Of a DNA stretch of 64,000 nt, positions 1-64,000 are shown one piece after another (position 1 is the first letter of the stretch; every line of letters begins with the position of its first letter). The stretch covers positions 186,001 through 250,000 of the forward strand of contig NZ_JAQBIE010000002.1 in assembly GCF_028294535.1 (NCBI RefSeq), read 5' to 3'. Under the pieces are notes generated by a model. That model worked only from the letters and a program-made list of their open reading frames with translations, did no database searches and was not told where the DNA came from. This DNA comes from Paracoccus onchidii (lineage in GTDB: Bacteria; Pseudomonadota; Alphaproteobacteria; Rhodobacterales; Rhodobacteraceae). The position numbers and the translations under genes were made by a program.

Positions 1-692
1 AATTGCAGCAATACGACCGCGACCGCCACGAAAATGGGCCAGATCGTCGGCAAGACGACACGGCGGTAGATGCGCGGCATCGAAGCTCCGTCGATCTGCG
101 CTGCCTTGATCAGATCGCTGTCGACCGAACGCAACCCCGCCAGGATCAATGCCATCGCGAAACCCGAAGCGTGCCAGATCGCCGTAAACACAACTACATA
201 AAGCGCCATGTCGCGATCGCTGATCCAATCGAATTTCGCGCCGATCCAGCCAAGATCCTTCAGCGCAAGTTCGACCCCGGTTTGCGGGTGAAAGATCCAG
301 CGCCACACCGTTCCGGTCACGATGAAAGACACGGCCAGCGGATACAGAAAAATCGTGCGCCAAAACGCCTCAAAGCGCACCCGCTGGTCGATCAGGATGG
401 CAAGCAATGTGCCCATCGCCAGCGCACCAAGGACATATAAAGTGCCAAAGACAAACAGGTTGGTAAACGCGACTGTCCATCGCTTGGATTGCCACAGCGT
501 GAAATAGGCGTCGAAACCCGAATAGGTCATGTCCGGCAACAAGGTCGACTGGGACAGCGAAATCCAGATCGTCCACAGCGAAAACAGCACGACGTAAATT
601 ACCGACGCAAGAATGGTGGGCACCAGCACCATTTGCGGCGTCATTCCGGCAAGCCGGCGGTATATCGGCACACTGGCCCGTTCGGGCGGCAT
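1..692 (-). CDS. Sugar ABC transporter permease, MalF/UgpA type (3' part missing)
   Basis: This is an inner-membrane permease of a carbohydrate ABC importer (binding-protein-dependent transport family 1). The ATG at 692 follows an AAGGAAAGGA ribosome site. About 230 residues are visible before the window edge. The protein opens with a cytoplasmic stretch and a hydrophobic segment (MVLVPTILASVIYVVLFSLW), typical of the first helix of MalF-type subunits. Further helices follow, then the start of the conserved loop that docks on the ATPase (AALIDGAS-like: AAQIDGASMPRIYRRVVLP). It lies 68 bases after the binding-protein gene in the same direction, so it is the next gene of that operon. The partner permease and ATPase should lie beyond the left edge. 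The family is clear; the substrate is not readable from the sequence. Confidence 0.88.
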   Translation of the reverse strand, partial: MPPERASVPIYRRLAGMTPQMVLVPTILASVIYVVLFSLWTIWISLSQSTLLPDMTYSGFDAYFTLWQSKRWTVAFTNLFVFGTLYVLGALAMGTLLAILIDQRVRFEAFWRTIFLYPLAVSFIVTGTVWRWIFHPQTGVELALKDLGWIGAKFDWISDRDMALYVVVFTAIWHASGFAMALILAGLRSVDSDLIKAAQIDGASMPRIYRRVVLPTIWPIFVAVAVVLLQ

Positions 693-760
693 GGCGAGAT
701 CCTTTCCTTGAGGGTGGGGATGCCCGGCCGCACGCACGCGCGACCGGAGCCATGCCTGGA

Positions 761-2032
761 TCACATCTGCAGTTCGACGGCATCCGCCAACTGGTTCGCG
801 GCCTCTTCAGGCGTGATCGAGTCGTCGGCGACATATTCGGTGATGACTTCCATCATTGCGCCACGGAATTTCTGCAGTACGGTCATGTTATGGGCCATCG
901 AACGCACCAGCGTTCCTTCCTCGACCGAGGCCTGCAGATCGCTCAGGCTTTTTTGTTGACACTGCGTGAACCCGCCCTCGGACAGGTCGACATCGGTGCG
1001 CGACGGGATCGACCCCTTGGCGACATTGAAGGTCACCTGGAATTCCGGCGACATGATCGTCTTGGCCAGAAGCTTTTGACCCTCGACATAGTCGGGCTCG
1101 TTCTGTTTGAACATCACGACGGAATCGGCGTTCAGGATATATCCGGTGCCACCCCAATCAACTGGTGTCTGGTTGCACAGGTAATCCACCCCTTCTTCGA
1201 AGCCGGCCAGGTTGGCCGAAGCGATCGTCCAGTCCCCCATCAGGAAAAACGCCGCCTCGCCGGTCATGGTCATGGTCATCGATTGTTCCCAGGACCGGCC
1301 ATTGATACCATCATCCATGTAGCCGACCATCCTGCGCAGTTGCGCAAAGGCGTCGATCATTCCCTGGCTGCGCATCGCATCGATATCGGCCTCCTGGAAA
1401 GCCTTGCGATACAGGTCGATATCCATCCCATAGACAACGCTGTCAAAGGTGGTGGTATCCGACCAGTCGGCGGCCCCATGGGCGATACAGGTTTTGCCTG
1501 CTTCGACAATCTTGTCGCAAGCCGCGTTGAATTCCGCCCAGGTCGTCGGGACGGCCAAGCCCATTTCGTCCAGCAACTTCTTGGAGCTGTACAACCAGTT
1601 CACGCGGTGAATGTTCATCGGCACCGCGACCCAATGCCCGGTCGGCTTCATGACCGAGATCAATTCGGGGGCGACGACATCATCCCAGCCTTCCGCACTG
1701 GCCAGCTCATCCATATTCGCGGTCTGTCCGGTTTCGTTCCACTCAATGATTTCCGGGCCTTTCAACTGCACTGCCGCAGGGGCATTGCCCGCCACGACAT
1801 CCGAACGCAGCTTGGCCAGCGTATTCGAGGTATGCCCCGAGATCGCCGTCTGCTCCCATGTGCCTCCCGCGGCCTCATACATCTCGCCCAGCTTGGCGAT
1901 GGCCGCCGCCTCGGAGCCTTGCGCCCATTGGTGCATCATGTTGGTCTTGGGTTCTGCAAGCGCCGTTCCCGTATTGGCGATCACGGCCAGCAGGCTGGTT
2001 ACGGCGAGGCCGGTGGTTTTGATTGTTGTCAT
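761..2032 (-). CDS. Extracellular sugar-binding protein (family 1) of the ABC importer
   Basis: A periplasmic solute receptor of 423 residues that would deliver a sugar to the adjacent MalF-type permease. The N-terminus is a Sec signal peptide (K5, hydrophobic core to about residue 22) with probable cleavage after TALA at residues 23-26. The mature protein has the family-1 pattern, including the KMHQWAQGSEAAA-like first strand and a WNETGQTANMDELA segment, as in glucose/maltose-type receptors. The start is supported by an AGGGAGGAA ribosome site just upstream. It is the sixth gene of the leftward operon that begins with the kinase at 6794. The ligand is unknown; the neighbouring enzymes suggest a sugar or sugar acid. 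Confidence 0.9.
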   Translation of the reverse strand: MTTIKTTGLAVTSLLAVIANTGTALAEPKTNMMHQWAQGSEAAAIAKLGEMYEAAGGTWEQTAISGHTSNTLAKLRSDVVAGNAPAAVQLKGPEIIEWNETGQTANMDELASAEGWDDVVAPELISVMKPTGHWVAVPMNIHRVNWLYSSKKLLDEMGLAVPTTWAEFNAACDKIVEAGKTCIAHGAADWSDTTTFDSVVYGMDIDLYRKAFQEADIDAMRSQGMIDAFAQLRRMVGYMDDGINGRSWEQSMTMTMTGEAAFFLMGDWTIASANLAGFEEGVDYLCNQTPVDWGGTGYILNADSVVMFKQNEPDYVEGQKLLAKTIMSPEFQVTFNVAKGSIPSRTDVDLSEGGFTQCQQKSLSDLQASVEEGTLVRSMAHNMTVLQKFRGAMMEVITEYVADDSITPEEAANQLADAVELQM

Positions 2033-2071
2033 GTTTCTTCCTCCCTGATTTGTCGTCTTATTTGGTCGCAG

Positions 2072-2824
2072 TCAGATCGAAATTCCTCCATCGATGCACA
2101 ACGCCTGCCCGTTGATGGCCGCGGCCTCATCACTGGCCAGCATCGCCACCAGTCCCGCCACCTCGTCCACGTGGGTGAAACGCCCGGCCGGCTGTCGATC
2201 GGTAAAGAACCTGAGCGCGGCTTCGTGACTTCCCAGTTGCGGCACCAACTCTTCGATCCGCTGCCGCAACGAAGGGGTGTCGACGGTTCCGGGGCACACA
2301 GCGTTGAACCGGATTCCTTGCGAAAGATAATCCGCGGCACAGGCCTTGATCAGCCCGATGACGCCGCCCTTGGCGGCACAATAGGCCGCACGACGTGGAA
2401 AACCACGCAGCGACGATGCCACCGATGCAATGGCGATGACACTGCCACCCCGTTCCCCGATGCGCGGCACGGCCTCGGACAACAGCAGATAGGCACTGTC
2501 CAGGGTGATTTGCATGCTTTTGCGCCAATCATCGGGGCTGCATTCCACAATGGTCCCCTGATGCACCCAACCTGCCGCGTGCACGACGATGTCGATATGC
2601 GCGATGTCCGAAATCCAATCGCGAACCGCGCTGCCATCACTGGCATCGACGACCGTGGTCGAGGCCACCTCCAGATCCCGCAGGAGCGCATCATTGATGT
2701 CGCTGGCATGCACCACAGCGCCCTCGGCTGTCAGGTGTTCCGCCACGGCCCGCCCGATGCCTTGCCCGGCTGCGGTGACGACGGCGACGCGTCCCGACAA
2801 TCTGCCTTGTTCAGCCTTGGCCAT
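2072..2824 (-). CDS. Short-chain dehydrogenase/reductase, possibly 2-keto-3-deoxy-sugar-acid dehydrogenase
   Basis: A classical SDR of 250 residues. The NAD(P)-binding glycine motif TAAGQGIG is near residue 17, the catalytic serine is in the SVASS strand, and the catalytic pair is YCAAKGG. The C-terminus ends in the usual IDGG motif. An acidic residue after the second strand (ASDIND) suggests NAD preference. The general form resembles the SDRs that oxidise 2-keto-3-deoxy-L-fuconate in L-fucose and L-rhamnose type II pathways. The nearby fumarylacetoacetase-family hydrolase fits, because such hydrolases cleave the 2,4-diketo product. An AGGAGG ribosome site precedes the ATG, and 38 bases separate it from the upstream SDR gene. 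The substrate assignment is inference from context. Confidence 0.85.
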   Translation of the reverse strand: MAKAEQGRLSGRVAVVTAAGQGIGRAVAEHLTAEGAVVHASDINDALLRDLEVASTTVVDASDGSAVRDWISDIAHIDIVVHAAGWVHQGTIVECSPDDWRKSMQITLDSAYLLLSEAVPRIGERGGSVIAIASVASSLRGFPRRAAYCAAKGGVIGLIKACAADYLSQGIRFNAVCPGTVDTPSLRQRIEELVPQLGSHEAALRFFTDRQPAGRFTHVDEVAGLVAMLASDEAAAINGQALCIDGGISI

Positions 2825-2862
2825 CCTGTGCCTCCTGTATCTTCGCGCTATCCATGATCACC

Positions 2863-3612
2863 TCAATAGGTTGCGCGCCCGCCAGACAGGTCGAATACCG
2901 CACCCGTGGTGAAGGAATTTTCTGCCGAGGCGATCCACAGAACCATCGAGGCCACCTCATCAACCGTGACGAAACGACCGCGGGGAATCTTGCCGCGCAT
3001 ATATTCGATGAACTCGGCGGAAACCTGTTCGAGTATGCGTGTTTGCGCCGTTGCCGGCGTGATGCAGTTCACCGCGATGTCATATTGCGACATTTCCTTG
3101 CCGAGCGATTTGGTCATCGCGATGACCGCAGCCTTGGACGAGGAATAGGCCGAAGCGTTGGGGTTGCCTTCCTTGCCCGCAATCGACGCGATGTTCACGA
3201 TCCGGCCATAGCCCCGCGCGACCATGCCCGGAATGACCGCGCGGCATGTGTGAAACGTGCCGTCGACATTCACCGCCTGCACCTTGCGCCACATATCCAC
3301 CGGGTATTCGGCCAGCGGTGCCGCCGGTCCGGCGATACCGGCACTGTTTATCAGGACATCAATCAGACCAAAGCGTTCTTCGGTCGCCTGCGCTGCCGCC
3401 AGCACATTGTCCAGGTCGCTGACATCTGTCTGAACCAACAGCACCTGATCCGACGGCAGCCCGGTCACACGGGCCTCAGGTGCAGAGATATCCATATCCC
3501 AGATCGCGACCCGCGCACCGGATTGCGCAAGACGTTCGACAACAGCGGCCCCAATTCCGTTTGCACCACCGGTAACGACAGCGACGCGGTCCTTGAAATC
3601 ATAGCTGTTCAT
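2863..3612 (-). CDS. Short-chain dehydrogenase/reductase (sugar dehydrogenase-like)
   Basis: A second classical SDR of 249 residues, distinct from its neighbour. It shows the TGGANGIG cofactor motif (about residues 15-22), an aspartate after strand 2 (WDMDIS) that favours NAD, the NSAG motif, the catalytic serine in NIASIAG and the YSSSKAA catalytic pair. Its start overlaps the end of the hydrolase gene by four bases (ATGA), so the two are translationally coupled. A plausible role is an oxidation step on the sugar or keto-deoxy acid handled by this operon, either aldose to lactone or oxidation of the dehydrated acid. The sequence alone cannot separate these. Confidence 0.85.
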   Translation of the reverse strand: MNSYDFKDRVAVVTGGANGIGAAVVERLAQSGARVAIWDMDISAPEARVTGLPSDQVLLVQTDVSDLDNVLAAAQATEERFGLIDVLINSAGIAGPAAPLAEYPVDMWRKVQAVNVDGTFHTCRAVIPGMVARGYGRIVNIASIAGKEGNPNASAYSSSKAAVIAMTKSLGKEMSQYDIAVNCITPATAQTRILEQVSAEFIEYMRGKIPRGRFVTVDEVASMVLWIASAENSFTTGAVFDLSGGRATY

Positions 3613-4472
3613 GATTTCGCATCCGCAGCATGAACAACTGTCTGGTTCTGTTCGCCCAACCCATCGATGGACAGCCGCACCTTGTCACCGGGCTGCAACC
3701 ACACCTGCGGTTTCATCCCGGCACCGACACCGGGGGGCGTTCCCGTGCAGATCAGGTCTCCGGGCAGAAGCTGGCAAAATTCGCTCATGTAGGAGACGAT
3801 GGTGGGCACATCGAAGATCATCTTGGCGGTCGAGCCGGTCTGCATCCGTTGCCCGTTCACATCGAGCAACATATCCAGATCGTCAAAATTCCCGATTGCA
3901 TCCGGCGTGACCAGAACCGGACCCGTAGGGCAGAAGTTGGGATAGCTTTTGCCCTTGACCCATTGCCCGCCCCGTTCCAGTTGCCAGGCGCGTTCGGAAA
4001 GATCGTTGACCAGCACAAGGCCCGCGACATGATCCATGGCCCGTTCGCGATCAACATCCAGAGCCGCGGTTCCAATCACGATACCCAGCTCGACTTCCCA
4101 ATCCAGTTTGGTCATCTTCGCCGAATACAGGATCGGATCATTCGGCCCGCAATAAGTCGCCGAAGATTTGTTGAACAGGATCGGTTCCGACGGAATTTCC
4201 ATGCCGGCCTCGGCGGCATGATCGGAATAGTTCAGGCCCACGCACCAGATATTTCGAGGTTGCGCCACAGGCGGCGCGATCCGGCGTCCACCGGCATCGA
4301 CGACCGGCAAGGATGACAGGTCCGTGGCTCGCAGCCTTACGAACAGATCGGCAGAGATCGTCTCGGGGGTGAAATCGTCAACTATGCCGCTGACATCGCG
4401 CAAGGCACCATCATCATCGACAATGCAAGGGGTCTTGGCCGCATGGCGATCACCCAGACGCATAAGTTTCAT
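3609..4472 (-). CDS. Fumarylacetoacetase-family hydrolase, probably a 2,4-diketo-3-deoxy-acid hydrolase
   Basis: A 287-residue FAH-fold enzyme. The metal-binding Glu-x-Glu signature appears in LDWEVELGIVIG, followed by VNDLSERAWQ and the KGKSYPNFCPTGP segment, and the C-terminal CTGTPPGVGAG loop. This matches the subgroup containing 2,4-diketo-3-deoxy-L-fuconate and -L-rhamnonate hydrolases and related ureidoglycolate lyase-like proteins, which split a 2,4-diketo acid into pyruvate and a short acid. I chose the ATG at 4472 because GGAG lies nine bases upstream and it begins four bases after the enolase stop. A longer reading back to 4538 would overlap the enolase gene. Together with two dehydrogenases and an enolase-family protein it suggests a dehydrate, oxidise, cleave route. 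Confidence 0.85.
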   Translation of the reverse strand: MKLMRLGDRHAAKTPCIVDDDGALRDVSGIVDDFTPETISADLFVRLRATDLSSLPVVDAGGRRIAPPVAQPRNIWCVGLNYSDHAAEAGMEIPSEPILFNKSSATYCGPNDPILYSAKMTKLDWEVELGIVIGTAALDVDRERAMDHVAGLVLVNDLSERAWQLERGGQWVKGKSYPNFCPTGPVLVTPDAIGNFDDLDMLLDVNGQRMQTGSTAKMIFDVPTIVSYMSEFCQLLPGDLICTGTPPGVGAGMKPQVWLQPGDKVRLSIDGLGEQNQTVVHAADAKS

Positions 4473-4476
4473 CTTG

Positions 4477-5781
4477 TCATACTCCGCTTTGTTGCCAGGC
4501 GTTCCCCAAGGGGGCTCCGCCGACGAATTTTCCGGCATCGGGATCTTCGCTGATCCGCAACACCTCGTTCCATTTTGCCATCCGCTCGGAACGGGTCATC
4601 GACCCGACCTTCAACTGTCCAGCGCCAAGCCCGACAGACATATGTGCGATCGAGACATCCTCGGTTTCCCCCGAACGCGCGGACACGATGCAGCGGTATC
4701 CAGATGTCTCGGCCGCCTGCATTGTTTCAAGGCTTTCGCTGACGGTTCCTGCCTGATTGACCTTGATCAGAACGGCGTTGCAGGCCCCTTCCCGCGCCGC
4801 GTGATTCAGCAGCGCCGCATTGGTCACCAGATAATCGTCGCCAATGACTTGCAGCCTTGAACCGAAACGCCGGGTGAACTCGATCATGCCCGCGGTGTCA
4901 TCCTCGGCCAAGGGGTCTTCGATCGACGCGATTGCGTAATCGTCTATCCAGCGGGCCAGCAGGTCGATCATTCCACCCGTGTCCATCTTTCGCTGATCCA
5001 GTGCCAGTTGATATTGACCGTCGTTCCCGAATTCAGATGCCGCGATATCGAGCGAGACAACCACCCGCCGACCCGGTGTTTCGCCGGCCAGCTCTATCGC
5101 CTGTATCAGGGTTTCCAAGGCCTGCTCGTTACTGTCAAAGGACGGCCACCAGCCGCCTTCATCCGCGACACCGGCGCGCCGCCCCTGCCGGGCCATCAAC
5201 GATCCCGCCGCCGCATGGATTTCAGAGCTGATTTCAATAGCTTCGGCAAAATCATTCGCGCCGGGAACCATGACCATGAAATCCTGAATGTCGACACGTC
5301 GTCCGGCATGGGCGCCACCGCCGAAAATCTGGATCTCGGGCAAGGGGATACTTGCCTGGCGCCCGGTGATCCGCGACAGGTATCGCCACAAGGGGACCCC
5401 CTCGGCTGCGGCTGCCGCGTGGATCGCCGCCAAAGATGTCGCCACCAGCGCGTTTCCGCCCAGATGGGATTTCAGCTCGGTTCCGTCCTGCTCGATCATG
5501 GCGCTGTCAAGGCCTTGCTGATCGCGCACATCGCGTCCCGTCAGCAATGGCCCAATCTCGGTATTGACCGCGGCCAATGCACGCGACACATCCATTCCGC
5601 CAAGCCGCTTGCCGCCGTCACGCAGATCCAGGGCTTCGCGGCTGCCACGGGATGCCCCCGCAGGGGCAATCGCACGTCCGACCGCCCCACCTTGCAGGGT
5701 GATTTCGGTTTCGACAGTCGGCCGCCCCCGGCTGTCCCAGACGCGTCGGGCATGCAAATTCCTGATATCAAACTGGCTCAT
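4477..5781 (-). CDS. Divergent enolase paralogue (enolase-family dehydratase)
   Basis: This is a full-length 434-residue member of the true enolase family, not of the mandelate racemase subgroup. The metal ligands D245, E288 and D315, the catalytic lysine K340 (LIKVNQ), the acid E208 (DEGG), H158, K391 and the phosphate-contacting R369-S370 of the RSGETED motif are all present. Positions that are nearly invariant in glycolytic enolases differ. The first substrate loop reads PAGASRG instead of PSGASTG. The QEFM glutamate is D167. The histidine of SHRSGETED is A368. These changes line the substrate pocket, so a larger substrate than 2-phosphoglycerate is plausible. It overlaps the kinase gene by four bases. 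A backup glycolytic enolase is a less likely alternative given the context. Confidence 0.87.
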   Translation of the reverse strand: MSQFDIRNLHARRVWDSRGRPTVETEITLQGGAVGRAIAPAGASRGSREALDLRDGGKRLGGMDVSRALAAVNTEIGPLLTGRDVRDQQGLDSAMIEQDGTELKSHLGGNALVATSLAAIHAAAAAEGVPLWRYLSRITGRQASIPLPEIQIFGGGAHAGRRVDIQDFMVMVPGANDFAEAIEISSEIHAAAGSLMARQGRRAGVADEGGWWPSFDSNEQALETLIQAIELAGETPGRRVVVSLDIAASEFGNDGQYQLALDQRKMDTGGMIDLLARWIDDYAIASIEDPLAEDDTAGMIEFTRRFGSRLQVIGDDYLVTNAALLNHAAREGACNAVLIKVNQAGTVSESLETMQAAETSGYRCIVSARSGETEDVSIAHMSVGLGAGQLKVGSMTRSERMAKWNEVLRISEDPDAGKFVGGAPLGNAWQQSGV

Positions 5782-6794
5782 ATATTGTTCCGTTCTTTAA
5801 GAAACCCCGCCGCGACCTCGTCCAGATTGCCCGGACCGGCATTCAGCAAGGCAAGGGCGATGCGGCGCACATGATCGCGTGCTGCGTCATCCAGATATTC
5901 GACCGGCGATTTGCCATCGACACGGGCCAGGAACAGCGCCGGCAGCAGCGCCGCAACGCGTGCCTCGAACTGGTCCGGGTTTTCCCAGTCGACAAAGGGT
6001 AGGTAGCTGTCTCGAAATTCCGTGAGCCGGGCGATCAGATCCGGTGCGGATTGTGGAAGGTGAACCGCCTTCAACATCAGGTGGTTCAGGCAGAATGCCA
6101 CGTCGAAACATGGATCCCCCATTGTGGCACATTCCGCATCCAGAATGACGGGTGCGCCGTTGCGCAACATGATGTTCTTTGGGCTGACATCGCCGTGAAT
6201 CAATGCGATCGATGCGCTGTAAAGCATATCGGCAAGCCCTTGCAGTTTCTCCGCTAGCTGAGGATGGCGCGTCGCTGTGAACAGCAGATACGGCTCGATC
6301 CGCAAAGCGCGGAAATCATCGTGATTCTGAAACGCGGATGTATCGAAACCGGGCTTGGCAGATGCGTTGTGAATCCGCCCCAACAAGGTGGCAACGGCGG
6401 CGGCCTCGCCCCGCTCGGGTCGTTCTGCCAGCAACGCGTCCTTCCAGAGATAGGTGTCCTCTCCGGTCAGAAATTCCATCGCGAAGCCGTGCATATCCTC
6501 GGACCGGCCATAGAGTTTTGGCGCGTTTTCAGGCGCGATTCCATGTACATAGGACAGCCATTCGAACTCGGCGCGATTGCGATGCACAGGGGCCAGCCAT
6601 TCGGCCTGAACACGCAGCTTGGGCAAGGCGAATTTCGCGCATAGGCGCAGTTCCGCGACCCGAACCTCGGCGATGTCCGAAGCGACGCCCCCGGTCAGCG
6701 GGCGCACCAGCGTCACCTGATCCGGATGCCCCAGATCCAGCGCCTGTATCAGTGCCGTGCAGCGTTCAGTCAGATTCAAATTTCCTGCCCCCAA
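5778..6794 (-). CDS. APH/choline-kinase-fold small-molecule kinase
   Basis: A 338-residue phosphotransferase of the aminoglycoside phosphotransferase/methylthioribose kinase-like fold. Brenner's motif is LIHGDVSPKNIM (catalytic aspartate in HGD, metal asparagine six residues on), followed by ILDAEC, where the acidic metal ligand sits. The N-terminal LTGGVASDI corresponds to the nucleotide loop. It is the first gene of the leftward operon and overlaps the enolase paralogue by four bases. No ATG is available near the start. A stop lies two codons before the TTG at 6794, so translation begins at this TTG or at a nearby TTG/CTG such as 6779. Context suggests that it phosphorylates the imported sugar or derived acid. 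Aminoglycoside resistance is unlikely. Confidence 0.82.
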   Translation of the reverse strand: MGAGNLNLTERCTALIQALDLGHPDQVTLVRPLTGGVASDIAEVRVAELRLCAKFALPKLRVQAEWLAPVHRNRAEFEWLSYVHGIAPENAPKLYGRSEDMHGFAMEFLTGEDTYLWKDALLAERPERGEAAAVATLLGRIHNASAKPGFDTSAFQNHDDFRALRIEPYLLFTATRHPQLAEKLQGLADMLYSASIALIHGDVSPKNIMLRNGAPVILDAECATMGDPCFDVAFCLNHLMLKAVHLPQSAPDLIARLTEFRDSYLPFVDWENPDQFEARVAALLPALFLARVDGKSPVEYLDDAARDHVRRIALALLNAGPGNLDEVAAGFLKERNNI

Positions 6795-6818
6795 TCGTCA
6801 AACTGGATCAACCGCCAG

Positions 6819-6832
6819 TGTTCACGTGAACA
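6819..6832. promoter_or_regulatory. Perfect 14-bp palindrome, likely LacI-family operator
   Basis: The sequence TGTTCACGTGAACA is a perfect palindrome with a central CG, the symmetry typical of LacI-family operators. It lies 24 bases upstream of the leftward kinase gene and about 125 bases upstream of the rightward LacI-type gene. One site could control both promoters. The assignment to this regulator is inference from position and symmetry. Confidence 0.7.
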
Positions 6833-6956
6833 ATAAGTGTTGCAGAAAGTTCCTGTCAACGCTTTACTTGGAAAAATCCCGACGACTTGTGTCGTGGCAC
6901 TTGCCTCTGTGGGCGGATCACCGCATTTGCGCGCAGAACAACCGGTAGGAGACAGA

Positions 6957-7952
6957 ATGTCCAAGCGTGTGACGATCAAATCCATCGCAAAAGACCTTGG
7001 CATTTCACATATGACGGTCTCTCGCGCATTGTCGGACCATCCCAACGTGCATGCCGAAACACGCGAGGCAATCCAGACCCGCGCCCGCGAACTGGGCTAT
7101 GTCAAAAGCGCCGCGGCCCGCGCCATGCGCGGAGAGGAAACGCAAATCGTCGGGTTGCTGCTGCCAAATATCGTGAATGAGTTTTATGCGCGCTTTGCCA
7201 ATACATTAGCCAAGGCATGTGGTGAAAACGGGCTGCATCTGATCATCCACCTGACCGATGACGACCCACAGGCCGAGGCCAGCGCGATTGCCCGCCTGCA
7301 CGAAGTCCAGGCCATGGCGGCCGTCATGGTTCCCGCACCGTCACCCAAAGCACCGCCTGCCCGCCCGTCCATCGCGATGCGGCAGGTTCAGCTGATCCGC
7401 CAGCGGGAAGACGGCGAACCGGCCCCTGCCATATTGGTCGATGACCAGGCGGCGATCGTTCAGGCCGTTCAACATCTGGCCAGAAAGGGCCATGAACGCA
7501 TCGGTTATATCGGTGCCCATGATCACCTGTCCTCGGGGCGGAACCGACTTGCTGCCTTTCGTCAGGGGATCTGCACCGCCGACCTTGACGAATACCCGGA
7601 CCTGATCTGCACCGGCGCCCCCAATTTCACGACCGGCCGCGAACAAGGCCGCCGCATCCTGCGCCCTTCCGGTGCGACGGCGGTGATTTGCGGCGGGTTC
7701 GAAATATCCAACGGGGCATTGAATGCCTTCATGGATCTTGCCCCTGCAGCCCGATCCGAAACCGCATTTGTCGGTTATGGGGATCCGTCCTTCTACACCT
7801 GGCTGAATGGCGGGCTTTCTACCATTGCGGTCCCGGTGGACCGGTTGGCGCATCAGACACTGGCGATCCTGAAGGACAAGGATCACGATGCCGCCGCATG
7901 CCATCGCTTTGCGGCAAGATTCGTGGATCGAGGCCCCGCAGTGCAGCCCTGA
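6957..7952 (+). CDS. LacI-family transcriptional regulator
   Basis: A 331-residue repressor with the standard layout. The N-terminal helix-turn-helix is VTIKSIAKDLGISHMTVSRAL at about residues 5-25, followed by the hinge helix region and a periplasmic-binding-protein-like effector domain (IVGLLLPNIVNEFYA onward). The ATG at 6957 follows GGTAGGAG. An in-frame extension upstream to 6837 would run through the promoter region and is rejected. The gene is divergent from the kinase-enolase operon, with the 14-bp palindrome between them, so it is the probable local regulator. Its effector is probably the imported sugar or an intermediate. The first strand of the effector domain is normal, but the ligand cannot be read. 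Confidence 0.92.
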   Translation: MSKRVTIKSIAKDLGISHMTVSRALSDHPNVHAETREAIQTRARELGYVKSAAARAMRGEETQIVGLLLPNIVNEFYARFANTLAKACGENGLHLIIHLTDDDPQAEASAIARLHEVQAMAAVMVPAPSPKAPPARPSIAMRQVQLIRQREDGEPAPAILVDDQAAIVQAVQHLARKGHERIGYIGAHDHLSSGRNRLAAFRQGICTADLDEYPDLICTGAPNFTTGREQGRRILRPSGATAVICGGFEISNGALNAFMDLAPAARSETAFVGYGDPSFYTWLNGGLSTIAVPVDRLAHQTLAILKDKDHDAAACHRFAARFVDRGPAVQP

Positions 7953-7986
7953 CCGGAAGAGGTGCTTCGTTCAAGAACCCGAACGG

Positions 7987-8946
7987 TTATCCGTCCTGGT
8001 CAAGGATTGCGCGGGCGCTGGCCTCGTCTGTGATCAATCCGGACAGGCGGCCGCTGCGAAGGACAGCACGGATCGCGGCGACCTTTTCGCGACCTCCGGC
8101 AATCGCGATGATCCGACTGGTTGCCGGTCCGTCCAGATCGACAGAAAGAGTGCGGCTGCTCAGCCCGGTTTCCAGCACCCGACCTTCGGCATCAAAAAAG
8201 TTCCCAAGGATTTCTCCGACACCACCGGCGGCGTTGATTTCCGCGATTTCATCAGGTTCGATCATTCCCGACGACACAAGCTGAGCGGTTGAATCCGCAG
8301 GCCCCATACCGGCGAATTTCAGCGTTGCACCATTGGACAGATCGAAAATTTCGCGCACGCCGGGCTGGGCCAGCAAAACGGCGCGGTCGGATTCGGATCG
8401 CGCGAAAAACGGCACCGGCAGGACATGGGCCACTGCGCCGGTCTTTTCGGCCAGGCTGTGCATGACATCATGCGGATTGGCGGCATAGTTGCGGGAAAAG
8501 CCGCCCAACAGCGATACGAACCGCAAACCCCCGGCATCAAGGCGCGGCATCTGCTGCACGGCGGCGGCCAATGTCCGGCCATGCCCGACCCCGATCACGG
8601 GATGCTCGCCGCGTTCGATCTGGCGGCGCAGGAACGCGGCACCGGCCAGCCCCAGCGCCCGCAAAGGCAGACCTTCTTCACCCAGATCGGGCGCGACCTC
8701 GCAATAATCCAAGCCGTATTTGCTGCATAAATCGGCCTCGAGCCGGGCGCAGGCGACGATTTCGCCATCGATGCTGACCTTGACCACCCCATCCGCCACA
8801 GCCCGCGCGATCAACCGATGTGCCTTGACCGAGGGGACGCCCAGACGCTTGGCAACCGCTGCCTGCGTCAAGCCGCCCGCGTAATGCAGCCACGCAGCCC
8901 TGATCGACAGGTCTTCTTCCGGGTCGGTTGCACCACGACGTGCCAT
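7987..8946 (-). CDS. eryD: SorC/DeoR-type polyol operon regulator EryD
   Basis: A 319-residue SorC-family regulator with an N-terminal helix-turn-helix (LTQAAVAKRLGVPSVKAHRLI, about residues 27-47). The large sugar-phosphate-binding domain contains GVGHGRTLAAAV and FVSLLGGFSRN. It is the last gene of a leftward run ordered kinase, GlpD-like dehydrogenase, TIM-barrel isomerase, SorC regulator. This is the gene order of eryABCD in Brucella and rhizobia, where EryD represses the operon until erythritol is present. A GAGG ribosome site lies about eight bases before the ATG. The name rests mainly on this conserved order; another polyol regulator is possible. Confidence 0.85.
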   Translation of the reverse strand: MARRGATDPEEDLSIRAAWLHYAGGLTQAAVAKRLGVPSVKAHRLIARAVADGVVKVSIDGEIVACARLEADLCSKYGLDYCEVAPDLGEEGLPLRALGLAGAAFLRRQIERGEHPVIGVGHGRTLAAAVQQMPRLDAGGLRFVSLLGGFSRNYAANPHDVMHSLAEKTGAVAHVLPVPFFARSESDRAVLLAQPGVREIFDLSNGATLKFAGMGPADSTAQLVSSGMIEPDEIAEINAAGGVGEILGNFFDAEGRVLETGLSSRTLSVDLDGPATSRIIAIAGGREKVAAIRAVLRSGRLSGLITDEASARAILDQDG

Positions 8947-8991
8947 GTTTTCTGCCTCGTTCGCTGGGTGGTCTATCCTGTGGATATAGCG

Positions 8992-9924
8992 TTACAATTT
9001 CAGCTTGTCGCCGCCGCTATCGATATGGGGTGCCCAGAACGCGACACTTTCCGCGATCTGCGACACGACCTGTCTGTCATTTGGTTCTCGCTCCTTGAAG
9101 CTGAGTTCAAGGCAGATCTCGTTGTCCTCGGCCCCACCTTCCTGCAAGGCAGCCAACAAGGGGGCGGGCTGAATACGCCCCTTGGCGTTGAACTCGGCGG
9201 TGAAGGGGCGATGACCACCTTTGTCCATAAGAGATTGCTTGATGTGAATGATCGGGCTGACACGGGGCACCGCACGTGCCCATGCATAAGGATCATAATC
9301 ATCTGGATCGGATGAGGTCACATCGCCATGGTCGATATCGGCCATCATCCACATCGGAACCGCCATCCCTGCCGCAGTCAGCCGATCCTGCAATGCCAGA
9401 CAGCCGGTGATTGTTTCCCCGAATTCGCGGCCCACGCTCATCGGTTCCCAGAACAGATAGTCCAGCCCGGCCGAACGGGCGTGTTCGGCCACTTCGGCCC
9501 AACATTCGATCGCGATGGATGTCAATTCTTCGCGCCGCACCGGATCATCAAAGTCGCGATAGGTAAAAATCGCGAATTGCGTGCCAACCGAGCGCCCGCC
9601 AAGATCGGCGATGATGTCGCAAAAGGTCTTGAACCAATCCACGTAGTAACGCCGGACATCGCGATCAGGATGTCCGAAATGATTCAAGCGCCCATAAGGG
9701 CCGGTCATCCCGCTCGTAACGCGCACGCCCGTGCGCCTTAACGCAGCGTCCATCTGGCGCGTCAGTCGTCGGATCAGCGGCGCAGGCCACGACGGGTTGA
9801 TAAACTCATGGGTCAATTGCAGGTCACGAATTTTCAGATCGCGTGCAACCATGTCGATCAGATCATCGGGGTCGGCAAACCGGTTGACCAAGGGATTGGT
9901 ATTCAGGGACAGCGTCAGGGGCAT
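8992..9924 (-). CDS. eryC: TIM-barrel sugar-phosphate racemase/isomerase EryC
   Basis: A 310-residue xylose-isomerase-like TIM-barrel protein. In the erythritol pathway as revised for Brucella, EryC interconverts L- and D-3-tetrulose-4-phosphate after EryB has oxidised erythritol phosphate. The sequence carries barrel-strand acids consistent with metal binding (FWEPMSVG, MMADIDHGD, ICLELSF). The ATG at 9924 was chosen over 9984 because GAGGAA lies directly upstream and the longer form overlaps the dehydrogenase gene. It starts ten bases after eryB ends. The isomerases that complete the route (EryH, EryI) are not in this window. Confidence 0.83.
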   Translation of the reverse strand: MPLTLSLNTNPLVNRFADPDDLIDMVARDLKIRDLQLTHEFINPSWPAPLIRRLTRQMDAALRRTGVRVTSGMTGPYGRLNHFGHPDRDVRRYYVDWFKTFCDIIADLGGRSVGTQFAIFTYRDFDDPVRREELTSIAIECWAEVAEHARSAGLDYLFWEPMSVGREFGETITGCLALQDRLTAAGMAVPMWMMADIDHGDVTSSDPDDYDPYAWARAVPRVSPIIHIKQSLMDKGGHRPFTAEFNAKGRIQPAPLLAALQEGGAEDNEICLELSFKEREPNDRQVVSQIAESVAFWAPHIDSGGDKLKL

Positions 9925-9934
9925 GCGAAATTCC

Positions 9935-11467
9935 TCAGGCTGCGTGCACAAGGTCAGCATGGCTGAACCATTCGGCAAAGGCACCGCGCTGCTCGGGCGT
10001 CAGGTGCAGATAGTGCTTGGTGCGGCGATACAGGATGTCATCGGGATGACGCGCCCACTCGTGCGCCACAAGATAGCGGATCTCTGCCTCATACAGCAGT
10101 CCCCCGAAATGGCGACCAAGATCCGCGACCGAGTTCGCCCCCGCCACGACATCCTTGGTGCGGGCCCCGTAAAGGCGGCCGTAATGCAGGACCAAGGGTC
10201 GGGGCATCCACGGAAGAAGTTCCCGCAGCAGGTTTGCATAGCTTTCGAAATCGGCGTTCGCGATTTCACCACCCGGAAGCGTTGCTTCCTCGGTCCAGTC
10301 AGGGCCCATCTTCGGGAAGATCCCGGACAATTTATGCATGCCGCGTTCGGCCAGTTCACGGAATGTGGTGATCTTGCCGCCAAAGACATTCAGCAACGGC
10401 GCCCCAGCAGTCACATCCAGATCAAATACATAGTCACGTGTCACGGCCGAAGGATTGCCCTGCCCGTCATCAAACAGCGGTCGGACACCCGAAAAGCTGT
10501 GTTCGACATCATCGCGACGCAGCTTTTCCTTGAAATACCGGTTCACGACATCCAGAAGATAGTCGATTTCGCCTTCATCAGCGGCCACATCCTCGGCCCG
10601 TCCGTCATAGGCGATATCCGTCGTCCCGATCAGCGCCTTGTCGCCTTCGTAGGGATTGACAAAAATGACACGTTTGTCGTGGTTCTGAATGAGATAGGCG
10701 TTGCTCCCGGCCCACCATTTCGGCACGATAATATGGCTGCCCTTGACCAGCCGCACCTTGCGCGTTGATTGCGCACCGGCCACGCGGTCAATCACATCCG
10801 TCACCCACGGACCCGCGCAATTCACCACGCAACGGGCGCGAAACACCCGGATCTGACCGCTGTGCGTATCGCGCGTTTCGACGTGCCAGATTCCGCCTTC
10901 CCGGCGTGCGGAAACGCATGGATTGCGGGTCAGGACAGTCGCGCCACGCTCTGCCGCATCCAATGCGTTCAGGACCACCAGGCGTGAATCATCGACCCAG
11001 CAATCGGAATATTCGAAGCCCTTGACATATTCGTCCCGCAGGGGCGCACCTTCGGGATCACGGCGCAGGTCCAGCGTTCTTGTGCCGGGCAGTTTCTTGC
11101 GCCCCCCCAGATTGTCGTAAAGAAACAATCCAAGCCGCACCAGCCAGGCGGGACGGTCCTGAGGGCTGTGAGGCAGCACGAAACGCATGGGCCATATGAT
11201 GTGAGGGGCCGATTTCAGCAGGACTTCACGCTCGATCAGCGCCTCGCGCACCAGGCGAAATTCGTAATATTCAAGATAGCGCAACCCGCCATGAACCAGC
11301 TTGCCCGATCGCGACGATGTTCCCTCGGCCAAGTCGTCCTTTTCGCACAGCACGACTTTCAGTCCGCGCCCCGCCGCGTCGCGCGCAACTCCGGCGCCAT
11401 TGATCCCACCACCGATCACGAACAGGTCGACGATGTCGCTTTCGGGGGGGCGTTGTTCGGGCGTCAT
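9935..11467 (-). CDS. eryB: FAD-dependent erythritol-phosphate dehydrogenase EryB (GlpD family)
   Basis: A 510-residue GlpD-family flavoenzyme. The dinucleotide-binding motif VIGGGINGAG is at residues 17-26, followed by the GTSSRSGKLVHGGLRYLE flavin-contact region and FGGKITTFRELAE near residue 370. By context it oxidises erythritol 4-phosphate made by the adjacent kinase and passes electrons to the quinone pool from the inner face of the membrane. It begins one base after the kinase stop, so the genes are coupled. On sequence alone glycerol-3-phosphate dehydrogenase cannot be excluded, but the eryA and eryC neighbours favour EryB. A second GlpD-like paralogue sits at 19314-20975. Confidence 0.85.
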   Translation of the reverse strand: MTPEQRPPESDIVDLFVIGGGINGAGVARDAAGRGLKVVLCEKDDLAEGTSSRSGKLVHGGLRYLEYYEFRLVREALIEREVLLKSAPHIIWPMRFVLPHSPQDRPAWLVRLGLFLYDNLGGRKKLPGTRTLDLRRDPEGAPLRDEYVKGFEYSDCWVDDSRLVVLNALDAAERGATVLTRNPCVSARREGGIWHVETRDTHSGQIRVFRARCVVNCAGPWVTDVIDRVAGAQSTRKVRLVKGSHIIVPKWWAGSNAYLIQNHDKRVIFVNPYEGDKALIGTTDIAYDGRAEDVAADEGEIDYLLDVVNRYFKEKLRRDDVEHSFSGVRPLFDDGQGNPSAVTRDYVFDLDVTAGAPLLNVFGGKITTFRELAERGMHKLSGIFPKMGPDWTEEATLPGGEIANADFESYANLLRELLPWMPRPLVLHYGRLYGARTKDVVAGANSVADLGRHFGGLLYEAEIRYLVAHEWARHPDDILYRRTKHYLHLTPEQRGAFAEWFSHADLVHAA

Positions 11468-11468
11468 G

Positions 11469-13034
11469 TCATAATCCTTTCGAAAATACGTCGCGGGCAG
11501 CCGCGAGGGCGCTCCAGCTATCGTTCATGCCGTGGCGAGACGCGGAGAATGCCGGAAACAATCGGTCATATACCTCCACCAACCCGGGGTCAGGGGTTTC
11601 GGCTGCCCCCAATAACGGGGTCACCCACTGGGCAACACATGCATCCATATCGGGATAGGCGCCAATCGCGACGGCTGCCATCATCGCGGCACCCGCCGCA
11701 CCGGCTTCGTCGCGGCTGGAGACGCGCACCGGGGCGTTCAGCGCCGCCGCCAATATCGCGCGAAGTCCCCCAGAGCGGGCGGCCCCGCCGGTCAGGCGCA
11801 ACTCGGATGGCAGCGGCCCCATCGCACCATAGCAATCGCGCATGGCCATGGCCAGACCCTCGGCGACAGCGCGCAACAGGTCGGGAAAGCCATGGTTTGC
11901 CGACAGGCCAATGAACCCCGCCCGCGCATCCGCGTTGATAAAGGGGCCGCGCTCGCCAGCCTCGGAAATATAGGGATGATAGACGATCTGGCCGGGCCGT
12001 GACTGCGCCAGCCAGCCTTCTATCCGGCCCATCAGATCGCGCGGATCGCACCCATGCCCCATTTCGGACAACAGATCCGCCGCGACACCCAGAAGCCAAT
12101 CAAGGTTCAGCGTCGCCGCCATATTCGTCTGAACTTGCGTGACCGTATCATTCACAGGCAGGCAGATCACATATCCGGTGCCTGCGGCGTTCAGATTCAC
12201 CTTGTCTGCACGGACCGCCCGCATATGAACCCCGGTCGAGCCGATGGTCGAACAGGCAATGTCACCAACCCCGCCATAGACCCCTGCCCCCAGGCCGGTC
12301 ATCACCATATCAACATATCCAAGGCTGACCGGCGTCCCTGCCAGCAATCCGGTCTGTTCGGCCGCGGCGGCGCACAGCGGATACGTGACCTGCGATCCAT
12401 CGACAATCTCTGGCAACAGATGGCGGCGATGGCGCAAGCCAAGCGACTCGATCACGGTGTCATCATAGCTGCGGGTCCGAAAGTTGCCGAAGGTAAAGCT
12501 GGCCTCGGACGGATCGGTCACCCGCATACCCGTCAAGTTCAGATACAGCCAATCCTTGCAATGCATCGCGACTTCGGCACGATCGAGCAACTCGGGGTGA
12601 TGGGCATCCATATGCGCCATCTGACTGCCCTGTTGGCAGGTATTCAGGCCGGTGCCGGTTGCTTCGAACCGTGCCCGCTCGCCCGCGCCAGACGCCAGCC
12701 GCGCCACGGTCGGCGCCGCGCGCGCATCAAGCCACAGCCACGCATCCCCCACCGGTCCGTCCGCGCCGATCAGCCAGGTTCCATCGCCCTGTGCCGTAAC
12801 CGACATTGCCGCCGTGCGCTGTGCCAAGCCTTCAACCTTGTCGCCCAGGCCGCGCAATGCAGTCGAACAATCGCGCCATGTCTGCGCAAGCGATTGCGTG
12901 GCCGCGCCATCCTGACCGGAAGTGTAGCGGTTGCGAACCGCCGACGATGCCAGCTGCTTGCCCGTAAGATCAAAGGCGACGGCCTTGATCACGGATGTGC
13001 CTGCATCAATCCCGATTACAATATCAGCGACCAT
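11469..13034 (-). CDS. eryA: FGGY-family erythritol kinase EryA
   Basis: A 521-residue carbohydrate kinase. The N-terminal phosphate-1 motif is IVIGIDAGTSVIKAVAFDL, and the ATPase core includes LTGGAARSGGLRAILA near the C-terminus and the GTGYV/GSTGVH loops. It would phosphorylate imported erythritol in the cytoplasm. The ATG at 13034 was chosen because a GGGGGG ribosome site is adjacent and the length then matches known EryA proteins. An upstream in-frame ATG at 13118 would add 28 unlikely residues. It is the first gene of the leftward eryABCD run and is divergent from the DUF2291-ABC importer operon. Confidence 0.86.
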   Translation of the reverse strand: MVADIVIGIDAGTSVIKAVAFDLTGKQLASSAVRNRYTSGQDGAATQSLAQTWRDCSTALRGLGDKVEGLAQRTAAMSVTAQGDGTWLIGADGPVGDAWLWLDARAAPTVARLASGAGERARFEATGTGLNTCQQGSQMAHMDAHHPELLDRAEVAMHCKDWLYLNLTGMRVTDPSEASFTFGNFRTRSYDDTVIESLGLRHRRHLLPEIVDGSQVTYPLCAAAAEQTGLLAGTPVSLGYVDMVMTGLGAGVYGGVGDIACSTIGSTGVHMRAVRADKVNLNAAGTGYVICLPVNDTVTQVQTNMAATLNLDWLLGVAADLLSEMGHGCDPRDLMGRIEGWLAQSRPGQIVYHPYISEAGERGPFINADARAGFIGLSANHGFPDLLRAVAEGLAMAMRDCYGAMGPLPSELRLTGGAARSGGLRAILAAALNAPVRVSSRDEAGAAGAAMMAAVAIGAYPDMDACVAQWVTPLLGAAETPDPGLVEVYDRLFPAFSASRHGMNDSWSALAAARDVFSKGL

Positions 13035-13155
13035 GATCCCCCCGGAAATTCGCGACATGCTCAGCCTTGGCCACGCCTCTGCCGCTTGCCTCAACCCTAT
13101 ATCACGAATTTTCGGCATGAAACGTATTTTTTTACGGACAGAGTAATTTTTTTCA

Positions 13156-13171
13156 GTTAAGCTGAGTTAAC
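13156..13171. promoter_or_regulatory. Inverted repeat between the divergent ery operons, candidate operator
   Basis: GTTAA and TTAAC form a perfect inverted repeat with a six-base spacer. It lies in the only intergenic space between eryA and the importer operon, immediately before a very strong ribosome-binding site. A second weaker dyad (CGTA, six T, TACG) lies about 30 bases to its left. Either could be an EryD or promoter site; this is inference from location. Confidence 0.4.
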
Positions 13172-13186
13172 GGAGGAGGAATATAC

Positions 13187-13282
13187 ATGTCGCATTCAGG
13201 CCCGGATTCCCTTTGCATCCATATGGAAAAAGGCTGTGCAAACATCGTAGCCTTCACCTGTCCGGCGGCGCACCGCGCCTGA
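13187..13282 (+). CDS. Small ORF (31 aa) with a very strong ribosome site, possible leader peptide
   Basis: A short frame starts at ATG 13187, directly preceded by GGAGGAGGAATATAC, the strongest Shine-Dalgarno sequence in the neighbourhood. It encodes 31 residues (begins MSHSGPDSLCIHMEKG, ends PAAHRA) with three cysteines. It stops 32 bases before the DUF2291 gene, whose own ribosome site is weak. That arrangement would suit a leader peptide or translational coupling for the importer operon. No family is recognisable, and no attenuator hairpin is obvious. It could also be a remnant of a longer N-terminus. Confidence 0.4.
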   Translation: MSHSGPDSLCIHMEKGCANIVAFTCPAAHRA

Positions 13283-13314
13283 TCAACTTGCTTCCATCAA
13301 TACGAGGCTGCGTC

Positions 13315-13971
13315 ATGACAACACACACCGCATCCGCGCCAAAAGCGCCGGCATCCCCGCGGCGGGGGCTTTATTTCAGCGCTACCCTGACGCTTTTGGT
13401 AGCGGCGGGTATCGCGCTGGATACGACCGTGGTTCACATCGGCTCTGACCAGGATGTGCGGGCACAGGCATTCTCACCTGACAGCTATGGCGAATCCGAA
13501 TTTCCGCGGATCCAGTCCTTTGTGACCGACAAGGCGATCGAAGCCGCGACACTGGCACCCGAAGTTCTTGGCGACAAGAATGCCGCGGCCGAGAAATATG
13601 GAACCCCGGCATCCACCGGCACGATCATGTTTGTCACCGCCACCGGAATCGTGGGCGAAGGCAAATCCGGAATCTACAACCTGCAGGTCGAAGGGGTCCC
13701 CGAAGACATAACCTTGCGCGTTCAAACCGGCCCGGCCGTCATTGGCACGGACCTGCGGGACGCACCAGGAGACATCGAGTTCGGGCAGTTCAAGAACCAG
13801 ATCGAATATCAGGACGCGGGTTCAGGGATCAACCGTGCCATGAAGGCCGCGGTCCTCGACAACATCGACAATGCGGAGCTGACGGGCAAAACCCTGTCGG
13901 TTACCGGCGCATTTCGTCTGATCAATCCCAAGAACTGGATGATCACCCCGGTGAAGGTCAGTGTCGAATGA
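13315..13971 (+). CDS. DUF2291 family membrane-anchored protein of the polyol importer operon
   Basis: A 218-residue protein with one hydrophobic N-terminal segment (LYFSATLTLLVAAGIALD, about residues 19-36) followed by a soluble, presumably periplasmic domain. The pattern GTIMFVTATGIVGEGKSGIY and the closing INPKNWMITPVKV are those of DUF2291, a family found beside sugar/polyol ABC importers of the rhizobial and Brucella erythritol loci. Its biochemical role is not established. It overlaps the ATPase gene by four bases, so it is expressed with the transporter and may help binding-protein or permease function. The ATG at 13315 has only a weak GAGG upstream; a longer start at 13213 overlaps the small ORF and is less likely. 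Confidence 0.8.
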   Translation: MTTHTASAPKAPASPRRGLYFSATLTLLVAAGIALDTTVVHIGSDQDVRAQAFSPDSYGESEFPRIQSFVTDKAIEAATLAPEVLGDKNAAAEKYGTPASTGTIMFVTATGIVGEGKSGIYNLQVEGVPEDITLRVQTGPAVIGTDLRDAPGDIEFGQFKNQIEYQDAGSGINRAMKAAVLDNIDNAELTGKTLSVTGAFRLINPKNWMITPVKVSVE

Positions 13972-15524
13972 GCACATCAATGAACATTGCGGGCGAAATG
14001 CCGACCGGTGACCCTGACACGCGCGAAGTGGTTCTGGCCGCGCGCAACGTGGCGAAATCCTATGGTCAGGTCCACGCATTGAAAGGTGTCAACTTCGACA
14101 TCCATCGCGGGCAGGTGACAACGCTATTTGGTGAAAACGGCGCCGGGAAATCGACGCTGATGAAAATCCTTTCGGGTGTCATTCAACCAACAAGTGGTGA
14201 AATAATCCTTGATGGTCAATCGGTTGCATTCAATAACTCGACCGAGGCGCGCGATCTGGGCATCTCGATCATTCACCAGGAATTGTCGCTGGCCCCCAAT
14301 CTGTCCGTGCGTGACAACATCTTTATGGGCCGCGAAATCATGGGCGCCACCGGCGTCAATTTCGCCGAAGAAGAACGCCAGACCCGCGCGCTGATGAGCG
14401 AACTGGAAGAAGACATCGACCCCCTGACCCCGGTCGAGGAATTGCGACTGGGCCAGCAACAGATCGTCGAGATCGCACGCGCCTTGTCTGTGGACAGTCG
14501 AATCCTGATCATGGACGAGCCGACCAGCGCCCTGTCCGCCAGCGAGGTCGAGGTGCTGTTCAAGGTCATTCGCGATCTGACCGCACGCGGCGTCAGCATC
14601 GTCTATATCTCTCATCACCTCGAAGAAGCACTGACCATCACCGATCATGCTGTTGTCCTGCGTGACGGCACCATGACGGCCTATGCCCCGCGCGCCGAAA
14701 TCGATCTGGAATGGATCGTCCGCAATATGGTTGGCGAGAATTACGATCTTGGCAGCCCGCCCGACAGCCGTCAGGGCGATGTCGCGCTGTCGATCCGCGA
14801 ATTGACCCTGCCCGACCCCGCCGGAGGCTTCAATCTGGTTGACGGGCTGTCGCTTGACGTGCGTGCGGGTGAAATCGTCTGCATTTACGGATTGATGGGT
14901 GCGGGACGCACCGAGTTGCTGGAAACCTGTGCCGGGCGACTGCAGGCCAGTGACGGCCAAATCGTGCTGGAGGGCAAAGAGGTCTCGCATCTGTCCATCG
15001 CCGAGCGCATCGCCCGGGGTCTTGCCCTGGTGCCCGAAGATCGCCAGCGCGACGGACTGGTTCAGACCATGAGCGTCGGCGAAAACCTGTCCCTGGCCTC
15101 GATTGCAAGTTTTACCCGCGGGTTATTTACGCAGAAACGCCTGGAACAGAAGCTGGTCGATGACAGCATCCGCGAAGTGACGGTCAAAACCTCTGGGGGG
15201 AATGCCGCGATCGGGTCCCTTTCCGGGGGCAACCAGCAAAAGGTGGTGATCGGCAAGATGTTGGCCACCAAACCGAGGGTCATCATGCTGGACGAACCTT
15301 CGCGCGGCATTGACATCGGCGCCAAGGCCGAGGTCTTTCGGCTGCTGTCCGAAGGGGCCGGAAACGGGCTGGCTGTCATCTATTCGACCTCCGAAGTCAG
15401 CGAATGCCTGTCCATCGCGCATCGCATCATCGTCATGCACAAGGGCCGCATCTCGGCCGAATTCGATTCCACCGTCACCAAGGAACAGATCATGGCCGCC
15501 TCGGGCGAGTCCGTGGCCGCCTGA
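13968..15524 (+). CDS. Polyol/sugar ABC importer ATPase with two nucleotide-binding domains (RbsA/EryE type)
   Basis: A 518-residue double ATPase of the CUT2 class. Domain 1 has Walker A GENGAGKST, signature LRLGQQQIVEIARAL and Walker B ILIMDEPTSAL. Domain 2 has a degenerate P-loop (GLMGAGRTEL), the signature LSGGNQQKVVIGKML and VIMLDEPSRGID, as usual for RbsA-like proteins. It energises uptake through the permease encoded next. Its start overlaps the DUF2291 stop (ATGA). The position opposite eryABCD makes erythritol or a related polyol the likely cargo, matching the eryEFG importer of Brucella. Confidence 0.93.
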   Translation: MSTSMNIAGEMPTGDPDTREVVLAARNVAKSYGQVHALKGVNFDIHRGQVTTLFGENGAGKSTLMKILSGVIQPTSGEIILDGQSVAFNNSTEARDLGISIIHQELSLAPNLSVRDNIFMGREIMGATGVNFAEEERQTRALMSELEEDIDPLTPVEELRLGQQQIVEIARALSVDSRILIMDEPTSALSASEVEVLFKVIRDLTARGVSIVYISHHLEEALTITDHAVVLRDGTMTAYAPRAEIDLEWIVRNMVGENYDLGSPPDSRQGDVALSIRELTLPDPAGGFNLVDGLSLDVRAGEIVCIYGLMGAGRTELLETCAGRLQASDGQIVLEGKEVSHLSIAERIARGLALVPEDRQRDGLVQTMSVGENLSLASIASFTRGLFTQKRLEQKLVDDSIREVTVKTSGGNAAIGSLSGGNQQKVVIGKMLATKPRVIMLDEPSRGIDIGAKAEVFRLLSEGAGNGLAVIYSTSEVSECLSIAHRIIVMHKGRISAEFDSTVTKEQIMAASGESVAA

Positions 15525-15550
15525 TGGACGAGAGCGAGAGAGAACCAACC

Positions 15551-16588
15551 ATGTCGGACACAACCGCCGCACGACCCAGCGACAAGAAAAGCGACTTCAG
15601 CATCGCGCGCCTGCTTCTGGAAGGTCGAGCATTCTTTGCGTTGATTGCGATTATTGTCGTTTTTTCAATACTTTCTCCAAACTACTTAACCGTCAGCAAC
15701 TTTCTGACCATGGCCAGCCATGTCGCGATCTATGGGATCCTTGCCATCGGTATGTTGCTGGTGATCCTGAATGGCGGCATTGATCTGTCCGTCGGGTCGA
15801 TCCTGGCGCTGGCAGGTGTCACGGCGGGGGCCATGATGCAGGGGATCGAGCTTCAGGCGATGGGGGTCATCCTGTATCCTCCTGTCTGGGCGGTGGTCAT
15901 ACTGACCTGTGTGCTGGGGGCATTGGTGGGCGCGGTCAATGGCGTGCTGATCGCCGTTTTCAAGGTTCCGGCCTTTGTCGCGACCTTGGGTGTCATGTAT
16001 GTGGCGCGCGGGATCGCGTTGCTGATGACCAATGGCCTGACCTACAACAACCTCTCGGGGCGTGCCGAGCTGGGAAATACCGGCTTTGACTGGCTGGGTT
16101 TCAGCCGGATCGCGGGCGTGCAGATCTCTGTGATTGTTCTGGCGCTGCTGGCCATTCTGGGCGGATTGATGTTGTCGCGGTCATCCTTTGGCCGCTGGCT
16201 ATATGCATCGGGCGGAAACGAGCGCGCGGCCGAACTGTCGGGCGTTCCGACCCGCCGCGTCAAGATCACTGTCTATACATTGTCGGGGATGCTGTCTGCT
16301 GTTGCCGGCCTTGTGCTGGCATCCCAGCTGACCTCGGCGGGACCGACGGCCGGCGTTACCTATGAGCTGACGGCAATCGCCGCGGTCGTGATCGGCGGGG
16401 CGGCATTGACGGGCGGACGCGGCACAATGCGGGGCACGATGCTCGGGGCGTTCGTGATCGGCTTCCTGTCGGACGGCCTGGTGATCATTGGCGTGTCGTC
16501 ATACTGGCAAACCGTCTTTACCGGAGCAGTCATTGTTCTGGCTGTCCTGATGAACTCGCTTCAATATGGCGGGGGGCGAAAATCCTGA
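15551..16588 (+). CDS. Polyol/sugar ABC importer permease (RbsC/EryF type)
   Basis: A 345-residue CUT2 permease with about eight to ten hydrophobic segments. The family signature is clear in LNGGIDLSVGSILALAGV and in the later IAAVVIGGAALTGGRGTMRGT loop that contacts the ATPase. The ATG at 15551, 26 bases after the ATPase stop, is preferred. An in-frame ATG at 15524 overlapping the stop is possible but lacks a ribosome site. Near 15640-15700 the DNA is locally A/T-rich. It works with the ATPase and the binding protein on either side. Confidence 0.92.
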   Translation: MSDTTAARPSDKKSDFSIARLLLEGRAFFALIAIIVVFSILSPNYLTVSNFLTMASHVAIYGILAIGMLLVILNGGIDLSVGSILALAGVTAGAMMQGIELQAMGVILYPPVWAVVILTCVLGALVGAVNGVLIAVFKVPAFVATLGVMYVARGIALLMTNGLTYNNLSGRAELGNTGFDWLGFSRIAGVQISVIVLALLAILGGLMLSRSSFGRWLYASGGNERAAELSGVPTRRVKITVYTLSGMLSAVAGLVLASQLTSAGPTAGVTYELTAIAAVVIGGAALTGGRGTMRGTMLGAFVIGFLSDGLVIIGVSSYWQTVFTGAVIVLAVLMNSLQYGGGRKS

Positions 16589-16602
16589 CCCCCAAAGCAT
16601 TC

Positions 16603-16636
16603 CCGCCCGGACGCGGACCACGCACCATCCGGGCGG
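16603..16636 (+). other. Stem-loop between permease and binding-protein genes
   Basis: A perfect nine-base stem (CCGCCCGGA with TCCGGGCGG) encloses a 16-base loop in the 100-base gap before the binding-protein gene. No T-run follows, so it is not a standard terminator. Such hairpins often shield the abundant binding-protein mRNA from decay or mark a processing point. Confidence 0.6.
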
Positions 16637-16688
16637 AATACCTGCCGAAAACCACGGCAGCACTACCAACCCAAGGGAGAGAAACGAA

Positions 16689-17636
16689 ATGTTCAATCTG
16701 ACGCGCCGCACATTGTTGGCAGCCGCCGCGACCGTTCCACTGATGGCATCTTCGGCATGGGCCGATGGCCTGATTTCGATCATCGTGAACGATCCGGCGA
16801 ACCCCTATTGGTTCACCGAAGGCGAGATCGCCAAGCAAACCGCGGAAGAGCTGGGATATTCGGCCAATGTCGCGGCCCACAAGGGTGACACGAATGCCGA
16901 AAGCACATTGGTGGACACCGCCATCACGAATAAATCGGTCGCGATCATCCTTGACCCGGCCAATGCCGATGGCTCAGTTGGCGCGGTCAAGAAAGCCGTC
17001 GATGCAGGCATTCCCGTCTTTCTGGTGAATGCCGAAATCAACCAAGAGGGATTGGCAAAATCGCAGCTGGTTTCCAACAATGCGCAAGGCGCGGCGATGG
17101 GTGCGCAGCAATGGGTTGAATCGGTCGGGGACAGCGGCGACTATGTCGAACTGTTCGGCAACCCCTCTGACAACAATGCCGCGACCCGTTCGAACGGATA
17201 TGAAACCGTGCTGACGCAATATCCCGACCTGAACAAGGTGGGCCAAGAGGTCGCGAACTGGGACCGCACGCAGGGCTATCAAAAGATGCAGTCGCTGCTG
17301 CAGGCCAATCCCGACATCACCGGTGTCATTTCGGGCAATGACGAAATGGCCCTAGGCGCCATTGCCGCCCTGAAAGAAGCCGGAAAGCTGGATCAGGTCA
17401 AGGTCGGCGGTTTCGACGGGTCCCCTGATGCGGTCGATGCCGTCAAGTCGGGCGAGATGCAATACACTGTCCTTCAGCCGGTTGCCGTCTTCTCTGAGGC
17501 CGCGGTTCGCCAGGCCGACAATTTCATCAAGACCGGTGAAACCGGCGCTGATTCAGAAAAGCAATTGTTCGACTGCCTGCTGATCACCGAAGACAATGTT
17601 GACCAATACAGCGCAGCCTTCGTGCTGGATCAGTAA
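16689..17636 (+). CDS. Periplasmic polyol/sugar-binding protein (RbsB/EryG type)
   Basis: A 315-residue receptor of the ribose-binding-protein family (Peripla_BP_4). A twin-arginine-like RRTLLAAAATVPLMA start and a hydrophobic core lead to cleavage after ASSAWA at about residue 23. The mature part shows the type I fold, including IIVNDPANPYWFTEGEIAKQ, GDTNAESTLVD and VISGNDEMALGAIAALKEAG. The ATG at 16689 is preceded by GGGAGAG. Located after the matching ATPase and permease, it completes the importer. The family binds pentoses and polyols; erythritol or a similar polyol is inferred from the ery neighbours. Confidence 0.92.
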   Translation: MFNLTRRTLLAAAATVPLMASSAWADGLISIIVNDPANPYWFTEGEIAKQTAEELGYSANVAAHKGDTNAESTLVDTAITNKSVAIILDPANADGSVGAVKKAVDAGIPVFLVNAEINQEGLAKSQLVSNNAQGAAMGAQQWVESVGDSGDYVELFGNPSDNNAATRSNGYETVLTQYPDLNKVGQEVANWDRTQGYQKMQSLLQANPDITGVISGNDEMALGAIAALKEAGKLDQVKVGGFDGSPDAVDAVKSGEMQYTVLQPVAVFSEAAVRQADNFIKTGETGADSEKQLFDCLLITEDNVDQYSAAFVLDQ

Positions 17637-17648
17637 CACCGCAAAAGC

Positions 17649-17680
17649 GGGCGCGGCCTTGGGGTCGCGCCCATTCGTTT
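17649..17680 (+). terminator. Possible weak terminator after the binding-protein gene
   Basis: A nine-pair stem (GGGCGCGGC with GTCGCGCCC, one G-T pair) and a six-base loop are followed by ATTCGTTT. The T-tract is poor, so it may only reduce readthrough into the downstream kinase-dehydrogenase pair. Confidence 0.45.
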
Positions 17681-17796
17681 GAATTGACATCACATGCGTC
17701 ACGCGATGATCGCCATCGACCCACTCCGGTCGGATGGATGGAACATCATTGCCTGACTGCAAATCATACGACCATCGGACGCAAGGACCAGGCACC

Positions 17797-19317
17797 ATGC
17801 CCCTGCTACTCGGCATCGATAATGGCCTGACCGTAACCAAAGCGGTCATCTTTGACGAAAAGGGCAATGTCCTGTCACTTGCCCGCCGCAGGGTGCCCCA
17901 ATCAATGCCGCACCCCCGTCATGTCGAACGCGACATGCGAGAGTTATGGAAACAAACGGCTGCCGCAATCGCCGAGGCCATCTCGACCTGCCCGGTTGCC
18001 GCAACCGAAATCGTAGCGGTCGCGGCAACCGCTCATGGTGATGGTCTGTATCTGCTTGATGCCGCTCATTGTCCGCTGGGTCCGGGAATATTGTCACTGG
18101 ACAGCCGCGCCGCCGACGTCGCAGATCAATGGGAACAGGATGGAACAGCACGCATCGCCCTGGAAAAGACCGGGCAGACGCCCCATGCCTCGGCCCCTTC
18201 GGCGTTGCTGGCTTGGATCCGCAAGAACGAACCTCAGCGATTTGAACAGATTGCCCATGTGCTGGCCTGCAAAGACTGGTTACGTTTTTGCCTGACCGGA
18301 AAGATTGCCACGGACCTGACCGAGGCCAGCACCTCTTTTACCAATGTCGCGACACAGCATTACGATGACGAAATCCTGCCGATCTTCGACCTGGAGGAAT
18401 TGGCCGGCACTTTGCCGCCGGTCCTTGCCCCTGCATCGATTGCCGGACATGTCACCGCCGATGCTGCGGCCGCAACCGGATTGCCAGAAGGGACGCCCGT
18501 CGCTGCCGGTCTGCATGATGTGACCGCCTCATCGCTTGGCTCCGGAGGCTATGGAACGGATCGTGTTGCCATCGTCGCCGGCACCTATTCGATCAATGAA
18601 ACCGTCTCACTAAGGCCGCGCACGGACAAACGCTGGTTCTGCCGCAATGGCTTGACCCGTGGAGAATGGAACAACATGTCCATCTCGCCCGCATCCGCAG
18701 CGAATTACGATTGGTTTCTGGATACTTATTGCCAACATGAAAAGCGGGCGGCCGAAGATGCAGGGCGATCTTTGCATGTAGATATTATTCCAGAAATCCA
18801 AAAAGCTATGGAAAGTCCATCAACCGCAATCTTTCATCCCTTCCTGTTTGGCTCGCCGATGGGACCACATGCAAGCGGCGCGCTCTTCGGGTTGCGTGGC
18901 TGGCAGGATCGGGGACAGACCCTGCGTGCCGTGATCGAGGGCATCGCCTTCAATCACCGCATTCACGTCGACGCCCTGCGCGACGGCTTTGCCCCGCAGA
19001 AAGCAGTTCTTACCGGAGGAATATCCCGTAGCAGTCTGTTTTCGCAGCTATTTGCCGACGCGCTTGGAATCCCCATCGAGGTAAGCGCGACGGATGAAGC
19101 CGCAGCATGGGGGGCTGCCCTCTGTGCAGGCGAAGCCGTTGGCCTGTTTGCACGATGCACGGATGATCCACGAAATTTGGCTGACCTGACCACCACCTAC
19201 ACCCCGGACCCGCATCAAAGCGAGGCGCTGGCCCAACGCTATCGCGTCTTTATGGAACTGGCTGAAGCCCTGCAGCCCATCTGGCCCCGCATCGATGCCC
19301 TGGAAGGAACCGCATGA
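17797..19317 (+). CDS. FGGY-family carbohydrate kinase (second polyol/ketose kinase)
   Basis: A 506-residue FGGY kinase. The N-terminal phosphate motif is LLGIDNGLTVTKAVIFD, resembling L-xylulose/3-keto-L-gulonate kinases (LyxK type). The C-terminal ATPase motif is VLTGGISRSSLFSQLFADAL, followed by DEAAAWGAALCAGEA. AAGGA lies before the ATG at 17797. It overlaps the following GlpD-like gene by four bases. The kinase plus FAD dehydrogenase pair repeats the eryA-eryB logic on the other side of the importer, so a second polyol (for example a pentitol) is a reasonable guess. The exact substrate is unknown. A patch near 18770-18840 is A/T-rich compared with the surroundings. Confidence 0.87.
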   Translation: MPLLLGIDNGLTVTKAVIFDEKGNVLSLARRRVPQSMPHPRHVERDMRELWKQTAAAIAEAISTCPVAATEIVAVAATAHGDGLYLLDAAHCPLGPGILSLDSRAADVADQWEQDGTARIALEKTGQTPHASAPSALLAWIRKNEPQRFEQIAHVLACKDWLRFCLTGKIATDLTEASTSFTNVATQHYDDEILPIFDLEELAGTLPPVLAPASIAGHVTADAAAATGLPEGTPVAAGLHDVTASSLGSGGYGTDRVAIVAGTYSINETVSLRPRTDKRWFCRNGLTRGEWNNMSISPASAANYDWFLDTYCQHEKRAAEDAGRSLHVDIIPEIQKAMESPSTAIFHPFLFGSPMGPHASGALFGLRGWQDRGQTLRAVIEGIAFNHRIHVDALRDGFAPQKAVLTGGISRSSLFSQLFADALGIPIEVSATDEAAAWGAALCAGEAVGLFARCTDDPRNLADLTTTYTPDPHQSEALAQRYRVFMELAEALQPIWPRIDALEGTA

Positions 19318-20975
19318 TGAGCGAAATCCGCGATCTCGACGTGCTGATCATCGGCGCGGGCATCAACGGCGCGGGTCTGTTCCGGGATCTGTGCGAACAG
19401 GGTCTGAACTGCGTCATCACGGACAAGGGGGACTTCGGCGGCGGCACGTCATCCGCCCCATCCAGGCTAATACATGGCGGAATTAAATACTTGGAAACCG
19501 CAGAGTTAGGACTTGTTTCTCAGTCTACGCTTGAACGCAATTTGCTACTGAAGAATGCGCCTCATCTGGTCAAGCCTCTACCCACCGTCATCCCGATATT
19601 CTCTTGGCTCAAAGGCATTCCAGCTGCGCTGCGAACGTTGATCGGCTCGACGACGGCACCGCGCAGCCGCGGCGCCGTGCTGATGAAAATCGGGATGATG
19701 ATGTATGATTTTTACGGAAGACGTCATCGGGTGATGCCCCGGCACCAAATCTGGTCCAAGGCCCGCGCCCTGAAGGAAATTCCGCCCCTGACATCTCGGA
19801 TCGTTGCTGCGGGTCAGTATTACGACGCCACGGTCACCCAGCCCGAGCGACTGGTCTGGGAACTGGTCGCTGATGGTCTGCGTGCGAACACCGATGCGAC
19901 GGCCCTGAACTATACGCATATCGCCGCGACAGATGGCGAAATCATTCACCTTGCTACACCCGAAGGTAAAATCGCGCTACGACCACGCGTCGTGGTGAAT
20001 GCGGCCGGGCCATGGATTGATCGGGTCAACGCACAACTTGGCGCATCTTCACATCTGATCGGCGGAACCAAAGGATCCCACATTCTGTTGGACCACCCGG
20101 AGCTGATCCGTGCCCTCAAAGGCCGGATGATCTATTTCGAAGCCGATGATGGGCGTATCTGTCTGGTTTTCGACTATCTCGGCCGCGCGCTGGTTGGCTC
20201 GACGGACATTCGCGCCGATGACCCCGACAAGGTGAGATGCGAAGATCACGAAGTCACCTATTTCATGTCAGCGCTGCGCAGCTTGTTGCCGGGCCTGAGC
20301 TTTGACGACAGTCAGATCGTCTATGCCTATTCCGGCATCCGCCCCCTGCCTGCCAGCGACGGAACTGCCCCCGGCCTGATAAGTCGCGACCATTCCGCCC
20401 CGGTCGCCCCGCGTGACGCAGACCGGCAATGGCCGATCATATCGCTGGTTGGCGGCAAATGGACCACGTTTCGCGGATTTTCCGAAGAAGTTGCGGATAT
20501 GGTTCTGGATCTGATTGAATCCAAACGATTGATCAGCACCCAGAACCTGCCGATCGGAGGCGGCCGCGACCTGCCCGCGCAAGACCAGCGCGAAAACTGG
20601 ATTGCCCGGCTTTCCCAAGCGACCGGAGCGCACCCGAAGCGAATAGATCAACTGCTGTCACGATATGGCAGTACGGCTGCCCAAATTGCCGCGGCCGAGG
20701 GGGAAACCCCCGTCATGCTGGAAGACGCAATCGATTTCAGTCACGCTGAGCTGGCCTGGATCACCGGGCATGAACAGGTCCGGGATCTGCAAGACCTTGT
20801 GATGCGGCGCACCCCATTGGCCGTTACAGGAAGTCTATCGATTAGAGATATTAACAATATTTCAATTATTTGCGCAAATATTCTAAAATGGGATGACCGT
20901 CAGAGGCAAGATCAATTGGACCGGACTATCGAACATCTTGATAGCCGCCACAGGACAGGGATTGCGAGACGGTGA
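19314..20975 (+). CDS. GlpD-family FAD-dependent polyol-phosphate dehydrogenase (second paralogue)
   Basis: A 553-residue glycerol-3-phosphate-dehydrogenase-like flavoenzyme. It has IIGAGINGAGLFRDL at about residues 11-25, GTSSAPSRLIHGGIKYLE, VVNAAGPWIDRVN and LVGGKWTTFRGFSEE. It is coupled to the kinase by an ATGATGA junction, with a second ATG at 19317. It probably oxidises the phosphorylated polyol made by that kinase and feeds the quinone pool. Compared with EryB at 9935-11467 it is longer and clearly a distinct paralogue. Segments at 19480-19560 and 20830-20900 are noticeably A/T-rich, which hints at separate ancestry. Confidence 0.87.
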   Translation: MMSEIRDLDVLIIGAGINGAGLFRDLCEQGLNCVITDKGDFGGGTSSAPSRLIHGGIKYLETAELGLVSQSTLERNLLLKNAPHLVKPLPTVIPIFSWLKGIPAALRTLIGSTTAPRSRGAVLMKIGMMMYDFYGRRHRVMPRHQIWSKARALKEIPPLTSRIVAAGQYYDATVTQPERLVWELVADGLRANTDATALNYTHIAATDGEIIHLATPEGKIALRPRVVVNAAGPWIDRVNAQLGASSHLIGGTKGSHILLDHPELIRALKGRMIYFEADDGRICLVFDYLGRALVGSTDIRADDPDKVRCEDHEVTYFMSALRSLLPGLSFDDSQIVYAYSGIRPLPASDGTAPGLISRDHSAPVAPRDADRQWPIISLVGGKWTTFRGFSEEVADMVLDLIESKRLISTQNLPIGGGRDLPAQDQRENWIARLSQATGAHPKRIDQLLSRYGSTAAQIAAAEGETPVMLEDAIDFSHAELAWITGHEQVRDLQDLVMRRTPLAVTGSLSIRDINNISIICANILKWDDRQRQDQLDRTIEHLDSRHRTGIARR

Positions 20976-20993
20976 AGTAACACACTGCCGCCA

Positions 20994-22022
20994 TTAATTC
21001 ACCTCGGAACGGCGCGGCGCTCCTTCACTATTGCGCGCTTGTGCGGGGGTCATACCTGTCCATTCATGAAATGCACGATAAAATGAGTTCGGGTCCTGAT
21101 ACGCCAGCAAAAAGCTGGTTTCCTCGGTGCTCAGCTTCCGGTCCCGCAGATAGATCAACGAAAGTTCCGCGCGCGTTTCATCCAGCACATGGCGAAAGGT
21201 CGTGCCTTCGTCCTTCAACCTGCGCTGCAGGCTGCGCTTGCTGATTCCAAGTCGGGACGCGACCTGCTCGGCCGAAATCTGCCCTGTTGGCAGCAATTCG
21301 GTCAACACTCGTCGCACGCGCGGGACGAAGGCCGCGTCTGCTTGCGCGTTGCGTAGCCGCGATGTCAGTTCGGTCGCCACCAGTTGATAGAGATCCGCAT
21401 CGGCCGAAATCAATGGCCGCCGCGCATCCTCCATCGCAAAGGTCAGCACCGCGTGCGCCCCCTGCGTGATCGGCGCCGCGACAAAGCTCTGATAGGCTGG
21501 CGTCACAAAAGTTGCCCCCGGCAGCGTAACCCCAAGCGGTTGCACGGGATGCGCGGTAAAGGCACGGGCGAAATCCAGAAAAAAGGCAATCTCGCTTGCG
21601 GCCATGATTTCGGGAATAGGCTGCGACACCACACTTTCAAATCGAACCGAGAAACTGTTGGCGGTTTCGATAAAGTCCAGGCGGATCGGCGCAATCAACG
21701 CCTTGAATACCTGCAAGCGGTTCAATCCGGTATAGATATCGGGACTGGATGAACATGCCAGAAGCGCAGGTTGGAACGGTCCTTTTGACGCCCCTTGCCC
21801 CAAGGCCAGCGGAAGTTCGGGATGATCGCTTTCCTCGGCCAACGCAGACCACAGCCTGAAATAACCCGCGGCATCGACCCCCCGTGCGTGTCCGTTCGCT
21901 TCGAGGTCCAGATACGCCGCATCCAGCCCGCAACGCGCCAGAACACGCGCCGGCGAAATACCCAGAATGCTGCAACTGTGCCTGATCCCTGCCGCGATCT
22001 TGTATAGTCTGTTCTCGACCAT
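20994..22022 (-). CDS. AraC-family transcriptional regulator (OruR/ArgR-like, Arabinose_bd domain)
   Basis: A 342-residue regulator. The N-terminal two thirds form the effector domain seen in OruR-type AraC proteins. The C-terminal double helix-turn-helix contains VASRLGISKRSLQRRLKDEG and the second-motif core SFLLAYQDPNSFYRAFHEWTG. I chose the ATG at 22022, which has AAGGGA nine bases upstream, over the ATG at 22037, which has none. It is divergent from the molybdenum hydroxylase operon and is its likely activator. Its 3' end is only 18 bases from the converging dehydrogenase gene, with no clear terminator between. Confidence 0.9.
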   Translation of the reverse strand: MVENRLYKIAAGIRHSCSILGISPARVLARCGLDAAYLDLEANGHARGVDAAGYFRLWSALAEESDHPELPLALGQGASKGPFQPALLACSSSPDIYTGLNRLQVFKALIAPIRLDFIETANSFSVRFESVVSQPIPEIMAASEIAFFLDFARAFTAHPVQPLGVTLPGATFVTPAYQSFVAAPITQGAHAVLTFAMEDARRPLISADADLYQLVATELTSRLRNAQADAAFVPRVRRVLTELLPTGQISAEQVASRLGISKRSLQRRLKDEGTTFRHVLDETRAELSLIYLRDRKLSTEETSFLLAYQDPNSFYRAFHEWTGMTPAQARNSEGAPRRSEVN

Positions 22023-22243
22023 TGCTGTCCCTTCCATGGTCTCGGCAGGCTGTGACCCCTGTCACCGATCGTTAGTGATTTGACGTGTTCCGCAAGTTCC
22101 GCCCGATATAGTTTCGGGCTAATATGGTTTCCAGTCAGCGAAACGGACAAGCGCGCTGGTCTGGTTCGGCTTGCAGCATGTGCATGTCATTTGCGGACCC
22201 TAACCAACCCTGCGCGCCGTCCCAGCCAGCTTCAGGAGGTCCG
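22023..22243. promoter_or_regulatory. Divergent promoter region of the AraC regulator and hydroxylase operon
   Basis: This 221-base gap separates the leftward AraC-type gene from the rightward iron-sulfur subunit gene and must hold both promoters. It ends in a perfect AGGAGGT ribosome site for the hydroxylase. I see no convincing direct or inverted repeat that could be named as the AraC site. Confidence 0.5.
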
Positions 22244-22708
22244 ATGGACTATACAGTCAAGATCAACGGCGCAACGCGGCAGGTTGCGGCAGAACCCGGA
22301 ACGCCCCTTTTGTGGGTCATCCGCGACGAATTGCGCCTGACCGGCACCAAATTCGGGTGCGGCGTTGCATCTTGCGGCGCCTGCACGGTTCATCTGGACG
22401 GGGAACCGGTGCGATCCTGCCAAACCTATATCGAGGACATCGAAGACGCCGAGATCACCACCATCGAAGCTGCAGCAGATGACCCTGTCGGCGCAGCCGT
22501 CCAGCAAGCCTGGGGTGAGCTGGATGTGGTGCAATGCGGATACTGCCAATCCGGGCAGATCATGTCGGCCATTGGGCTGCTGCGCGAGACTCCGAAACCC
22601 GACAGCACCCAGATCAACGATTACATGTCGGGAAATGTCTGTCGCTGCGCCACCTATCAACGTATCCGGGCCGCTGTTCAGCGCGCTTCGGAAATTCTGG
22701 AGGGCTGA
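22244..22708 (+). CDS. [2Fe-2S] small subunit of molybdenum hydroxylase (isoquinoline 1-oxidoreductase alpha type)
   Basis: A 154-residue protein with two iron-sulfur modules. The N-terminal plant-ferredoxin-like cluster is GCGVASCGACTVHLDG plus the distal VRSC. The C-terminal helical cluster is QCGYCQSGQ and NVCRCATYQRI. This is the IorA/CoxS family, which transfers electrons from the molybdenum site to an external acceptor. AGGAGGT sits directly before the ATG. The catalytic subunit gene begins four bases downstream. The natural substrate of such two-subunit enzymes is an aldehyde or N-heterocycle; the sequence does not decide. Confidence 0.93.
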   Translation: MDYTVKINGATRQVAAEPGTPLLWVIRDELRLTGTKFGCGVASCGACTVHLDGEPVRSCQTYIEDIEDAEITTIEAAADDPVGAAVQQAWGELDVVQCGYCQSGQIMSAIGLLRETPKPDSTQINDYMSGNVCRCATYQRIRAAVQRASEILEG

Positions 22709-22712
22709 AGAT

Positions 22713-24887
22713 ATGACAACCCTGTCCCGTCGCGGATTCCTGCAGACAGCCGTTGCCTCCGGCGCCGTCCTGACCCTGGGATTCACACCCAGAGGGGCGC
22801 TGGCGCAAGCTGCGCAAACACAGCAATTGACGCCATTTCTGAAGGTCGCAGGTGACGGCACGGTCACCGCGATTGTCAAGCATCTCGAAGGTGGCCAGGG
22901 CGCGGCAACCGGCCTGAGCACGCTTATCGCCGAAGAACTGAACATGCAGCTGACCGATATTCGGTTCGAGATGGCTCCGGCAAATGCGGCTGTTTACAAC
23001 AACCTGCTATTCGGTCCCGTTCAGGCAACCGGCGGTTCGACCGCAATGGCCAACTCTTTCATGCAGTATCGCACCGCCGGTGCCGCTGCTCGCGAAATGC
23101 TGATCGCAGCCGCCGCACAGCAATGGTCGGTGGCCCCGGAAAGCCTTGCGCTGAAAGAGGGCATCATCTCGGGGGATGGAAAATCCGTCTCGATCGGAGA
23201 GCTGGTCGGTGACGCCGCCAAGATGGATGTGCCTGCCGAGCCGACGCTGAAGGATCCATCCGAATGGACCCAGATCGGCAACCCCCAGCGGGCGCGCCGC
23301 GACAGCAGCGACAAGATCAATGGTCAGGCCATGTTCAGCATGGATGTCCATCTGGATGGCATGTTGGTCGTCGCGATCAAGCGCACCCCGCGGATGGGGG
23401 GCGTCGTGATCTCTTTTGATGATAGCGCCGCGAAAGACATCAACGGTTTCGACCATGCCGCCACCCTGCCAAACGGCGCGGGCGTCGCGGTCTATGCCAG
23501 AAACACATGGGCGGCGTTTCAGGCACGTGATGCATTGAGCGTCGAATGGGATTTCAGCAAGGCCGAAGCCCGCGGATCAGACGAAATTCTTGCCGACCTG
23601 CGTATGCAGCTGGATGGCGAACCGGACTATAATGTCAACAATGCCGATCAGGCCGCCGTTGCTGCCACGATTGATGGCGCCGCCACGACATTGTCCCAGG
23701 AATTTTACTTTCCGCTTCTGGCTCATTCCCCCATGGAACCGATCAACGCGACGATCGAACCACTGGAAAACGGCGGAGTGCGGTATCATGATGGTGCGCA
23801 GGGTCCCACCGCAAACCAGATGGTCGCGGCGCAGATACTTGAGATTTCACCTGAACAAGTCGAGGTCAAGTCACTGTATGCCGGGGGGTTTTTTGGTCGC
23901 CGGCTGAATGGTGGATCCGATTACCTTGTCGAATTGACCATGGCCTATGCATTGACCGACCGCACCCGCCCGGTCAAGCTGGTCTGGTCGCGCGAAGACG
24001 ACGTAACAGGTGGCTGGTATCGCCCGATGGCGCTGCACCGGGTGCGTGTCGGGCTGGATGATGCGGGCAAGATCATCGGATGGGAACATCATGTTGCCAC
24101 GCCGTCGATCTTCAAGGGTTCTCCGTTCGAAGAGGCGATGGTTCGTGACGGTGTCGACAGTTCCAGCATCGAAGGTATCGCGGACGGGCCCTATACCATC
24201 CCCGGTATGGCGCTGATGCTGTCGGATGCCAAAAAGGCAACCACGGTGAACTGGTGGCGGTCGGTCGGGCACAGCCATACAGCATATGTGATGGAGGTCA
24301 TGATGGACCTTGCCGCCGAGGCCAGCGGCATCGATCCGGTCGAATTTCGACTGAACCATCTTGACCAGAACAGCGATGATGGATCGCGCGCCGCGCAGGT
24401 TCTGAAACTCGCCGCGGAAAAGGCCGGATGGGCGCAGCAAGGGGACGGTCGCAGCCTTGGCGTTGCGGTTCATAAATCCTTCAACACCTATATCGCCGAG
24501 GTCTGTGAAATCTCGACACCCGACGACACGATCAGGATCGACAAGGTGACGGCTGCCGTCGATTGCGGAATCGCGGTCAACCCGGATGTCATCAAAGCGC
24601 AGGTCGAAGGGGCGATCGGCTGGGGGATGGGCCACGCGATGCGCGGCGAAATCACGCTGGACAAGGGCGAAATCGTTCAGTCGAACTTTCCCGATTATGA
24701 ACCTTTGCGGATCGCGGATATCGGGGCGATTGACGTTCATATCGTTCCCTCGGCCCTGCCCCCTTCGGGGATCGGAGAGCCGGGAACCCCGCCTGCCGCT
24801 CCGGCGTTGGCAAATGCCATCGCACGCGCGACGGGTCAGCGCATCACTGAATTGCCAATGATCTCATCGACGGATTTCTATCTGTGA
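22713..24887 (+). CDS. Molybdopterin-binding catalytic subunit (isoquinoline 1-oxidoreductase beta type)
   Basis: A 724-residue xanthine dehydrogenase-family large subunit of the IorB type. It has a twin-arginine signal (SRRGFLQTAVASGAV, residues 5-19), so the folded enzyme with its small subunit is probably exported to the periplasm. The C-terminal motif GIGEPGTPPAAPALANAIA contains the conserved catalytic glutamate. LYAGGFFGRRLNGGSDY and VNWWRSVGHSHTAY are cofactor-region segments typical of the family. GGAGG precedes the ATG. Following XdhC and MocA-like genes support a molybdopterin cytosine dinucleotide cofactor. Aldehydes or N-heteroaromatic compounds are likely substrates. Confidence 0.92.
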   Translation: MTTLSRRGFLQTAVASGAVLTLGFTPRGALAQAAQTQQLTPFLKVAGDGTVTAIVKHLEGGQGAATGLSTLIAEELNMQLTDIRFEMAPANAAVYNNLLFGPVQATGGSTAMANSFMQYRTAGAAAREMLIAAAAQQWSVAPESLALKEGIISGDGKSVSIGELVGDAAKMDVPAEPTLKDPSEWTQIGNPQRARRDSSDKINGQAMFSMDVHLDGMLVVAIKRTPRMGGVVISFDDSAAKDINGFDHAATLPNGAGVAVYARNTWAAFQARDALSVEWDFSKAEARGSDEILADLRMQLDGEPDYNVNNADQAAVAATIDGAATTLSQEFYFPLLAHSPMEPINATIEPLENGGVRYHDGAQGPTANQMVAAQILEISPEQVEVKSLYAGGFFGRRLNGGSDYLVELTMAYALTDRTRPVKLVWSREDDVTGGWYRPMALHRVRVGLDDAGKIIGWEHHVATPSIFKGSPFEEAMVRDGVDSSSIEGIADGPYTIPGMALMLSDAKKATTVNWWRSVGHSHTAYVMEVMMDLAAEASGIDPVEFRLNHLDQNSDDGSRAAQVLKLAAEKAGWAQQGDGRSLGVAVHKSFNTYIAEVCEISTPDDTIRIDKVTAAVDCGIAVNPDVIKAQVEGAIGWGMGHAMRGEITLDKGEIVQSNFPDYEPLRIADIGAIDVHIVPSALPPSGIGEPGTPPAAPALANAIARATGQRITELPMISSTDFYL

Positions 24888-25005
24888 CCGCCTGTCGTCC
24901 TTGTTGAAATCGGGCCTTTCCGGGCTTCTTGCCTGCGGGAAGGTCCACCGCACCACGTCACCTCTGGCCGTAAGGTCAGTCAAGCCACCGGAAACCGGTC
25001 AGATC

Positions 25006-25839
25006 ATGCCCCTTGCTGCACGCGCCACCATCGGCACAAGCCCGTCCTTGCCTCAGATCCCCGCCGCAGAGGCGTGGCCCGTTCTGGCCGAACTGGCCAA
25101 GGCCGGAGGCGTGTTGGCAATGCTGACAGGTATCGAGGGGCGTTTTTATCGGCCAATCGGCGCGATGATGGCAATCCTGCCGGACGGACGCCAGGTTGGT
25201 CAGTTGTCGGGCGGTTGCGTCGAAGGCGATATTGCGCTGCACGCGACCCAGCTTGTCAAAACCGGACAGGGCAAGACATTGCGCTATGGCGCGGGTTCGC
25301 CCTATTTCGACATTCGGCTGCCCTGTGGATCCGGAATCGAGGTTTCCTTGCTGCGGGTCACGCCCGCGCAAATCGAACCGGCGCTTTGCAATCTGGCGCA
25401 GCGACACCCGACGACGCTTTCACTTGGCACCTTGCCTCCGGTGCAGCTTCAACCGGAAATCCGGATCTTGGTATTTGGCGAAGGCGAAGAAACCCGCTGC
25501 TTTCAAACGCTGGCGCAATCTGCAGGATATGATGTCGTTCTGGCGGCAAAGCCGGATCCTGCAACCATTGACAGCTTTACCGCAATCGCCCTGTTCTTTC
25601 ACGACCACAGCCGCGAAATCGCAATTCTGGAACAAGCCGTGAAATCACCCGCATTCTGGATTGGCGCGCAGGGAAGTCGATTGTCGCAGCAGCGGCGTCT
25701 GGACAGCCTGCGGTCACGTGACATCCCGGAACCAGCGCTAATGCGGATTCACGGCCCCATCGGGTTGATTTCTCAGGCGCGGGATCCGCGCGTCCTGGCG
25801 ATCTCGGTTCTGGCGGAAATCGCGGCGGCGCAGCCATGA
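25006..25839 (+). CDS. XdhC-family molybdenum cofactor insertion protein
   Basis: A 277-residue XdhC/CoxF-family maturation factor. The N-terminal half has the hallmark GRQVGQLSGGCVEGDIALHA. The C-terminal half is a Rossmann-like domain ending with AISVLAEIAAAQP. Such proteins bind and sulfurate the molybdenum cofactor and deliver it to the hydroxylase. The start is uncertain. The ATG at 25006 has only a weak ribosome site, and in-frame TTG codons near 24901 are possible. It overlaps the following MocA-like gene by four bases, which supports joint function. Confidence 0.87.
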   Translation: MPLAARATIGTSPSLPQIPAAEAWPVLAELAKAGGVLAMLTGIEGRFYRPIGAMMAILPDGRQVGQLSGGCVEGDIALHATQLVKTGQGKTLRYGAGSPYFDIRLPCGSGIEVSLLRVTPAQIEPALCNLAQRHPTTLSLGTLPPVQLQPEIRILVFGEGEETRCFQTLAQSAGYDVVLAAKPDPATIDSFTAIALFFHDHSREIAILEQAVKSPAFWIGAQGSRLSQQRRLDSLRSRDIPEPALMRIHGPIGLISQARDPRVLAISVLAEIAAAQP

Positions 25840-26396
25840 CCTCTGTTGCGGTGCTTCTGGCGGCGGGCAAGTCCAGCCGCTTTGGCCGCACTGATAAACT
25901 GCGGGCTGAAATTTCGGGAACCGCGATCCTGACCCATAGCGCGAACAATCTGGCGAAATGCGGGGCTGATGCCTTGATTGCGGTCATCTCGGACCCGGCG
26001 CTTGCCCCGTTGCTGCCTGCCGGTTTTCAGATCGTGACAAGCCACGGCCAGCAATCGGACAGCTTGCGCGCCGGCATTGCCGCGGCCCGCGATCTGGGTG
26101 CGACCAGATGCCTGATTGCGCTTGCCGATATGCCATTCGTCACCGCCGAACTTTTGAAGCGCGTTCTGGCGGCGGCCAACCCCGAAGCCCCCAGCGCGGC
26201 CAGTGTTGACAAGGGGCCGATGCCACCGGCTTGCTTTACCTCGGCGCATTTTGATGCGCTGGGTCAGATCAGCGGGGATCGTGGTGCACGTCAATTATTG
26301 TTATCGGCGCCGCGATGCAGTCTTGTACCAGCCTCTGCCGAATGCTTGCGCGACATTGACACGGTGGCGGACCTGATCGCCTGCCGCGCACCCTAG
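25836..26396 (+). CDS. MocA-like molybdenum cofactor cytidylyltransferase
   Basis: A 186-residue nucleotidyltransferase of the MobA/MocA group. The nucleotide-binding loop is LLAAGKSSRFGRTDKL (residues 7-22), with LADMPFVT as the metal-binding segment and a GDRGARQLL motif near the C-terminus. It would convert molybdopterin to the dinucleotide form needed by hydroxylases of this type. It is the last gene of the four-gene molybdenum operon, coupled to XdhC by ATGA. Guanylyl transfer (MobA) is less likely given the hydroxylase context. Confidence 0.85.
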   Translation: MTSVAVLLAAGKSSRFGRTDKLRAEISGTAILTHSANNLAKCGADALIAVISDPALAPLLPAGFQIVTSHGQQSDSLRAGIAAARDLGATRCLIALADMPFVTAELLKRVLAAANPEAPSAASVDKGPMPPACFTSAHFDALGQISGDRGARQLLLSAPRCSLVPASAECLRDIDTVADLIACRAP

Positions 26397-26403
26397 GCGC
26401 CTA

Positions 26404-27351
26404 TCACCCCTGCGGCGTCATTGCCTTGCGTTGGCGATTGCGTTCGAGCCCGAGACGGCGTTCGCGAAGAATGATCAGAATGCCGGCAAGGATGACGATC
26501 CCCGCACCGGTCAGGACAACCGCCGTCGGTGCCTCGCCGAAGACATACCAACCGATCGCGATCGCAAGGATCATCGACACATAGTCGAACGGGGCAATCA
26601 GCGACGCATCCGCATAGCGATAGGCCGAGGTCAGCAAAATTTGCCCGACACCGCCCAGAAGCCCCATGGTGACAAGCAGGGCAAAGGTCTTTGGCGTCGG
26701 GACTGCCCATCCGAAGGGCAAGGTCATCAATCCCAGAACGGACGAGGTTACCGAAAACCAGAAAACGATCGCCGAGGTCCGTTCTTCCACGACCAGCTTG
26801 CGAATGAAGATCTGGGCCAGAGCGGCGCATGACGCCCCGCCCAACGCCACCACGGCCCCAAGCGTGCGCAACAGATCGTCACCCGTCCCCTCACCCGCCA
26901 GCAACTGGGGTGACAACACGATCAGCACACCCACAAGCCCCATGGCGACCATGCCAAGGCGGAATATCCGTACATTTTCCCCCAGGAACATAGCCGCGAA
27001 GATCACCACCAACAGTGGTGCCGCATAACCGATCGCCGTGGCCTCGGGAAATGGCAAGAGCGCGAGTGCCCAGAAATTCAACGCCATGGCGGCCGTGCCG
27101 ACGATCCCACGATAGAAATGTCCCATTGGACGGAACGTGCGCAGGCCAACGCGCATCTCGCCCCGCATCACAAGCCACAGCAAAATGACCGGCAACGCAA
27201 AGAAAGAGCGGAAAAAGACTTGTTGGCCGGGGGGAATTCCCAATCCGCCATCCGACGTTGTTTTCACCAGTGCCGCCATCACGGTGAACACCGTGACGCT
27301 GCTGCATTTCAACAGGATACCGCGAATCGGTCTTTGGGGCTGTGTCTCCAT
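26404..27351 (-). CDS. DMT-family (EamA/RhaT) membrane transporter
   Basis: A 315-residue integral membrane protein with about ten hydrophobic helices in two repeated EamA halves. Examples are FTVMAALVKTT and LVVIFAAMFLGENV in the first half and FDYVSMILAIAIGWYVFGEAPT in the second. This family exports metabolites or amino acids and sometimes imports sugars. It is a single gene converging on the MocA-like gene and divergent from the following outer membrane protein. Substrate unknown. Confidence 0.87.
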   Translation of the reverse strand: METQPQRPIRGILLKCSSVTVFTVMAALVKTTSDGGLGIPPGQQVFFRSFFALPVILLWLVMRGEMRVGLRTFRPMGHFYRGIVGTAAMALNFWALALLPFPEATAIGYAAPLLVVIFAAMFLGENVRIFRLGMVAMGLVGVLIVLSPQLLAGEGTGDDLLRTLGAVVALGGASCAALAQIFIRKLVVEERTSAIVFWFSVTSSVLGLMTLPFGWAVPTPKTFALLVTMGLLGGVGQILLTSAYRYADASLIAPFDYVSMILAIAIGWYVFGEAPTAVVLTGAGIVILAGILIILRERRLGLERNRQRKAMTPQG

Positions 27352-27383
27352 ATCCCTTCATCTCTAGCCTCGGCACCCGGCAA

Positions 27384-27403
27384 GCGCGACCTTTTTGTCG
27401 CGC
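27384..27403. other. Small GC-rich hairpin in the intergenic region
   Basis: GCGCGAC and GTCGCGC form a perfect seven-base stem around CTTTTT. It lies in the 195-base gap between the divergent transporter and barrel genes, within the likely 5' leader of the transporter. Function unclear; the rest of the gap shows no recognisable motif. Confidence 0.35.
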
Positions 27404-27546
27404 CCTGCCTGCCAAACTGGTCAGCGCGCTGGCGATGGTTGGAATTTTCTGGATTCCGGCACGGCCCACCTCTTAGGACTTTGCGCAGGCCATATTGCCC
27501 GGACATGCCGGGAGGTCAGGTTTTCAGCCACTGCACGGGATAGGCC

Positions 27547-28563
27547 ATGGGCATGTCAGTATCATTCATCAGCGTGCCACGCGCATCGCGCATTCGCGAA
27601 TATGCGCGTGCATCGCTGGTCGGCACGGGCATGATCATCATCACCGCGCTTGCGCCCCCCCGCGCACATGCTCTCGAAATCGGCAATGAACTCAGCTTTT
27701 CGGTCGAACGGCAGGCCAAGGGGGTGTTGTCGATGATGGGCATTTCCGCCATCCCGGATTCCACCTCCAGCAGCCTTCAGCTGCGCGGAAATATCGCGCG
27801 CGGCTCTCGGGCCGAGTTCGGCTCGTCTCAGCTTAGCGGCGGATTCACATTCAGTGATGATTTCCCGCTCTATCTGGAAGGATCAATCGGCTATAACCGA
27901 TATAATCCCGACCTGCTGCTGACAGAGGAAGGAGAATCCGCGCGGTTGCGACCGAAATGGACCGGCATCGCGGCGACAGGCGGCATCGGCTGGGATTTCA
28001 AACTGACCGAGACCCTGAAGATCCGCCCTATCCTGAACCTGACCTATGGCAAGGTCATCACCGATACGCAGGTCGTGGCGCAATTTATCGCCAACCATAT
28101 CGGCAATGAAGATGCGCGGTATCTGCGTGAAGGAGGGCTGACAGTCGGCGGCTATGGCGGGTCGCTGGCGCTGGTCTATAACCAGCAATGGAAAAATGGT
28201 GCCGAGGCCGACGCGGTGCTGCGCTATACCGATATCCACCTGAAACCCATCGGCGGCGACAAGGATGTCATTGCATCGGCCGATGCACGTTCGCTGGCGC
28301 TGTGGTCGCGCTGGCGACAGCCCAACTCGTTGCGGGCCTTCGACAATCCGATGCGCACGGTCTATGAATTTTCGGCCTCGTGGCTGGCGGGCGATCAGGG
28401 CGAAATCCTGCATACCGACTGGCTGGCGCAGATCGGCGTCGGACTTGAGGTCAACACCACCAAGACCAAGCTTCCCTGGATCACCGAGGGGCGCGTTGTG
28501 CTGCGCTACACGATGGGTGAAAATCTGAACGGCTACGGGATCGGGTTGGCGGTCAGCTTCTGA
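27547..28563 (+). CDS. Predicted outer-membrane beta-barrel protein (autotransporter-barrel-like)
   Basis: A 338-residue protein with an N-terminal signal sequence (arginine-rich n-region, GTGMIIITALAPPRAHA core, cleavage near residue 42). The body alternates polar and hydrophobic residues as amphipathic strands (for example LYLEGSIGYNRYNPD and GGIGWDFKLTETLKIRP). The final residue is phenylalanine (IGLAVSF), the usual C-terminal signature for BAM-dependent insertion. There is no passenger domain, so it resembles solitary autotransporter-type barrels. I do not recognise a named family with certainty. It precedes the secreted phytase-like gene by 108 bases, separated by a weak hairpin. Confidence 0.65.
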   Translation: MGMSVSFISVPRASRIREYARASLVGTGMIIITALAPPRAHALEIGNELSFSVERQAKGVLSMMGISAIPDSTSSSLQLRGNIARGSRAEFGSSQLSGGFTFSDDFPLYLEGSIGYNRYNPDLLLTEEGESARLRPKWTGIAATGGIGWDFKLTETLKIRPILNLTYGKVITDTQVVAQFIANHIGNEDARYLREGGLTVGGYGGSLALVYNQQWKNGAEADAVLRYTDIHLKPIGGDKDVIASADARSLALWSRWRQPNSLRAFDNPMRTVYEFSASWLAGDQGEILHTDWLAQIGVGLEVNTTKTKLPWITEGRVVLRYTMGENLNGYGIGLAVSF

Positions 28564-28576
28564 CGGGTTGCCGGCA

Positions 28577-28611
28577 GGTTGCGCTGGCCGACACTAAATG
28601 TTCGCGCAACC
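28577..28611 (+). terminator. Possible weak terminator after the barrel gene
   Basis: GGTTGCGC and GCGCAACC form an eight-base stem with a 19-base loop, starting 14 bases after the stop codon. No T-run follows, so termination would be inefficient or Rho-assisted. Confidence 0.35.
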
Positions 28612-28671
28612 GTCATATCGGTGACACAAGCGCACGCCATGCCCCCTTGAATCCAACATCAAGGGCAATCC

Positions 28672-30837
28672 ATGTCGGTCAAACTTTTTTCAGCAGTCTC
28701 GGTCCTGGCCCTGCTGGCCACGCCATCCTTCGCCAACAGCTTCAACCGCATCGCGACATTTCCCGTGCTTGCCAATATGGGCGCGGATGAAGACCGCAGC
28801 CGCGAAACATCGGCCGAGATCATCTCGGTCTCGGATGATGGCAACACGCTGATCTATACCGACAGTCCGCTTGGCGGGGTCGGGCTGATCGACATCACCG
28901 ATGCCGAAAACCCCAAGCCCTTGGGCCATATCGCGCTGCAGGGCGAACCCACCACGGCCTATATCATCGGCGACAAGGCGATTGTCGGCGTCAACACCTC
29001 TGACAGCTATACGGCCCCTGCCGGACGGATCGCGGTGATCGATCTCGCATCTGCAACCGAGATCGGTTCCTGCGATCTGGGCGGGCAGCCGGATTCCGTG
29101 GCTGTCGCGCCCAATGGCAGCTTTATCGCCGTCGCCATCGAGAACGAGCGTGACGAGGATCTGGGTGATGGCGGCCTGCCCCAGATGCCTGCGGGTTTCG
29201 TGGTCAAGATGCCCGTCTCGGCTGAAGGTGTCGCCTGTGACGCGCTGCAAAAGATCGACCTGACGGGCCTGGCCGAGATCGGCGGCCAAGATCCCGAACC
29301 CGAATTCGTCGATATCAACGAGGCCGGCGAGATCGTCGTGACGCTGCAGGAAAACAACCATATCGTGGTGATCGGCCCAGACGGCGCAGTCACAAGCCAT
29401 TTCTCAGCGGGCAAGGTCGCGCTGGACGGGATTGACACGCGCAGCGATGGGCGGTTGCGCTTTGATGAATCCCCTGCCCCCATGCTGCGCGAACCCGATG
29501 GGGTGCGCTGGATCGACAACGATCATTTCGCGACGGCCAATGAAGGTGACTGGAATGGCGGTAGCCGCGGCTTCACCATCTTCAACAAGGATGGCACCGT
29601 GGTCTATGATTCCGGCAATACGCTTGAACATGCGATCATCCAGATCGGGCACTATCCCGAAAAACGTTCGAAGTCCAAAGGCGTCGAGGTCGAGAATATC
29701 GAATTCGCCCGCTTCGGAGAGACCCCCTATCTTTTCGTGGTGTCGGAACGTGCCTCGGTCGTCGGTGTCTATGACCTGACCGATCCGACCGCACCCGAAC
29801 TGGTGCAACTGCTGCCCTCTGGCATCAGCCCCGAAGGCGCGGTCGCGATCCCCTCGCGCAATCTTCTGGCCACCGCCAACGAGGCCGATCTGGGCGAGGA
29901 TGGTGCCGCACGCGCCCATGTCATGCTTTACAGCTTGCAGGAATCCGAACCGGTTTACCCGATGCTGACATCCAAGGGCGCTGACAGCCTGATCGGGTGG
30001 GGTGCGCTGGGGGCGCTGACAGCAGTGGGCGATCAGCCGGGACAGCTGGTTGCGGCCTCGGACAGCGTCTATTCGATGATGCCCTCGCTCTATCATATCG
30101 ATGCAAGCCAGACCCCGGCCCGGATCACGGCCCAGACCGTCATCACACGCGGCGGCGAAGCGGCGCAGAAGCTGGATATCGAAGGCGTGACCAGTGACAA
30201 TGAGGGCGGTTTCTGGCTGGCCATCGAAGGCAATGCGGCAAAGCTGGTGCCCCATGCCATCGTCCATGTCGATGCGCAGGGCGAGATCACCCGTGAAATC
30301 GCCTTGCCTGACGAAGTGCTGGCCCATCAGCGCCGCTTTGGGGCCGAGGGCATCGCATTGGTCGGACAGACGCTTTGGATCGCGATGCAGCGTGAATGGG
30401 GCGACGATCCTGAAGGTCAGGTCAAGCTGCTGGCCTATGATCTTGAAAACGAAAGTTGGGGCGGCCTGCGCTATCCGCTCGAAGAAAAGGGCGTGGGCTG
30501 GGTCGGTCTGTCTGAAATCGCCGTGAAAGGCGACCATGCCTATGTGATCGAGCGCGACAACCAGATCGGCAAGGCCGCTGCGCTGAAAAAGATCTTTCGG
30601 GTCGCCTTGTCCGACATGCAGCCGGCGGCGCTGGACGGCGATCTGCCCGTCGTTGCCAAGGCCGAGGTCCGCGACCTGCTGCCGGAACTGACATCGCTGA
30701 CCAATGGCTATGCCGTCGACAAGGTCGAGGGGCTGGCATTCGATGCGGCGGGCGATGCCTGGGTCGTGACCGACAATGACGGCGTTGATGACAGCTCGGG
30801 CGAGACATTGTTCTGGAACCTCGGTCAGATCGACTGA
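28672..30837 (+). CDS. Secreted esterase-like/phytase-fold beta-propeller protein
   Basis: A 721-residue exported protein. A Sec signal (VKLFSAVSVLALLATPSFA) is cleaved near residue 21. The first part carries repeated beta-propeller-like blades (IYTDSPLGGVGLIDITD, VGVYDLTDPTAPELVQ). The C-terminal part contains EGVTSDNEGGFWLAIEG and DKVEGLAFDAAGDAWVVTDNDG, typical of the family annotated as esterase-like activity of phytase. Acidic, glycine-rich loops suggest calcium binding. AAGGG precedes the ATG. It ends at a shared terminator facing the TonB receptor gene. Phosphate or ester hydrolysis is plausible but unproven. Confidence 0.78.
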   Translation: MSVKLFSAVSVLALLATPSFANSFNRIATFPVLANMGADEDRSRETSAEIISVSDDGNTLIYTDSPLGGVGLIDITDAENPKPLGHIALQGEPTTAYIIGDKAIVGVNTSDSYTAPAGRIAVIDLASATEIGSCDLGGQPDSVAVAPNGSFIAVAIENERDEDLGDGGLPQMPAGFVVKMPVSAEGVACDALQKIDLTGLAEIGGQDPEPEFVDINEAGEIVVTLQENNHIVVIGPDGAVTSHFSAGKVALDGIDTRSDGRLRFDESPAPMLREPDGVRWIDNDHFATANEGDWNGGSRGFTIFNKDGTVVYDSGNTLEHAIIQIGHYPEKRSKSKGVEVENIEFARFGETPYLFVVSERASVVGVYDLTDPTAPELVQLLPSGISPEGAVAIPSRNLLATANEADLGEDGAARAHVMLYSLQESEPVYPMLTSKGADSLIGWGALGALTAVGDQPGQLVAASDSVYSMMPSLYHIDASQTPARITAQTVITRGGEAAQKLDIEGVTSDNEGGFWLAIEGNAAKLVPHAIVHVDAQGEITREIALPDEVLAHQRRFGAEGIALVGQTLWIAMQREWGDDPEGQVKLLAYDLENESWGGLRYPLEEKGVGWVGLSEIAVKGDHAYVIERDNQIGKAAALKKIFRVALSDMQPAALDGDLPVVAKAEVRDLLPELTSLTNGYAVDKVEGLAFDAAGDAWVVTDNDGVDDSSGETLFWNLGQID

Positions 30838-30860
30838 TCCCGCGCCGGTCGAAAAACAGA

Positions 30861-30888
30861 AAGGCCCGGTAGGAAACCGGGCCTTTTT
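30861..30888. terminator. Bidirectional intrinsic terminator
   Basis: A ten-base perfect stem (AAGGCCCGGT with ACCGGGCCTT) and a five-base loop are followed by a run of T on the plus strand and preceded by A-rich sequence, giving T residues on the minus strand. It lies between the convergent phytase-like and TonB receptor genes and can end both transcripts. Confidence 0.93.
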
Positions 30889-30912
30889 CGTATCTTGCGA
30901 TGATCGCAGGGA

Positions 30913-32913
30913 TCAGAAGTCGACAGTCAGACCCAGCGTCGCGGTGCGACCCGGCGCATAGAGCGGATAGACATCGCGCGGGCTGTATTGAACATAGCTG
31001 CTGCGCTCGTAATAGGTTTCGTCAAGCAGGTTATCCACGGTGAAATGGACAACGACATTGTCGAAACGCTCGGGGCGCCATTCGGCATAGGCGTTCAGCA
31101 CCGTGTAGGACGAATGATCCTCGAACCCGGCCTCGGTCAGGTAATCGCCGTCCAGCGTGCCCGCCCATTCCAGCGTGCCGCCGACCGTCAGGTTATATTG
31201 CGGCAGTTCCTGATCGACATACAGCGTCGCCATGTCTCCGATCGGCATGACCGTTCCACCATTTGGCAGGACATCTTCGCCATCCTGGGTGACATCGGCC
31301 TTGGTATAGCTGGCGCCGATACGGCCCGAGCCCCAGCTATAGCTGCCCTGCAGGGTGACACCCTTGCTGCGGTATTCATCGGCGTTGGTCAGCATGCCGG
31401 CGGCCACGTCATATTCGCCCAGACCATCCAGACGGGTATCGAAGAAGGTCAGATTACCGGTCCAGTTGTCCTGAGCCGCGTTCAGGCCGACCTTGACGTT
31501 TTCGGCGGTCGCGGGTTCGAAATCGGGATCGGTGACGAACGCATCATCACGTGCATGCAGCAGCCCGTATTCGCCGACATCATAGCCCAGCCAGGTGTTG
31601 GACGCGCCCGCGAAAACCTCGAACCCAGGGGCGAATTCATAGGATGCGGTGCCGTTCACGCTGATGCCCTGATCGGTCAGGCGACGGTTGTTCCAATCGG
31701 TGAACTTGCTTTGGTCGACGCGCAGACCTGTCGACAGGTCGATCCCGTTCTCGAAGGCAAAGCGCCCCTGGATGAAGGTGCCGATCTGCTGGGTTTCCAT
31801 ATTGCGGAGGCCCGGCGCAAGATCGCCATAATTGTCGATCTGGTAATCGGTGCTGTTGAAATCCACCCCGGCCGTCACGGTGCCTGCACCCAGCGTGAAG
31901 GTGTTCTGCATCAGGCCGCCAAAGACATTGCTTTCCAGATCCATGTCGCCATTGATCGGACGGCCACTTTCGACGGTGGCATAGTTCGGACGCCAGTATT
32001 CGTCGCGGCTGACATACAGCATCGCTTCGGGGTCCCACAAATCGGTGGGGGCGACTTCGGTGTATTTCAGGCTGAACGTATTGCGCGACACTTCCAGCGG
32101 ATAGGTGTCCGTGCTGCGCCCAAGATCCATGTTCATCTTGATGACGCGGTCATCGTCATCCTTGCTGTATTCATAGGCCAGTTCGACGCGATGGCCTTCG
32201 AATTCATACCCGACCTTGGCCAGCGCCCCTTGCGTCGCCGGCGCGGTTCCCGGCAATGTGTAACCATCACCGTTCTCGTAATCATCGCCATCGGCGGTGT
32301 GGATCATCGCGAACCAGTCGAAACCTTCATAGACGCCGTATCCGGCCAGATCGGCGGAAACACCGCGCCCGTTGCTGCCATATGACAACCCGACGCGACC
32401 ACCCTGCGTGCGCCCGTCATCCAACAGGTCACGCGCGCCGACCGTTTCATAGCGAACCGCCCCGGCCGCTGCGCCGAAACCGGCATCCGCGGCGGCTGCA
32501 CCGGCTTCGACCTCGACCGATTTCAGGAATGCAGGATCAATCACGTTCGAGCCGGTATGGTGCCAGCTGGTCACACCCTGCGGCACGCCGTCAACTGTCA
32601 CGGCAAGGTTCGACTGCTCCATGCCGAAGACATGGATGCGCTTGGACGGACCGGCCCCACCCGAAACTGTGATCGCGGAATCGCGCGCGAACAGCTCGGA
32701 CACATCCGCAGGTTGCATTCGCTCGATGTCTTCCGAGGACACCACTACACCGCCGGTCGCTTCGACGTTTTCCTGTCCGTTTGCGATAAGGGTAATCGGA
32801 TCAAGTGTGATCGTCCCCGGTATCTGCGAGATCTGCAAATCTTGCGCCATCAGCGCAGTGGACATTGCCATCAGCGAAACCCCGGCCAGGGGCATCACGC
32901 GTCGAAGCGTCAT
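30913..32913 (-). CDS. TonB-dependent siderophore receptor
   Basis: A 666-residue outer-membrane receptor. A signal peptide ends near ALMA-QD. The plug domain includes VVVSSEDIERMQPADVSELF and VTVDGVPQG, and the barrel ends with the C-terminal aromatic strand RTATLGLTVDF. TonB-linked receptors import ferric siderophores. Position next to the catechol biosynthesis genes, and a shared promoter motif at 32972-32988, make the local siderophore the probable ligand. I take the ATG at 32913, with GGGTGA upstream, rather than the GTG nine bases earlier. No ABC importer for the ferric complex is in the window. Confidence 0.9.
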   Translation of the reverse strand: MTLRRVMPLAGVSLMAMSTALMAQDLQISQIPGTITLDPITLIANGQENVEATGGVVVSSEDIERMQPADVSELFARDSAITVSGGAGPSKRIHVFGMEQSNLAVTVDGVPQGVTSWHHTGSNVIDPAFLKSVEVEAGAAAADAGFGAAAGAVRYETVGARDLLDDGRTQGGRVGLSYGSNGRGVSADLAGYGVYEGFDWFAMIHTADGDDYENGDGYTLPGTAPATQGALAKVGYEFEGHRVELAYEYSKDDDDRVIKMNMDLGRSTDTYPLEVSRNTFSLKYTEVAPTDLWDPEAMLYVSRDEYWRPNYATVESGRPINGDMDLESNVFGGLMQNTFTLGAGTVTAGVDFNSTDYQIDNYGDLAPGLRNMETQQIGTFIQGRFAFENGIDLSTGLRVDQSKFTDWNNRRLTDQGISVNGTASYEFAPGFEVFAGASNTWLGYDVGEYGLLHARDDAFVTDPDFEPATAENVKVGLNAAQDNWTGNLTFFDTRLDGLGEYDVAAGMLTNADEYRSKGVTLQGSYSWGSGRIGASYTKADVTQDGEDVLPNGGTVMPIGDMATLYVDQELPQYNLTVGGTLEWAGTLDGDYLTEAGFEDHSSYTVLNAYAEWRPERFDNVVVHFTVDNLLDETYYERSSYVQYSPRDVYPLYAPGRTATLGLTVDF

Positions 32914-32971
32914 TTCGGTCACCCAATTATGAATTCCAGTATCCGCCCCCTAGGAGCATAAACGCTGGAAT

Positions 32972-32988
32972 CCAAGTATTTTACTTGG
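32972..32988. promoter_or_regulatory. 17-bp dyad upstream of the receptor gene, candidate iron-regulator site
   Basis: CCAAGTA-TTT-TACTTGG is a perfect inverted repeat centred about 67 bases before the receptor start codon. Related sequences occur in the two other promoter regions of the siderophore locus (33768-33784 and 38539-38555). Iron control is inferred from the gene set. Confidence 0.65.
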
Positions 32989-33038
32989 GAATAAACTCCG
33001 TATGAAATCTCTGTTGCATATATATCGCAGTATTTCTG

Positions 33039-33707
33039 TCAGGTTTCGATGGCCAGGCTGGTCGCCCCGGTTTCATTGATGTGCCACCAAAGAAAAAAGC
33101 TGCCTCTGGGGCCAAGCAACTGCAAGTAATCGGGGGTGAAGGCGCGCAGCGAATAGCGGTCCATTGTTTGGCCGTGCTGCATGTTCATCGGCATAGCCTT
33201 GTAAGCAGCTTCCTTGGCACAAAACAGGATTGTCAGAAATTTTTCTCTTGAAATACAATCTGGTCTAAAGCCGTCATCACCCGGCGCCTGTATGATTGGC
33301 GCAAGCAGCGTGGCCTCGTCGTTATCGAAGACGCATTGCCTGTCCACGCCAATCCGCCGAAACCTGGTCGAGACGGCGGCGACCGCCCCTAACCGATCAT
33401 GGCTAATCGACCCTGCAACCCCGGCAGGCCAATGGATGGGAAGCTTCGTTGCGTTTGTGTCGGCCGATCTTCCAATCTGTTCCAGCGCGCGCATCGCGCA
33501 TAACCTGCCCGACATCCAATCGCGCCGGCGTCGGAAACCCGCCCGGCTCAGTTGCGACGGCACGCATATCCTGCGCACCGGCTGAATCGTTTCTGATACC
33601 AGAAAGCTGTCCTGGGCCACGTCCCTCAGCTGCGCATAATCCAATTCCGCCCAGACAATGCCGGCAATTGCGAACGGTATCCGGGTGTTGATCTTTACGG
33701 CACGCAT
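33039..33707 (-). CDS. 4'-phosphopantetheinyl transferase, EntD type
   Basis: A 222-residue Sfp/EntD-family enzyme that would load phosphopantetheine onto the aryl carrier protein. The N-terminal region has the EntD-like FRRRRDWMSGRLCAMRAL. The C-terminal motif FCAKEAAYKA is intact. The other metal-binding motif, normally G-[IV]-D-x-E, reads GVDRQ, so the expected glutamate is glutamine (confirmed by codon CAA). It may still work using other ligands, as some family members do, but this is unusual. The gene runs leftward toward the receptor and is divergent from the isochorismate synthase operon. Confidence 0.85.
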   Translation of the reverse strand: MRAVKINTRIPFAIAGIVWAELDYAQLRDVAQDSFLVSETIQPVRRICVPSQLSRAGFRRRRDWMSGRLCAMRALEQIGRSADTNATKLPIHWPAGVAGSISHDRLGAVAAVSTRFRRIGVDRQCVFDNDEATLLAPIIQAPGDDGFRPDCISREKFLTILFCAKEAAYKAMPMNMQHGQTMDRYSLRAFTPDYLQLLGPRGSFFLWWHINETGATSLAIET

Positions 33708-33767
33708 CGGCCTGACCTGTTGGTGGAATCATGATGACGGCGAAGTTCCGCGCCCCACCCTATATAT

Positions 33768-33784
33768 CCGAGTTTTTTAGTTGA
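33768..33784. promoter_or_regulatory. Copy of the siderophore-locus 17-bp motif
   Basis: CCGAGTTTTTTAGTTGA matches the receptor-promoter dyad at 13 of 17 positions. It sits in the 273-base divergent region, 61 bases before the transferase start and 197 bases before the isochorismate synthase start. A short extra inverted repeat (ATCTG, six bases, CAGAT) follows at 33789-33804. The rest of the gap shows nothing I can name. Confidence 0.55.
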
Positions 33785-33980
33785 CTATATCTGAGGTTGC
33801 AGATTATTCCCGCCAGAAGTTGCGGTTCCCTCCGTGGCGCGGGTTGCACAGCGCGTCGAAAGACCCTTTGCAGCCCGCTCTCTGATCACGCTGTGCATGT
33901 CGCACAGCCATTGGACAGCCAGCCTCGGCCAGCAAGTCCGGCGTTTATAAATGTCGAATGACAGGCTGAAGGGCTTATCC

Positions 33981-35156
33981 ATGAACATTCCGCTTCATGA
34001 TGCACAGCAATATGCAAGCGCCACCGACCGTGGGCATTTCCGGTTCTGTGGGCCAACCGGACATGTTGCCGCCGCAGGCGCCCCCATCCCGTTGCAACAG
34101 GGCACGGCACAGACGCTTGAACAACGCCTGTCCGACGCGTTCGCCGATAGCGATGACGATGCCCTGATCGGCGGCGCCATGCCGTTTCATCGCAGCGACC
34201 GGGACTGTTTGTGGCTTTCGCGTTCTTGCAATCGCGGCATGTGGAACACAGAGCGGGATCAGGCATGCGCCGTCGCCGAGCGTATATGGGCAGAACCCGG
34301 CATTGCCGATTATGCAGCCGCGGTATCAGATGCCCTCCAGATCATGGAACAGGATACCGGCCGGGCCGATGCCCTGCGCAAGATCGTGTTGGCAAGGGTG
34401 CTGAAAGTGCGGACCCGACACCCGATTTCATTGGATGCATTGCTGTCGCGCCTGGCAATCGATCCGGGTACGACAGCATTTCGTGTCGCCCTGCCCGATG
34501 ACGGGCCGCATCCGCGCGCATTAGTGGGTGCAACCCCGGAACTGCTGTTGGAAAAACAGGGCAAACATATCCTGTCCTATCCGCTGGCGGGTTCAGCGCG
34601 ACGTTCCCCGGATATGGTCAAGGATTGCAACGCATGTTCGGATCTTGCCCAATCCGACAAGGACCGGCGCGAACATGCCATTGTCGTGGAATATATTCTC
34701 GACACGCTTGCGCCATATTGCGAACAGCTGTCCTGCCCTGACGGAACCCGACTGACCTGCACCCGCAGCATGTGGCATCTGGGCACGCGTATCATCGGGC
34801 ACGTGAAGGACCGCGATGTGCCATCAGCGGTGCTGGCCGCATCATTGCATCCGACACCCGCCGTCTGTGGCCTGCCATGTCAGCGGGCAGATGATTTGAT
34901 CCGGCAGTTGGAGCCAACTTCGCGCGGCTTTTACGCCGGTGCCGTCGGCTGGACGGCAAAGAATGGCGATGGTGCATGGCATGTGGCCATTCGCTGTGCC
35001 GAAATCAGTGATTGCGATGCCACGCTGTTCGCCGGGGCCGGGATCGTCCCCGGATCCGACCCGAAGGCCGAAGCACAAGAGACCGGCAGCAAGTTCGCGG
35101 CCCTTTTGCACGCACTTGGCCTGCCTGCCGACACTGCGCTGACCGGGCTGAACTAA
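33981..35156 (+). CDS. entC: Isochorismate synthase (EntC/DhbC)
   Basis: A 391-residue chorismate-utilising enzyme that converts chorismate to isochorismate, the first step to 2,3-dihydroxybenzoate. Family motifs are visible in order: LRKIVLARVLKV (with the general-base lysine), LVGATPELLLEK, SYPLAGSARR, LHPTPAVCGLP and the C-terminal FAGAGIVPGSDPKAEAQET. I use the ATG at 33981, preceded by GAAGGG nine bases upstream; this gives exactly the length of E. coli EntC. An in-frame ATG at 33951 has no ribosome site. It is the first gene of a three-gene rightward operon. Confidence 0.93.
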   Translation: MNIPLHDAQQYASATDRGHFRFCGPTGHVAAAGAPIPLQQGTAQTLEQRLSDAFADSDDDALIGGAMPFHRSDRDCLWLSRSCNRGMWNTERDQACAVAERIWAEPGIADYAAAVSDALQIMEQDTGRADALRKIVLARVLKVRTRHPISLDALLSRLAIDPGTTAFRVALPDDGPHPRALVGATPELLLEKQGKHILSYPLAGSARRSPDMVKDCNACSDLAQSDKDRREHAIVVEYILDTLAPYCEQLSCPDGTRLTCTRSMWHLGTRIIGHVKDRDVPSAVLAASLHPTPAVCGLPCQRADDLIRQLEPTSRGFYAGAVGWTAKNGDGAWHVAIRCAEISDCDATLFAGAGIVPGSDPKAEAQETGSKFAALLHALGLPADTALTGLN

Positions 35157-35176
35157 CCAGAACCCAAGGACCACCT

Positions 35177-35812
35177 ATGGCATTGCCGACCATCGCCGCC
35201 TATGCGCCACCTGCCGAACCGTTGCCAGAATCGCGCAGTGATTGGCAATTGCACGCTTCGCGCTGTGCATTGCTGATCCATGACATGCAACGCTATTTCT
35301 GTCGTCCATTCCCTGATCAGGGCGCGCCCCTTGCGACCGTCACCGCCAATATCGCGGCGCTTGCAGCAGCAGCGCGGCACGCGGACATTCCGGTCTTTTA
35401 CACGGCACAAAAGGGCAATCAGTTCCGACCGGATCGAGGGTTGCAAGCCGACCTTTGGGGGCTAGGAATGCAGGCCATCGCCGCACATGAGGACATCTTG
35501 CCGGAACTGACCCCGCACGAGGGTGATATCGTTCTGGTCAAGCATCGCTACAGCGCGTTTCAGCGGTCCAATCTTGAACATCTGATGCGCGCGCGAGGGC
35601 GGGACCAGCTGATCGTGACGGGAATTTACGCCCATATCGGTTGCCTGTGCACCGCCGCCGAGGCCTTTCAACGCGACATCCAGCCCTTTGCCGCGGCGGA
35701 TGCGCAGGCCGATTTCAGCAAAGAGCGTCATCTGATGGCCATGGATTGGGTCGCGTCATGCTGTGGGGGCGTGATCTCGACGCAAACTGCCTTGAACACC
35801 ATGGGGAAATGA
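35177..35812 (+). CDS. entB: Isochorismatase (EntB/DhbB N-terminal domain only)
   Basis: A 211-residue isochorismatase that hydrolyses isochorismate to pyruvate and 2,3-dihydro-2,3-dihydroxybenzoate. The sequence has ALLIHDMQRYF (catalytic aspartate), VFYTAQKGNQ, LVKHRYSAFQRSNLEHL and VTGIYAHIGCLCTAAEAFQRDI, where the cysteine is part of the isochorismatase active site region. It stops where bifunctional EntB proteins (about 285 residues) continue into an aryl carrier domain. That domain is encoded separately at 36595-36843. An AAGGA site precedes the ATG. It lies 20 bases after entC and one base before the dehydrogenase gene. Confidence 0.93.
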   Translation: MALPTIAAYAPPAEPLPESRSDWQLHASRCALLIHDMQRYFCRPFPDQGAPLATVTANIAALAAAARHADIPVFYTAQKGNQFRPDRGLQADLWGLGMQAIAAHEDILPELTPHEGDIVLVKHRYSAFQRSNLEHLMRARGRDQLIVTGIYAHIGCLCTAAEAFQRDIQPFAAADAQADFSKERHLMAMDWVASCCGGVISTQTALNTMGK

Positions 35813-35813
35813 C

Positions 35814-36581
35814 ATGCAGCTGACAGGTTTCAAAGGCAGGACTGCTGTTGTCACCGGCGCCGCTGGCGGCATAGGTCTGGCGCTGGTTACATTGTTGCGC
35901 GCGGCAGGAAGCCTGGTCGTGGCAACCGACCTGACCGCAGCGCTTGCAGACAAGCAAGACGAGGACGGGCTATCATGGCAGGCGCTGGACGTAAGCGATG
36001 CAAGCGCGACCGAAACCCTGTTTGCCAAGGCCACACGCGATTTCGGACCAATCGGACTAGTAATTCACGCGGCCGGAACGCTTTCCAATATGCCGATCCT
36101 GCAAACGACCCCGCAGGAATGGTCGCGGGTTTCCCGGATCAATAATGACGGCACCTTTCACGTTCTTCGCACGGCCGGTCAGGCGATGTGCCCCCAACGC
36201 AAGGGCGCCATCGTCGTCATCGGGTCGAATGCCGGGGGTATTCCACGGCATCGAATGGCCAGCTATGCGGCCTCGAAGGCGGCTGCGGCGATGCTGACAC
36301 GTTGCGCCGGGTTAGAGCTTGCCGAATTCGGCATTCGTTGCAATCTGGTTGCTCCGGGATCCACCCTGACGCCGATGCAAACGGGAATGTGGGCGGATGA
36401 GCGCGGTGCCGAAAAGGTCATCGCGGGGGATCTGGCAACGTTCCGGACAGGTATCCCGCTTGGCAAGCTGGCAACGCCGGTTGATATTGCCCAGGCCGCG
36501 ATGTTCCTGTTGTCGGATCAGGCGGGCCACATCACCATGGCCGACCTGTATGTTGACGGAGGCGCGACCCTTCGGGCCTGA
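35814..36581 (+). CDS. entA: 2,3-dihydro-2,3-dihydroxybenzoate dehydrogenase (EntA/DhbA)
   Basis: A 255-residue SDR that oxidises the dihydrodiol to 2,3-dihydroxybenzoate with NAD. It has VVTGAAGGIG near residue 12, the acidic NAD-selecting TDLTA, IGSNAGGIPR, the catalytic YAASKAA, and the subfamily-specific VAPGSTLTPMQTGMW. That last segment separates EntA from other SDRs. It begins one base after the isochorismatase stop, completing entC-entB-entA. The product is the catechol acid used by the adenylate ligase encoded on the opposite strand. Confidence 0.93.
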   Translation: MQLTGFKGRTAVVTGAAGGIGLALVTLLRAAGSLVVATDLTAALADKQDEDGLSWQALDVSDASATETLFAKATRDFGPIGLVIHAAGTLSNMPILQTTPQEWSRVSRINNDGTFHVLRTAGQAMCPQRKGAIVVIGSNAGGIPRHRMASYAASKAAAAMLTRCAGLELAEFGIRCNLVAPGSTLTPMQTGMWADERGAEKVIAGDLATFRTGIPLGKLATPVDIAQAAMFLLSDQAGHITMADLYVDGGATLRA

Positions 36582-36594
36582 CACCTCGCGCCCT

Positions 36595-36843
36595 TCATGG
36601 CTGCATCCGGGCCTCTATCAACGTCCACCATGCATTGACCGACGGCTCCGCAGCCAGTTCATCAAAGCTGAGCGTTACACCGCGCTGTTCCAGTGTGGCG
36701 ATCAGCTTCATGACGCCAACAGAATCCAGGCCATACATCATCAGGTTTTCATCCGGACAGATCTCTTCCTCGTCCTCGATGATCGCGACAATCTGCGCGG
36801 CAAGCCAGTCGCGGTCGATTGCACGTGATGACAAATCATTCAT
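36595..36843 (-). CDS. Free-standing aryl carrier protein
   Basis: An 82-residue acyl-carrier-like domain. The phosphopantetheine serine lies in MMYGLDSVGVMKLIATLE (residue about 41), and the following helix ELAAEPSVNAWWTLIE resembles EntB/VibB-type aryl carrier domains. It would carry 2,3-dihydroxybenzoate as a thioester between the ligase and the condensation enzyme. In most enterobactin-like pathways this domain is fused to isochorismatase; here it is a separate gene on the opposite strand. AAAGGA lies before the ATG. It is 14 bases downstream of the ligase gene, in one operon with it. Confidence 0.88.
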   Translation of the reverse strand: MNDLSSRAIDRDWLAAQIVAIIEDEEEICPDENLMMYGLDSVGVMKLIATLEQRGVTLSFDELAAEPSVNAWWTLIEARMQP

Positions 36844-36857
36844 GGTTTTTCCTTTCG

Positions 36858-38462
36858 TCAGGCCGTCGCGGTTTGCAATGTGATCCGCAACTGGCGCTTG
36901 TCCGTCTTGCCCACCGCAGTCAGCGGCAAACGATCTACAAACCGGAACCGGTCAGGAAGCTTGTAATCCGCGATTCCCAGACCGATCAGATGACGCCGCA
37001 GTTCAGAAGCACGCATTTCCCGCCCCGCGACGACAAAGGCACAGCTTTTCTCACCCAGATTTTCATCGGCATATCCGACCAATGCGACTTGGCGGGTGTC
37101 GGGATGACGCAGCAAGAGATGCTCAATCTCTTCGGAGGCGATTTTTTCGCCACCCCGATTGATCTGGTCCTTCAACCTGCCAACAACCCGCAGATTGCCG
37201 CAAGCTGTGCGCATGACCAGATCGCCACTGTAATAAAAGCCCTCGGCGTCAAATGCCTGGCAATTCTGTTCCGGTGCCCGATAATATCCGCGAAACGTAT
37301 ATGGGCCGCGCACGGCCAGTTGCCCCGGCATCCCTGCCGGAACCGGCTTTCCGGTTTCATCGACGATCTTTACCTCGTCATCGGGGCTGATCGGGCGCCC
37401 TTGGGTCGTGAACACGACTTCGTCGGGATCATCCAGACGCGTATAATTGACAAGCCCCTCGGCCATGCCAAAGACCTGCTGCAAGCGGCATCCCAGAACG
37501 GTGGGCACCTTGCGTGCAAGCGTTTCAGAGAAGCTGGCTCCCCCAACCAACAAATGCGCCAGTGATGCCGGCGGCCCTTGTTCTTCGGCCAGCTGAACCC
37601 AAAGACCAACCGCCGCAGGCACAAGCGCAGCCATGGTGACACCATGACGTGCAATCAGCGCAAAGCAGATATTCGGTTGCGGATTCGGGGCCAGCACAAC
37701 GGTGCCGCCCGCAAGAAACACGCCAAGCGCGCCAGGTGAACTCATCAGAAAATTATGCGGGGCGGGCAAAGCCACCAACAAGCGCGTCGCCGCAGATACG
37801 CCACAGATCTCGTTGCTGGCCCGAACGCTGTAGTCATAATCGTCATGCGTGCGCGGGATCAGCTTTGGGGTTCCCGTGCTGCCACCGGACAGCTGGAAGA
37901 ACGCCACCTGATCCGTAGGTGTCGGCGCGAAAGCGCAGGTTAGGTTGGGGCCATCGGACAGCCAGGATCCAAGATCCCGATCCGAATTGCCATCGTTCAA
38001 CATCAACGAAAGCTGGATCGTGCCTTTGGCGATCAACTGTTTATGGAAGCTCTCGTCGGCAAACAACGAATTGGCCCGATCGGCGATCAGCAAGCGTGGA
38101 CCGATCTGATCTGCATAGGCAGATAATTCTGTTTGACGGTGACTATACAAGGCGTTGACCGGAGCGACCCCGATCTTCATCAGGGCCATGAAAACAACGT
38201 AGAATTCTGCGACATTCGGCAGTTGCACCAATGCCGTGTCGCCCTGCCCCAACCCCGCGGCAGCTAGCCGGGCAGCCAGCCTTGAAGCCGTCTGGTCAAA
38301 TTGCTTGTAGGTAAAGCTCCGCTCACCGCACAAAATGGCAACAGCATCCGGATGTTCCCGCGCGCCCTGTTCTGATACCGCAGAAAGCGGACGCCCCGCC
38401 CAATAGCCGCGTTGCCGGTAAAGATCGGCGAAACACTTTGGCCACGGCGTGAATTCTATCAT
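36858..38462 (-). CDS. entE: 2,3-dihydroxybenzoate-AMP ligase (EntE/DhbE)
   Basis: A 534-residue ANL-superfamily adenylating enzyme. It has the aryl-acid ligase version of the phosphate loop (LSGGSTGTPKLIPRTHDDYD). Later motifs are FGMAEGLVNYTR, YYSGDLVMRT and the hinge/catalytic C-terminal INRGGEKIASEEIE with a final lysine in LTAVGKTDKRQL. It activates 2,3-dihydroxybenzoate and loads it on the aryl carrier protein encoded next. The ATG at 38462 is preceded by AGGG ten bases upstream; longer in-frame readings to 38531 extend into the shared promoter. A site resembling the receptor dyad lies about 77 bases upstream. Confidence 0.92.
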   Translation of the reverse strand: MIEFTPWPKCFADLYRQRGYWAGRPLSAVSEQGAREHPDAVAILCGERSFTYKQFDQTASRLAARLAAAGLGQGDTALVQLPNVAEFYVVFMALMKIGVAPVNALYSHRQTELSAYADQIGPRLLIADRANSLFADESFHKQLIAKGTIQLSLMLNDGNSDRDLGSWLSDGPNLTCAFAPTPTDQVAFFQLSGGSTGTPKLIPRTHDDYDYSVRASNEICGVSAATRLLVALPAPHNFLMSSPGALGVFLAGGTVVLAPNPQPNICFALIARHGVTMAALVPAAVGLWVQLAEEQGPPASLAHLLVGGASFSETLARKVPTVLGCRLQQVFGMAEGLVNYTRLDDPDEVVFTTQGRPISPDDEVKIVDETGKPVPAGMPGQLAVRGPYTFRGYYRAPEQNCQAFDAEGFYYSGDLVMRTACGNLRVVGRLKDQINRGGEKIASEEIEHLLLRHPDTRQVALVGYADENLGEKSCAFVVAGREMRASELRRHLIGLGIADYKLPDRFRFVDRLPLTAVGKTDKRQLRITLQTATA

Positions 38463-38538
38463 TTTTTCAATACCCTGAGCAGTTCCGTGCCGTTGCAGCG
38501 TCCAGTGGCGTAGGCCAGATATTGACGCCACATAATTC

Positions 38539-38555
38539 TTAAGTATTTTTGTCGG
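38539..38555. promoter_or_regulatory. Third copy of the siderophore-locus 17-bp motif
   Basis: TTAAGTATTTTTGTCGG matches the receptor-promoter dyad at 12 of 17 positions, with the core AAGTATTTT identical. It lies in the 153-base divergent region, 61 bases before the condensation-domain start and 77 before the ligase start. Confidence 0.5.
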
Positions 38556-38615
38556 AAATTGTCAATCCGGCACCTGCCGGATCGCGCCACAATTGAACCC
38601 GCAAGGCGAAATTCA

Positions 38616-39950
38616 ATGAACCTGCATAGCCCGACAGCCACCTGGCACGATCTGACCCTTGGACAACTGGACTTCTGGCAAGAGGCATGCGCCCATCCCG
38701 GACAGCCGGTTTCAACTGTCGCGCATGTCACCAGATTGCGGGGCGTGATCGACCGTCCTGCGCTGGAACGGGCCATCAACCAGATGTCACGCGAGGCGCA
38801 GGTTCTCTCGTTGCGATTTGGTCATGATTGCAACGGATCCCCCAAGCAGGTGATTGATCCGCGTCTGACCCCGATCGTGCAATATTGTGACCTTCGCCAG
38901 AAAACCGACCCGCAAGCCGCAGCCACGGAACTGATGCGCGCCGATACCGAAGCCCCAATTGACCTGACGCGCGGTCCATTGGCGGCGCAATGGCTGCTAC
39001 AAACAGATGATCAAGAATGGCATTGGTATTTTCGCGGCCATCACATCTTTCTGGACGGGTATTCGATGGCGTTGATCGAACGTCGGGTCGCTCGGCTTTA
39101 TGACGCGTATATTTCGGCCGGTGATCTTGGTCGGGAGTTCGCGCATTTCGATACATTTCTGGCCGAGGAACACAGCTATCGCAATGGGTCGCGGCATGTT
39201 CGGGATCGCCAGTTCTGGCAAGATTATCTTGGGGATGCCAACGACCTGAAGGTTCTGCGAAAAGGTGATGAGGATTACCCGCAAGCCCCGCACGAAGGTC
39301 ATGTCGATCTGCAAGATCTGGTTCCGGCCCTGCGGCTCTGTTCAGAACGGACCGGGATCGGATGGCCCGAATTACTGACCCTGTTGAGCGGAATCTGGCT
39401 GTGGTCGTGCCCGGGCGAGGACAACCGCCTGCCCCGTCAGCCGATGACGATTTGGTTGCCATTCATGGGCCGTCTGGGCAGTGTCAGCGCCACGATACCA
39501 GCCATGGTCGTCAATATCCTGCCGTTTCAGGTGCGGGCAGATGCCCAAATTCCACTGCCCGATCTGATGACCACTATGGCGCGCGACCTGCGCAAGGCAC
39601 GTCGTCACGGCCGCTATCGGATCGAACAAATGACAGCTGATCGTGGTCTCGACAGCGGGTACAGGTTCTTCTTTTCTCCGCTGGTGAATGTTCTGCCCTT
39701 CGAGCCGCCGCGCTTCAAGGGATGCGACACCACGCGCGAGGTCTTGGCCGCGGGGCCTGGCGACGGGTTCAACCTCAGCTTTGCTGCGCGCAATGATGCA
39801 AACGAATTGTCGCTGCTTGTCGAAGCGGATCCGACACTGACATCGAAGAAACTATTCGCCCGTCATCTGCATAAATTTCCACGCTTCCTGAAACTGGCGC
39901 TGAACAGCGATTCCGCCAGCACGATCGAGGATATTTGCCGGACCTTATGA
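38616..39950 (+). CDS. Free-standing NRPS condensation enzyme (VibH-like amide synthase)
   Basis: A 444-residue protein consisting only of a condensation domain. The catalytic motif HHIFLDG is at residues 142-148 (His-His-x3-Asp-Gly), and the N-terminal LTLGQLDFWQ is the usual first core motif. Its size and lack of adenylation or carrier domains resemble Vibrio cholerae VibH, which joins 2,3-dihydroxybenzoyl-carrier thioester to a soluble polyamine. With a DHB ligase and carrier protein but no amino-acid-activating module nearby, the same reaction is the simplest reading. The ATG at 38616 has AAGGCGA upstream. It overlaps the converging epimerase gene by six bases at its 3' end. Confidence 0.87.
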   Translation: MNLHSPTATWHDLTLGQLDFWQEACAHPGQPVSTVAHVTRLRGVIDRPALERAINQMSREAQVLSLRFGHDCNGSPKQVIDPRLTPIVQYCDLRQKTDPQAAATELMRADTEAPIDLTRGPLAAQWLLQTDDQEWHWYFRGHHIFLDGYSMALIERRVARLYDAYISAGDLGREFAHFDTFLAEEHSYRNGSRHVRDRQFWQDYLGDANDLKVLRKGDEDYPQAPHEGHVDLQDLVPALRLCSERTGIGWPELLTLLSGIWLWSCPGEDNRLPRQPMTIWLPFMGRLGSVSATIPAMVVNILPFQVRADAQIPLPDLMTTMARDLRKARRHGRYRIEQMTADRGLDSGYRFFFSPLVNVLPFEPPRFKGCDTTREVLAAGPGDGFNLSFAARNDANELSLLVEADPTLTSKKLFARHLHKFPRFLKLALNSDSASTIEDICRTL

Positions 39951-40937
39951 ACGACGCGGCGCGCGCTGCTGGAAGCGATAGTTCACACGATGGCGATAGG
40001 TCTGACCGGGACGCAAGATCGCATCCGGGAAATCCGATCTGTTGGGCGCGTCCGGCCAGTGCTGCGTTTCCAGCGCCAACCCGGCATTGCGGCCATAGAC
40101 GCGCCCTCCAATTCCGCGCAAGCCGTCAAAATGCGCACCGTCATACAATTGCAGGCCCCGGGCATCGGTCTCGACCTGCATCACCAGACCGCCTTTGCCG
40201 CTTAGTTCGGCCACCACCGGACATTCACCGCCGCTATCACGCAGACAGAAATTATGATCGTACCCATCGCCACCGATCCGTTTCGGTGCGCGAAAGTCGA
40301 AACGACCATTCCGGACCATAGATGGATCGGCCAGCGGGATCAGGTCATCATCCACGGGCAGATAGCTTTCCGCATCAATCCGCAGTTCATGATCGCAAAT
40401 ATCCTTGCCACCGTCGAGGTTGAAGAACCCATGATGAGCCAGACTGCATGGGGTCGCCTTGTCGGCAACCGCCGAGAAATCAAAGCAAAGCGCACCATCT
40501 TGCAGTGACAGCTCGGCGACGATCTGCAAATTCCCGGGGAAGCCCATATGCCCATCCGGCAAGCTTAGTTCAAAGATCACGCGATCGACGCCGATGTCCC
40601 GGACCTGCCAGATCCAACCATCTACCCCATCACTGCCGCCGTGCAGGATATGGCGGTCACGAAAATTGGCATCAAGCTGATGGGCCTGACCATCCAGTTC
40701 GAACCGCGCGCCGGCGATCCGGTTGGCATAGCGACCGACCACCGACCCGACATAACGCCCGTGTGTCAAATAGTCGGCGATATTCGCACATCCCAGAACC
40801 AAGGGATGTGCAGTGCCATCCAATCGCAGATCGCAAACAGTCACCCCGAGCGTCAAGACAGTCGCCCGCAGCCCTCCGCCACGCAATGAAATGGCATGAA
40901 CGACGCGACCATCAGGCAATGATGCGACCTCGTGCAT
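39945..40937 (-). CDS. Aldose 1-epimerase (GalM family)
   Basis: A 330-residue mutarotase that interconverts alpha and beta anomers of free aldoses. Family features are YVGSVVGRYANRIAGARF, NFRDRHILHGGSDGVDGWIW (with the acting histidine), the second histidine in SLAHHGFFNLDG, and LALETQHWPDAPNRSDFPD near the C-terminus with the catalytic glutamate. AAGGAAGG precedes the ATG. It is last in the leftward transporter run, after a 133-base gap containing a strong hairpin. A role in preparing imported sugar for the oxidative enzymes nearby is inferred. Confidence 0.92.
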   Translation of the reverse strand: MHEVASLPDGRVVHAISLRGGGLRATVLTLGVTVCDLRLDGTAHPLVLGCANIADYLTHGRYVGSVVGRYANRIAGARFELDGQAHQLDANFRDRHILHGGSDGVDGWIWQVRDIGVDRVIFELSLPDGHMGFPGNLQIVAELSLQDGALCFDFSAVADKATPCSLAHHGFFNLDGGKDICDHELRIDAESYLPVDDDLIPLADPSMVRNGRFDFRAPKRIGGDGYDHNFCLRDSGGECPVVAELSGKGGLVMQVETDARGLQLYDGAHFDGLRGIGGRVYGRNAGLALETQHWPDAPNRSDFPDAILRPGQTYRHRVNYRFQQRAPRRS

Positions 40938-41026
40938 GTCGACCTTCCTTTCATCCCGTTGAACAATCCCCGGCCAAGATGCGCGTGATCGTTTCCCATG
41001 ATGCCTGCATCCGTCAAGACTTCAAT

Positions 41027-41059
41027 TGCGCCGCCAGCCTGGTCGTGGATGGCGGCGCA
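41027..41059 (-). other. Strong hairpin between TRAP permease and epimerase genes
   Basis: A ten-base perfect stem (TGCGCCGCCA with TGGCGGCGCA) with a 13-base loop. It begins 11 bases after the dctM-like stop codon and lacks a T-tract. It may separate expression of the epimerase from the transporter genes. Confidence 0.55.
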
Positions 41060-41070
41060 TGTCATGCAGT

Positions 41071-42348
41071 TCAGCGATAAAGCGTATGAGGCAACCAAAG
41101 CGAAAGCTGGGGAATGAACGCCACCATCAACAACACGATCAGCAAGGGAACAAGGAATGGCATCGTGGCCTTGACGCAGCGCTCGAAACTGACGCCCGAA
41201 ACCCCTGCAAGAACATACAACACCAATCCGACCGGCGGGGTCAGCAATCCGATCATCAGCGCCAGAACCACAACGATGCCCAGATGCACAGGATCGATCC
41301 CTGCCTGCGTCGCCACTGGCAACAGAACGGGCACAAGAATGGTGATGGCGGCAACCGTTTCCATGAACAGCCCCAGCAGCAGCACGATGACCAGAATAGC
41401 CATCATCACGAACATGGGATCGCTGGAAATCCCCAACAGGCCAGCTGCAAGATGCGCAGCGATCTGATTGGAAATCAGGATCCATGCGAAAATCGACGAT
41501 GCCGCAACGATCAGCAAGATCGACGCCGTGGTTTCCACTGTATCGAACATCACACGCACCAGATGCCGCCAGGTCAGGGACCGATAGACGAACATGCCCA
41601 GGACCAGGGTCCACACCACCGCCGCAACCGCGGCTTCGGTGGGGGTGAAGGCCCCGGTCATGATGCCGCCAATGATGATCGCCGGCGTCAAAAGCGGAAG
41701 AAACGCACGCGCGAATGACTGAGACACCCGCCCAAGGGTCAATGCGCCGTCACGCGGATAGCCACGACGGTGTGAATACCAGGCCACCATGACCATCAGG
41801 GCAACAGCCATCAACAGCCCCGGCAACAAACCTGCGACGAACAGCTCGCCGATCGAAGCCGAGGCCATCACCCCATAGACGATCAATGGCAGCGACGGGG
41901 GAATGATCGGCCCGATCGTCGAGGACGAAGCCGTGACCCCGACAGCAAAATCGCTGTCATAACCGGCCTGGCGCATGGCACGGATCTCGACGCTGCCCAA
42001 CCCGCCGGCATCGGCGACCGCCGCACCCGACATGCCTGCAAACATCACGCTTGCGCCGACATTCACATAGCCCAGACCACCGGGCAACCATCCGATCAAT
42101 GCACGGGCAAATCCGAAGATCCTTTCGGTAATCCCGCCGGTATTCATCAGATGGCCCGCCAGAATGAAGAACGGAACCGCCAACAATGGAAAGCTGTCAA
42201 CCCCGCCGACCATCCGATGCAACACCACGGCTTCGGGCAGCCCGGCAAGGACGACATAGGCTAAAGACGCCAGCCCCAGCGACACCCCGACGGGCAGCCC
42301 GGCGATCAGCGTGATCGCCAATACGAAAAACAAGACTAGAAGTTCCAT
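41071..42348 (-). CDS. TRAP transporter large permease (DctM/SiaM type)
   Basis: A 425-residue membrane protein with about twelve hydrophobic segments and the DctM features FFILAGHLMNTGGITERIFGFA, GMSGAAVADAGGLGSVEI and VIALMIGLLTPPVGLVLYV-like stretches. It forms the sodium- or proton-coupled channel for acidic sugars or carboxylates together with the small permease. The ATG at 42348 follows the small-permease stop by four bases. An in-frame start at 42393 would overlap that gene and is rejected. Confidence 0.92.
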   Translation of the reverse strand: MELLVLFFVLAITLIAGLPVGVSLGLASLAYVVLAGLPEAVVLHRMVGGVDSFPLLAVPFFILAGHLMNTGGITERIFGFARALIGWLPGGLGYVNVGASVMFAGMSGAAVADAGGLGSVEIRAMRQAGYDSDFAVGVTASSSTIGPIIPPSLPLIVYGVMASASIGELFVAGLLPGLLMAVALMVMVAWYSHRRGYPRDGALTLGRVSQSFARAFLPLLTPAIIIGGIMTGAFTPTEAAVAAVVWTLVLGMFVYRSLTWRHLVRVMFDTVETTASILLIVAASSIFAWILISNQIAAHLAAGLLGISSDPMFVMMAILVIVLLLGLFMETVAAITILVPVLLPVATQAGIDPVHLGIVVVLALMIGLLTPPVGLVLYVLAGVSGVSFERCVKATMPFLVPLLIVLLMVAFIPQLSLWLPHTLYR

Positions 42349-42352
42349 GTGA

Positions 42353-42880
42353 TCAGCCCGTTCCAAGCCGCGCTTCGGAAATCTCGGCGGCACTCTGGCG
42401 CGAAATGCGCCATATATTGATTGCGCAATAGACAGCGGTCAGGGCACTGGCAGCGGTTATCACGGTGTAAAGGACCGATTTGGACACCGGCACCGAAATC
42501 ATCATCTGCGCTGCAGTCCGCTGCATCATCTGGGTGCCGATGATGGCCATCCAGATGAAGAACCCGCAGGTCAAGGCCTCGCTTGCCATTGCAAGCGGCT
42601 TGACTGCCCGCATCGGCACATAGCGGTAGATCAGCCCCAGCGCCAAATGCGATGCTCGGCGCGAACAGATCGCGCTGCCCAGAAACGTCAGCGCGATCAG
42701 GCAATAGCGCGCCACTTCTTCCGTCCAGCTGATGCTGTCGTTCAGCACATAGCGGGTGAAGAACTGCAGCGCGACGATCACGATCAGAAAGGCGAACAGC
42801 AACAGCGCTGGAATATCTTCTGGCCTGACGACCGAAATGTCGTCGGTGATTTCCTCGAAATCGATATTATCGTCGGACAT
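42353..42880 (-). CDS. TRAP transporter small permease (DctQ type)
   Basis: A 175-residue four-helix membrane subunit. Helices are near ALLLFAFLIVIVALQFFTRY, EEVARYCLIALTFLGSAI and the two later segments, and the FTRYVLNDSISWTEEVARY pattern is typical of DctQ. The ATG at 42880 has GAGGCGG upstream. A start at 42934, overlapping the binding-protein stop by four bases, is possible but has no ribosome site. It lies between the TRAP binding protein and large permease genes. Confidence 0.87.
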   Translation of the reverse strand: MSDDNIDFEEITDDISVVRPEDIPALLLFAFLIVIVALQFFTRYVLNDSISWTEEVARYCLIALTFLGSAICSRRASHLALGLIYRYVPMRAVKPLAMASEALTCGFFIWMAIIGTQMMQRTAAQMMISVPVSKSVLYTVITAASALTAVYCAINIWRISRQSAAEISEARLGTG

Positions 42881-42930
42881 ATCCGCCTCGATGTTTGGAT
42901 GGGCCGCCCAATAGGGCGACCCGTGGCTGA

Positions 42931-43914
42931 TCATTCATTCCCGGGCAGTGCCTGAAGGCGGTCGAACTGCTCTTTCGAGAAGGGCACATCAGCGGCAAGC
43001 AAGGCGGGCTGCACGACCTCGATAAAGGGGGTGCGATCGACAACATTCACGTTGGTACCCTGTTCGGTGAACCAGTCAGCCAGTTCGTTTTCGGCCTTCT
43101 CGATCTGGTCCGTGACACGGGTCGCGTTGTCGACCAACGCCTGACGCAGGATGGCAGCATCATCTTCGCCGATCTTGGAAACCGTCATCGGAGACAAGAG
43201 GGTCAGCGTGCTGTTCATGATATGCCCGGTCAGGCTGATATCACTTTGAACCTCATAGAGTTTTTTTGCCTGAATCGTGGTCAGCGGGTTTTCCTGCGCA
43301 TCGACAACACCTTGTTGCAAGGCAAGGTACACCTCGGAAAATGCCATCGGGGTGGGGTTGGCTCCGGTCGCCTCGGGAAAGATCAGGTAGGCTGGGGCGT
43401 TCGGCACGCGGATCTTCAGGCCTTCCATATCGGCAGGCGTGGTCACTGGTTTGTTCGCGGTGACGTGGCGTGCGCCATAATAGCTGACGGCCGCGACCTC
43501 GACCCCTCCCATTGCATTGGAAAGCTCGGACTTCATTTCCGTCAACAGATCGCTTCCACGAAACGCCCGCCAGTGATCCATCCCGCGCAATGTGAACGGG
43601 TAGTCGGTCATGCCGATCGGCGCGTAATAGGACGACACGAACCCGATGCCGGTATAGATGATGTCCATCGTGCCAAGTGTCAGCCCTTCGCTCAGCGCAA
43701 GCTCTTCGCCCAGCTGAGAGGCTGGATAGACCTCGATCGTGACGCGCCCCTCGGTGGCCTTCTCGACCTCTTCCGCGACGCGCAATGCGCCCTGATGCAG
43801 CGGATGCCCGGTTTCATACACATGCGCGAATTTCAGCGTTTCGGCCAGGCCCGGCAAGGCGGTCATCAGGGTCGATGCCAGTGCAAGGGCGGTCGTGGTC
43901 AGGGTAATTTTCAT
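42931..43914 (-). CDS. TRAP transporter solute-binding protein (DctP type)
   Basis: A 327-residue periplasmic receptor. The signal peptide (KITLTTTALALASTLMTALPGLA) is cleaved near residue 24. The DctP pattern is clear: LKFAHVYETGHPLHQGALRVAEEVEK, GLKIRVPNAPAYLIFPEATGANPTPM and EVYLALQQGVVDAQENP, in which the arginine contacts the ligand carboxylate. This suggests an acidic sugar or other carboxylic acid. GGAG is before the ATG. It follows an ABC permease gene by 38 bases in the same direction. Confidence 0.93.
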   Translation of the reverse strand: MKITLTTTALALASTLMTALPGLAETLKFAHVYETGHPLHQGALRVAEEVEKATEGRVTIEVYPASQLGEELALSEGLTLGTMDIIYTGIGFVSSYYAPIGMTDYPFTLRGMDHWRAFRGSDLLTEMKSELSNAMGGVEVAAVSYYGARHVTANKPVTTPADMEGLKIRVPNAPAYLIFPEATGANPTPMAFSEVYLALQQGVVDAQENPLTTIQAKKLYEVQSDISLTGHIMNSTLTLLSPMTVSKIGEDDAAILRQALVDNATRVTDQIEKAENELADWFTEQGTNVNVVDRTPFIEVVQPALLAADVPFSKEQFDRLQALPGNE

Positions 43915-43952
43915 GAAATAGCTCCGTTGGACTTGATTGAGATGTCTGGTTT

Positions 43953-44945
43953 CTAGTTCGCGCGATCCGCGCTTTTGTTCATGCGGGCCTGCAACAGGAT
44001 CACCGCAAAAAGAACGCCACCGCGAATGACCATCTGCCAATAGGCAGACAGGGAAATCGTGCCGCGCCCGTTCTCGAAATTCAGCAGGTTGAATACGAGG
44101 CCCAGCAACAGCGCGCCGCCGACGGTTGCCGGAATCGAGCCCAGCCCGCCGGTCAGCAACGTGCCGCCCACGACCACCGATGCGATTGCCGTCAGCTCCC
44201 AGCCCGTGCCTTCCAGCGGCTGTCCGGCGCCAAAGCCACTGGCCAGGAACACACCGGCCAGACCCGCACAGCCACCGCTGAGCAGATAGACAAAGACCTT
44301 GGCGCGCGTCACCTTCAGCCCCATCAGTCCTGACGCTTCTTCGCTGCCACCGATCGCCAGAACCGTGCGACCAAGCGCCGTGCGTTCCAATATGATCCAC
44401 AGCACAACGGCAGCAATTGCCACCAGAACGATGGTCCAGGGGATGGGGCCAAACGCCTTTTCCATGCCCAGCTTGGTAAAGCTTGATTCCCAATCAACGG
44501 CAACCGTCTGCTTGCCCGAAATCACAAGGGCACCGCCCTTGGCGGCCAGCATCGTCGAAAGCGTCGCGATAAAGGGGGGCAGACGCATCGGCACGATCAG
44601 GATCGCGTTCACCGCGCCAAAGGCCACCCCGGCAGCCACGCCACCGATCAGCGCTGGAACAATACCCCAAGGTGAAAGATAGGCCGCAACGATCGAGGTG
44701 AATGCAGCCACATAGCCGACCGAAAGGTCGATCCCCCCGGTCATGATCACGAAGCACATGCCCAGGGAAATGATGATGAACATCGAGTTATAGTTGAGAA
44801 ACGATCCCAGATTATAGGCACTGCCGAAATTCTCGTATCGCAACAGCCCGAAGATGATCATCGCTGCCAGCGCCACCCAGACACCTGACATCTGCGCATG
44901 GCGTCCCACCATCCCGCGCAAGTCAAACATGTCAGTATTTGCCAT
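43953..44945 (-). CDS. Sugar ABC transporter permease (CUT2, YjfF/RbsC type)
   Basis: A 330-residue CUT2 permease with hydrophobic helices throughout and the signature VIMTGGIDLSVGYVAAFTS. The ATPase-contacting loop reads LTAIASVVVGGTLLTGGLG. It is the second of two adjacent permeases, as in the ytfQRT-yjfF galactofuranose importer. It starts three bases after the first permease gene. The cargo is probably a furanose or pentose sugar, by analogy with that system. Confidence 0.92.
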   Translation of the reverse strand: MANTDMFDLRGMVGRHAQMSGVWVALAAMIIFGLLRYENFGSAYNLGSFLNYNSMFIIISLGMCFVIMTGGIDLSVGYVAAFTSIVAAYLSPWGIVPALIGGVAAGVAFGAVNAILIVPMRLPPFIATLSTMLAAKGGALVISGKQTVAVDWESSFTKLGMEKAFGPIPWTIVLVAIAAVVLWIILERTALGRTVLAIGGSEEASGLMGLKVTRAKVFVYLLSGGCAGLAGVFLASGFGAGQPLEGTGWELTAIASVVVGGTLLTGGLGSIPATVGGALLLGLVFNLLNFENGRGTISLSAYWQMVIRGGVLFAVILLQARMNKSADRAN

Positions 44946-44948
44946 CGT

Positions 44949-45944
44949 TCAACCCTTTCTCATCTGCTGCGCATAGACGGCCGCAACGATAATTCCTGCC
45001 TTGGCAATCAGCGCGATCTCGTCTGCGACGCCATTGGCCAACAGGGTGTATTTCACCAGCTGGATCACCACGGCGCCCAGAATCGCCCCCCAGATCGGCG
45101 CGCGACCACCCGACAGGACCGCACCTCCGACAACTGCGGCGGCAATCGCGTCCAGCTCCATCAGATTTCCGATTCGCGCCGCGTCAGAGGCCGAATTGAT
45201 CGCAACCACGATCAACCCCGAAAGCCCCGAAAGAACCGAGCAGGTTGCATAGGCCATGATCTTGACGCGGGTCACTGGAACCCCCGCCATCCGCGCTGCG
45301 CGTTCGTTTCCGCCCACCGCAAGAAGATAACGCCCGCTGGCCGTGTAGCGGATGACATACCAGATCACCGCCGCGATCAATGCGACCAGCCAACCCTGAA
45401 CCGGAATCCCCAACAGGCGGGCAGTGCCGATATAACTGAACGAAGGGTTGGTGAATGTCTGCAGATTGCCATTTGTCAAAACCTGCGCAACGCCGCGCCC
45501 GGAGATGAAAAAGATCAGCGTCGCGATGATCGGCTGAACCCCCAGCAGCGCGACCAGTGCCCCGTTGAACATGCCACAACAGAACGCCGCGACCAGCGGC
45601 AGCAAAAAGGCCGCAGCCAGGCCAGGAACCGGATAGGCTTGCGCGAATTCCGAGGTGAATATGATCGGTGCCATCGCGCCCGACAACGCCATGACCGCAC
45701 CAACGCTCAGGTCGATGCCCCCGGTTGCGATGACCAGTGTCATTCCCACGGCAACCAGGGCAATGGTGGCAACCTGACTGACATTGACCGCCAATGTCTG
45801 CGCCTGCAGGAAATTGGGCGTGACAAGCAAGTTGAAGATCAACAGCACCGCCAGGGCAGCCAGCCCCCCGTGGCGGGAAATCATCGCCATTGGCTCCCGT
45901 TTGCCCCGCACCCTGTTTTCCACTGTCATTCCTTCGTCACTCAT
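44949..45944 (-). CDS. Sugar ABC transporter permease (CUT2, YtfT/RbsC type)
   Basis: A 331-residue CUT2 permease. The signature VIATGGIDLSVGAVMALSG and the loop LDAIAAAVVGGAVLSGGRAP are standard. About eight to ten hydrophobic segments are visible. Its start overlaps the ATPase stop by four bases. It pairs with the following permease to form a heterodimeric channel. Confidence 0.92.
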   Translation of the reverse strand: MSDEGMTVENRVRGKREPMAMISRHGGLAALAVLLIFNLLVTPNFLQAQTLAVNVSQVATIALVAVGMTLVIATGGIDLSVGAVMALSGAMAPIIFTSEFAQAYPVPGLAAAFLLPLVAAFCCGMFNGALVALLGVQPIIATLIFFISGRGVAQVLTNGNLQTFTNPSFSYIGTARLLGIPVQGWLVALIAAVIWYVIRYTASGRYLLAVGGNERAARMAGVPVTRVKIMAYATCSVLSGLSGLIVVAINSASDAARIGNLMELDAIAAAVVGGAVLSGGRAPIWGAILGAVVIQLVKYTLLANGVADEIALIAKAGIIVAAVYAQQMRKG

Positions 45945-47464
45945 GCCGGCACCTCATCGGGGACATGAGCGATTGCGGCGATCAATGCCGATTCCGTCAG
46001 TCCTTCGCCCGGCAGTTCGGATACCGACCGCCCTTCCTGCATCACGATCACCCTGTCCGCACCTTCGACGATTTCCTCGAATTCGGAACTGATCAGCAGA
46101 ACCGCCCCACCATCGGCCACGAAATCGCGGATGATGGCCTGGATTTCACGTTTGGCGCCGACATCGACCCCTCGTGTCGGTTCATCCAGGATCAACAGGT
46201 CCGGCCTGGTTGCCAGCCATCGCGCCAACAGCACCTTTTGCTGGTTTCCACCCGACAATTGCCGGATCGGCTGATCGGCACTGGCCAGCTTGATCCCCAG
46301 CGCCCGAATGAAGTGATCGACGATCTCTCGTTCGCGCCGGGTATCTATGCCGCCCGCATGACGCAGCCTTGGCAGCAAGGCCAGTGTCAGATTTTCGCGC
46401 ACGCTCATATCGGGCACGATTCCCTCGGCCTTGCGATCTTCGGCGACAAAGCCGATTCCGGCGGCGATCGCGTCCGCGGGGGAACGCGGCGCGCCACCAC
46501 CGCCGGGCAATGTGATTTCGCCGTGCTTCAGACTGTCCAGGCCAAAGATGGCGCGGGCGGTTTCTGTTCGCCCCGAACCCAACAAGCCCCCCAGCCCGAC
46601 GATCTCTCCCTGCCGCACGGTCAAAGAGGCATCACGCAACGACCGCCCGGTGGCCACATGTCCAAGCGACAGGATTTCGGCGCCAACCTCGCCACGCGGA
46701 CCATCCAGCGCCGTCATGCCCGAGGCCGAGATTTCGTTGCGGTCGCGCCCCAGCATGTCTGCGATCAGGCCCAGCTTGTCGGTCCGGGCGATTTCTCGCA
46801 CAGCAACCGTGCAGCCGTCCCGCATGACCGTCACCCGGTCGCAGATCTGGAACAGCTCGTCCAGAAAATGCGATACATACAGAACCGAAATACCCTCGGC
46901 ACGCAGGTTGCGCACAACCGAGAACAGCGTCTCGATTTCGCGATCATCCAATGACGAGGTCGGCTCGTCCATGATGACCAAACGGGCGTCCAGCGAAACG
47001 GCCCGCGCAATCGCCACCAATTGTTGGATTGCGGCCGGATATCGGCCCAATCGCTGGCGCACATCAATATCGATGCCAAAGCGCGACAACATCTCGCCAG
47101 CCCGGCGGTGGGCCGCCGGCCAGTCGATCAGCCCAAGCCTGTTTTTCGGCTCGGCCCCCATGACGATGTTTTCGGTCACGCTGCGCAGGGGAACAAGGTT
47201 CAATTCTTGGTAAATCGTGGCGATTCCGGAATCCTGGGCATCACGCGGGCTATCGGCGGCAAATTCCCTGCCAGACAGCGAAACCTGCCCGCCATCGCGT
47301 CGATGCACCCCGGTCAGACATTTGATCAAGGTCGATTTTCCCGCCCCGTTCTGTCCGATCAGGGCATGCACCTCTCCCGGCACGATCTCGAGCGAGGCGT
47401 CGCGCAAGGCTGGCACGCCCGCGAATGATTTGCGGACCTGCCGCATTGACACAAGCTGTTGCAC
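45941..47464 (-). CDS. Sugar ABC transporter ATPase (YtfR/RbsA type)
   Basis: A double ATPase of about 507 residues. Domain 1 has GQNGAGKST and LVIMDEPTSSLDD. Domain 2 has GLLGSGRTETA, the signature QLSGGNQQKVLLARWLATRP and LLILDEPTRGVDV. No ATG gives a natural length. The GTG at 47464, directly after a GGGGGGGAGA ribosome site, is favoured over the ATG at 47446, which is too far from it. The longer frame to 47617 reads back into the binding-protein gene. It drives the two adjacent permeases. Confidence 0.9.
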   Translation of the reverse strand: MQQLVSMRQVRKSFAGVPALRDASLEIVPGEVHALIGQNGAGKSTLIKCLTGVHRRDGGQVSLSGREFAADSPRDAQDSGIATIYQELNLVPLRSVTENIVMGAEPKNRLGLIDWPAAHRRAGEMLSRFGIDIDVRQRLGRYPAAIQQLVAIARAVSLDARLVIMDEPTSSLDDREIETLFSVVRNLRAEGISVLYVSHFLDELFQICDRVTVMRDGCTVAVREIARTDKLGLIADMLGRDRNEISASGMTALDGPRGEVGAEILSLGHVATGRSLRDASLTVRQGEIVGLGGLLGSGRTETARAIFGLDSLKHGEITLPGGGGAPRSPADAIAAGIGFVAEDRKAEGIVPDMSVRENLTLALLPRLRHAGGIDTRREREIVDHFIRALGIKLASADQPIRQLSGGNQQKVLLARWLATRPDLLILDEPTRGVDVGAKREIQAIIRDFVADGGAVLLISSEFEEIVEGADRVIVMQEGRSVSELPGEGLTESALIAAIAHVPDEVPA

Positions 47465-47488
47465 GTCTCCCCCCCGGTATTCGTGGCT

Positions 47489-47516
47489 CGCGCCGGAACG
47501 AACCCGTCCCGGCGCG
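47489..47516 (-). other. Hairpin after the binding-protein gene
   Basis: CGCGCCGG and CCGGCGCG form an eight-base perfect stem with a 12-base loop, six bases beyond the binding-protein stop. No T-run follows. Position suggests 3' protection of the binding-protein message, allowing it to exceed that of the ATPase and permeases. Confidence 0.55.
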
Positions 47517-47522
47517 CCGGCC

Positions 47523-48497
47523 TCAATAGGCTTCGTCGATATGATCGGCAGCGTTGTCGGCGGTGAAGATGCGATCCTGAACCTGAACCCAGGGTTCGAT
47601 TTCCTCGCCGGCGGCATATCGGTTCATCACCTCGCAGGCCAAAGGCCCGAAGAACGGCGAGCTTTCCACCGTGACGCCCATCTTGCCGTCGATGATTGCC
47701 TGCAAAGCGTCGCGGGTGCCATCGATCGACACGATCGTGATGTCATCGCCCGGCTTGCGACCGGCCAGTTCCAGCGCCTGAATCGCCCCGATGGCCATTT
47801 CATCGTTATGGGCATAGACCACATTCACGTCAGGATGCGCCTGCAACAGCGTTTCCATGACCTGGCGACCCAGATCCCGTGCGAAATCACCCGATTGCGA
47901 CGCAACGATCTCGAAACGGTCATCCTGAAGTATCCGGTCGTCAAACCCCTTCTTGCGGTCATTTGCGGGCGAGGAACCCGTCGTGCCTTCCAATTCGACG
48001 ATAACGCCTTTGTCACCGTCAAAATTCTCGATCAGCCACTCTGCGGCGCGCTGTCCCTGATCGACGAAATCCGATCCAAGGAAGGCAACGAAATCCTCAC
48101 CGGCTTTTGCCGCATTGGGGTCGACCGAGCGATCGACAAGAAAGGTCGGGATGCCGGCGGCCTTGGCCTTCTTGACGGCCGGGATCAACGGCTTTTCTTC
48201 ACGGGGCGGCAGGAACAGAACATCGATGCCCTGCGCAATCATCGAATCGACATCGGCAACCTGCTTGGCCGCCGAACCCGCCGCGTCGGTCGAGATGAGA
48301 TCCCAGTTGCAGCTTTCCGCCGTGTCCTTGAAGGATTTCGTTTCGGCGATCCTCCAGGGATTGTTGCTTTCCATTTGCGAGAAACCGACCTTGTAGCGAT
48401 CTTTCTGCTCCAGCTTGGGCAGGTCCGCCAGTGATGGCAGCGCCCCCAGCACCATCGCACCTGCCAATGCCAGACTGATCGTCGAATATTTCTTCAT
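47523..48497 (-). CDS. Periplasmic sugar-binding protein (YtfQ type)
   Basis: A 324-residue receptor. The signal peptide (KKYSTISLALAGAMVLGA) is cleaved near ALPSLA. The mature start YKVGFSQMESNNPWRIAETK and the later FLVDRSVDPN and GTTGSSPANDRKKGFDDR segments closely resemble E. coli YtfQ, which binds galactofuranose. Related rhizobial receptors bind L-arabinose or D-xylose-type furanoses. GGGAGGAC lies immediately upstream of the ATG at 48497. It is the first gene of the leftward run and faces the GntR-type regulator. Confidence 0.92.
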   Translation of the reverse strand: MKKYSTISLALAGAMVLGALPSLADLPKLEQKDRYKVGFSQMESNNPWRIAETKSFKDTAESCNWDLISTDAAGSAAKQVADVDSMIAQGIDVLFLPPREEKPLIPAVKKAKAAGIPTFLVDRSVDPNAAKAGEDFVAFLGSDFVDQGQRAAEWLIENFDGDKGVIVELEGTTGSSPANDRKKGFDDRILQDDRFEIVASQSGDFARDLGRQVMETLLQAHPDVNVVYAHNDEMAIGAIQALELAGRKPGDDITIVSIDGTRDALQAIIDGKMGVTVESSPFFGPLACEVMNRYAAGEEIEPWVQVQDRIFTADNAADHIDEAY

Positions 48498-48544
48498 TGC
48501 TTGTCCTCCCCTGAATGGCATTTGCTTCCTCTTGCATGCCATTT

Positions 48545-48555
48545 TTGTATGACTA
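48545..48555. promoter_or_regulatory. FadR-type GntR operator-like site
   Basis: TTGTATGACTA fits the TNGTNNNACNA pattern of FadR-type GntR operators. It lies 48 bases before the binding-protein start in the divergent region with a FadR-type regulator. Confidence 0.55.
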
Positions 48556-48583
48556 AACACAGTGCAATGGACGGCAATACTGG

Positions 48584-48640
48584 CTGTATGTCAACAAAAA
48601 ACGCATGGAGAATGCGAAAAGAGAAGTTATTGACATACCA
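48584..48640. promoter_or_regulatory. Pair of inverted operator-like repeats in the divergent promoter region
   Basis: CTGTATGTCAA at 48584-48594 and TTGACATACCA at 48630-48640 share GTATGTCAA in opposite orientation. They are variants of the same TNGTNNNACNA-like element at 48545. The spacing of 46 bases between centres could allow looping by a dimeric GntR protein. The rest of the 279-base gap shows no clear feature beyond a CGCAT/ATGCG mini-hairpin. Confidence 0.5.
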
Positions 48641-48776
48641 AACAGCTCCGGGCGATATTGGAAATGCGGCGGAATCCGCATGACCTACAGGTCACGTTCA
48701 CTCTTTTGGTGCCACGCGAGAACCGAAATCATGGGATTTCACTTGCGGCGCCGGGGATGCTACAGGACCAAACCGG

Positions 48777-49535
48777 ATGACAGGATCAGCAGCAGGGCGC
48801 CGACATATGGAAAATGAAGAACCCATTCGAAAATCCGCCCGCGCCGCAGATGCAATCGTGGACGCAATCGAGACGCGCATCGCATCCGGCGCACTGAAAG
48901 ATGGCGCACCGCTGCCCGCCGAACGTTCGCTGATGGAGGAATTCGGCGCCAGCCGCACCGTCGTGCGCGAAGCGATTACCGCGCTGTCCAACCGGGGCCT
49001 GATCGAGGCACGCCCGAGGTTTCGCCCCGTGGTGCGCCGCATCGGCTATGACTCGGTGCTGGACACGACCAGCCCCGTCATCAAACGGCTGCTGCATGAT
49101 CCGGTCGGGGTTCGCAATCTGTACAAGGCCCGTGTTTTCGTCGAGCGCCTTCTGGTTCGCGACGCAGCGACAGGCGCAAATCGCGAAGACATCCGCCGGC
49201 TCAAGGAAAAACTGGCCGAAAACGGCGAGGCGATCGACAACTCGGAACGTTTTTATCAGACCGATGTCGCCTTTCACCGCGTACTCTATGAGATCGCCGA
49301 CAATCCCGTTTTCACCGCAACCCATGAAGGCTTTGTGTCCTGGCTTGCCCCCCAATGGGAACGGATGGAACGGCTGCCTGAACGCAATCGCCGGAATTTC
49401 GCCGCGCATGAACAGATCTATACTGCCATTCTCGAACGCGATCCGGATGCCGCCGAGGCCGCGCTTGTTCGCCATCTCGATGCTGCCTGGGATTTCGTAA
49501 GCAGCACTTTCTTTGCCGATATGCCCGACGCTTAG
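48777..49535 (+). CDS. GntR-family regulator (FadR subfamily)
   Basis: A 252-residue regulator. The winged helix-turn-helix contains LPAERSLMEEFGASRTVVRE (about residues 40-59), followed by the all-helical FCD effector domain with the metal-type histidine pattern FHRVLYEIADNPV and the ERNRRNFAAHEQIYTAI segment. FadR-like proteins often bind sugar acids. The ATG at 48777 has AGGA nine bases upstream; an alternative ATG at 48807 is also possible. It is divergent from the YtfQ-type operon and converges on the dehydrogenase operon. Operator-like sites lie at both promoters. Confidence 0.9.
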   Translation: MTGSAAGRRHMENEEPIRKSARAADAIVDAIETRIASGALKDGAPLPAERSLMEEFGASRTVVREAITALSNRGLIEARPRFRPVVRRIGYDSVLDTTSPVIKRLLHDPVGVRNLYKARVFVERLLVRDAATGANREDIRRLKEKLAENGEAIDNSERFYQTDVAFHRVLYEIADNPVFTATHEGFVSWLAPQWERMERLPERNRRNFAAHEQIYTAILERDPDAAEAALVRHLDAAWDFVSSTFFADMPDA

Positions 49536-49587
49536 GTCCGCGATGCATGCGCCACCCGCAACTTGCGGATGACGCAAAGCATGGTGA

Positions 49588-50361
49588 TCAGCGCCCCATC
49601 CAGCCGCCATCCACCGTCAGGATCGCGCCATGCACATAGCTGGCCGCATCGGAAGCAAGGAACACGACGGGACCGCCGAAATCATCCGGCGTGCCCCAGC
49701 GACCCGCCGGAATACGCCCAAGAATGGCATCATGGCGTTCGGGATCATCACGCAACGCCTGGGTATTATCGGTCGCGATATAGCCGGGCGCGATCGCATT
49801 CACATTGACGCCCTGCCCCGCCCATTCATTGGCAAACGCCATGGTCAACTGGCCGATCCCGCCTTTCGAGGCCGCATACCCCGGAACGGTGATGCCACCC
49901 TGAAAGGTCAGCAGGGACGCAGTGAAAATGACCTTGCCCCGACCGCGCTTGACCATACCCCGCCCGATCTCTCGGGTAAGGACGAACTGAGCGGACAAGT
50001 TGACCTCGATCACCTCATCCCAGATGTCGTCGCCATGCTCGGCCGCAGGGGCACGACGAATTGTGCCGGCGTTATTGATCAGGATATCAATCGCCGGATG
50101 TTCAGCCTGCACCCGGTCGGCAAATTCATGGACCGACTTGCGATCTGAAAAATCACAGGCATACGCGCTGAACTTTCGACCCAGCGCGGTAACGGCGCGA
50201 CCCAACTCCGCGCCATCTTCGGGCATCGAGGCGCTGACGGCGACAATATCCGCCCCTGCCGCGGCCAAGGCTTCGGCCATGCCACGGCCGATACCGCGTT
50301 TTGCGCCGGTCACCAGCGCGGTTTTTCCCGTCAGGTCAAATGCTTTGGGATCGAACATCAT
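49588..50361 (-). CDS. KduD-like SDR (2-deoxy-/2-keto-3-deoxy-gluconate dehydrogenase family)
   Basis: A 257-residue SDR with the subfamily signature of KduD: GYIATDNTQALRDDPERH followed by IPAGRWGTPDDFGGPVVFLAS and the terminal VDGGWMGR. The cofactor motif is VTGAKRGIGRGMAE, and the catalytic tyrosine is in YAASKGG. KduD oxidises or reduces 2-keto-3-deoxygluconate at C5 in uronate metabolism. The gene begins in an ATGATG overlapping the zinc dehydrogenase stop by four bases. In this operon it probably acts on a keto-deoxy sugar acid; the exact isomer is unknown. Confidence 0.88.
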   Translation of the reverse strand: MMFDPKAFDLTGKTALVTGAKRGIGRGMAEALAAAGADIVAVSASMPEDGAELGRAVTALGRKFSAYACDFSDRKSVHEFADRVQAEHPAIDILINNAGTIRRAPAAEHGDDIWDEVIEVNLSAQFVLTREIGRGMVKRGRGKVIFTASLLTFQGGITVPGYAASKGGIGQLTMAFANEWAGQGVNVNAIAPGYIATDNTQALRDDPERHDAILGRIPAGRWGTPDDFGGPVVFLASDAASYVHGAILTVDGGWMGR

Positions 50362-51389
50362 ACGGCCTCTTCTGTGACGCGGATCAGGGTTTTCATAGAG
50401 TCGGGGTTCTCGGTCAGCGCCTTGAAAGCATCGGGCAGTTCTGCAAGCGGACGAATATCGGTGATCAGCCTGTCGGCCCCGATCCCTTGTGACAGCAGCG
50501 AAATCGCAGCGTCGAAATCGCCGATCTCATAGGTTCTGGCACCGATCAGCTCGATCTCTCGCCAGAAGAACCGGAACAGATCGATCTGTGGCTTTTGCGC
50601 GTGAATGGCGACCATGCAAATCCGCCCACGGGTTGCGGCAACCTCGGTCATCAGGTCGACACCGGGCTGCGTGCCGGACACCTCGAAGACGACATCGGCG
50701 CCCTTGTCGCCGGTTTCGGCCATGATCCGCTCGGCGACGTTCTCATTGCGCGGGTTCGCCGTCGCAAAGCCCATGTTGCGGGCCAGTTTCAACCGGCTCT
50801 CATTCACCTCGGATATCGTCACCTGCGCGCCCGCATGCCGTGCGACCAGCGCAACCAGCATGCCGATGGGTCCGCCGCCGATAACCAGAACATCTTCGCC
50901 CACCGCAACGCCGGCCCGACGGACATCATGCACGGCAACCGCCATCGGCTCGACCAATGCGGCCTGATCCAGCGGCATGTCCGCCGGCAGCTTGTGCAAC
51001 ACATGCGCGGGAACGGTCCAGCGGTTCTGGAACGCCCCATCGGTATCAAGCCCCAGGAATTTCAACTTGTGGCAAACGTGAATATGACCGGCCTTGCAGG
51101 CCGGACAGTGCCCGCAATGCGCCAAGGGCCTGACCACGACGGGATCACCAATCCTGTATCCTTCGACCCCGTCGCCAACCGCACTGACCCGGCCCGACAT
51201 CTCATGGCCGATCACGCGATTATCGCCGATCCGCGCCTCCATATGGCCCAGATAGACATGCAGATCGGTCCCGCAAATGCCGCAAAATGCCGTTTCAACC
51301 TGCACTTCGCCAGGGCCGGGCGCGACATCTTCGACCTTGCGCAGCTCGAAACTGCCATTGCCCGTATAATATGCTGCATCAATCTTCAT
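50358..51389 (-). CDS. Zinc-dependent alcohol/polyol dehydrogenase (MDR, sorbitol dehydrogenase-like)
   Basis: A 343-residue medium-chain dehydrogenase. Catalytic zinc ligands are in FCGICGTDLH and the VIGHEMSG motif, and the structural zinc site is CGHCPACKAGHIHVC. The Rossmann motif is IGGGPIGMLVALVA. It would oxidise a secondary alcohol of a sugar, polyol or sugar acid using NAD(P). GGAGG lies before the ATG at 51389; the longer frame to 51674 overlaps the dehydratase gene. Gap to the dehydratase is 11 bases. Confidence 0.9.
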   Translation of the reverse strand: MKIDAAYYTGNGSFELRKVEDVAPGPGEVQVETAFCGICGTDLHVYLGHMEARIGDNRVIGHEMSGRVSAVGDGVEGYRIGDPVVVRPLAHCGHCPACKAGHIHVCHKLKFLGLDTDGAFQNRWTVPAHVLHKLPADMPLDQAALVEPMAVAVHDVRRAGVAVGEDVLVIGGGPIGMLVALVARHAGAQVTISEVNESRLKLARNMGFATANPRNENVAERIMAETGDKGADVVFEVSGTQPGVDLMTEVAATRGRICMVAIHAQKPQIDLFRFFWREIELIGARTYEIGDFDAAISLLSQGIGADRLITDIRPLAELPDAFKALTENPDSMKTLIRVTEEAV

Positions 51390-51400
51390 GCTATCCTCCG

Positions 51401-52498
51401 TCACGCTGCGCGGTCGCAGCTTTGCTTCAACAGGTCCCAATCGAACACGACACCAGTTCCCGGCAAATCCGGGGCGACCGCGCGCCCGTTTTCCAGGGTC
51501 AGAGGTCGGGTCGTGTAGCGATCGATGGGAAAAGAGTGAACTTCGATCCAGCCCGCATTGGGCTGTGCGGACACCAGGCTGACATGCAGTTCCTGCATTC
51601 CGTGACTGCAAACCGGAACGCCTTTCGCTGCTGCCATATGCGCCACCCTCAACCAGCCCGTGATCCCGCCGCAATTCGACGCGTCAGGTTGAATGAAGGA
51701 CAGCCGCGATTGCGCAAGCGCGTATCCGAACTCATGCTCGGTATGCAGGTTTTCGCCCATTGCCAACGGCATTCCCGTCGCCTCGGAAATCTTTGCAAAA
51801 CCTTGATAATCATCGGGAATGATCGGCTCTTCGAACCAAGTGATATCATAGGGTGCGAATGCCTGCGCCGCTGCAATGGCACCCTCGACATCCATCGAGT
51901 AATTCGCGTCGACCATAAAGGCCACATCCGGTCCGATCAGCTCGCGAACCGCCCGCACACGCCGGACATCTTCCGAAAGATGCGGCTGGCCCACCTTGAT
52001 CTTTACCGCGTCGAACCCCTGGGCAACATAGCCCGAAATCGTATCCAGCAACTTCGGCAATGGAAAATTCAGATCAATGCCACCACGATAGGCACGGCAG
52101 GTGTTTTGCGCGCCCCCCGCCATTTGCCAAAGCGGCATCGCCTCGGCCTGCCCTCGTAGATCCCATAACGCTATATCGGCCGCGGAAATGGCAAATGACG
52201 CGATGCCGCCACGCGCCACATAATGCATATGCCATTGCATTTCATCATAAAGCTGATCGATCCCGTCGGCGTCCTGACCTATCAGAAAAGGGGCAAGATC
52301 ATCTTGCAGCATCGCCACGATCGCGCTGCCGCCCTTGCCGCCGGTATATGTATAGCCCGTCCCGGATCGCCCATTTGCATCGGTAATCGTGCAGGTGATC
52401 AGTTCGAAATGCGTATGCGCACCATGTTTTGCATCGACCAGAACCTCATCCAGCGGCACTTGGAAATAGCGCACCGTAACATCGGTGATTGCTGCCAT
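51401..52498 (-). CDS. Mandelate racemase/muconate lactonizing enzyme-family sugar-acid dehydratase
   Basis: A 365-residue enolase-superfamily enzyme of the mandelate racemase subgroup. The KxK base motif is K166-I-K168, metal ligands are D197, E223 and E249, and the Asp-His dyad is D272 and H299 (CSHGMQE). Most members with this set dehydrate sugar acids to 2-keto-3-deoxy acids. Neighbouring aldehyde dehydrogenase, zinc dehydrogenase and KduD-like genes agree with such a route. GGAGGGA precedes the ATG. I cannot name the sugar acid; galactonate-, arabinonate- or lyxonate-type substrates are all possible. Confidence 0.88.
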
Positions 52499-52514
52499 AG
52501 ATCTTCCCTCCGGA

Positions 52515-53954
52515 TCAGGACCAGTTCACATACATGGTCTGTTTTTTCAGATAGTTGTCGAAGCCATACTTGCCGTCTTCGCCGCCGATGCCAGATTGGT
52601 TCCAACCGGCGTGATAGCCCTGAACCTGCTCGCCATTGGCGCGATTGAAATAGATCTCGGCAAAGTTCAATTCGCGGCTGACACGCATCATCCGCTGGAT
52701 ATCTCGGGTGAACAGATAGGCCGAAAGCCCATAATCGCTGTCATTGGCCTTGGTCAACGCGTCTTCGAAACTGTCGACGCGCATAAACGGCACCACCGGT
52801 CCGAAAACCTCGGAGCGGATGATCGGATTGTCATTTCTGTCCAGTTCCAGCACCGTGGGCGACATCCAATGCCCCTTGGAAAAGGACCCTTCGCGCAATC
52901 GCCCACCGGGCAGGATCGCCTTGGCACCCGCGGCGATAGCCTGTTCCACCAATGCTTCGATCTTGTCGATCTCCACGCCGCTGACCTTGGGGCCAAGATC
53001 CGGATCATCCATGGGGTCACCGATCCGCAGCTTCCCGATGCGCTGGATAAATTTTTGCATGAAACGATCAGCTATGTCGCGATGCAGATACATACGCTCA
53101 TTGCAGGTGCAGACCTGCCCGCAATTGGTGAACCGCGCAACAATTGCCGCCTCGACAGCCTTGTCCAGATCAGCATCTTCCATCACGATAAAGGGCGCCT
53201 TGCCACCCAATTCGAGGCTGATCACCTTGAGGCGATCCGCCGCCGACCGATAGATCTCGCGCCCCGCGCGCGTGCTGCCGGTCATGGTGATCATGTCGGA
53301 TAGCGGACTTTCGACCATCGCCCGTCCCGCGATGGCACCACGCCCGGTAATCACGTTGAACACCCCGGCAGGAACGCCGACCTGCTGCGCCAATCGGGCG
53401 AGGTTCAGACCGGAAAGCGGCGTGATTTCATGGCTCATCAACACGAAGCTGTTGCCCGCAACCAAGGCCGGGCCCAGCTTGCGCGCGGCAAGGGCCAGCG
53501 GATAATTCCACGCTGTCAGCCCGACGACCACGCCGCGCGGGACCCGCCTGATCATGATTTCCTCATCCGGGTTGTCCGAAGGCATGATGTCGCCTTCGAT
53601 ACGCCGGGCATTTTCCGCGGCATAGGTCAGGAAATTGGCGGCGGCCTGCACCTCTCCGCGCGCTTGCCCGATCGGCTTGCCTTGTTCCGCGACCAGTGAT
53701 GTCGCCAATGCCTCGGAATTCTTCTGGACGCTGGCGGCCAATGCATGAACCACCTTCGCACGGGCAATCGCGGGCATCGCGGCCCAGCTCGTTTGGGCTT
53801 TCCTTGCCGCTTCCAACGCTTCGAGCGCAAGATCAGCACCGCAATCTGGAACGCTGGCGATGATTTGCTCGTTCGCCGGGTTTTCGACCTCGATCCTGCC
53901 AGCGCCCGAAGGATTGATCCATTCACCGCCGATAAAGATATCGCGCCGTTCCAT
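52515..53954 (-). CDS. Aldehyde dehydrogenase, lactaldehyde/glycolaldehyde dehydrogenase (AldA) type
   Basis: A 479-residue NAD-dependent aldehyde dehydrogenase with end-to-end resemblance to E. coli AldA, including the identical length if the ATG at 53954 is used. Catalytic N150 (WNYP), E249 (ELGGKAP) and C282 (GQVCTC) are present. The cofactor-binding lysine of the usual KPSE motif is replaced: residues 173-176 read MSHE. AldA enzymes oxidise the short aldehyde released from deoxy-sugar cleavage. It is first in the operon with the dehydratase and two dehydrogenases. A GAGGG site supports the 53954 start; 53969 is the alternative. An operator-like site lies 23 bases upstream. Confidence 0.9.
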
Positions 53955-53976
53955 TAACTTTGCCCTCATGTGCCTT

Positions 53977-53987
53977 TGGTCATACCA
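53977..53987. promoter_or_regulatory. Perfect FadR-type GntR operator-like site
   Basis: TGGTCATACCA is a dyad (TGGT, three bases, ACCA) with the layout of E. coli FadR sites. Its complement shares GTATGAC with the sites near 48545. It lies 23 bases upstream of the aldehyde dehydrogenase start, in a position suited to repression. Confidence 0.6.
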
Positions 53988-54021
53988 TAAATGCCTTCAT
54001 GGCGCTGAATATCGCAGATGT

Positions 54022-54050
54022 CAAAGAAAAATAGCGGCCATTGGCCGCTA
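54022..54050 (-). terminator. Intrinsic terminator of the taurine aminotransferase gene
   Basis: On the minus strand a nine-base stem (TAGCGGCCA with TGGCCGCTA) is followed by a TTTTTCTTT tract. It starts 57 bases after the aminotransferase stop. It isolates that gene from the downstream dehydrogenase operon, which therefore has its own promoter between about 53955 and 54021. Confidence 0.85.
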
Positions 54051-54107
54051 TTGTATGACATTGATGCTGCGAAACATGATATCCCGCAGCATCGAATGGT
54101 TTTGAGA

Positions 54108-55487
54108 TCAACCCATGACGCGCGTCAACGCCGCATCGATCGCGTCGGTAATCCGGTCGATATCCTCTGCGGTCGCGATCAGAGCCGGCGACAGGCATAG
54201 CGTATTGTTCAGCCCGTGCAGTGACCGGTTGGTCGCCCCGATGATCACCCCCTGCCCCATGCAATCCGCAACCACGGCCTGCACCAGCTTTTCCTCAAGG
54301 GGTTCCTTGGAATCGCGATCCGCAACCAGTTCGGCACCACAGAACAGGCCCAGCCCCCGAACATCGCCAATGACGTCGTGACGGTCCATCAACTCTCGCA
54401 GGTTTTTCAGGACACGCTCACCCATCAGGCGGGTATTCTCCAGCAATCCCTCATCCTCGATGATGCGCATGTTTTCCAATGCCGCAACCGGCCCGGACGT
54501 GCATCCGCCAAAGGTCGATATATCGCGAAAATAGCCCATCGGATCGCTGGCGTCGTCCTTGAACATGTCAAAAACCCGTTCGGTCGTGACCGTGCAGGCA
54601 ATCGCCGCGTAACCCGAGGCAACCCCCTTGGCCATCGTCACGAAATCAGGTTCGATCCCGTAATGCTGATATCCGAACCACTTGCCCGTACGGCCCAGCC
54701 CACAGACCACCTCGTCTATATGCAGCAGAATGTCATGTTTTCGGCAGATTTCCTGAACACGTTGCCAATACCCCTCCGGCGGCACGATCACCCCGCCACC
54801 GGCAGTGACCGGCTCAAGCACCAGCGCGCCGATACTGTCAGGCCCCTCGTGCAAGATCACCTCTTCGATGGCATCGGCGGCGCGGACGCCATAAGCCTCG
54901 ACATCCCATTGCTTGCGATATTCAAGGCAATGGGGGACCATGACAAAACCGTCGGGATACGGACCGTATTGTTCGGCCCGCTGCGCCTGCCCCGAGGTTG
55001 CAAGCGTGCCAATCGTGGTGCCGTGATAGTCACGTTCGCGATACAGGATCTTGCCCTTCTTGCCGCCATGATGACGCGCCGAGATCTGGCGCACCATCTT
55101 GTAGACCTTTTCGTTTGCCTCAGACCCGGAATTCGAGAAGTAGACACGGCTCAGGCCCGGCATTTTCTCGATCAGTTTCTCCGCGAAAAGCGCGCACGGC
55201 ACATTGCCTGCGGCCCCCGCGAAATAGTTCAGCCGCACAAGCTGTTCGCGCACGGCATCCGCAATGCTTTCGCGGCCATAACCGACATTGACCGTCCAGA
55301 CCCCGCCCGAGACCGCATCAAGATATTCCTTGCCCGTCGCATCCCACAATCTCATCCCCTTGCCTTCAACAAACACGCGGGGATCCGTCGTTTCATATGG
55401 CTTGTGCTGGCTGAGGTGATGCCAGACATGGGCGCGATCCGCGGCAACCACATCCGAGATATCGTTTTGCGTCAGGTCCAGGGTCAT
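54108..55487 (-). CDS. tpa: Taurine-pyruvate aminotransferase (class III)
   Basis: A 459-residue PLP enzyme closely matching the taurine-pyruvate aminotransferases of Rhodobacteraceae as I recall them. Features include the N-terminal LTQNDISDVVAADRAHVWHH, DAVSGGVWTVNVGYGRESIA, YFSNSGSEANEKVYKM, the aspartate in LLHIDEVVCGLGRTG and the PLP lysine in MAKGVASGYAA. It would convert taurine and pyruvate to sulfoacetaldehyde and alanine. AGGAGG is upstream. Sulfoacetaldehyde acetyltransferase (xsc), tauR and a taurine importer, its common partners, are not nearby. A related beta-alanine or omega-amino acid substrate cannot be excluded. Confidence 0.85.
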   Translation of the reverse strand: MTLDLTQNDISDVVAADRAHVWHHLSQHKPYETTDPRVFVEGKGMRLWDATGKEYLDAVSGGVWTVNVGYGRESIADAVREQLVRLNYFAGAAGNVPCALFAEKLIEKMPGLSRVYFSNSGSEANEKVYKMVRQISARHHGGKKGKILYRERDYHGTTIGTLATSGQAQRAEQYGPYPDGFVMVPHCLEYRKQWDVEAYGVRAADAIEEVILHEGPDSIGALVLEPVTAGGGVIVPPEGYWQRVQEICRKHDILLHIDEVVCGLGRTGKWFGYQHYGIEPDFVTMAKGVASGYAAIACTVTTERVFDMFKDDASDPMGYFRDISTFGGCTSGPVAALENMRIIEDEGLLENTRLMGERVLKNLRELMDRHDVIGDVRGLGLFCGAELVADRDSKEPLEEKLVQAVVADCMGQGVIIGATNRSLHGLNNTLCLSPALIATAEDIDRITDAIDAALTRVMG

Positions 55488-55625
55488 CGTCGCCTCCTAA
55501 TCTTGTGCCTATCGTGCCCAACTGCAGCTTAGGCCCATCCGGCGGGGTTCGACAATCACCCCCAAGCTGATCAGGTCCGGATTTCGACCGACAACCCGTC
55601 ACTCGCTGTTTCAAGGCATGGCATT

Positions 55626-55666
55626 CGCCCGCCCGGACCAGATGTCAGCAAGGGTCCGGGCGGGCG
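55626..55666. other. Very strong hairpin between tpa and the VOC protein gene
   Basis: A perfect 14-base stem (CGCCCGCCCGGACC with its complement) encloses a 13-base loop. There is no T-run on either side. It lies 20 bases after the glyoxalase-like gene stop, upstream of nothing on that strand except the distant tpa promoter region, so it could protect or end that transcript. Confidence 0.6.
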
Positions 55667-55685
55667 TCAAGGTCCGGCGTCACAC

Positions 55686-56321
55686 TCAATCGATGACAGC
55701 CGGCCCGTCAGGTGTATCGACGGCAAATGACAAACCAGCCGGCCCCTGATCGACCCGGGCCAGATGGTCGATTCCCAACGCGACCAGTGTCCCGTTCAAC
55801 TCAGCCGGGCGGGGATGCGTCAGAACCACGGATTGCAGGCGAACGCCCAGGTCCTGCTGACCTTGTGACGGATGCGGACCCGGCGACCATTCGATGAAAG
55901 CCGGCAGCAGACCGCCTTCGGGCAAATGGCCGTCACGCGGCACTGTCAGGCGCCAGCTGCGCCCCCCGCGGCTCAGCTCGATCACCTCGCCCAGATCGAT
56001 AGGGCTGGCGGCAACAACAGCGTCCAGATCGTCGGTCCCCACCACCCAGCACAAGGCCCGTGGCCGTTGCGCGATCCGGTCCCTTGTGGCGTCGTCGTCC
56101 AGCGAAAACCAACGGACGCGCCCGGGTGCCGGAGCGTCGGGATCAATGGCGATGATTTCAAGAAAGGTCTGGTTGCCCGTCTGCATGACGCAGTTATGGG
56201 TGCTCATCGCTTCATGCTTGCCGCCAGGGGGCACCGTCACCCCCAAAATGTCGCGCAGCGCCGCCTGCCCCTGTTCCAGATTGGCCGCGCCAATCGCGAT
56301 ATGGTCGATCCTGTTGTTCAT
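55686..56321 (-). CDS. VOC-superfamily (glyoxalase-like) protein
   Basis: A 211-residue protein with the N-terminal RIDHIAIGAANLEQGQAAL, the first metal-binding strand of the glyoxalase/bleomycin-resistance fold. A mid-region LEIIAIDPDAPAP and a second half follow (GVRLQSVVLTHPRPAELNGTL). The family binds metal and acts on small carbonyl or peroxide substrates; the specific role is unknown. The ATG at 56321 has GAGGACAGG upstream, and the gene lies ten bases after the beta-lyase gene, so the two form one operon. Confidence 0.8.
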   Translation of the reverse strand: MNNRIDHIAIGAANLEQGQAALRDILGVTVPPGGKHEAMSTHNCVMQTGNQTFLEIIAIDPDAPAPGRVRWFSLDDDATRDRIAQRPRALCWVVGTDDLDAVVAASPIDLGEVIELSRGGRSWRLTVPRDGHLPEGGLLPAFIEWSPGPHPSQGQQDLGVRLQSVVLTHPRPAELNGTLVALGIDHLARVDQGPAGLSFAVDTPDGPAVID

Positions 56322-56331
56322 GATCCTGTCC

Positions 56332-57495
56332 TCAGTCCAAAAGTGGTAGTGCCCGCGCCAGATCCGCGCAAAGGCTATCGGGATTTTCAAAGCCGATATT
56401 CAACCGGACAAGATGCCCGGCCTCATCCCATCGAGTCGCCGTGCGCAGCGGCCGCACCGGCAGGATCAGGCTTTCGAATCCGCCCCAGCTGACGCCAATC
56501 CCGAACAGATCCAACGCATCGACAAATGCATGCAACCGGTCTGTCGAGCAATCGCGAACCACGATGCTGAACAGGCCCGCAGATCCTTCGAAATCGCGTT
56601 TCCATGTGTCATGCCCCGGGCATTCCGGGAAAGCTGGATGCAGGACCTTCAGCACCTGCGGCTGTTCCGCCAGCCAGCGCGCGACCTGCAACCCCGAAGA
56701 CTCGGCAGCTTTCATGCGCATTTCCAATGTCCGCAATCCGCGCAAGGACAGGAACACGTCCTGGCTGCCGGGCTTGTCCCCAAAGGCCAGTGCCATTTGC
56801 CGCATGCGGGGATAGGTCGCTTCATTGCAAACGATAAACCCGATCATGCTATCGGCATGTCCCCCGATATATTTTGAACCGGAATGCACGACGACATCCG
56901 CCCCCAGGGAAAGCGGGCGGCAGAAAATCGGCGTCGCCCAGGTGCCATCAATGATCGCAAGCGCACCATGCGCCCGCGCGGTGGCGGAAATTGCCCTTAT
57001 GTCCGGCACTTCGAAGGTTCCCGAACCGGGGGCCTCGAACATCACGGCGCTGGTATTGCTTTGCAAGAGCGGCGAAATGTCCTGCATTGAATCGAAATAG
57101 GTCACTTCGACGCCATAGCGCGCCAGCACATTGTCGCAGAAATTGCGCGTCGGCATATATACGTTGTCGGCAACCAGAAGATGATCCCCGGATCTTGCAG
57201 CCCCCATCAGGGCAAGTGTCACCGCAGTCAGCCCGGCCGAAACGCTGACACAACCTGCCCCGCCCTCCAACGCCGTCATCGCAGCCTCCAGTTCGAAACT
57301 GGCAGGGGTTCCATAGCGCCCGTAATACAATGTCCCATGCTGGTGCCGGGCGTCACGCGCCGCCTCGAATTCAGCGAGGCTGTTGAACAGCATTGTCGAC
57401 CCTTGCGATATCGGCAGGTTCACGGGGCGCCCATTGGCCTGCACTCCGCGCCCAAGGTGAACAAGCGCGTCGGAAAATAAAGGACGATCAGTCAT
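56332..57495 (-). CDS. Cystathionine beta-lyase-like PLP enzyme (MetC family)
   Basis: A 387-residue Cys/Met-metabolism PLP enzyme. It has YGRYGTPASFELEAAMTALE, the aromatic cofactor-stacking region after SVSAGLTAVT, and the PLP lysine in VVHSGSKYIGGHADSMIG. In MetC-type enzymes the family breaks the C-S bond of cystathionine or related thioethers. The start at 57495 has AAAGG upstream. It is divergent from an IclR regulator and next to a glyoxalase-fold gene, so a catabolic rather than biosynthetic role is possible. Confidence 0.87.
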   Translation of the reverse strand: MTDRPLFSDALVHLGRGVQANGRPVNLPISQGSTMLFNSLAEFEAARDARHQHGTLYYGRYGTPASFELEAAMTALEGGAGCVSVSAGLTAVTLALMGAARSGDHLLVADNVYMPTRNFCDNVLARYGVEVTYFDSMQDISPLLQSNTSAVMFEAPGSGTFEVPDIRAISATARAHGALAIIDGTWATPIFCRPLSLGADVVVHSGSKYIGGHADSMIGFIVCNEATYPRMRQMALAFGDKPGSQDVFLSLRGLRTLEMRMKAAESSGLQVARWLAEQPQVLKVLHPAFPECPGHDTWKRDFEGSAGLFSIVVRDCSTDRLHAFVDALDLFGIGVSWGGFESLILPVRPLRTATRWDEAGHLVRLNIGFENPDSLCADLARALPLLD

Positions 57496-57697
57496 CGGAG
57501 ATACCTTTGCGGCAATGGATTTTCCGACTGTGACGAATAGGTCTTTTCGTGTCAATATATGTGATATATGTTCTTTATATCAGCACACCGATTGACTTGC
57601 ATAACGAGCTTCGCCGCGAATGCGGCACCGACATTCACTTCGCAAGCGATTTCGCGGATGATCGATAACAAGCGCCGGACAAACACAGGAGGAACGG
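57496..57697. promoter_or_regulatory. Divergent promoter region of the beta-lyase and IclR genes
   Basis: This 202-base gap contains an A/T-rich stretch near 57540-57585 with ATATGTGATATATGTTC, a plausible promoter/operator core. It ends with ACAGGAGGAACGG before the IclR GTG start. No exact long dyad was recognised. Confidence 0.45.
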
Positions 57698-58483
57698 GTG
57701 GATCAACAAGACACAGCCCCAGAACCCAAAAAGACACCAAAAGTCGACAGCACTCTAGCCAAAGGCCTGCAGATACTTGAGGCGCTGGCCCAATCCAAAG
57801 GCCCTCGCGGCGTATCAGAACTGTCCCGAGAGCTGGAGCTGACGAAATCGAACGTGTTCCGGCTACTGCAGACATTATCCACCCTGGGCTATGCACGCCC
57901 GACCGATGACAAACGCTACAGCGCGACCTTGAAGGCGTGGCAGGTTGGCCGTTCTGTTGTCGAACATTTCAACCTTCGCGACATCTGTGCACCCTCGATG
58001 CAAATGCTGGCCAGCAAGACGGGCGAAGCCGTCTATCTGGCAGTGCCCGAAGGGCTGAACGTGGTCTATATCGACAAGATCGACAGTATCCAGCCGATCC
58101 GATCATGGAACCCGGTATCAGGCTCGGCACCTATACATTGCGTCGGGACCGGCAAGGCAATCCTGGCGGCAAACTATGTCAGGATGAGGGATCTTCTGAC
58201 CGGCAACCTGACCAGACACACTGAACACAGCATCACCTCGATCAAGGCTATGGATGACGAGATCCTACAGATCCGGGCCAAGGGATACGCCATCGACACC
58301 GGTGAATTCCGCGACCAGATCCGCAGCTATGGGGCCGCGATCTGCATGCCCGACGGAACCGCGATTGCGGCCTTCGGCGTTTCGGTTCCCGAAATCAATC
58401 TGAAAGATGGCGATGAAGAAATGATCTGCCAGCTGGTCAGGCTGGCAGCCGAGTCGGTGTCACAACAATTGGGTCGCAGCTAG
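57698..58483 (+). CDS. IclR-family transcriptional regulator
   Basis: A 261-residue regulator starting at GTG 57698, supported by AGGAGG seven bases upstream. The N-terminal winged helix-turn-helix contains GVSELSRELELTKSNVFRLLQ (about residues 39-58). The C-terminal IclR effector domain includes VPEGLNVVYIDKIDS, HCVGTGKAILA and YGAAICMPDGTAIAAFGVSVP. IclR proteins usually control aromatic or small-acid catabolic genes beside them. Here the candidates are the divergent beta-lyase operon and the hydantoinase operon to the right. Confidence 0.92.
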   Translation: MDQQDTAPEPKKTPKVDSTLAKGLQILEALAQSKGPRGVSELSRELELTKSNVFRLLQTLSTLGYARPTDDKRYSATLKAWQVGRSVVEHFNLRDICAPSMQMLASKTGEAVYLAVPEGLNVVYIDKIDSIQPIRSWNPVSGSAPIHCVGTGKAILAANYVRMRDLLTGNLTRHTEHSITSIKAMDDEILQIRAKGYAIDTGEFRDQIRSYGAAICMPDGTAIAAFGVSVPEINLKDGDEEMICQLVRLAAESVSQQLGRS

Positions 58484-58494
58484 CCAGTCCGGAG

Positions 58495-58896
58495 CTACGA
58501 TTTGGGGGCGGGAAATTCGACCGGCCCGCCCTGCTTTTCCCACGTCGAGAAACCTTCCTTCAGGTGGGCTGCCTCAAAACCCATGTCCTGAAGCAGCGCG
58601 ACGGACAATGCCGACCGCCAGCCACTTGCGCAGTGGAAGACGAATTTTTTGTCCTCGCCAAAGATCTCCTTGAAATACGGGCTTTCGGGATCCACCCAGA
58701 ATTCAAGCATGCCGCGCGGGCAATGAAAACTGCCCGGTATAAAGCCAGATCGCTGCCGTTCCCGCACATCCCGCAGATCCACGATCACCACACCGGGATC
58801 ATCGACCATCGCTATGGCGTCTTTTGTTTCGACCTCTTGGATGCGTGCGCGCGCTTGTTCGACCATTTTCTTGACCGATGTGTTCAGTTCTGGCAT
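58495..58896 (-). CDS. Rhodanese-like sulfurtransferase domain protein
   Basis: A 133-residue single-domain rhodanese. VVIVDLRDVRERQRSGFIPGS is the N-terminal CDC25-like motif, and the active-site loop is HCASGWRSAL with the catalytic cysteine. It may move sulfane sulfur or act in thiosulfate or persulfide handling. AAGGAGAT lies before the ATG. It converges with the IclR gene and is divergent from the FAD oxidoreductase gene. Confidence 0.9.
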   Translation of the reverse strand: MPELNTSVKKMVEQARARIQEVETKDAIAMVDDPGVVIVDLRDVRERQRSGFIPGSFHCPRGMLEFWVDPESPYFKEIFGEDKKFVFHCASGWRSALSVALLQDMGFEAAHLKEGFSTWEKQGGPVEFPAPKS

Positions 58897-59031
58897 TCGC
58901 CATCTCCTTTGTATCGCTATTCAGAACAATCATAATGTATATTGACACATCCTTTTATGTGCATCAAGCTTTCACCCAAAGGGCGTGCCGACATGAATCG
59001 ACCGCCATACCGCACCAACCAGGAGAGAGCC

Positions 59032-60303
59032 GTGGCACCAGACAAGCCGATTTCCTTGTGGGACATGTCAGCCGCCGAACACGCATATCAAAACGATATG
59101 GATGGTGACTCGACATGTGATGTCGCCATTGTCGGAGGGGGCTTTACAGGCCTGTCCACTGCCTTGCACGCCGCCAATCTGGGGCTGGATTGCCATGTTC
59201 TGGAAGCCAAGCATATCGGCTATGGCGGGTCAGGGCGCAATGTGGGTCTGGTGAATGCCGGGGTCTGGTTGCCCCCCCGGGATGTCGAAGACACATTGGG
59301 CAAGGCAACAGGCTCACGACTGGTCGACCAACTTGGGCAGATGCCGGAATATGTCTTCTCGCTGATCGAAAAATACCAGATCCGTTGCGAGGCGACACGA
59401 AACGGCACGATTCACGCAGCACATTCCGCAAAAGGCTTTCAAGACCTGCAGACACGCGCGGAACAATGGCAAAGGATCGGGGCGCCGGTTGATCTTCTGG
59501 ATGCATCCGAAACTGCGAAAAAGACCGGCACGGACAAGTTCCACGGTGGGTTGCTTGACCGCCGTGCGGGCACGATCAACCCAATGGGCTATGCCCGCGG
59601 GCTTGCACGGGCAGCGCTTGCAGCCGGCGCAAGGATCTCAACTGGCGTCAAGGCGACGAACCTGTCGCGCAGCGGCGATCGGTGGCTGGTTCGAACCAAT
59701 CGCGGAACAATCAGCGCAAAATATGTCGTGCTTGGGACCAACGCCTATTCCGATGACCTGTGGCCGGGGCTGCGCCAAACATTCACGAACATCCATTTCT
59801 TCCAGCTTTCGACCAAGCCCCTTGGCGCGATAGCCGATCATATCCTGCCCGAAAGACAAGGATTATGGGACACAAACCAGATCATGTTTTCCTTGCGCCG
59901 TGACGATTTCGGGCGGTTGATCATCGGCTCGATGGGGTCTGCGATCGGTGGTATGAATGGTCTTTCGCATCGTTGGGCCAAGGCCAACCTGAAGCGCCTG
60001 TTTCCAGAACTTGGCCAGGTCGAATTCGACAATGCCTGGCATGGTCAGATTGCGATGACCCCTGACCATTTGTTCCGGATCCACAAACTGGCCGACGGAT
60101 TGTTCACGCCCATCGGCTATAACGGTCGCGGGATCACAACCGGCACGATGTTCGGCAAGGCCCTGGCCGAGCTGATGACCGGCGCGGACGAATCCGTTCT
60201 GCCCGTTCCGGTAAGCGGCATGAAGCGCGTGTCTCATCGCGCGTTGAAGGCCGGGTTCTACGAATCCGCCTTTACCATGAACCAATTATTGAAAAGCTTC
60301 TGA
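59032..60303 (+). CDS. FAD-dependent oxidoreductase of the DAO/PuuB family
   Basis: A flavoprotein of about 423 residues with CDVAIVGGGFTGLSTALHAA near the N-terminus and GYGGSGRNVGLVNAGVW, where the FAD contacts lie. The C-terminal GIGYNGRGITTGTMFGKALAEL-like stretch (reads IGYNGRGITTGTMFGKAL) is typical of gamma-glutamylputrescine oxidase and sarcosine oxidase relatives. I favour GTG at 59032 because GGAG is six bases upstream; an in-frame ATG at 58993 would add 13 residues. It oxidises an amine or amino acid, unknown which. It lies 12 bases before the hydantoinase subunit A gene and is probably co-transcribed. Confidence 0.85.
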   Translation: MAPDKPISLWDMSAAEHAYQNDMDGDSTCDVAIVGGGFTGLSTALHAANLGLDCHVLEAKHIGYGGSGRNVGLVNAGVWLPPRDVEDTLGKATGSRLVDQLGQMPEYVFSLIEKYQIRCEATRNGTIHAAHSAKGFQDLQTRAEQWQRIGAPVDLLDASETAKKTGTDKFHGGLLDRRAGTINPMGYARGLARAALAAGARISTGVKATNLSRSGDRWLVRTNRGTISAKYVVLGTNAYSDDLWPGLRQTFTNIHFFQLSTKPLGAIADHILPERQGLWDTNQIMFSLRRDDFGRLIIGSMGSAIGGMNGLSHRWAKANLKRLFPELGQVEFDNAWHGQIAMTPDHLFRIHKLADGLFTPIGYNGRGITTGTMFGKALAELMTGADESVLPVPVSGMKRVSHRALKAGFYESAFTMNQLLKSF

Positions 60304-60315
60304 TCCGAGGTCTGC

Positions 60316-62403
60316 ATGACTGATCCAAATATCCGTGTCGGCGTTGATATCGGCGGAACATTTACCGATGTCGCGTTGCAACATCCCGGCGGCATGGCAA
60401 CCGCGAAAGTTCTGACAAACTATGCCCAGCCCGAGCAAGCCATTCTTGACGGCATCCTGCAGGCCGCCAGAACGGGCGCAATCGATCCCGCCCGCATCGG
60501 GCAGGTCATTCACGGCACCACGCTGGTTACCAATTCCCTGATCGAAAGGCGCGGCGCGAAACTTGCCTTCATCACGACCGAGGGGTTCCGGGATGTGGTC
60601 GAGATGCGCTCGGAGAACCGGTTCGAGCAGTATGATCTGAACCTGACGCTGCCCAAGCCGCTGGTCGCCCGAAAGGACCGCTTTACAGTGCATGAACGCA
60701 TGGCCGCCGATGGTTCGGTCCTGCTGGCACTGGACACCGCCGAGGTCGAAGCAATGGCCGCCAGGATCGTTGCCGGCGGATATGAGGCCGTCGCCATCGG
60801 CTTCATGCATGCCTATGCCAATCCACACCACGAACAGATGATGGCCGATGCCCTGAAGGCGGTGGCCCCGCATCTGTCGGTTTCGATGTCTTCGGTCATC
60901 TCACCGCAAATGCGCGAATTCGAGCGTTTCAACACCGTAATCGCCAATGCCTATGTGCAACCGCAGGTCGCAGATTATCTGGGAAGGCTGGTTCGCCGGT
61001 TGCGCGAAACGGAAATCCAGGCTCCGGTCTTCATGATGCATTCCGGGGGCGGGCTGATCTCGGTGGAAACCGCAAGCGCGGAACCGGTCCGCCTGTTGGA
61101 ATCCGGCCCGGCGGGGGGCGCCATCTTTGCTGCGGAATTTGCGCGCGCCCATGGTCTGGACAAGGTGCTCAGCTTTGACATGGGCGGCACGACGGCCAAG
61201 ATCTGCCTGATCGAAGACGGTCGCCCGAAAACCGCAAACACCTTCGAGGTGGCGCGCACCTATCGTTTCAAGAAAGGCTCGGGCATGCCGGTCTCGACGC
61301 CGGTCGTTGAAATGGTTGAAATCGGTGCCGGCGGCGGTTCAATCGCGTCGATCGATGCAATGGGCCGCATTCAGGTCGGCCCACGCTCGGCGGCTTCGGA
61401 ACCCGGTCCGGCCTGCTATCAGCGCGGAGGGATCGAACCGACCGTAACCGATTCCAACCTGGCCCTGGGCCGATTGGACCCGGATAATTTCGCAGGCGGC
61501 GCGATCACCCTTTCGACCGAATGCGCCCATGCGGCGCTGCGGGACAATCTGGCCGAAACCTTGGACATGCCTGTCGCGGATGCAGCTTTCGGTGTGACCG
61601 AAATGGTCGATGAAAACATGGCCAATGCAGCACGCGTCCATACGGTCGAAAACGGTCGCGACATCGAACATTTCACCATGATCGCATTCGGGGGCGGCGC
61701 ACCGCTACATGCGTGCCGCCTGTGCGAAAAGCTGGGTATCGACAATCTGATGATCCCGCCGGGCGCTGGCGTGGGTTCGGCCATTGGTTTTCTCAAGGCG
61801 CCGTTCAGCTATGAAGCGACGCGCGGCCTGTTCCAACGGCTGGACGCATTTGACGCCGAATCCGTCAACGCGGCCCTCAATGAGCTGGAGGTCGAGGCGC
61901 GGGCCTTTGTCGCAGAAGGCGCCGGTGATGGCGCCACGACGATCCGGCTGACCGCCTTCATGCGCTATACCGGTCAGGGCTGGGAAATTCCGGTCGTCCT
62001 GCCCTATGGCCCATTCGCAGAAGGTGATCACAATACATTGTTGCGCGCCTTCGAGGACGCCTATCGCACATTGTTCGGCCGGACCATTGATGATCTTGCC
62101 GTCGAGGTGACCAATTGGTCGCTCACCGTCGCGTCAGTCCTGCCAGAGATGGCCAAGGCGAAACGCTTCCTGTCGGGAACTTCATTGCGGGCCGCCAAGA
62201 ACAGACAATTCTTCGATTCGGCGCTGCGTCAGACTGTAACCGCGCAAGAGGTTCCGCGCGATGAGATCGCGCCCGGAACGGTGATCGACGGCCCCGCTGT
62301 CATTACCGAAAATGAAACTTCGACCATCGTCACGTCGGGTTATGCGGCGATCGGACAGGGCGATGGCAGCCTGTTGCTGCAGCGGAAAGGAACGGGAAAA
62401 TGA
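60316..62403 (+). CDS. Hydantoinase/oxoprolinase family subunit A (HyuA)
   Basis: A 695-residue ATP-dependent amidohydrolase subunit. The N-terminal ATPase-like segment is RVGVDIGGTFTDVALQ, followed by HGTTLVTNSLIERRG. The central actin-like motif is VLSFDMGGTTAKICLIEDG, and SGPAGGAIFAAEFARAHG precedes it. The family opens five-membered cyclic imides or lactams (N-methylhydantoin, 5-oxoproline) or carboxylates acetone-type ketones. The ATG follows CGAGG. It overlaps subunit B by four bases (ATGA). The adjacent flavin oxidase suggests the substrate is a nitrogen compound. Confidence 0.9.
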   Translation: MTDPNIRVGVDIGGTFTDVALQHPGGMATAKVLTNYAQPEQAILDGILQAARTGAIDPARIGQVIHGTTLVTNSLIERRGAKLAFITTEGFRDVVEMRSENRFEQYDLNLTLPKPLVARKDRFTVHERMAADGSVLLALDTAEVEAMAARIVAGGYEAVAIGFMHAYANPHHEQMMADALKAVAPHLSVSMSSVISPQMREFERFNTVIANAYVQPQVADYLGRLVRRLRETEIQAPVFMMHSGGGLISVETASAEPVRLLESGPAGGAIFAAEFARAHGLDKVLSFDMGGTTAKICLIEDGRPKTANTFEVARTYRFKKGSGMPVSTPVVEMVEIGAGGGSIASIDAMGRIQVGPRSAASEPGPACYQRGGIEPTVTDSNLALGRLDPDNFAGGAITLSTECAHAALRDNLAETLDMPVADAAFGVTEMVDENMANAARVHTVENGRDIEHFTMIAFGGGAPLHACRLCEKLGIDNLMIPPGAGVGSAIGFLKAPFSYEATRGLFQRLDAFDAESVNAALNELEVEARAFVAEGAGDGATTIRLTAFMRYTGQGWEIPVVLPYGPFAEGDHNTLLRAFEDAYRTLFGRTIDDLAVEVTNWSLTVASVLPEMAKAKRFLSGTSLRAAKNRQFFDSALRQTVTAQEVPRDEIAPGTVIDGPAVITENETSTIVTSGYAAIGQGDGSLLLQRKGTGK

Positions 62404-64000
62404 GCGTATCGTCGATTGACCTGCAAATCATGTGGAACCGCCTGATCGCCGTGGTCGAAGAACAGGCCACCACACTAATCCGGACCGCATTTTCCACCAG
62501 TGTCCGCGAGGCCGGCGATTTGTCGGCCGGATTGTTCGACCGGCAGGGGCGCATGATGGCCCAGGCCGTCACCGGCACGCCCGGCCATGTCAACGCCATG
62601 GCCGAAAGCGTCACCCATTTCACCCGCGAGATCGGCGCACAGAACATCTTTGAAGGTGATGTATTCATCACCAATGATCCCTGGATGGGCACCGGGCATC
62701 TGCATGACATCACCGTTGTCACACCCATCTTTCGCAAGGGCACGCATATCGGCTTTTTCGCCTGTACGGCGCATGTGGTCGATATCGGTGGGCGCGGCTT
62801 TGGTCCGGACGCTGGCGAAGTCTACGAGGAAGGGCTGCTGATTCCGATCACGAAATTCGCAGAAAAAGGACAGGTCAGCGCGTTGCTGATCCAGATGATC
62901 CGCGCCAATGTGCGCACCCCCGACCAGACCGTGGGCGACATGTATTCCCTTGCCGCCTGCAACGAGGCCGGAAACCGCAGATTGCAGGATATGATGGATG
63001 AATTCGCCATCGACGATCTTGACGCCTTGTCCGAATTCATCATGGACAGCAGCCGCAGGGCCACGTTGCGCGCAATCGCCAATGTTCCGGCCGGCAGCTA
63101 TGAATCCTCGATGACCGTTGATGGATATGAAGCGCCTGTGCATCTTCAGGTGCGCCTGACTGTCGAGGGCGATCGTCTGCTGGCCGATTTCGACGGAACC
63201 AGCGGCATGTCAAAATTCGGGGTGAACTGCCCCGAGGTCTATACGCGCGCCTATGCCTGCTATGCGCTGAAATGCGCCATCGCGCCCGAGGTGCCCAACA
63301 ATACCGGATCGCTTGAACCGTTCCGCATCACCGCCCCCGAGGGTTGCATCCTTGCCGCCCGACGCCCTGCCCCGGTCTCGGTGCGTCACGTGCTGGGACA
63401 TTTGGTCCCGGATGTCGTGATGGGGGCACTGCATCAGGCCATGACAAATACCGTGCCTGCGGAAGGTGCGTCGGCGTTGTGGAATATCCAGATCTCGGCA
63501 CGCCCATCCTCCCCCGACAGCGATCTTCCCAATCGCGAGGTGTTGATGTTCAATTCCGGCGGGACAGGCGCGCGCCCGACACTGGACGGCATGTCGGCAA
63601 CCGCCTTCCCATCCGGTGTGTCAACGATGTCCGTCGAAGTGACCGAACAGGTCGGCCCCATCACTGTCTGGCGCAAGGATCTGCGCGAAGGTTCTGGCGG
63701 CGCGGGCAGCTTTCGTGGCGGCCTGGGCCAGACGATCGAAATCGAACCCCGTCAGGGATACGATCTGTTCTTCAACGCCATGTTCGATCGCATCGATCAC
63801 CCCGCCCGCGGTCGCGATGGCGGCGGCAGTGGCGGCAACGGCAGTGTCGAACTTTCGGACGGCACGCGACTGAAGGGCAAGGGTCGCCAGAAAATCGCCG
63901 AAAATCAGCGCCTGGTCCTGCGGCTGCCCGGTGGCGGCGGCTATGGCGACCCGAGCAAGCGCAACCGTGAACTGGTGCGTGCCGATCTGGAGGCTGGATA
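62400..64000 (+). CDS. Hydantoinase/oxoprolinase family subunit B (HyuB), 3' end beyond the window
   Basis: About 533 residues are visible of a protein usually 560-600 long. Features are VREAGDLSAGLFDRQGRMMAQ, the metal-site-containing NDPWMGTGHLHDITVV, ACTAHVVDIGGRG and a glycine-rich C-terminal region (LPGGGGYGDPSKR) that normally lies near the end of this family. It is the partner of the subunit A gene, to which it is coupled by ATGA. No stop is reached before base 64000. Confidence 0.9.
   Translation, partial: MSVSSIDLQIMWNRLIAVVEEQATTLIRTAFSTSVREAGDLSAGLFDRQGRMMAQAVTGTPGHVNAMAESVTHFTREIGAQNIFEGDVFITNDPWMGTGHLHDITVVTPIFRKGTHIGFFACTAHVVDIGGRGFGPDAGEVYEEGLLIPITKFAEKGQVSALLIQMIRANVRTPDQTVGDMYSLAACNEAGNRRLQDMMDEFAIDDLDALSEFIMDSSRRATLRAIANVPAGSYESSMTVDGYEAPVHLQVRLTVEGDRLLADFDGTSGMSKFGVNCPEVYTRAYACYALKCAIAPEVPNNTGSLEPFRITAPEGCILAARRPAPVSVRHVLGHLVPDVVMGALHQAMTNTVPAEGASALWNIQISARPSSPDSDLPNREVLMFNSGGTGARPTLDGMSATAFPSGVSTMSVEVTEQVGPITVWRKDLREGSGGAGSFRGGLGQTIEIEPRQGYDLFFNAMFDRIDHPARGRDGGGSGGNGSVELSDGTRLKGKGRQKIAENQRLVLRLPGGGGYGDPSKRNRELVRADLEAG

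Follow-up and report, generated by a model that had tools for sequence, protein, structure and literature searches.

A kinase-linked branch of the enolase family with an altered pocket in Paracoccus onchidii

The operon and its operator

The window analysed here is a stretch of 64,000 nucleotides of the Paracoccus onchidii genome (contig NZ_JAQBIE010000002.1, positions 186,001 to 250,000). It contains a minus-strand operon (Table 1) with the transcription order APH-family kinase (KIN), kinase-linked enolase paralogue (ENO'), FAH-family hydrolase, SDR1, SDR2 and sugar ABC transporter; a second permease, an ATPase and SDR3 continue it beyond the window. The genes for KIN and ENO' overlap by 4 bp. 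The plus-strand reading of 4477-5781 is interrupted, and the ENO' ORF runs from 5781 to 4477 on the minus strand. The start of FAH was set at Met23 of its listed ORF (4538..3609), which is where the family model begins, and that of LacI at Met41 (6837..7952). A plasmid of Paracoccus seriniphilus has the same gene order, with operon genes 72-91% identical to those of the window; its paralogue is annotated as eno, phosphopyruvate hydratase. ENO' is absent from 36 genomes of its own genus, in which the best matches are only at the level of canonical enolase, so the operon is a patchy and probably mobile trait.

Table 1. Features of the operon and its surroundings, in window coordinates
Feature	Position	Strand	Remarks
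ABC permease	1..764	-	start at 764 inside the window; remainder outside (L003 13775-14764)
Sugar-type ABC substrate-binding protein	761..2032	-	SBP_bac_8/SBP_bac_1
SDR2 dehydrogenase	2072..2824	-	adjoins FAH in many loci without SDR1
SDR1 dehydrogenase	2863..3612	-	
FAH-family hydrolase, acylpyruvate-hydrolase type	3609..4472	-	NF053535 match; nearest solved relative 8gsr
ENO' (kinase-linked enolase paralogue)	4477..5781	-	434 aa; pocket with D167, A368, W212 and R162
KIN (APH-family kinase)	5778..6794	-	338 aa from the first (TTG) start; HGDxSPKN and LDAE motifs
Perfect 14-bp palindrome TGTTCACGTGAACA	6819..6832	.	between LacI and KIN; probable LacI operator
LacI-family regulator, divergent	6957..7952	+	

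The 14-mer TGTTCACGTGAACA is also found in 16 other loci and occurs as an exact copy once in its own genome. In 18 of 99 loci its 12-bp core is found no more than 350 bp from the 5' end of KIN or ENO', against an expectation of 0.1 occurrences across all 1.81 Mb. It is present in 16 of the 20 loci with a LacI of the window type; those with LacI and no exact core are L018, L021, L037 and L106. Where KIN and ENO' are apart, there are two operator copies (L016 and L035). A copy with one mismatch, the only near-copy in the P. onchidii genome, lies ∼50 bp before tctC of a TctCBA operon (G000:C8:319-3414, L140), and in L096 a second operator precedes tctC. On the strength of the near-copy, the P. 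onchidii TctCBA operon is likely to be a member of the LacI regulon of KIN-ENO'; the operator copies before TctCBA thus tie the pair to carboxylate uptake. A different palindrome, TGCTAACGTTAGCA, recurs in many loci (L045-L081, from Streptomyces, and L098) close to where the context-B LacI gene starts.

A separate enolase clade with a changed pocket

ENO' contains the N- and C-domains of enolase together with its metal, acid, base and phosphate residues. It scores 457 bits against the enolase model TIGR01060 (cut-off 300), and Enolase_C scores 277 bits compared with 47 bits for MR_MLE_C. Because the eno equivalog model matches 34 of 34 aligned members (E ≤ 1e-50), public annotation names the family enolase. 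The P. onchidii genome has a second enolase (C28:17740) with 42% identity to ENO' that is canonical at all of the changed positions, and ENO' is therefore not the only enolase of this genome.

The sequence-only reading had described ENO' as retaining catalysis and phosphate contacts with altered pocket residues, and every residue that it named is present at its number: H158, D167, E208, D245, E288, D315, K340, A368, R369, S370 and K391. The first loop is P40-AGASRG, in which yeast S36 becomes A41 and T40 becomes R45, and the serine of the metal-binding loop is kept (yeast S39, S44 in ENO'). An alignment was made of 102 family rows (99 close, three divergent) and 23 canonical rows (21 distinct sequences). 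D167 with A or G at 368 (yeast E168D and H373A/G) is found in 102/102 family rows and, when sought in the canonical enolases, in none of the 23 rows aligned, all of which have E and H. S44, H158, E208, D245, E288, D315, K340, R369, S370 and K391 are kept in every one of the 102 family rows. Position 212 (yeast A215W) is W in 99/99 close rows and A in 23/23 canonical rows; position 162 is R in 99/99 close rows, is never R in the 23 canonical rows and is not R in the three divergent members; position 161 is R in 91/99 close rows and N in 23/23 canonical rows. A41 is found in 94/99 close rows. A41, W212 and R162 are typical of the close members only. The divergent rows derive from four plasmid matches picked at 44-47% identity, the fourth of which (H19) is canonical; a fifth region, H34, was left out of the residue alignment. 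These three enolases (44-46% identity), from Methylobacterium nodulans, Rhodococcus opacus and Embleya, carry the D/A signature.

A quick unrooted tree, calculated after masking the four trait columns, places 41 family rows on one side of a branch and the 23 canonical rows on the other (SH-aLRT 99). The paralogues with these substitutions are thus a clade, tied to KIN, and the clade and the fixed signature agree with the earlier claim that the role of ENO' is not glycolytic. The family spans Alpha-, Beta- and Gammaproteobacteria and Streptomyces. In comparison with enolase (EC 4.2.1.11), ENO' has the same fold, the same two domains and all of the metal ligands, as well as the conserved residues listed above; it differs in having D167 and A/G368 in place of E and H (and W212 and R162 in all close members), in forming a separate clade, in always occurring with KIN and in being a second copy beside the canonical enolase. 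The AlphaFold model of ENO' (pLDDT 89.1, pTM 0.91, with loops 45-47 and 208-210 at pLDDT <50) has E. coli enolase as its closest solved fold (TM 0.92), and a structure search found no solved structure with more than ∼45% identity to ENO'.

The contact made by H373, and the roles of the yeast residues in the ENO' pocket other than E168, E211 and K345, are general background on enolase. In the part of PMC10619443 consulted, E168, E211 and K345 are catalytic in another enolase and the equivalent of E168 is placed at the carboxylate/terminal carbon. Given these placements and the residue pattern, ENO' keeps the features that hold the carboxylate, metals and phosphate and the base and acid, and the surroundings of the 3-hydroxymethyl group are altered. 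The acid-sugar dehydratases of the mandelate racemase subgroup (for example L-fuconate dehydratase) belong to the same superfamily, dehydrate 2-hydroxy acids and can lie in an operon with SDR and FAH genes (route III; PMC6336799, in the part consulted). ENO' differs from them in its domain scores and in keeping the phosphate site, and it co-occurs with true MR/MLE dehydratases.

The linked kinase

KIN or a homologue is present in 94 of 99 loci, and the other five are on contigs that are short or break off within 3.5 kb upstream. Among 196 genomes surveyed in the order, ENO' (threshold E ≤ 1e-120) was found in ten and full-length KIN in the same ten, adjacent in 10/10 (Fisher p 6e-16, counting the KIN fragment of G081 as a miss and ignoring relatedness). 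This fragment, in an eleventh genome (L110:6640-7200), lies in a 186-aa frame without ENO' and is probably a remnant. Homologues with 33-52% identity to KIN abut the D/A enolases of M. nodulans, R. opacus and Embleya; in M. nodulans the order of kinase and enolase is reversed, with a 4-bp overlap. A phosphorylated substrate, as proposed from the retained phosphate contacts, is supported by this linkage, the kinase that would make it adjoining ENO' in all ten genomes.

The catalytic residues of KIN are conserved (H200, D202 and N207 in 90/90 rows, D219 in 89/89) with intact HxD...N and D(A)E motifs, and K118, R165 and R291 are invariant. The nearest solved fold to the KIN model (pLDDT 95.1) is methylthioribose kinase (2pyw; TM 0.82), although KIN falls below the cut-off of the methylthioribose kinase model TIGR01767 (49 versus 275 bits). 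APH is the only domain of KIN in the Pfam table, with PF02595 and PF13660 (glycerate kinase classes I and II) absent. To our knowledge, the folds of classes I and II differ from the APH fold. KIN would resemble glycerate kinases I, II (MOFRL) and III in the ATP-dependent phosphorylation of glycerate that we propose for it, but it has an APH/protein-kinase-like fold, which none of the three has. The three known classes are mutually unrelated and class III is a P-loop enzyme (PMC2063504, in the part consulted).

As ENO' is inherited together with KIN although the cell also has a canonical enolase, the product of KIN is probably not an ordinary enolase substrate. The family is well supported as a kinase-dependent, so far unrecognised branch of enolase; we found no description of a kinase-enolase pair of this kind in the open-access literature. 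Enolase is a textbook case of an invariant enzyme of glycolysis, which gives weight to a whole branch whose pocket is rebuilt and whose kinase is obligatory: some of the enzymes annotated as glycolytic do something else. The pair also offers a direct assay of a new activity, with kinase and enolase, 2-hydroxy acids and a phosphoenolpyruvate (PEP) readout.

Genomic contexts and the candidate substrate

The contexts come from a scan of genome contigs of which the best 80 loci were listed, and are thus those of the nearest relatives. Under a 200-bp same-strand rule, 90 loci were divided into 19 of the sugar/FAH type, 29 of the dioxygenase/ADH type and 42 others. We infer the substrate, its handedness and PEP as the product from these contexts together with the pocket; L-glycerate is favoured, and the other candidates are D-glycerate, a different C3 acid and a larger sugar acid.

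The window FAH scores below the cut-off of NF053535, the L-2,4-diketo-3-deoxyrhamnonate hydrolase model (347 versus 500 bits), and its best solved relative is an enzyme of this activity (8gsr; E 3e-79). FAH-type hydrolases of rhamnonate and pentonate pathways release pyruvate and a 2-hydroxy acid (PMC6336799, in the part consulted); by analogy, FAH acting on a 2,4-diketo-3-deoxy hexonate would give pyruvate and glycerate. The FAH and SDR genes of the window recall route III of L-rhamnose and L-fucose oxidation (dehydrogenase and FAH hydrolase, leading to pyruvate and lactate), from which the window differs in coupling KIN-ENO', which would handle the hydroxy-acid half when this is glycerate, not lactate.

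The sequence-only reading had proposed a larger 2-phospho-sugar acid. KIN would then place a phosphate on O2 of a C4-C6 sugar acid, which ENO' would dehydrate to a phospho-enol 2-keto-3-deoxy acid for FAH and the SDRs. The window operon has no other dehydratase, FAH and SDR genes of a 2-keto-3-deoxy route adjoin ENO', and the smaller D167, A368 and A41 could make room at C3; W212, however, is larger, not smaller. FAH-type loci number 24 of 99, and in 12 of the 24 the same stretch encodes a sugar-acid dehydratase of another family: IlvD (L023, L029, L037, L102 and L108), UxuA-like (L026, L030, L085 and L095) or MR/MLE (L028, L033, L066 and L085). Some of the 12 are kilobases off or on the other strand, and not all need share the operon; in L023, L029 and L108 IlvD sits between the FAH and SDR genes. 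On another contig P. onchidii itself encodes an IlvD that shares 67% identity with the L023 protein, and its genome has nine more MR/MLE proteins. ENO' is thus not required as the sugar-acid dehydratase. The L023 IlvD is closest to a structure labelled galactonate dehydratase and would fit a D-series sugar, which counts against L-glycerate. The same pocket also occurs in pairs without any sugar gene: KIN-ENO' alone make up the same-strand run in L038, L040, L042, L051 and L064, and in L043 the run on one strand is TctC-TctB-TctA upstream, a sulfotransferase-like ORF, KIN and ENO'. It is found beside PEP carboxylase as well. The product of a larger acid would still need dephosphorylation and no phosphatase is present in the operon. 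We therefore depart from the earlier proposal and consider a larger sugar acid unlikely.

A small-acid substrate is instead suggested by TctCBA in L043 and by the operator copies before tctC in P. onchidii and L096. The PEP carboxylase gene ppc is found in six of 99 loci, all from Rhizobium; in R. indicum ppc, a D-2-hydroxyacid dehydrogenase (2HADH) homologue and KIN are on one strand with gaps of 92 and 23 bp. The ppc neighbours make PEP the likely product. The 2HADH-KIN-ENO'-ppc genes of the Rhizobium clusters parallel the serine-cycle segment of hydroxypyruvate reductase, glycerate kinase, enolase and PEP carboxylase, but the kinase family is unrelated, the enolase is altered and no other serine-cycle gene was seen in the 21-kb Rhizobium stretch.

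This parallel would fit D-glycerate, with KIN as a new D-glycerate 2-kinase and ENO' as a dedicated isozyme converting D-2-phosphoglycerate to PEP, as in the lower serine cycle. 2HADH homologues occur in 37 of 99 loci and score with phosphoglycerate dehydrogenase and glyoxylate/hydroxypyruvate reductase models; as members of a family making D-acids, they suggest D-glycerate or hydroxypyruvate and count against L-glycerate. One-carbon genes (corrinoid, GCV_T) lie beside the pair in L025 and L039, and all catalytic residues of ENO' are retained. However, the 26 genomes tested, the ten with ENO' among them, all have a MOFRL D-glycerate kinase, which with the canonical enolase would suffice, leaving the 10/10 co-inheritance of ENO' and KIN unexplained; nor does D-glycerate account for the change in all 102 family rows of two pocket residues that are fixed in the 23 canonical rows. 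D-glycerate thus appears somewhat unlikely, but is a serious alternative.

The substrate could also be a C3 acid that differs from glycerate in its 3-substituent or leaving group, such as 3-sulfolactate or 3-O-methyl glycerate, which KIN would phosphorylate and ENO' convert to PEP. The altered residues surround the leaving group, R162 is invariant in the 99 close rows, and demethylase-type genes (L025 and L039) and sulfatases (L017, L034 and L096) are found near the pair. E208, which serves the leaving hydroxyl in canonical enolase, is nevertheless invariant, R162 is missing from the three divergent members and no desulfonation gene was recognised; we regard such an acid as unlikely.

We tentatively favour KIN and ENO' as a two-step salvage module that would bring a small acid unusable by normal metabolism, most simply L-glycerate, to PEP. 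The APH-fold KIN would phosphorylate the 2-hydroxyl of a three-carbon 2,3-dihydroxy acid, and ENO', with its metal and phosphate sites, base K340 and acid E208 kept and its 3-hydroxyl pocket rebuilt (E168D, H373A, A215W), would dehydrate the 2-phospho acid to PEP. If the acid is L-glycerate, canonical enolase should not process its 2-phospho form. In the window, the starting point would be an L-hexose or its acid, oxidised by an SDR and dehydrated by an enzyme whose gene lies elsewhere; an SDR would then carry out the 4-oxidation, and FAH would split the resulting 2,4-diketo-3-deoxy acid into pyruvate and glycerate. Conversion of L-glycerate through 2-phospho-L-glycerate to PEP is the smallest hypothesis that fits the glycerate expected from FAH, the co-inheritance of KIN, the presence of MOFRL kinases and the ppc neighbours. 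If carboxylate and phosphate keep their places, the L isomer would have its hydrogen and hydroxymethyl group on swapped faces; the residues that bound the hydroxyl would then have no role, and E208 and K340 could trade theirs. It is possible, if rather doubtful, that direct phosphorylation by the pair is the first route by which L-glycerate enters central metabolism, with a fourth, APH-fold class of glycerate kinase making 2-phospho-L-glycerate and an enolase of inverted substrate stereochemistry (E208 taking the proton and K340 serving the leaving hydroxyl, or an equivalent repositioning) making PEP. Neither 2-phospho-L-glycerate nor L-2-phosphoglycerate was found among the open-access literature matches listed.

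Apart from the 2HADH homologues, several observations count against L-glycerate. MOFRL kinases have 13-34% activity with L-glycerate (PMC2063504, in the part consulted), so KIN might be dispensable for it. In six loci (L014, L015, L021, L034, L041 and L106) SDR1 comes straight after KIN-ENO' with no FAH, which L-glycerate leaves unexplained, and for the extradiol-type dioxygenase, corrinoid methyltransferase and GCV_T contexts no route to glycerate could be drawn. Should the substrate be L-glycerate, the hydroxy-acid half of L-hexose oxidation would have its fate explained, the family would be a natural experiment in how an enzyme that abstracts protons comes to invert its stereochemistry, and thousands of database 'phosphopyruvate hydratase' labels would be wrong.

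Several other gene neighbourhoods were seen. In L025:1988-11308, genes for a corrinoid protein, a RACo activator and a further methyltransferase-like protein lie between KIN and ENO', together with a single ORF that fuses a methyltransferase-like part to a D-2-hydroxyacid dehydrogenase part; in L039:7784-8926 a GCV_T-family (aminomethyltransferase-like) gene directly precedes KIN-ENO'. L052 and its relatives and L097 share a conserved cluster around ENO' of an HpaD-like extradiol dioxygenase, a FAH-family protein, a Zn-ADH, CMD, a cupin and a LIV-type ABC transporter. The sulfatase genes near the operon are at L017:1841-3289, L034:14395-16059 and L096:1751-3295. A ppc gene in Streptomyces, suspected from a long ORF, was dropped, as by eye the ORF contains an MFS-type transporter. 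The IMDH-like genes close to some loci, which in L024 look LeuB-like by eye, were set aside. In L104:3354-7227 a GH13-type protein and a HAD-type phosphatase adjoin a KIN-ENO'-FAH-SDR1 operon, for which a glucosylglycerate role is a guess by eye. Elsewhere in the window, the minus strand at 7987-13118 encodes a SorC/DeoR-type sugar-binding regulator, a xylose-isomerase-like TIM barrel, a glycerol-3-phosphate-dehydrogenase-like FAD enzyme and an FGGY kinase, with an ABC ATPase beside this block on the plus strand from 13968; we take the block to resemble an erythritol-type polyol operon. A Zn-alcohol dehydrogenase, an MR/MLE-type protein (C2:237434) and an aldehyde dehydrogenase at 50358-53969 (minus strand) form a possible acid-sugar cluster.
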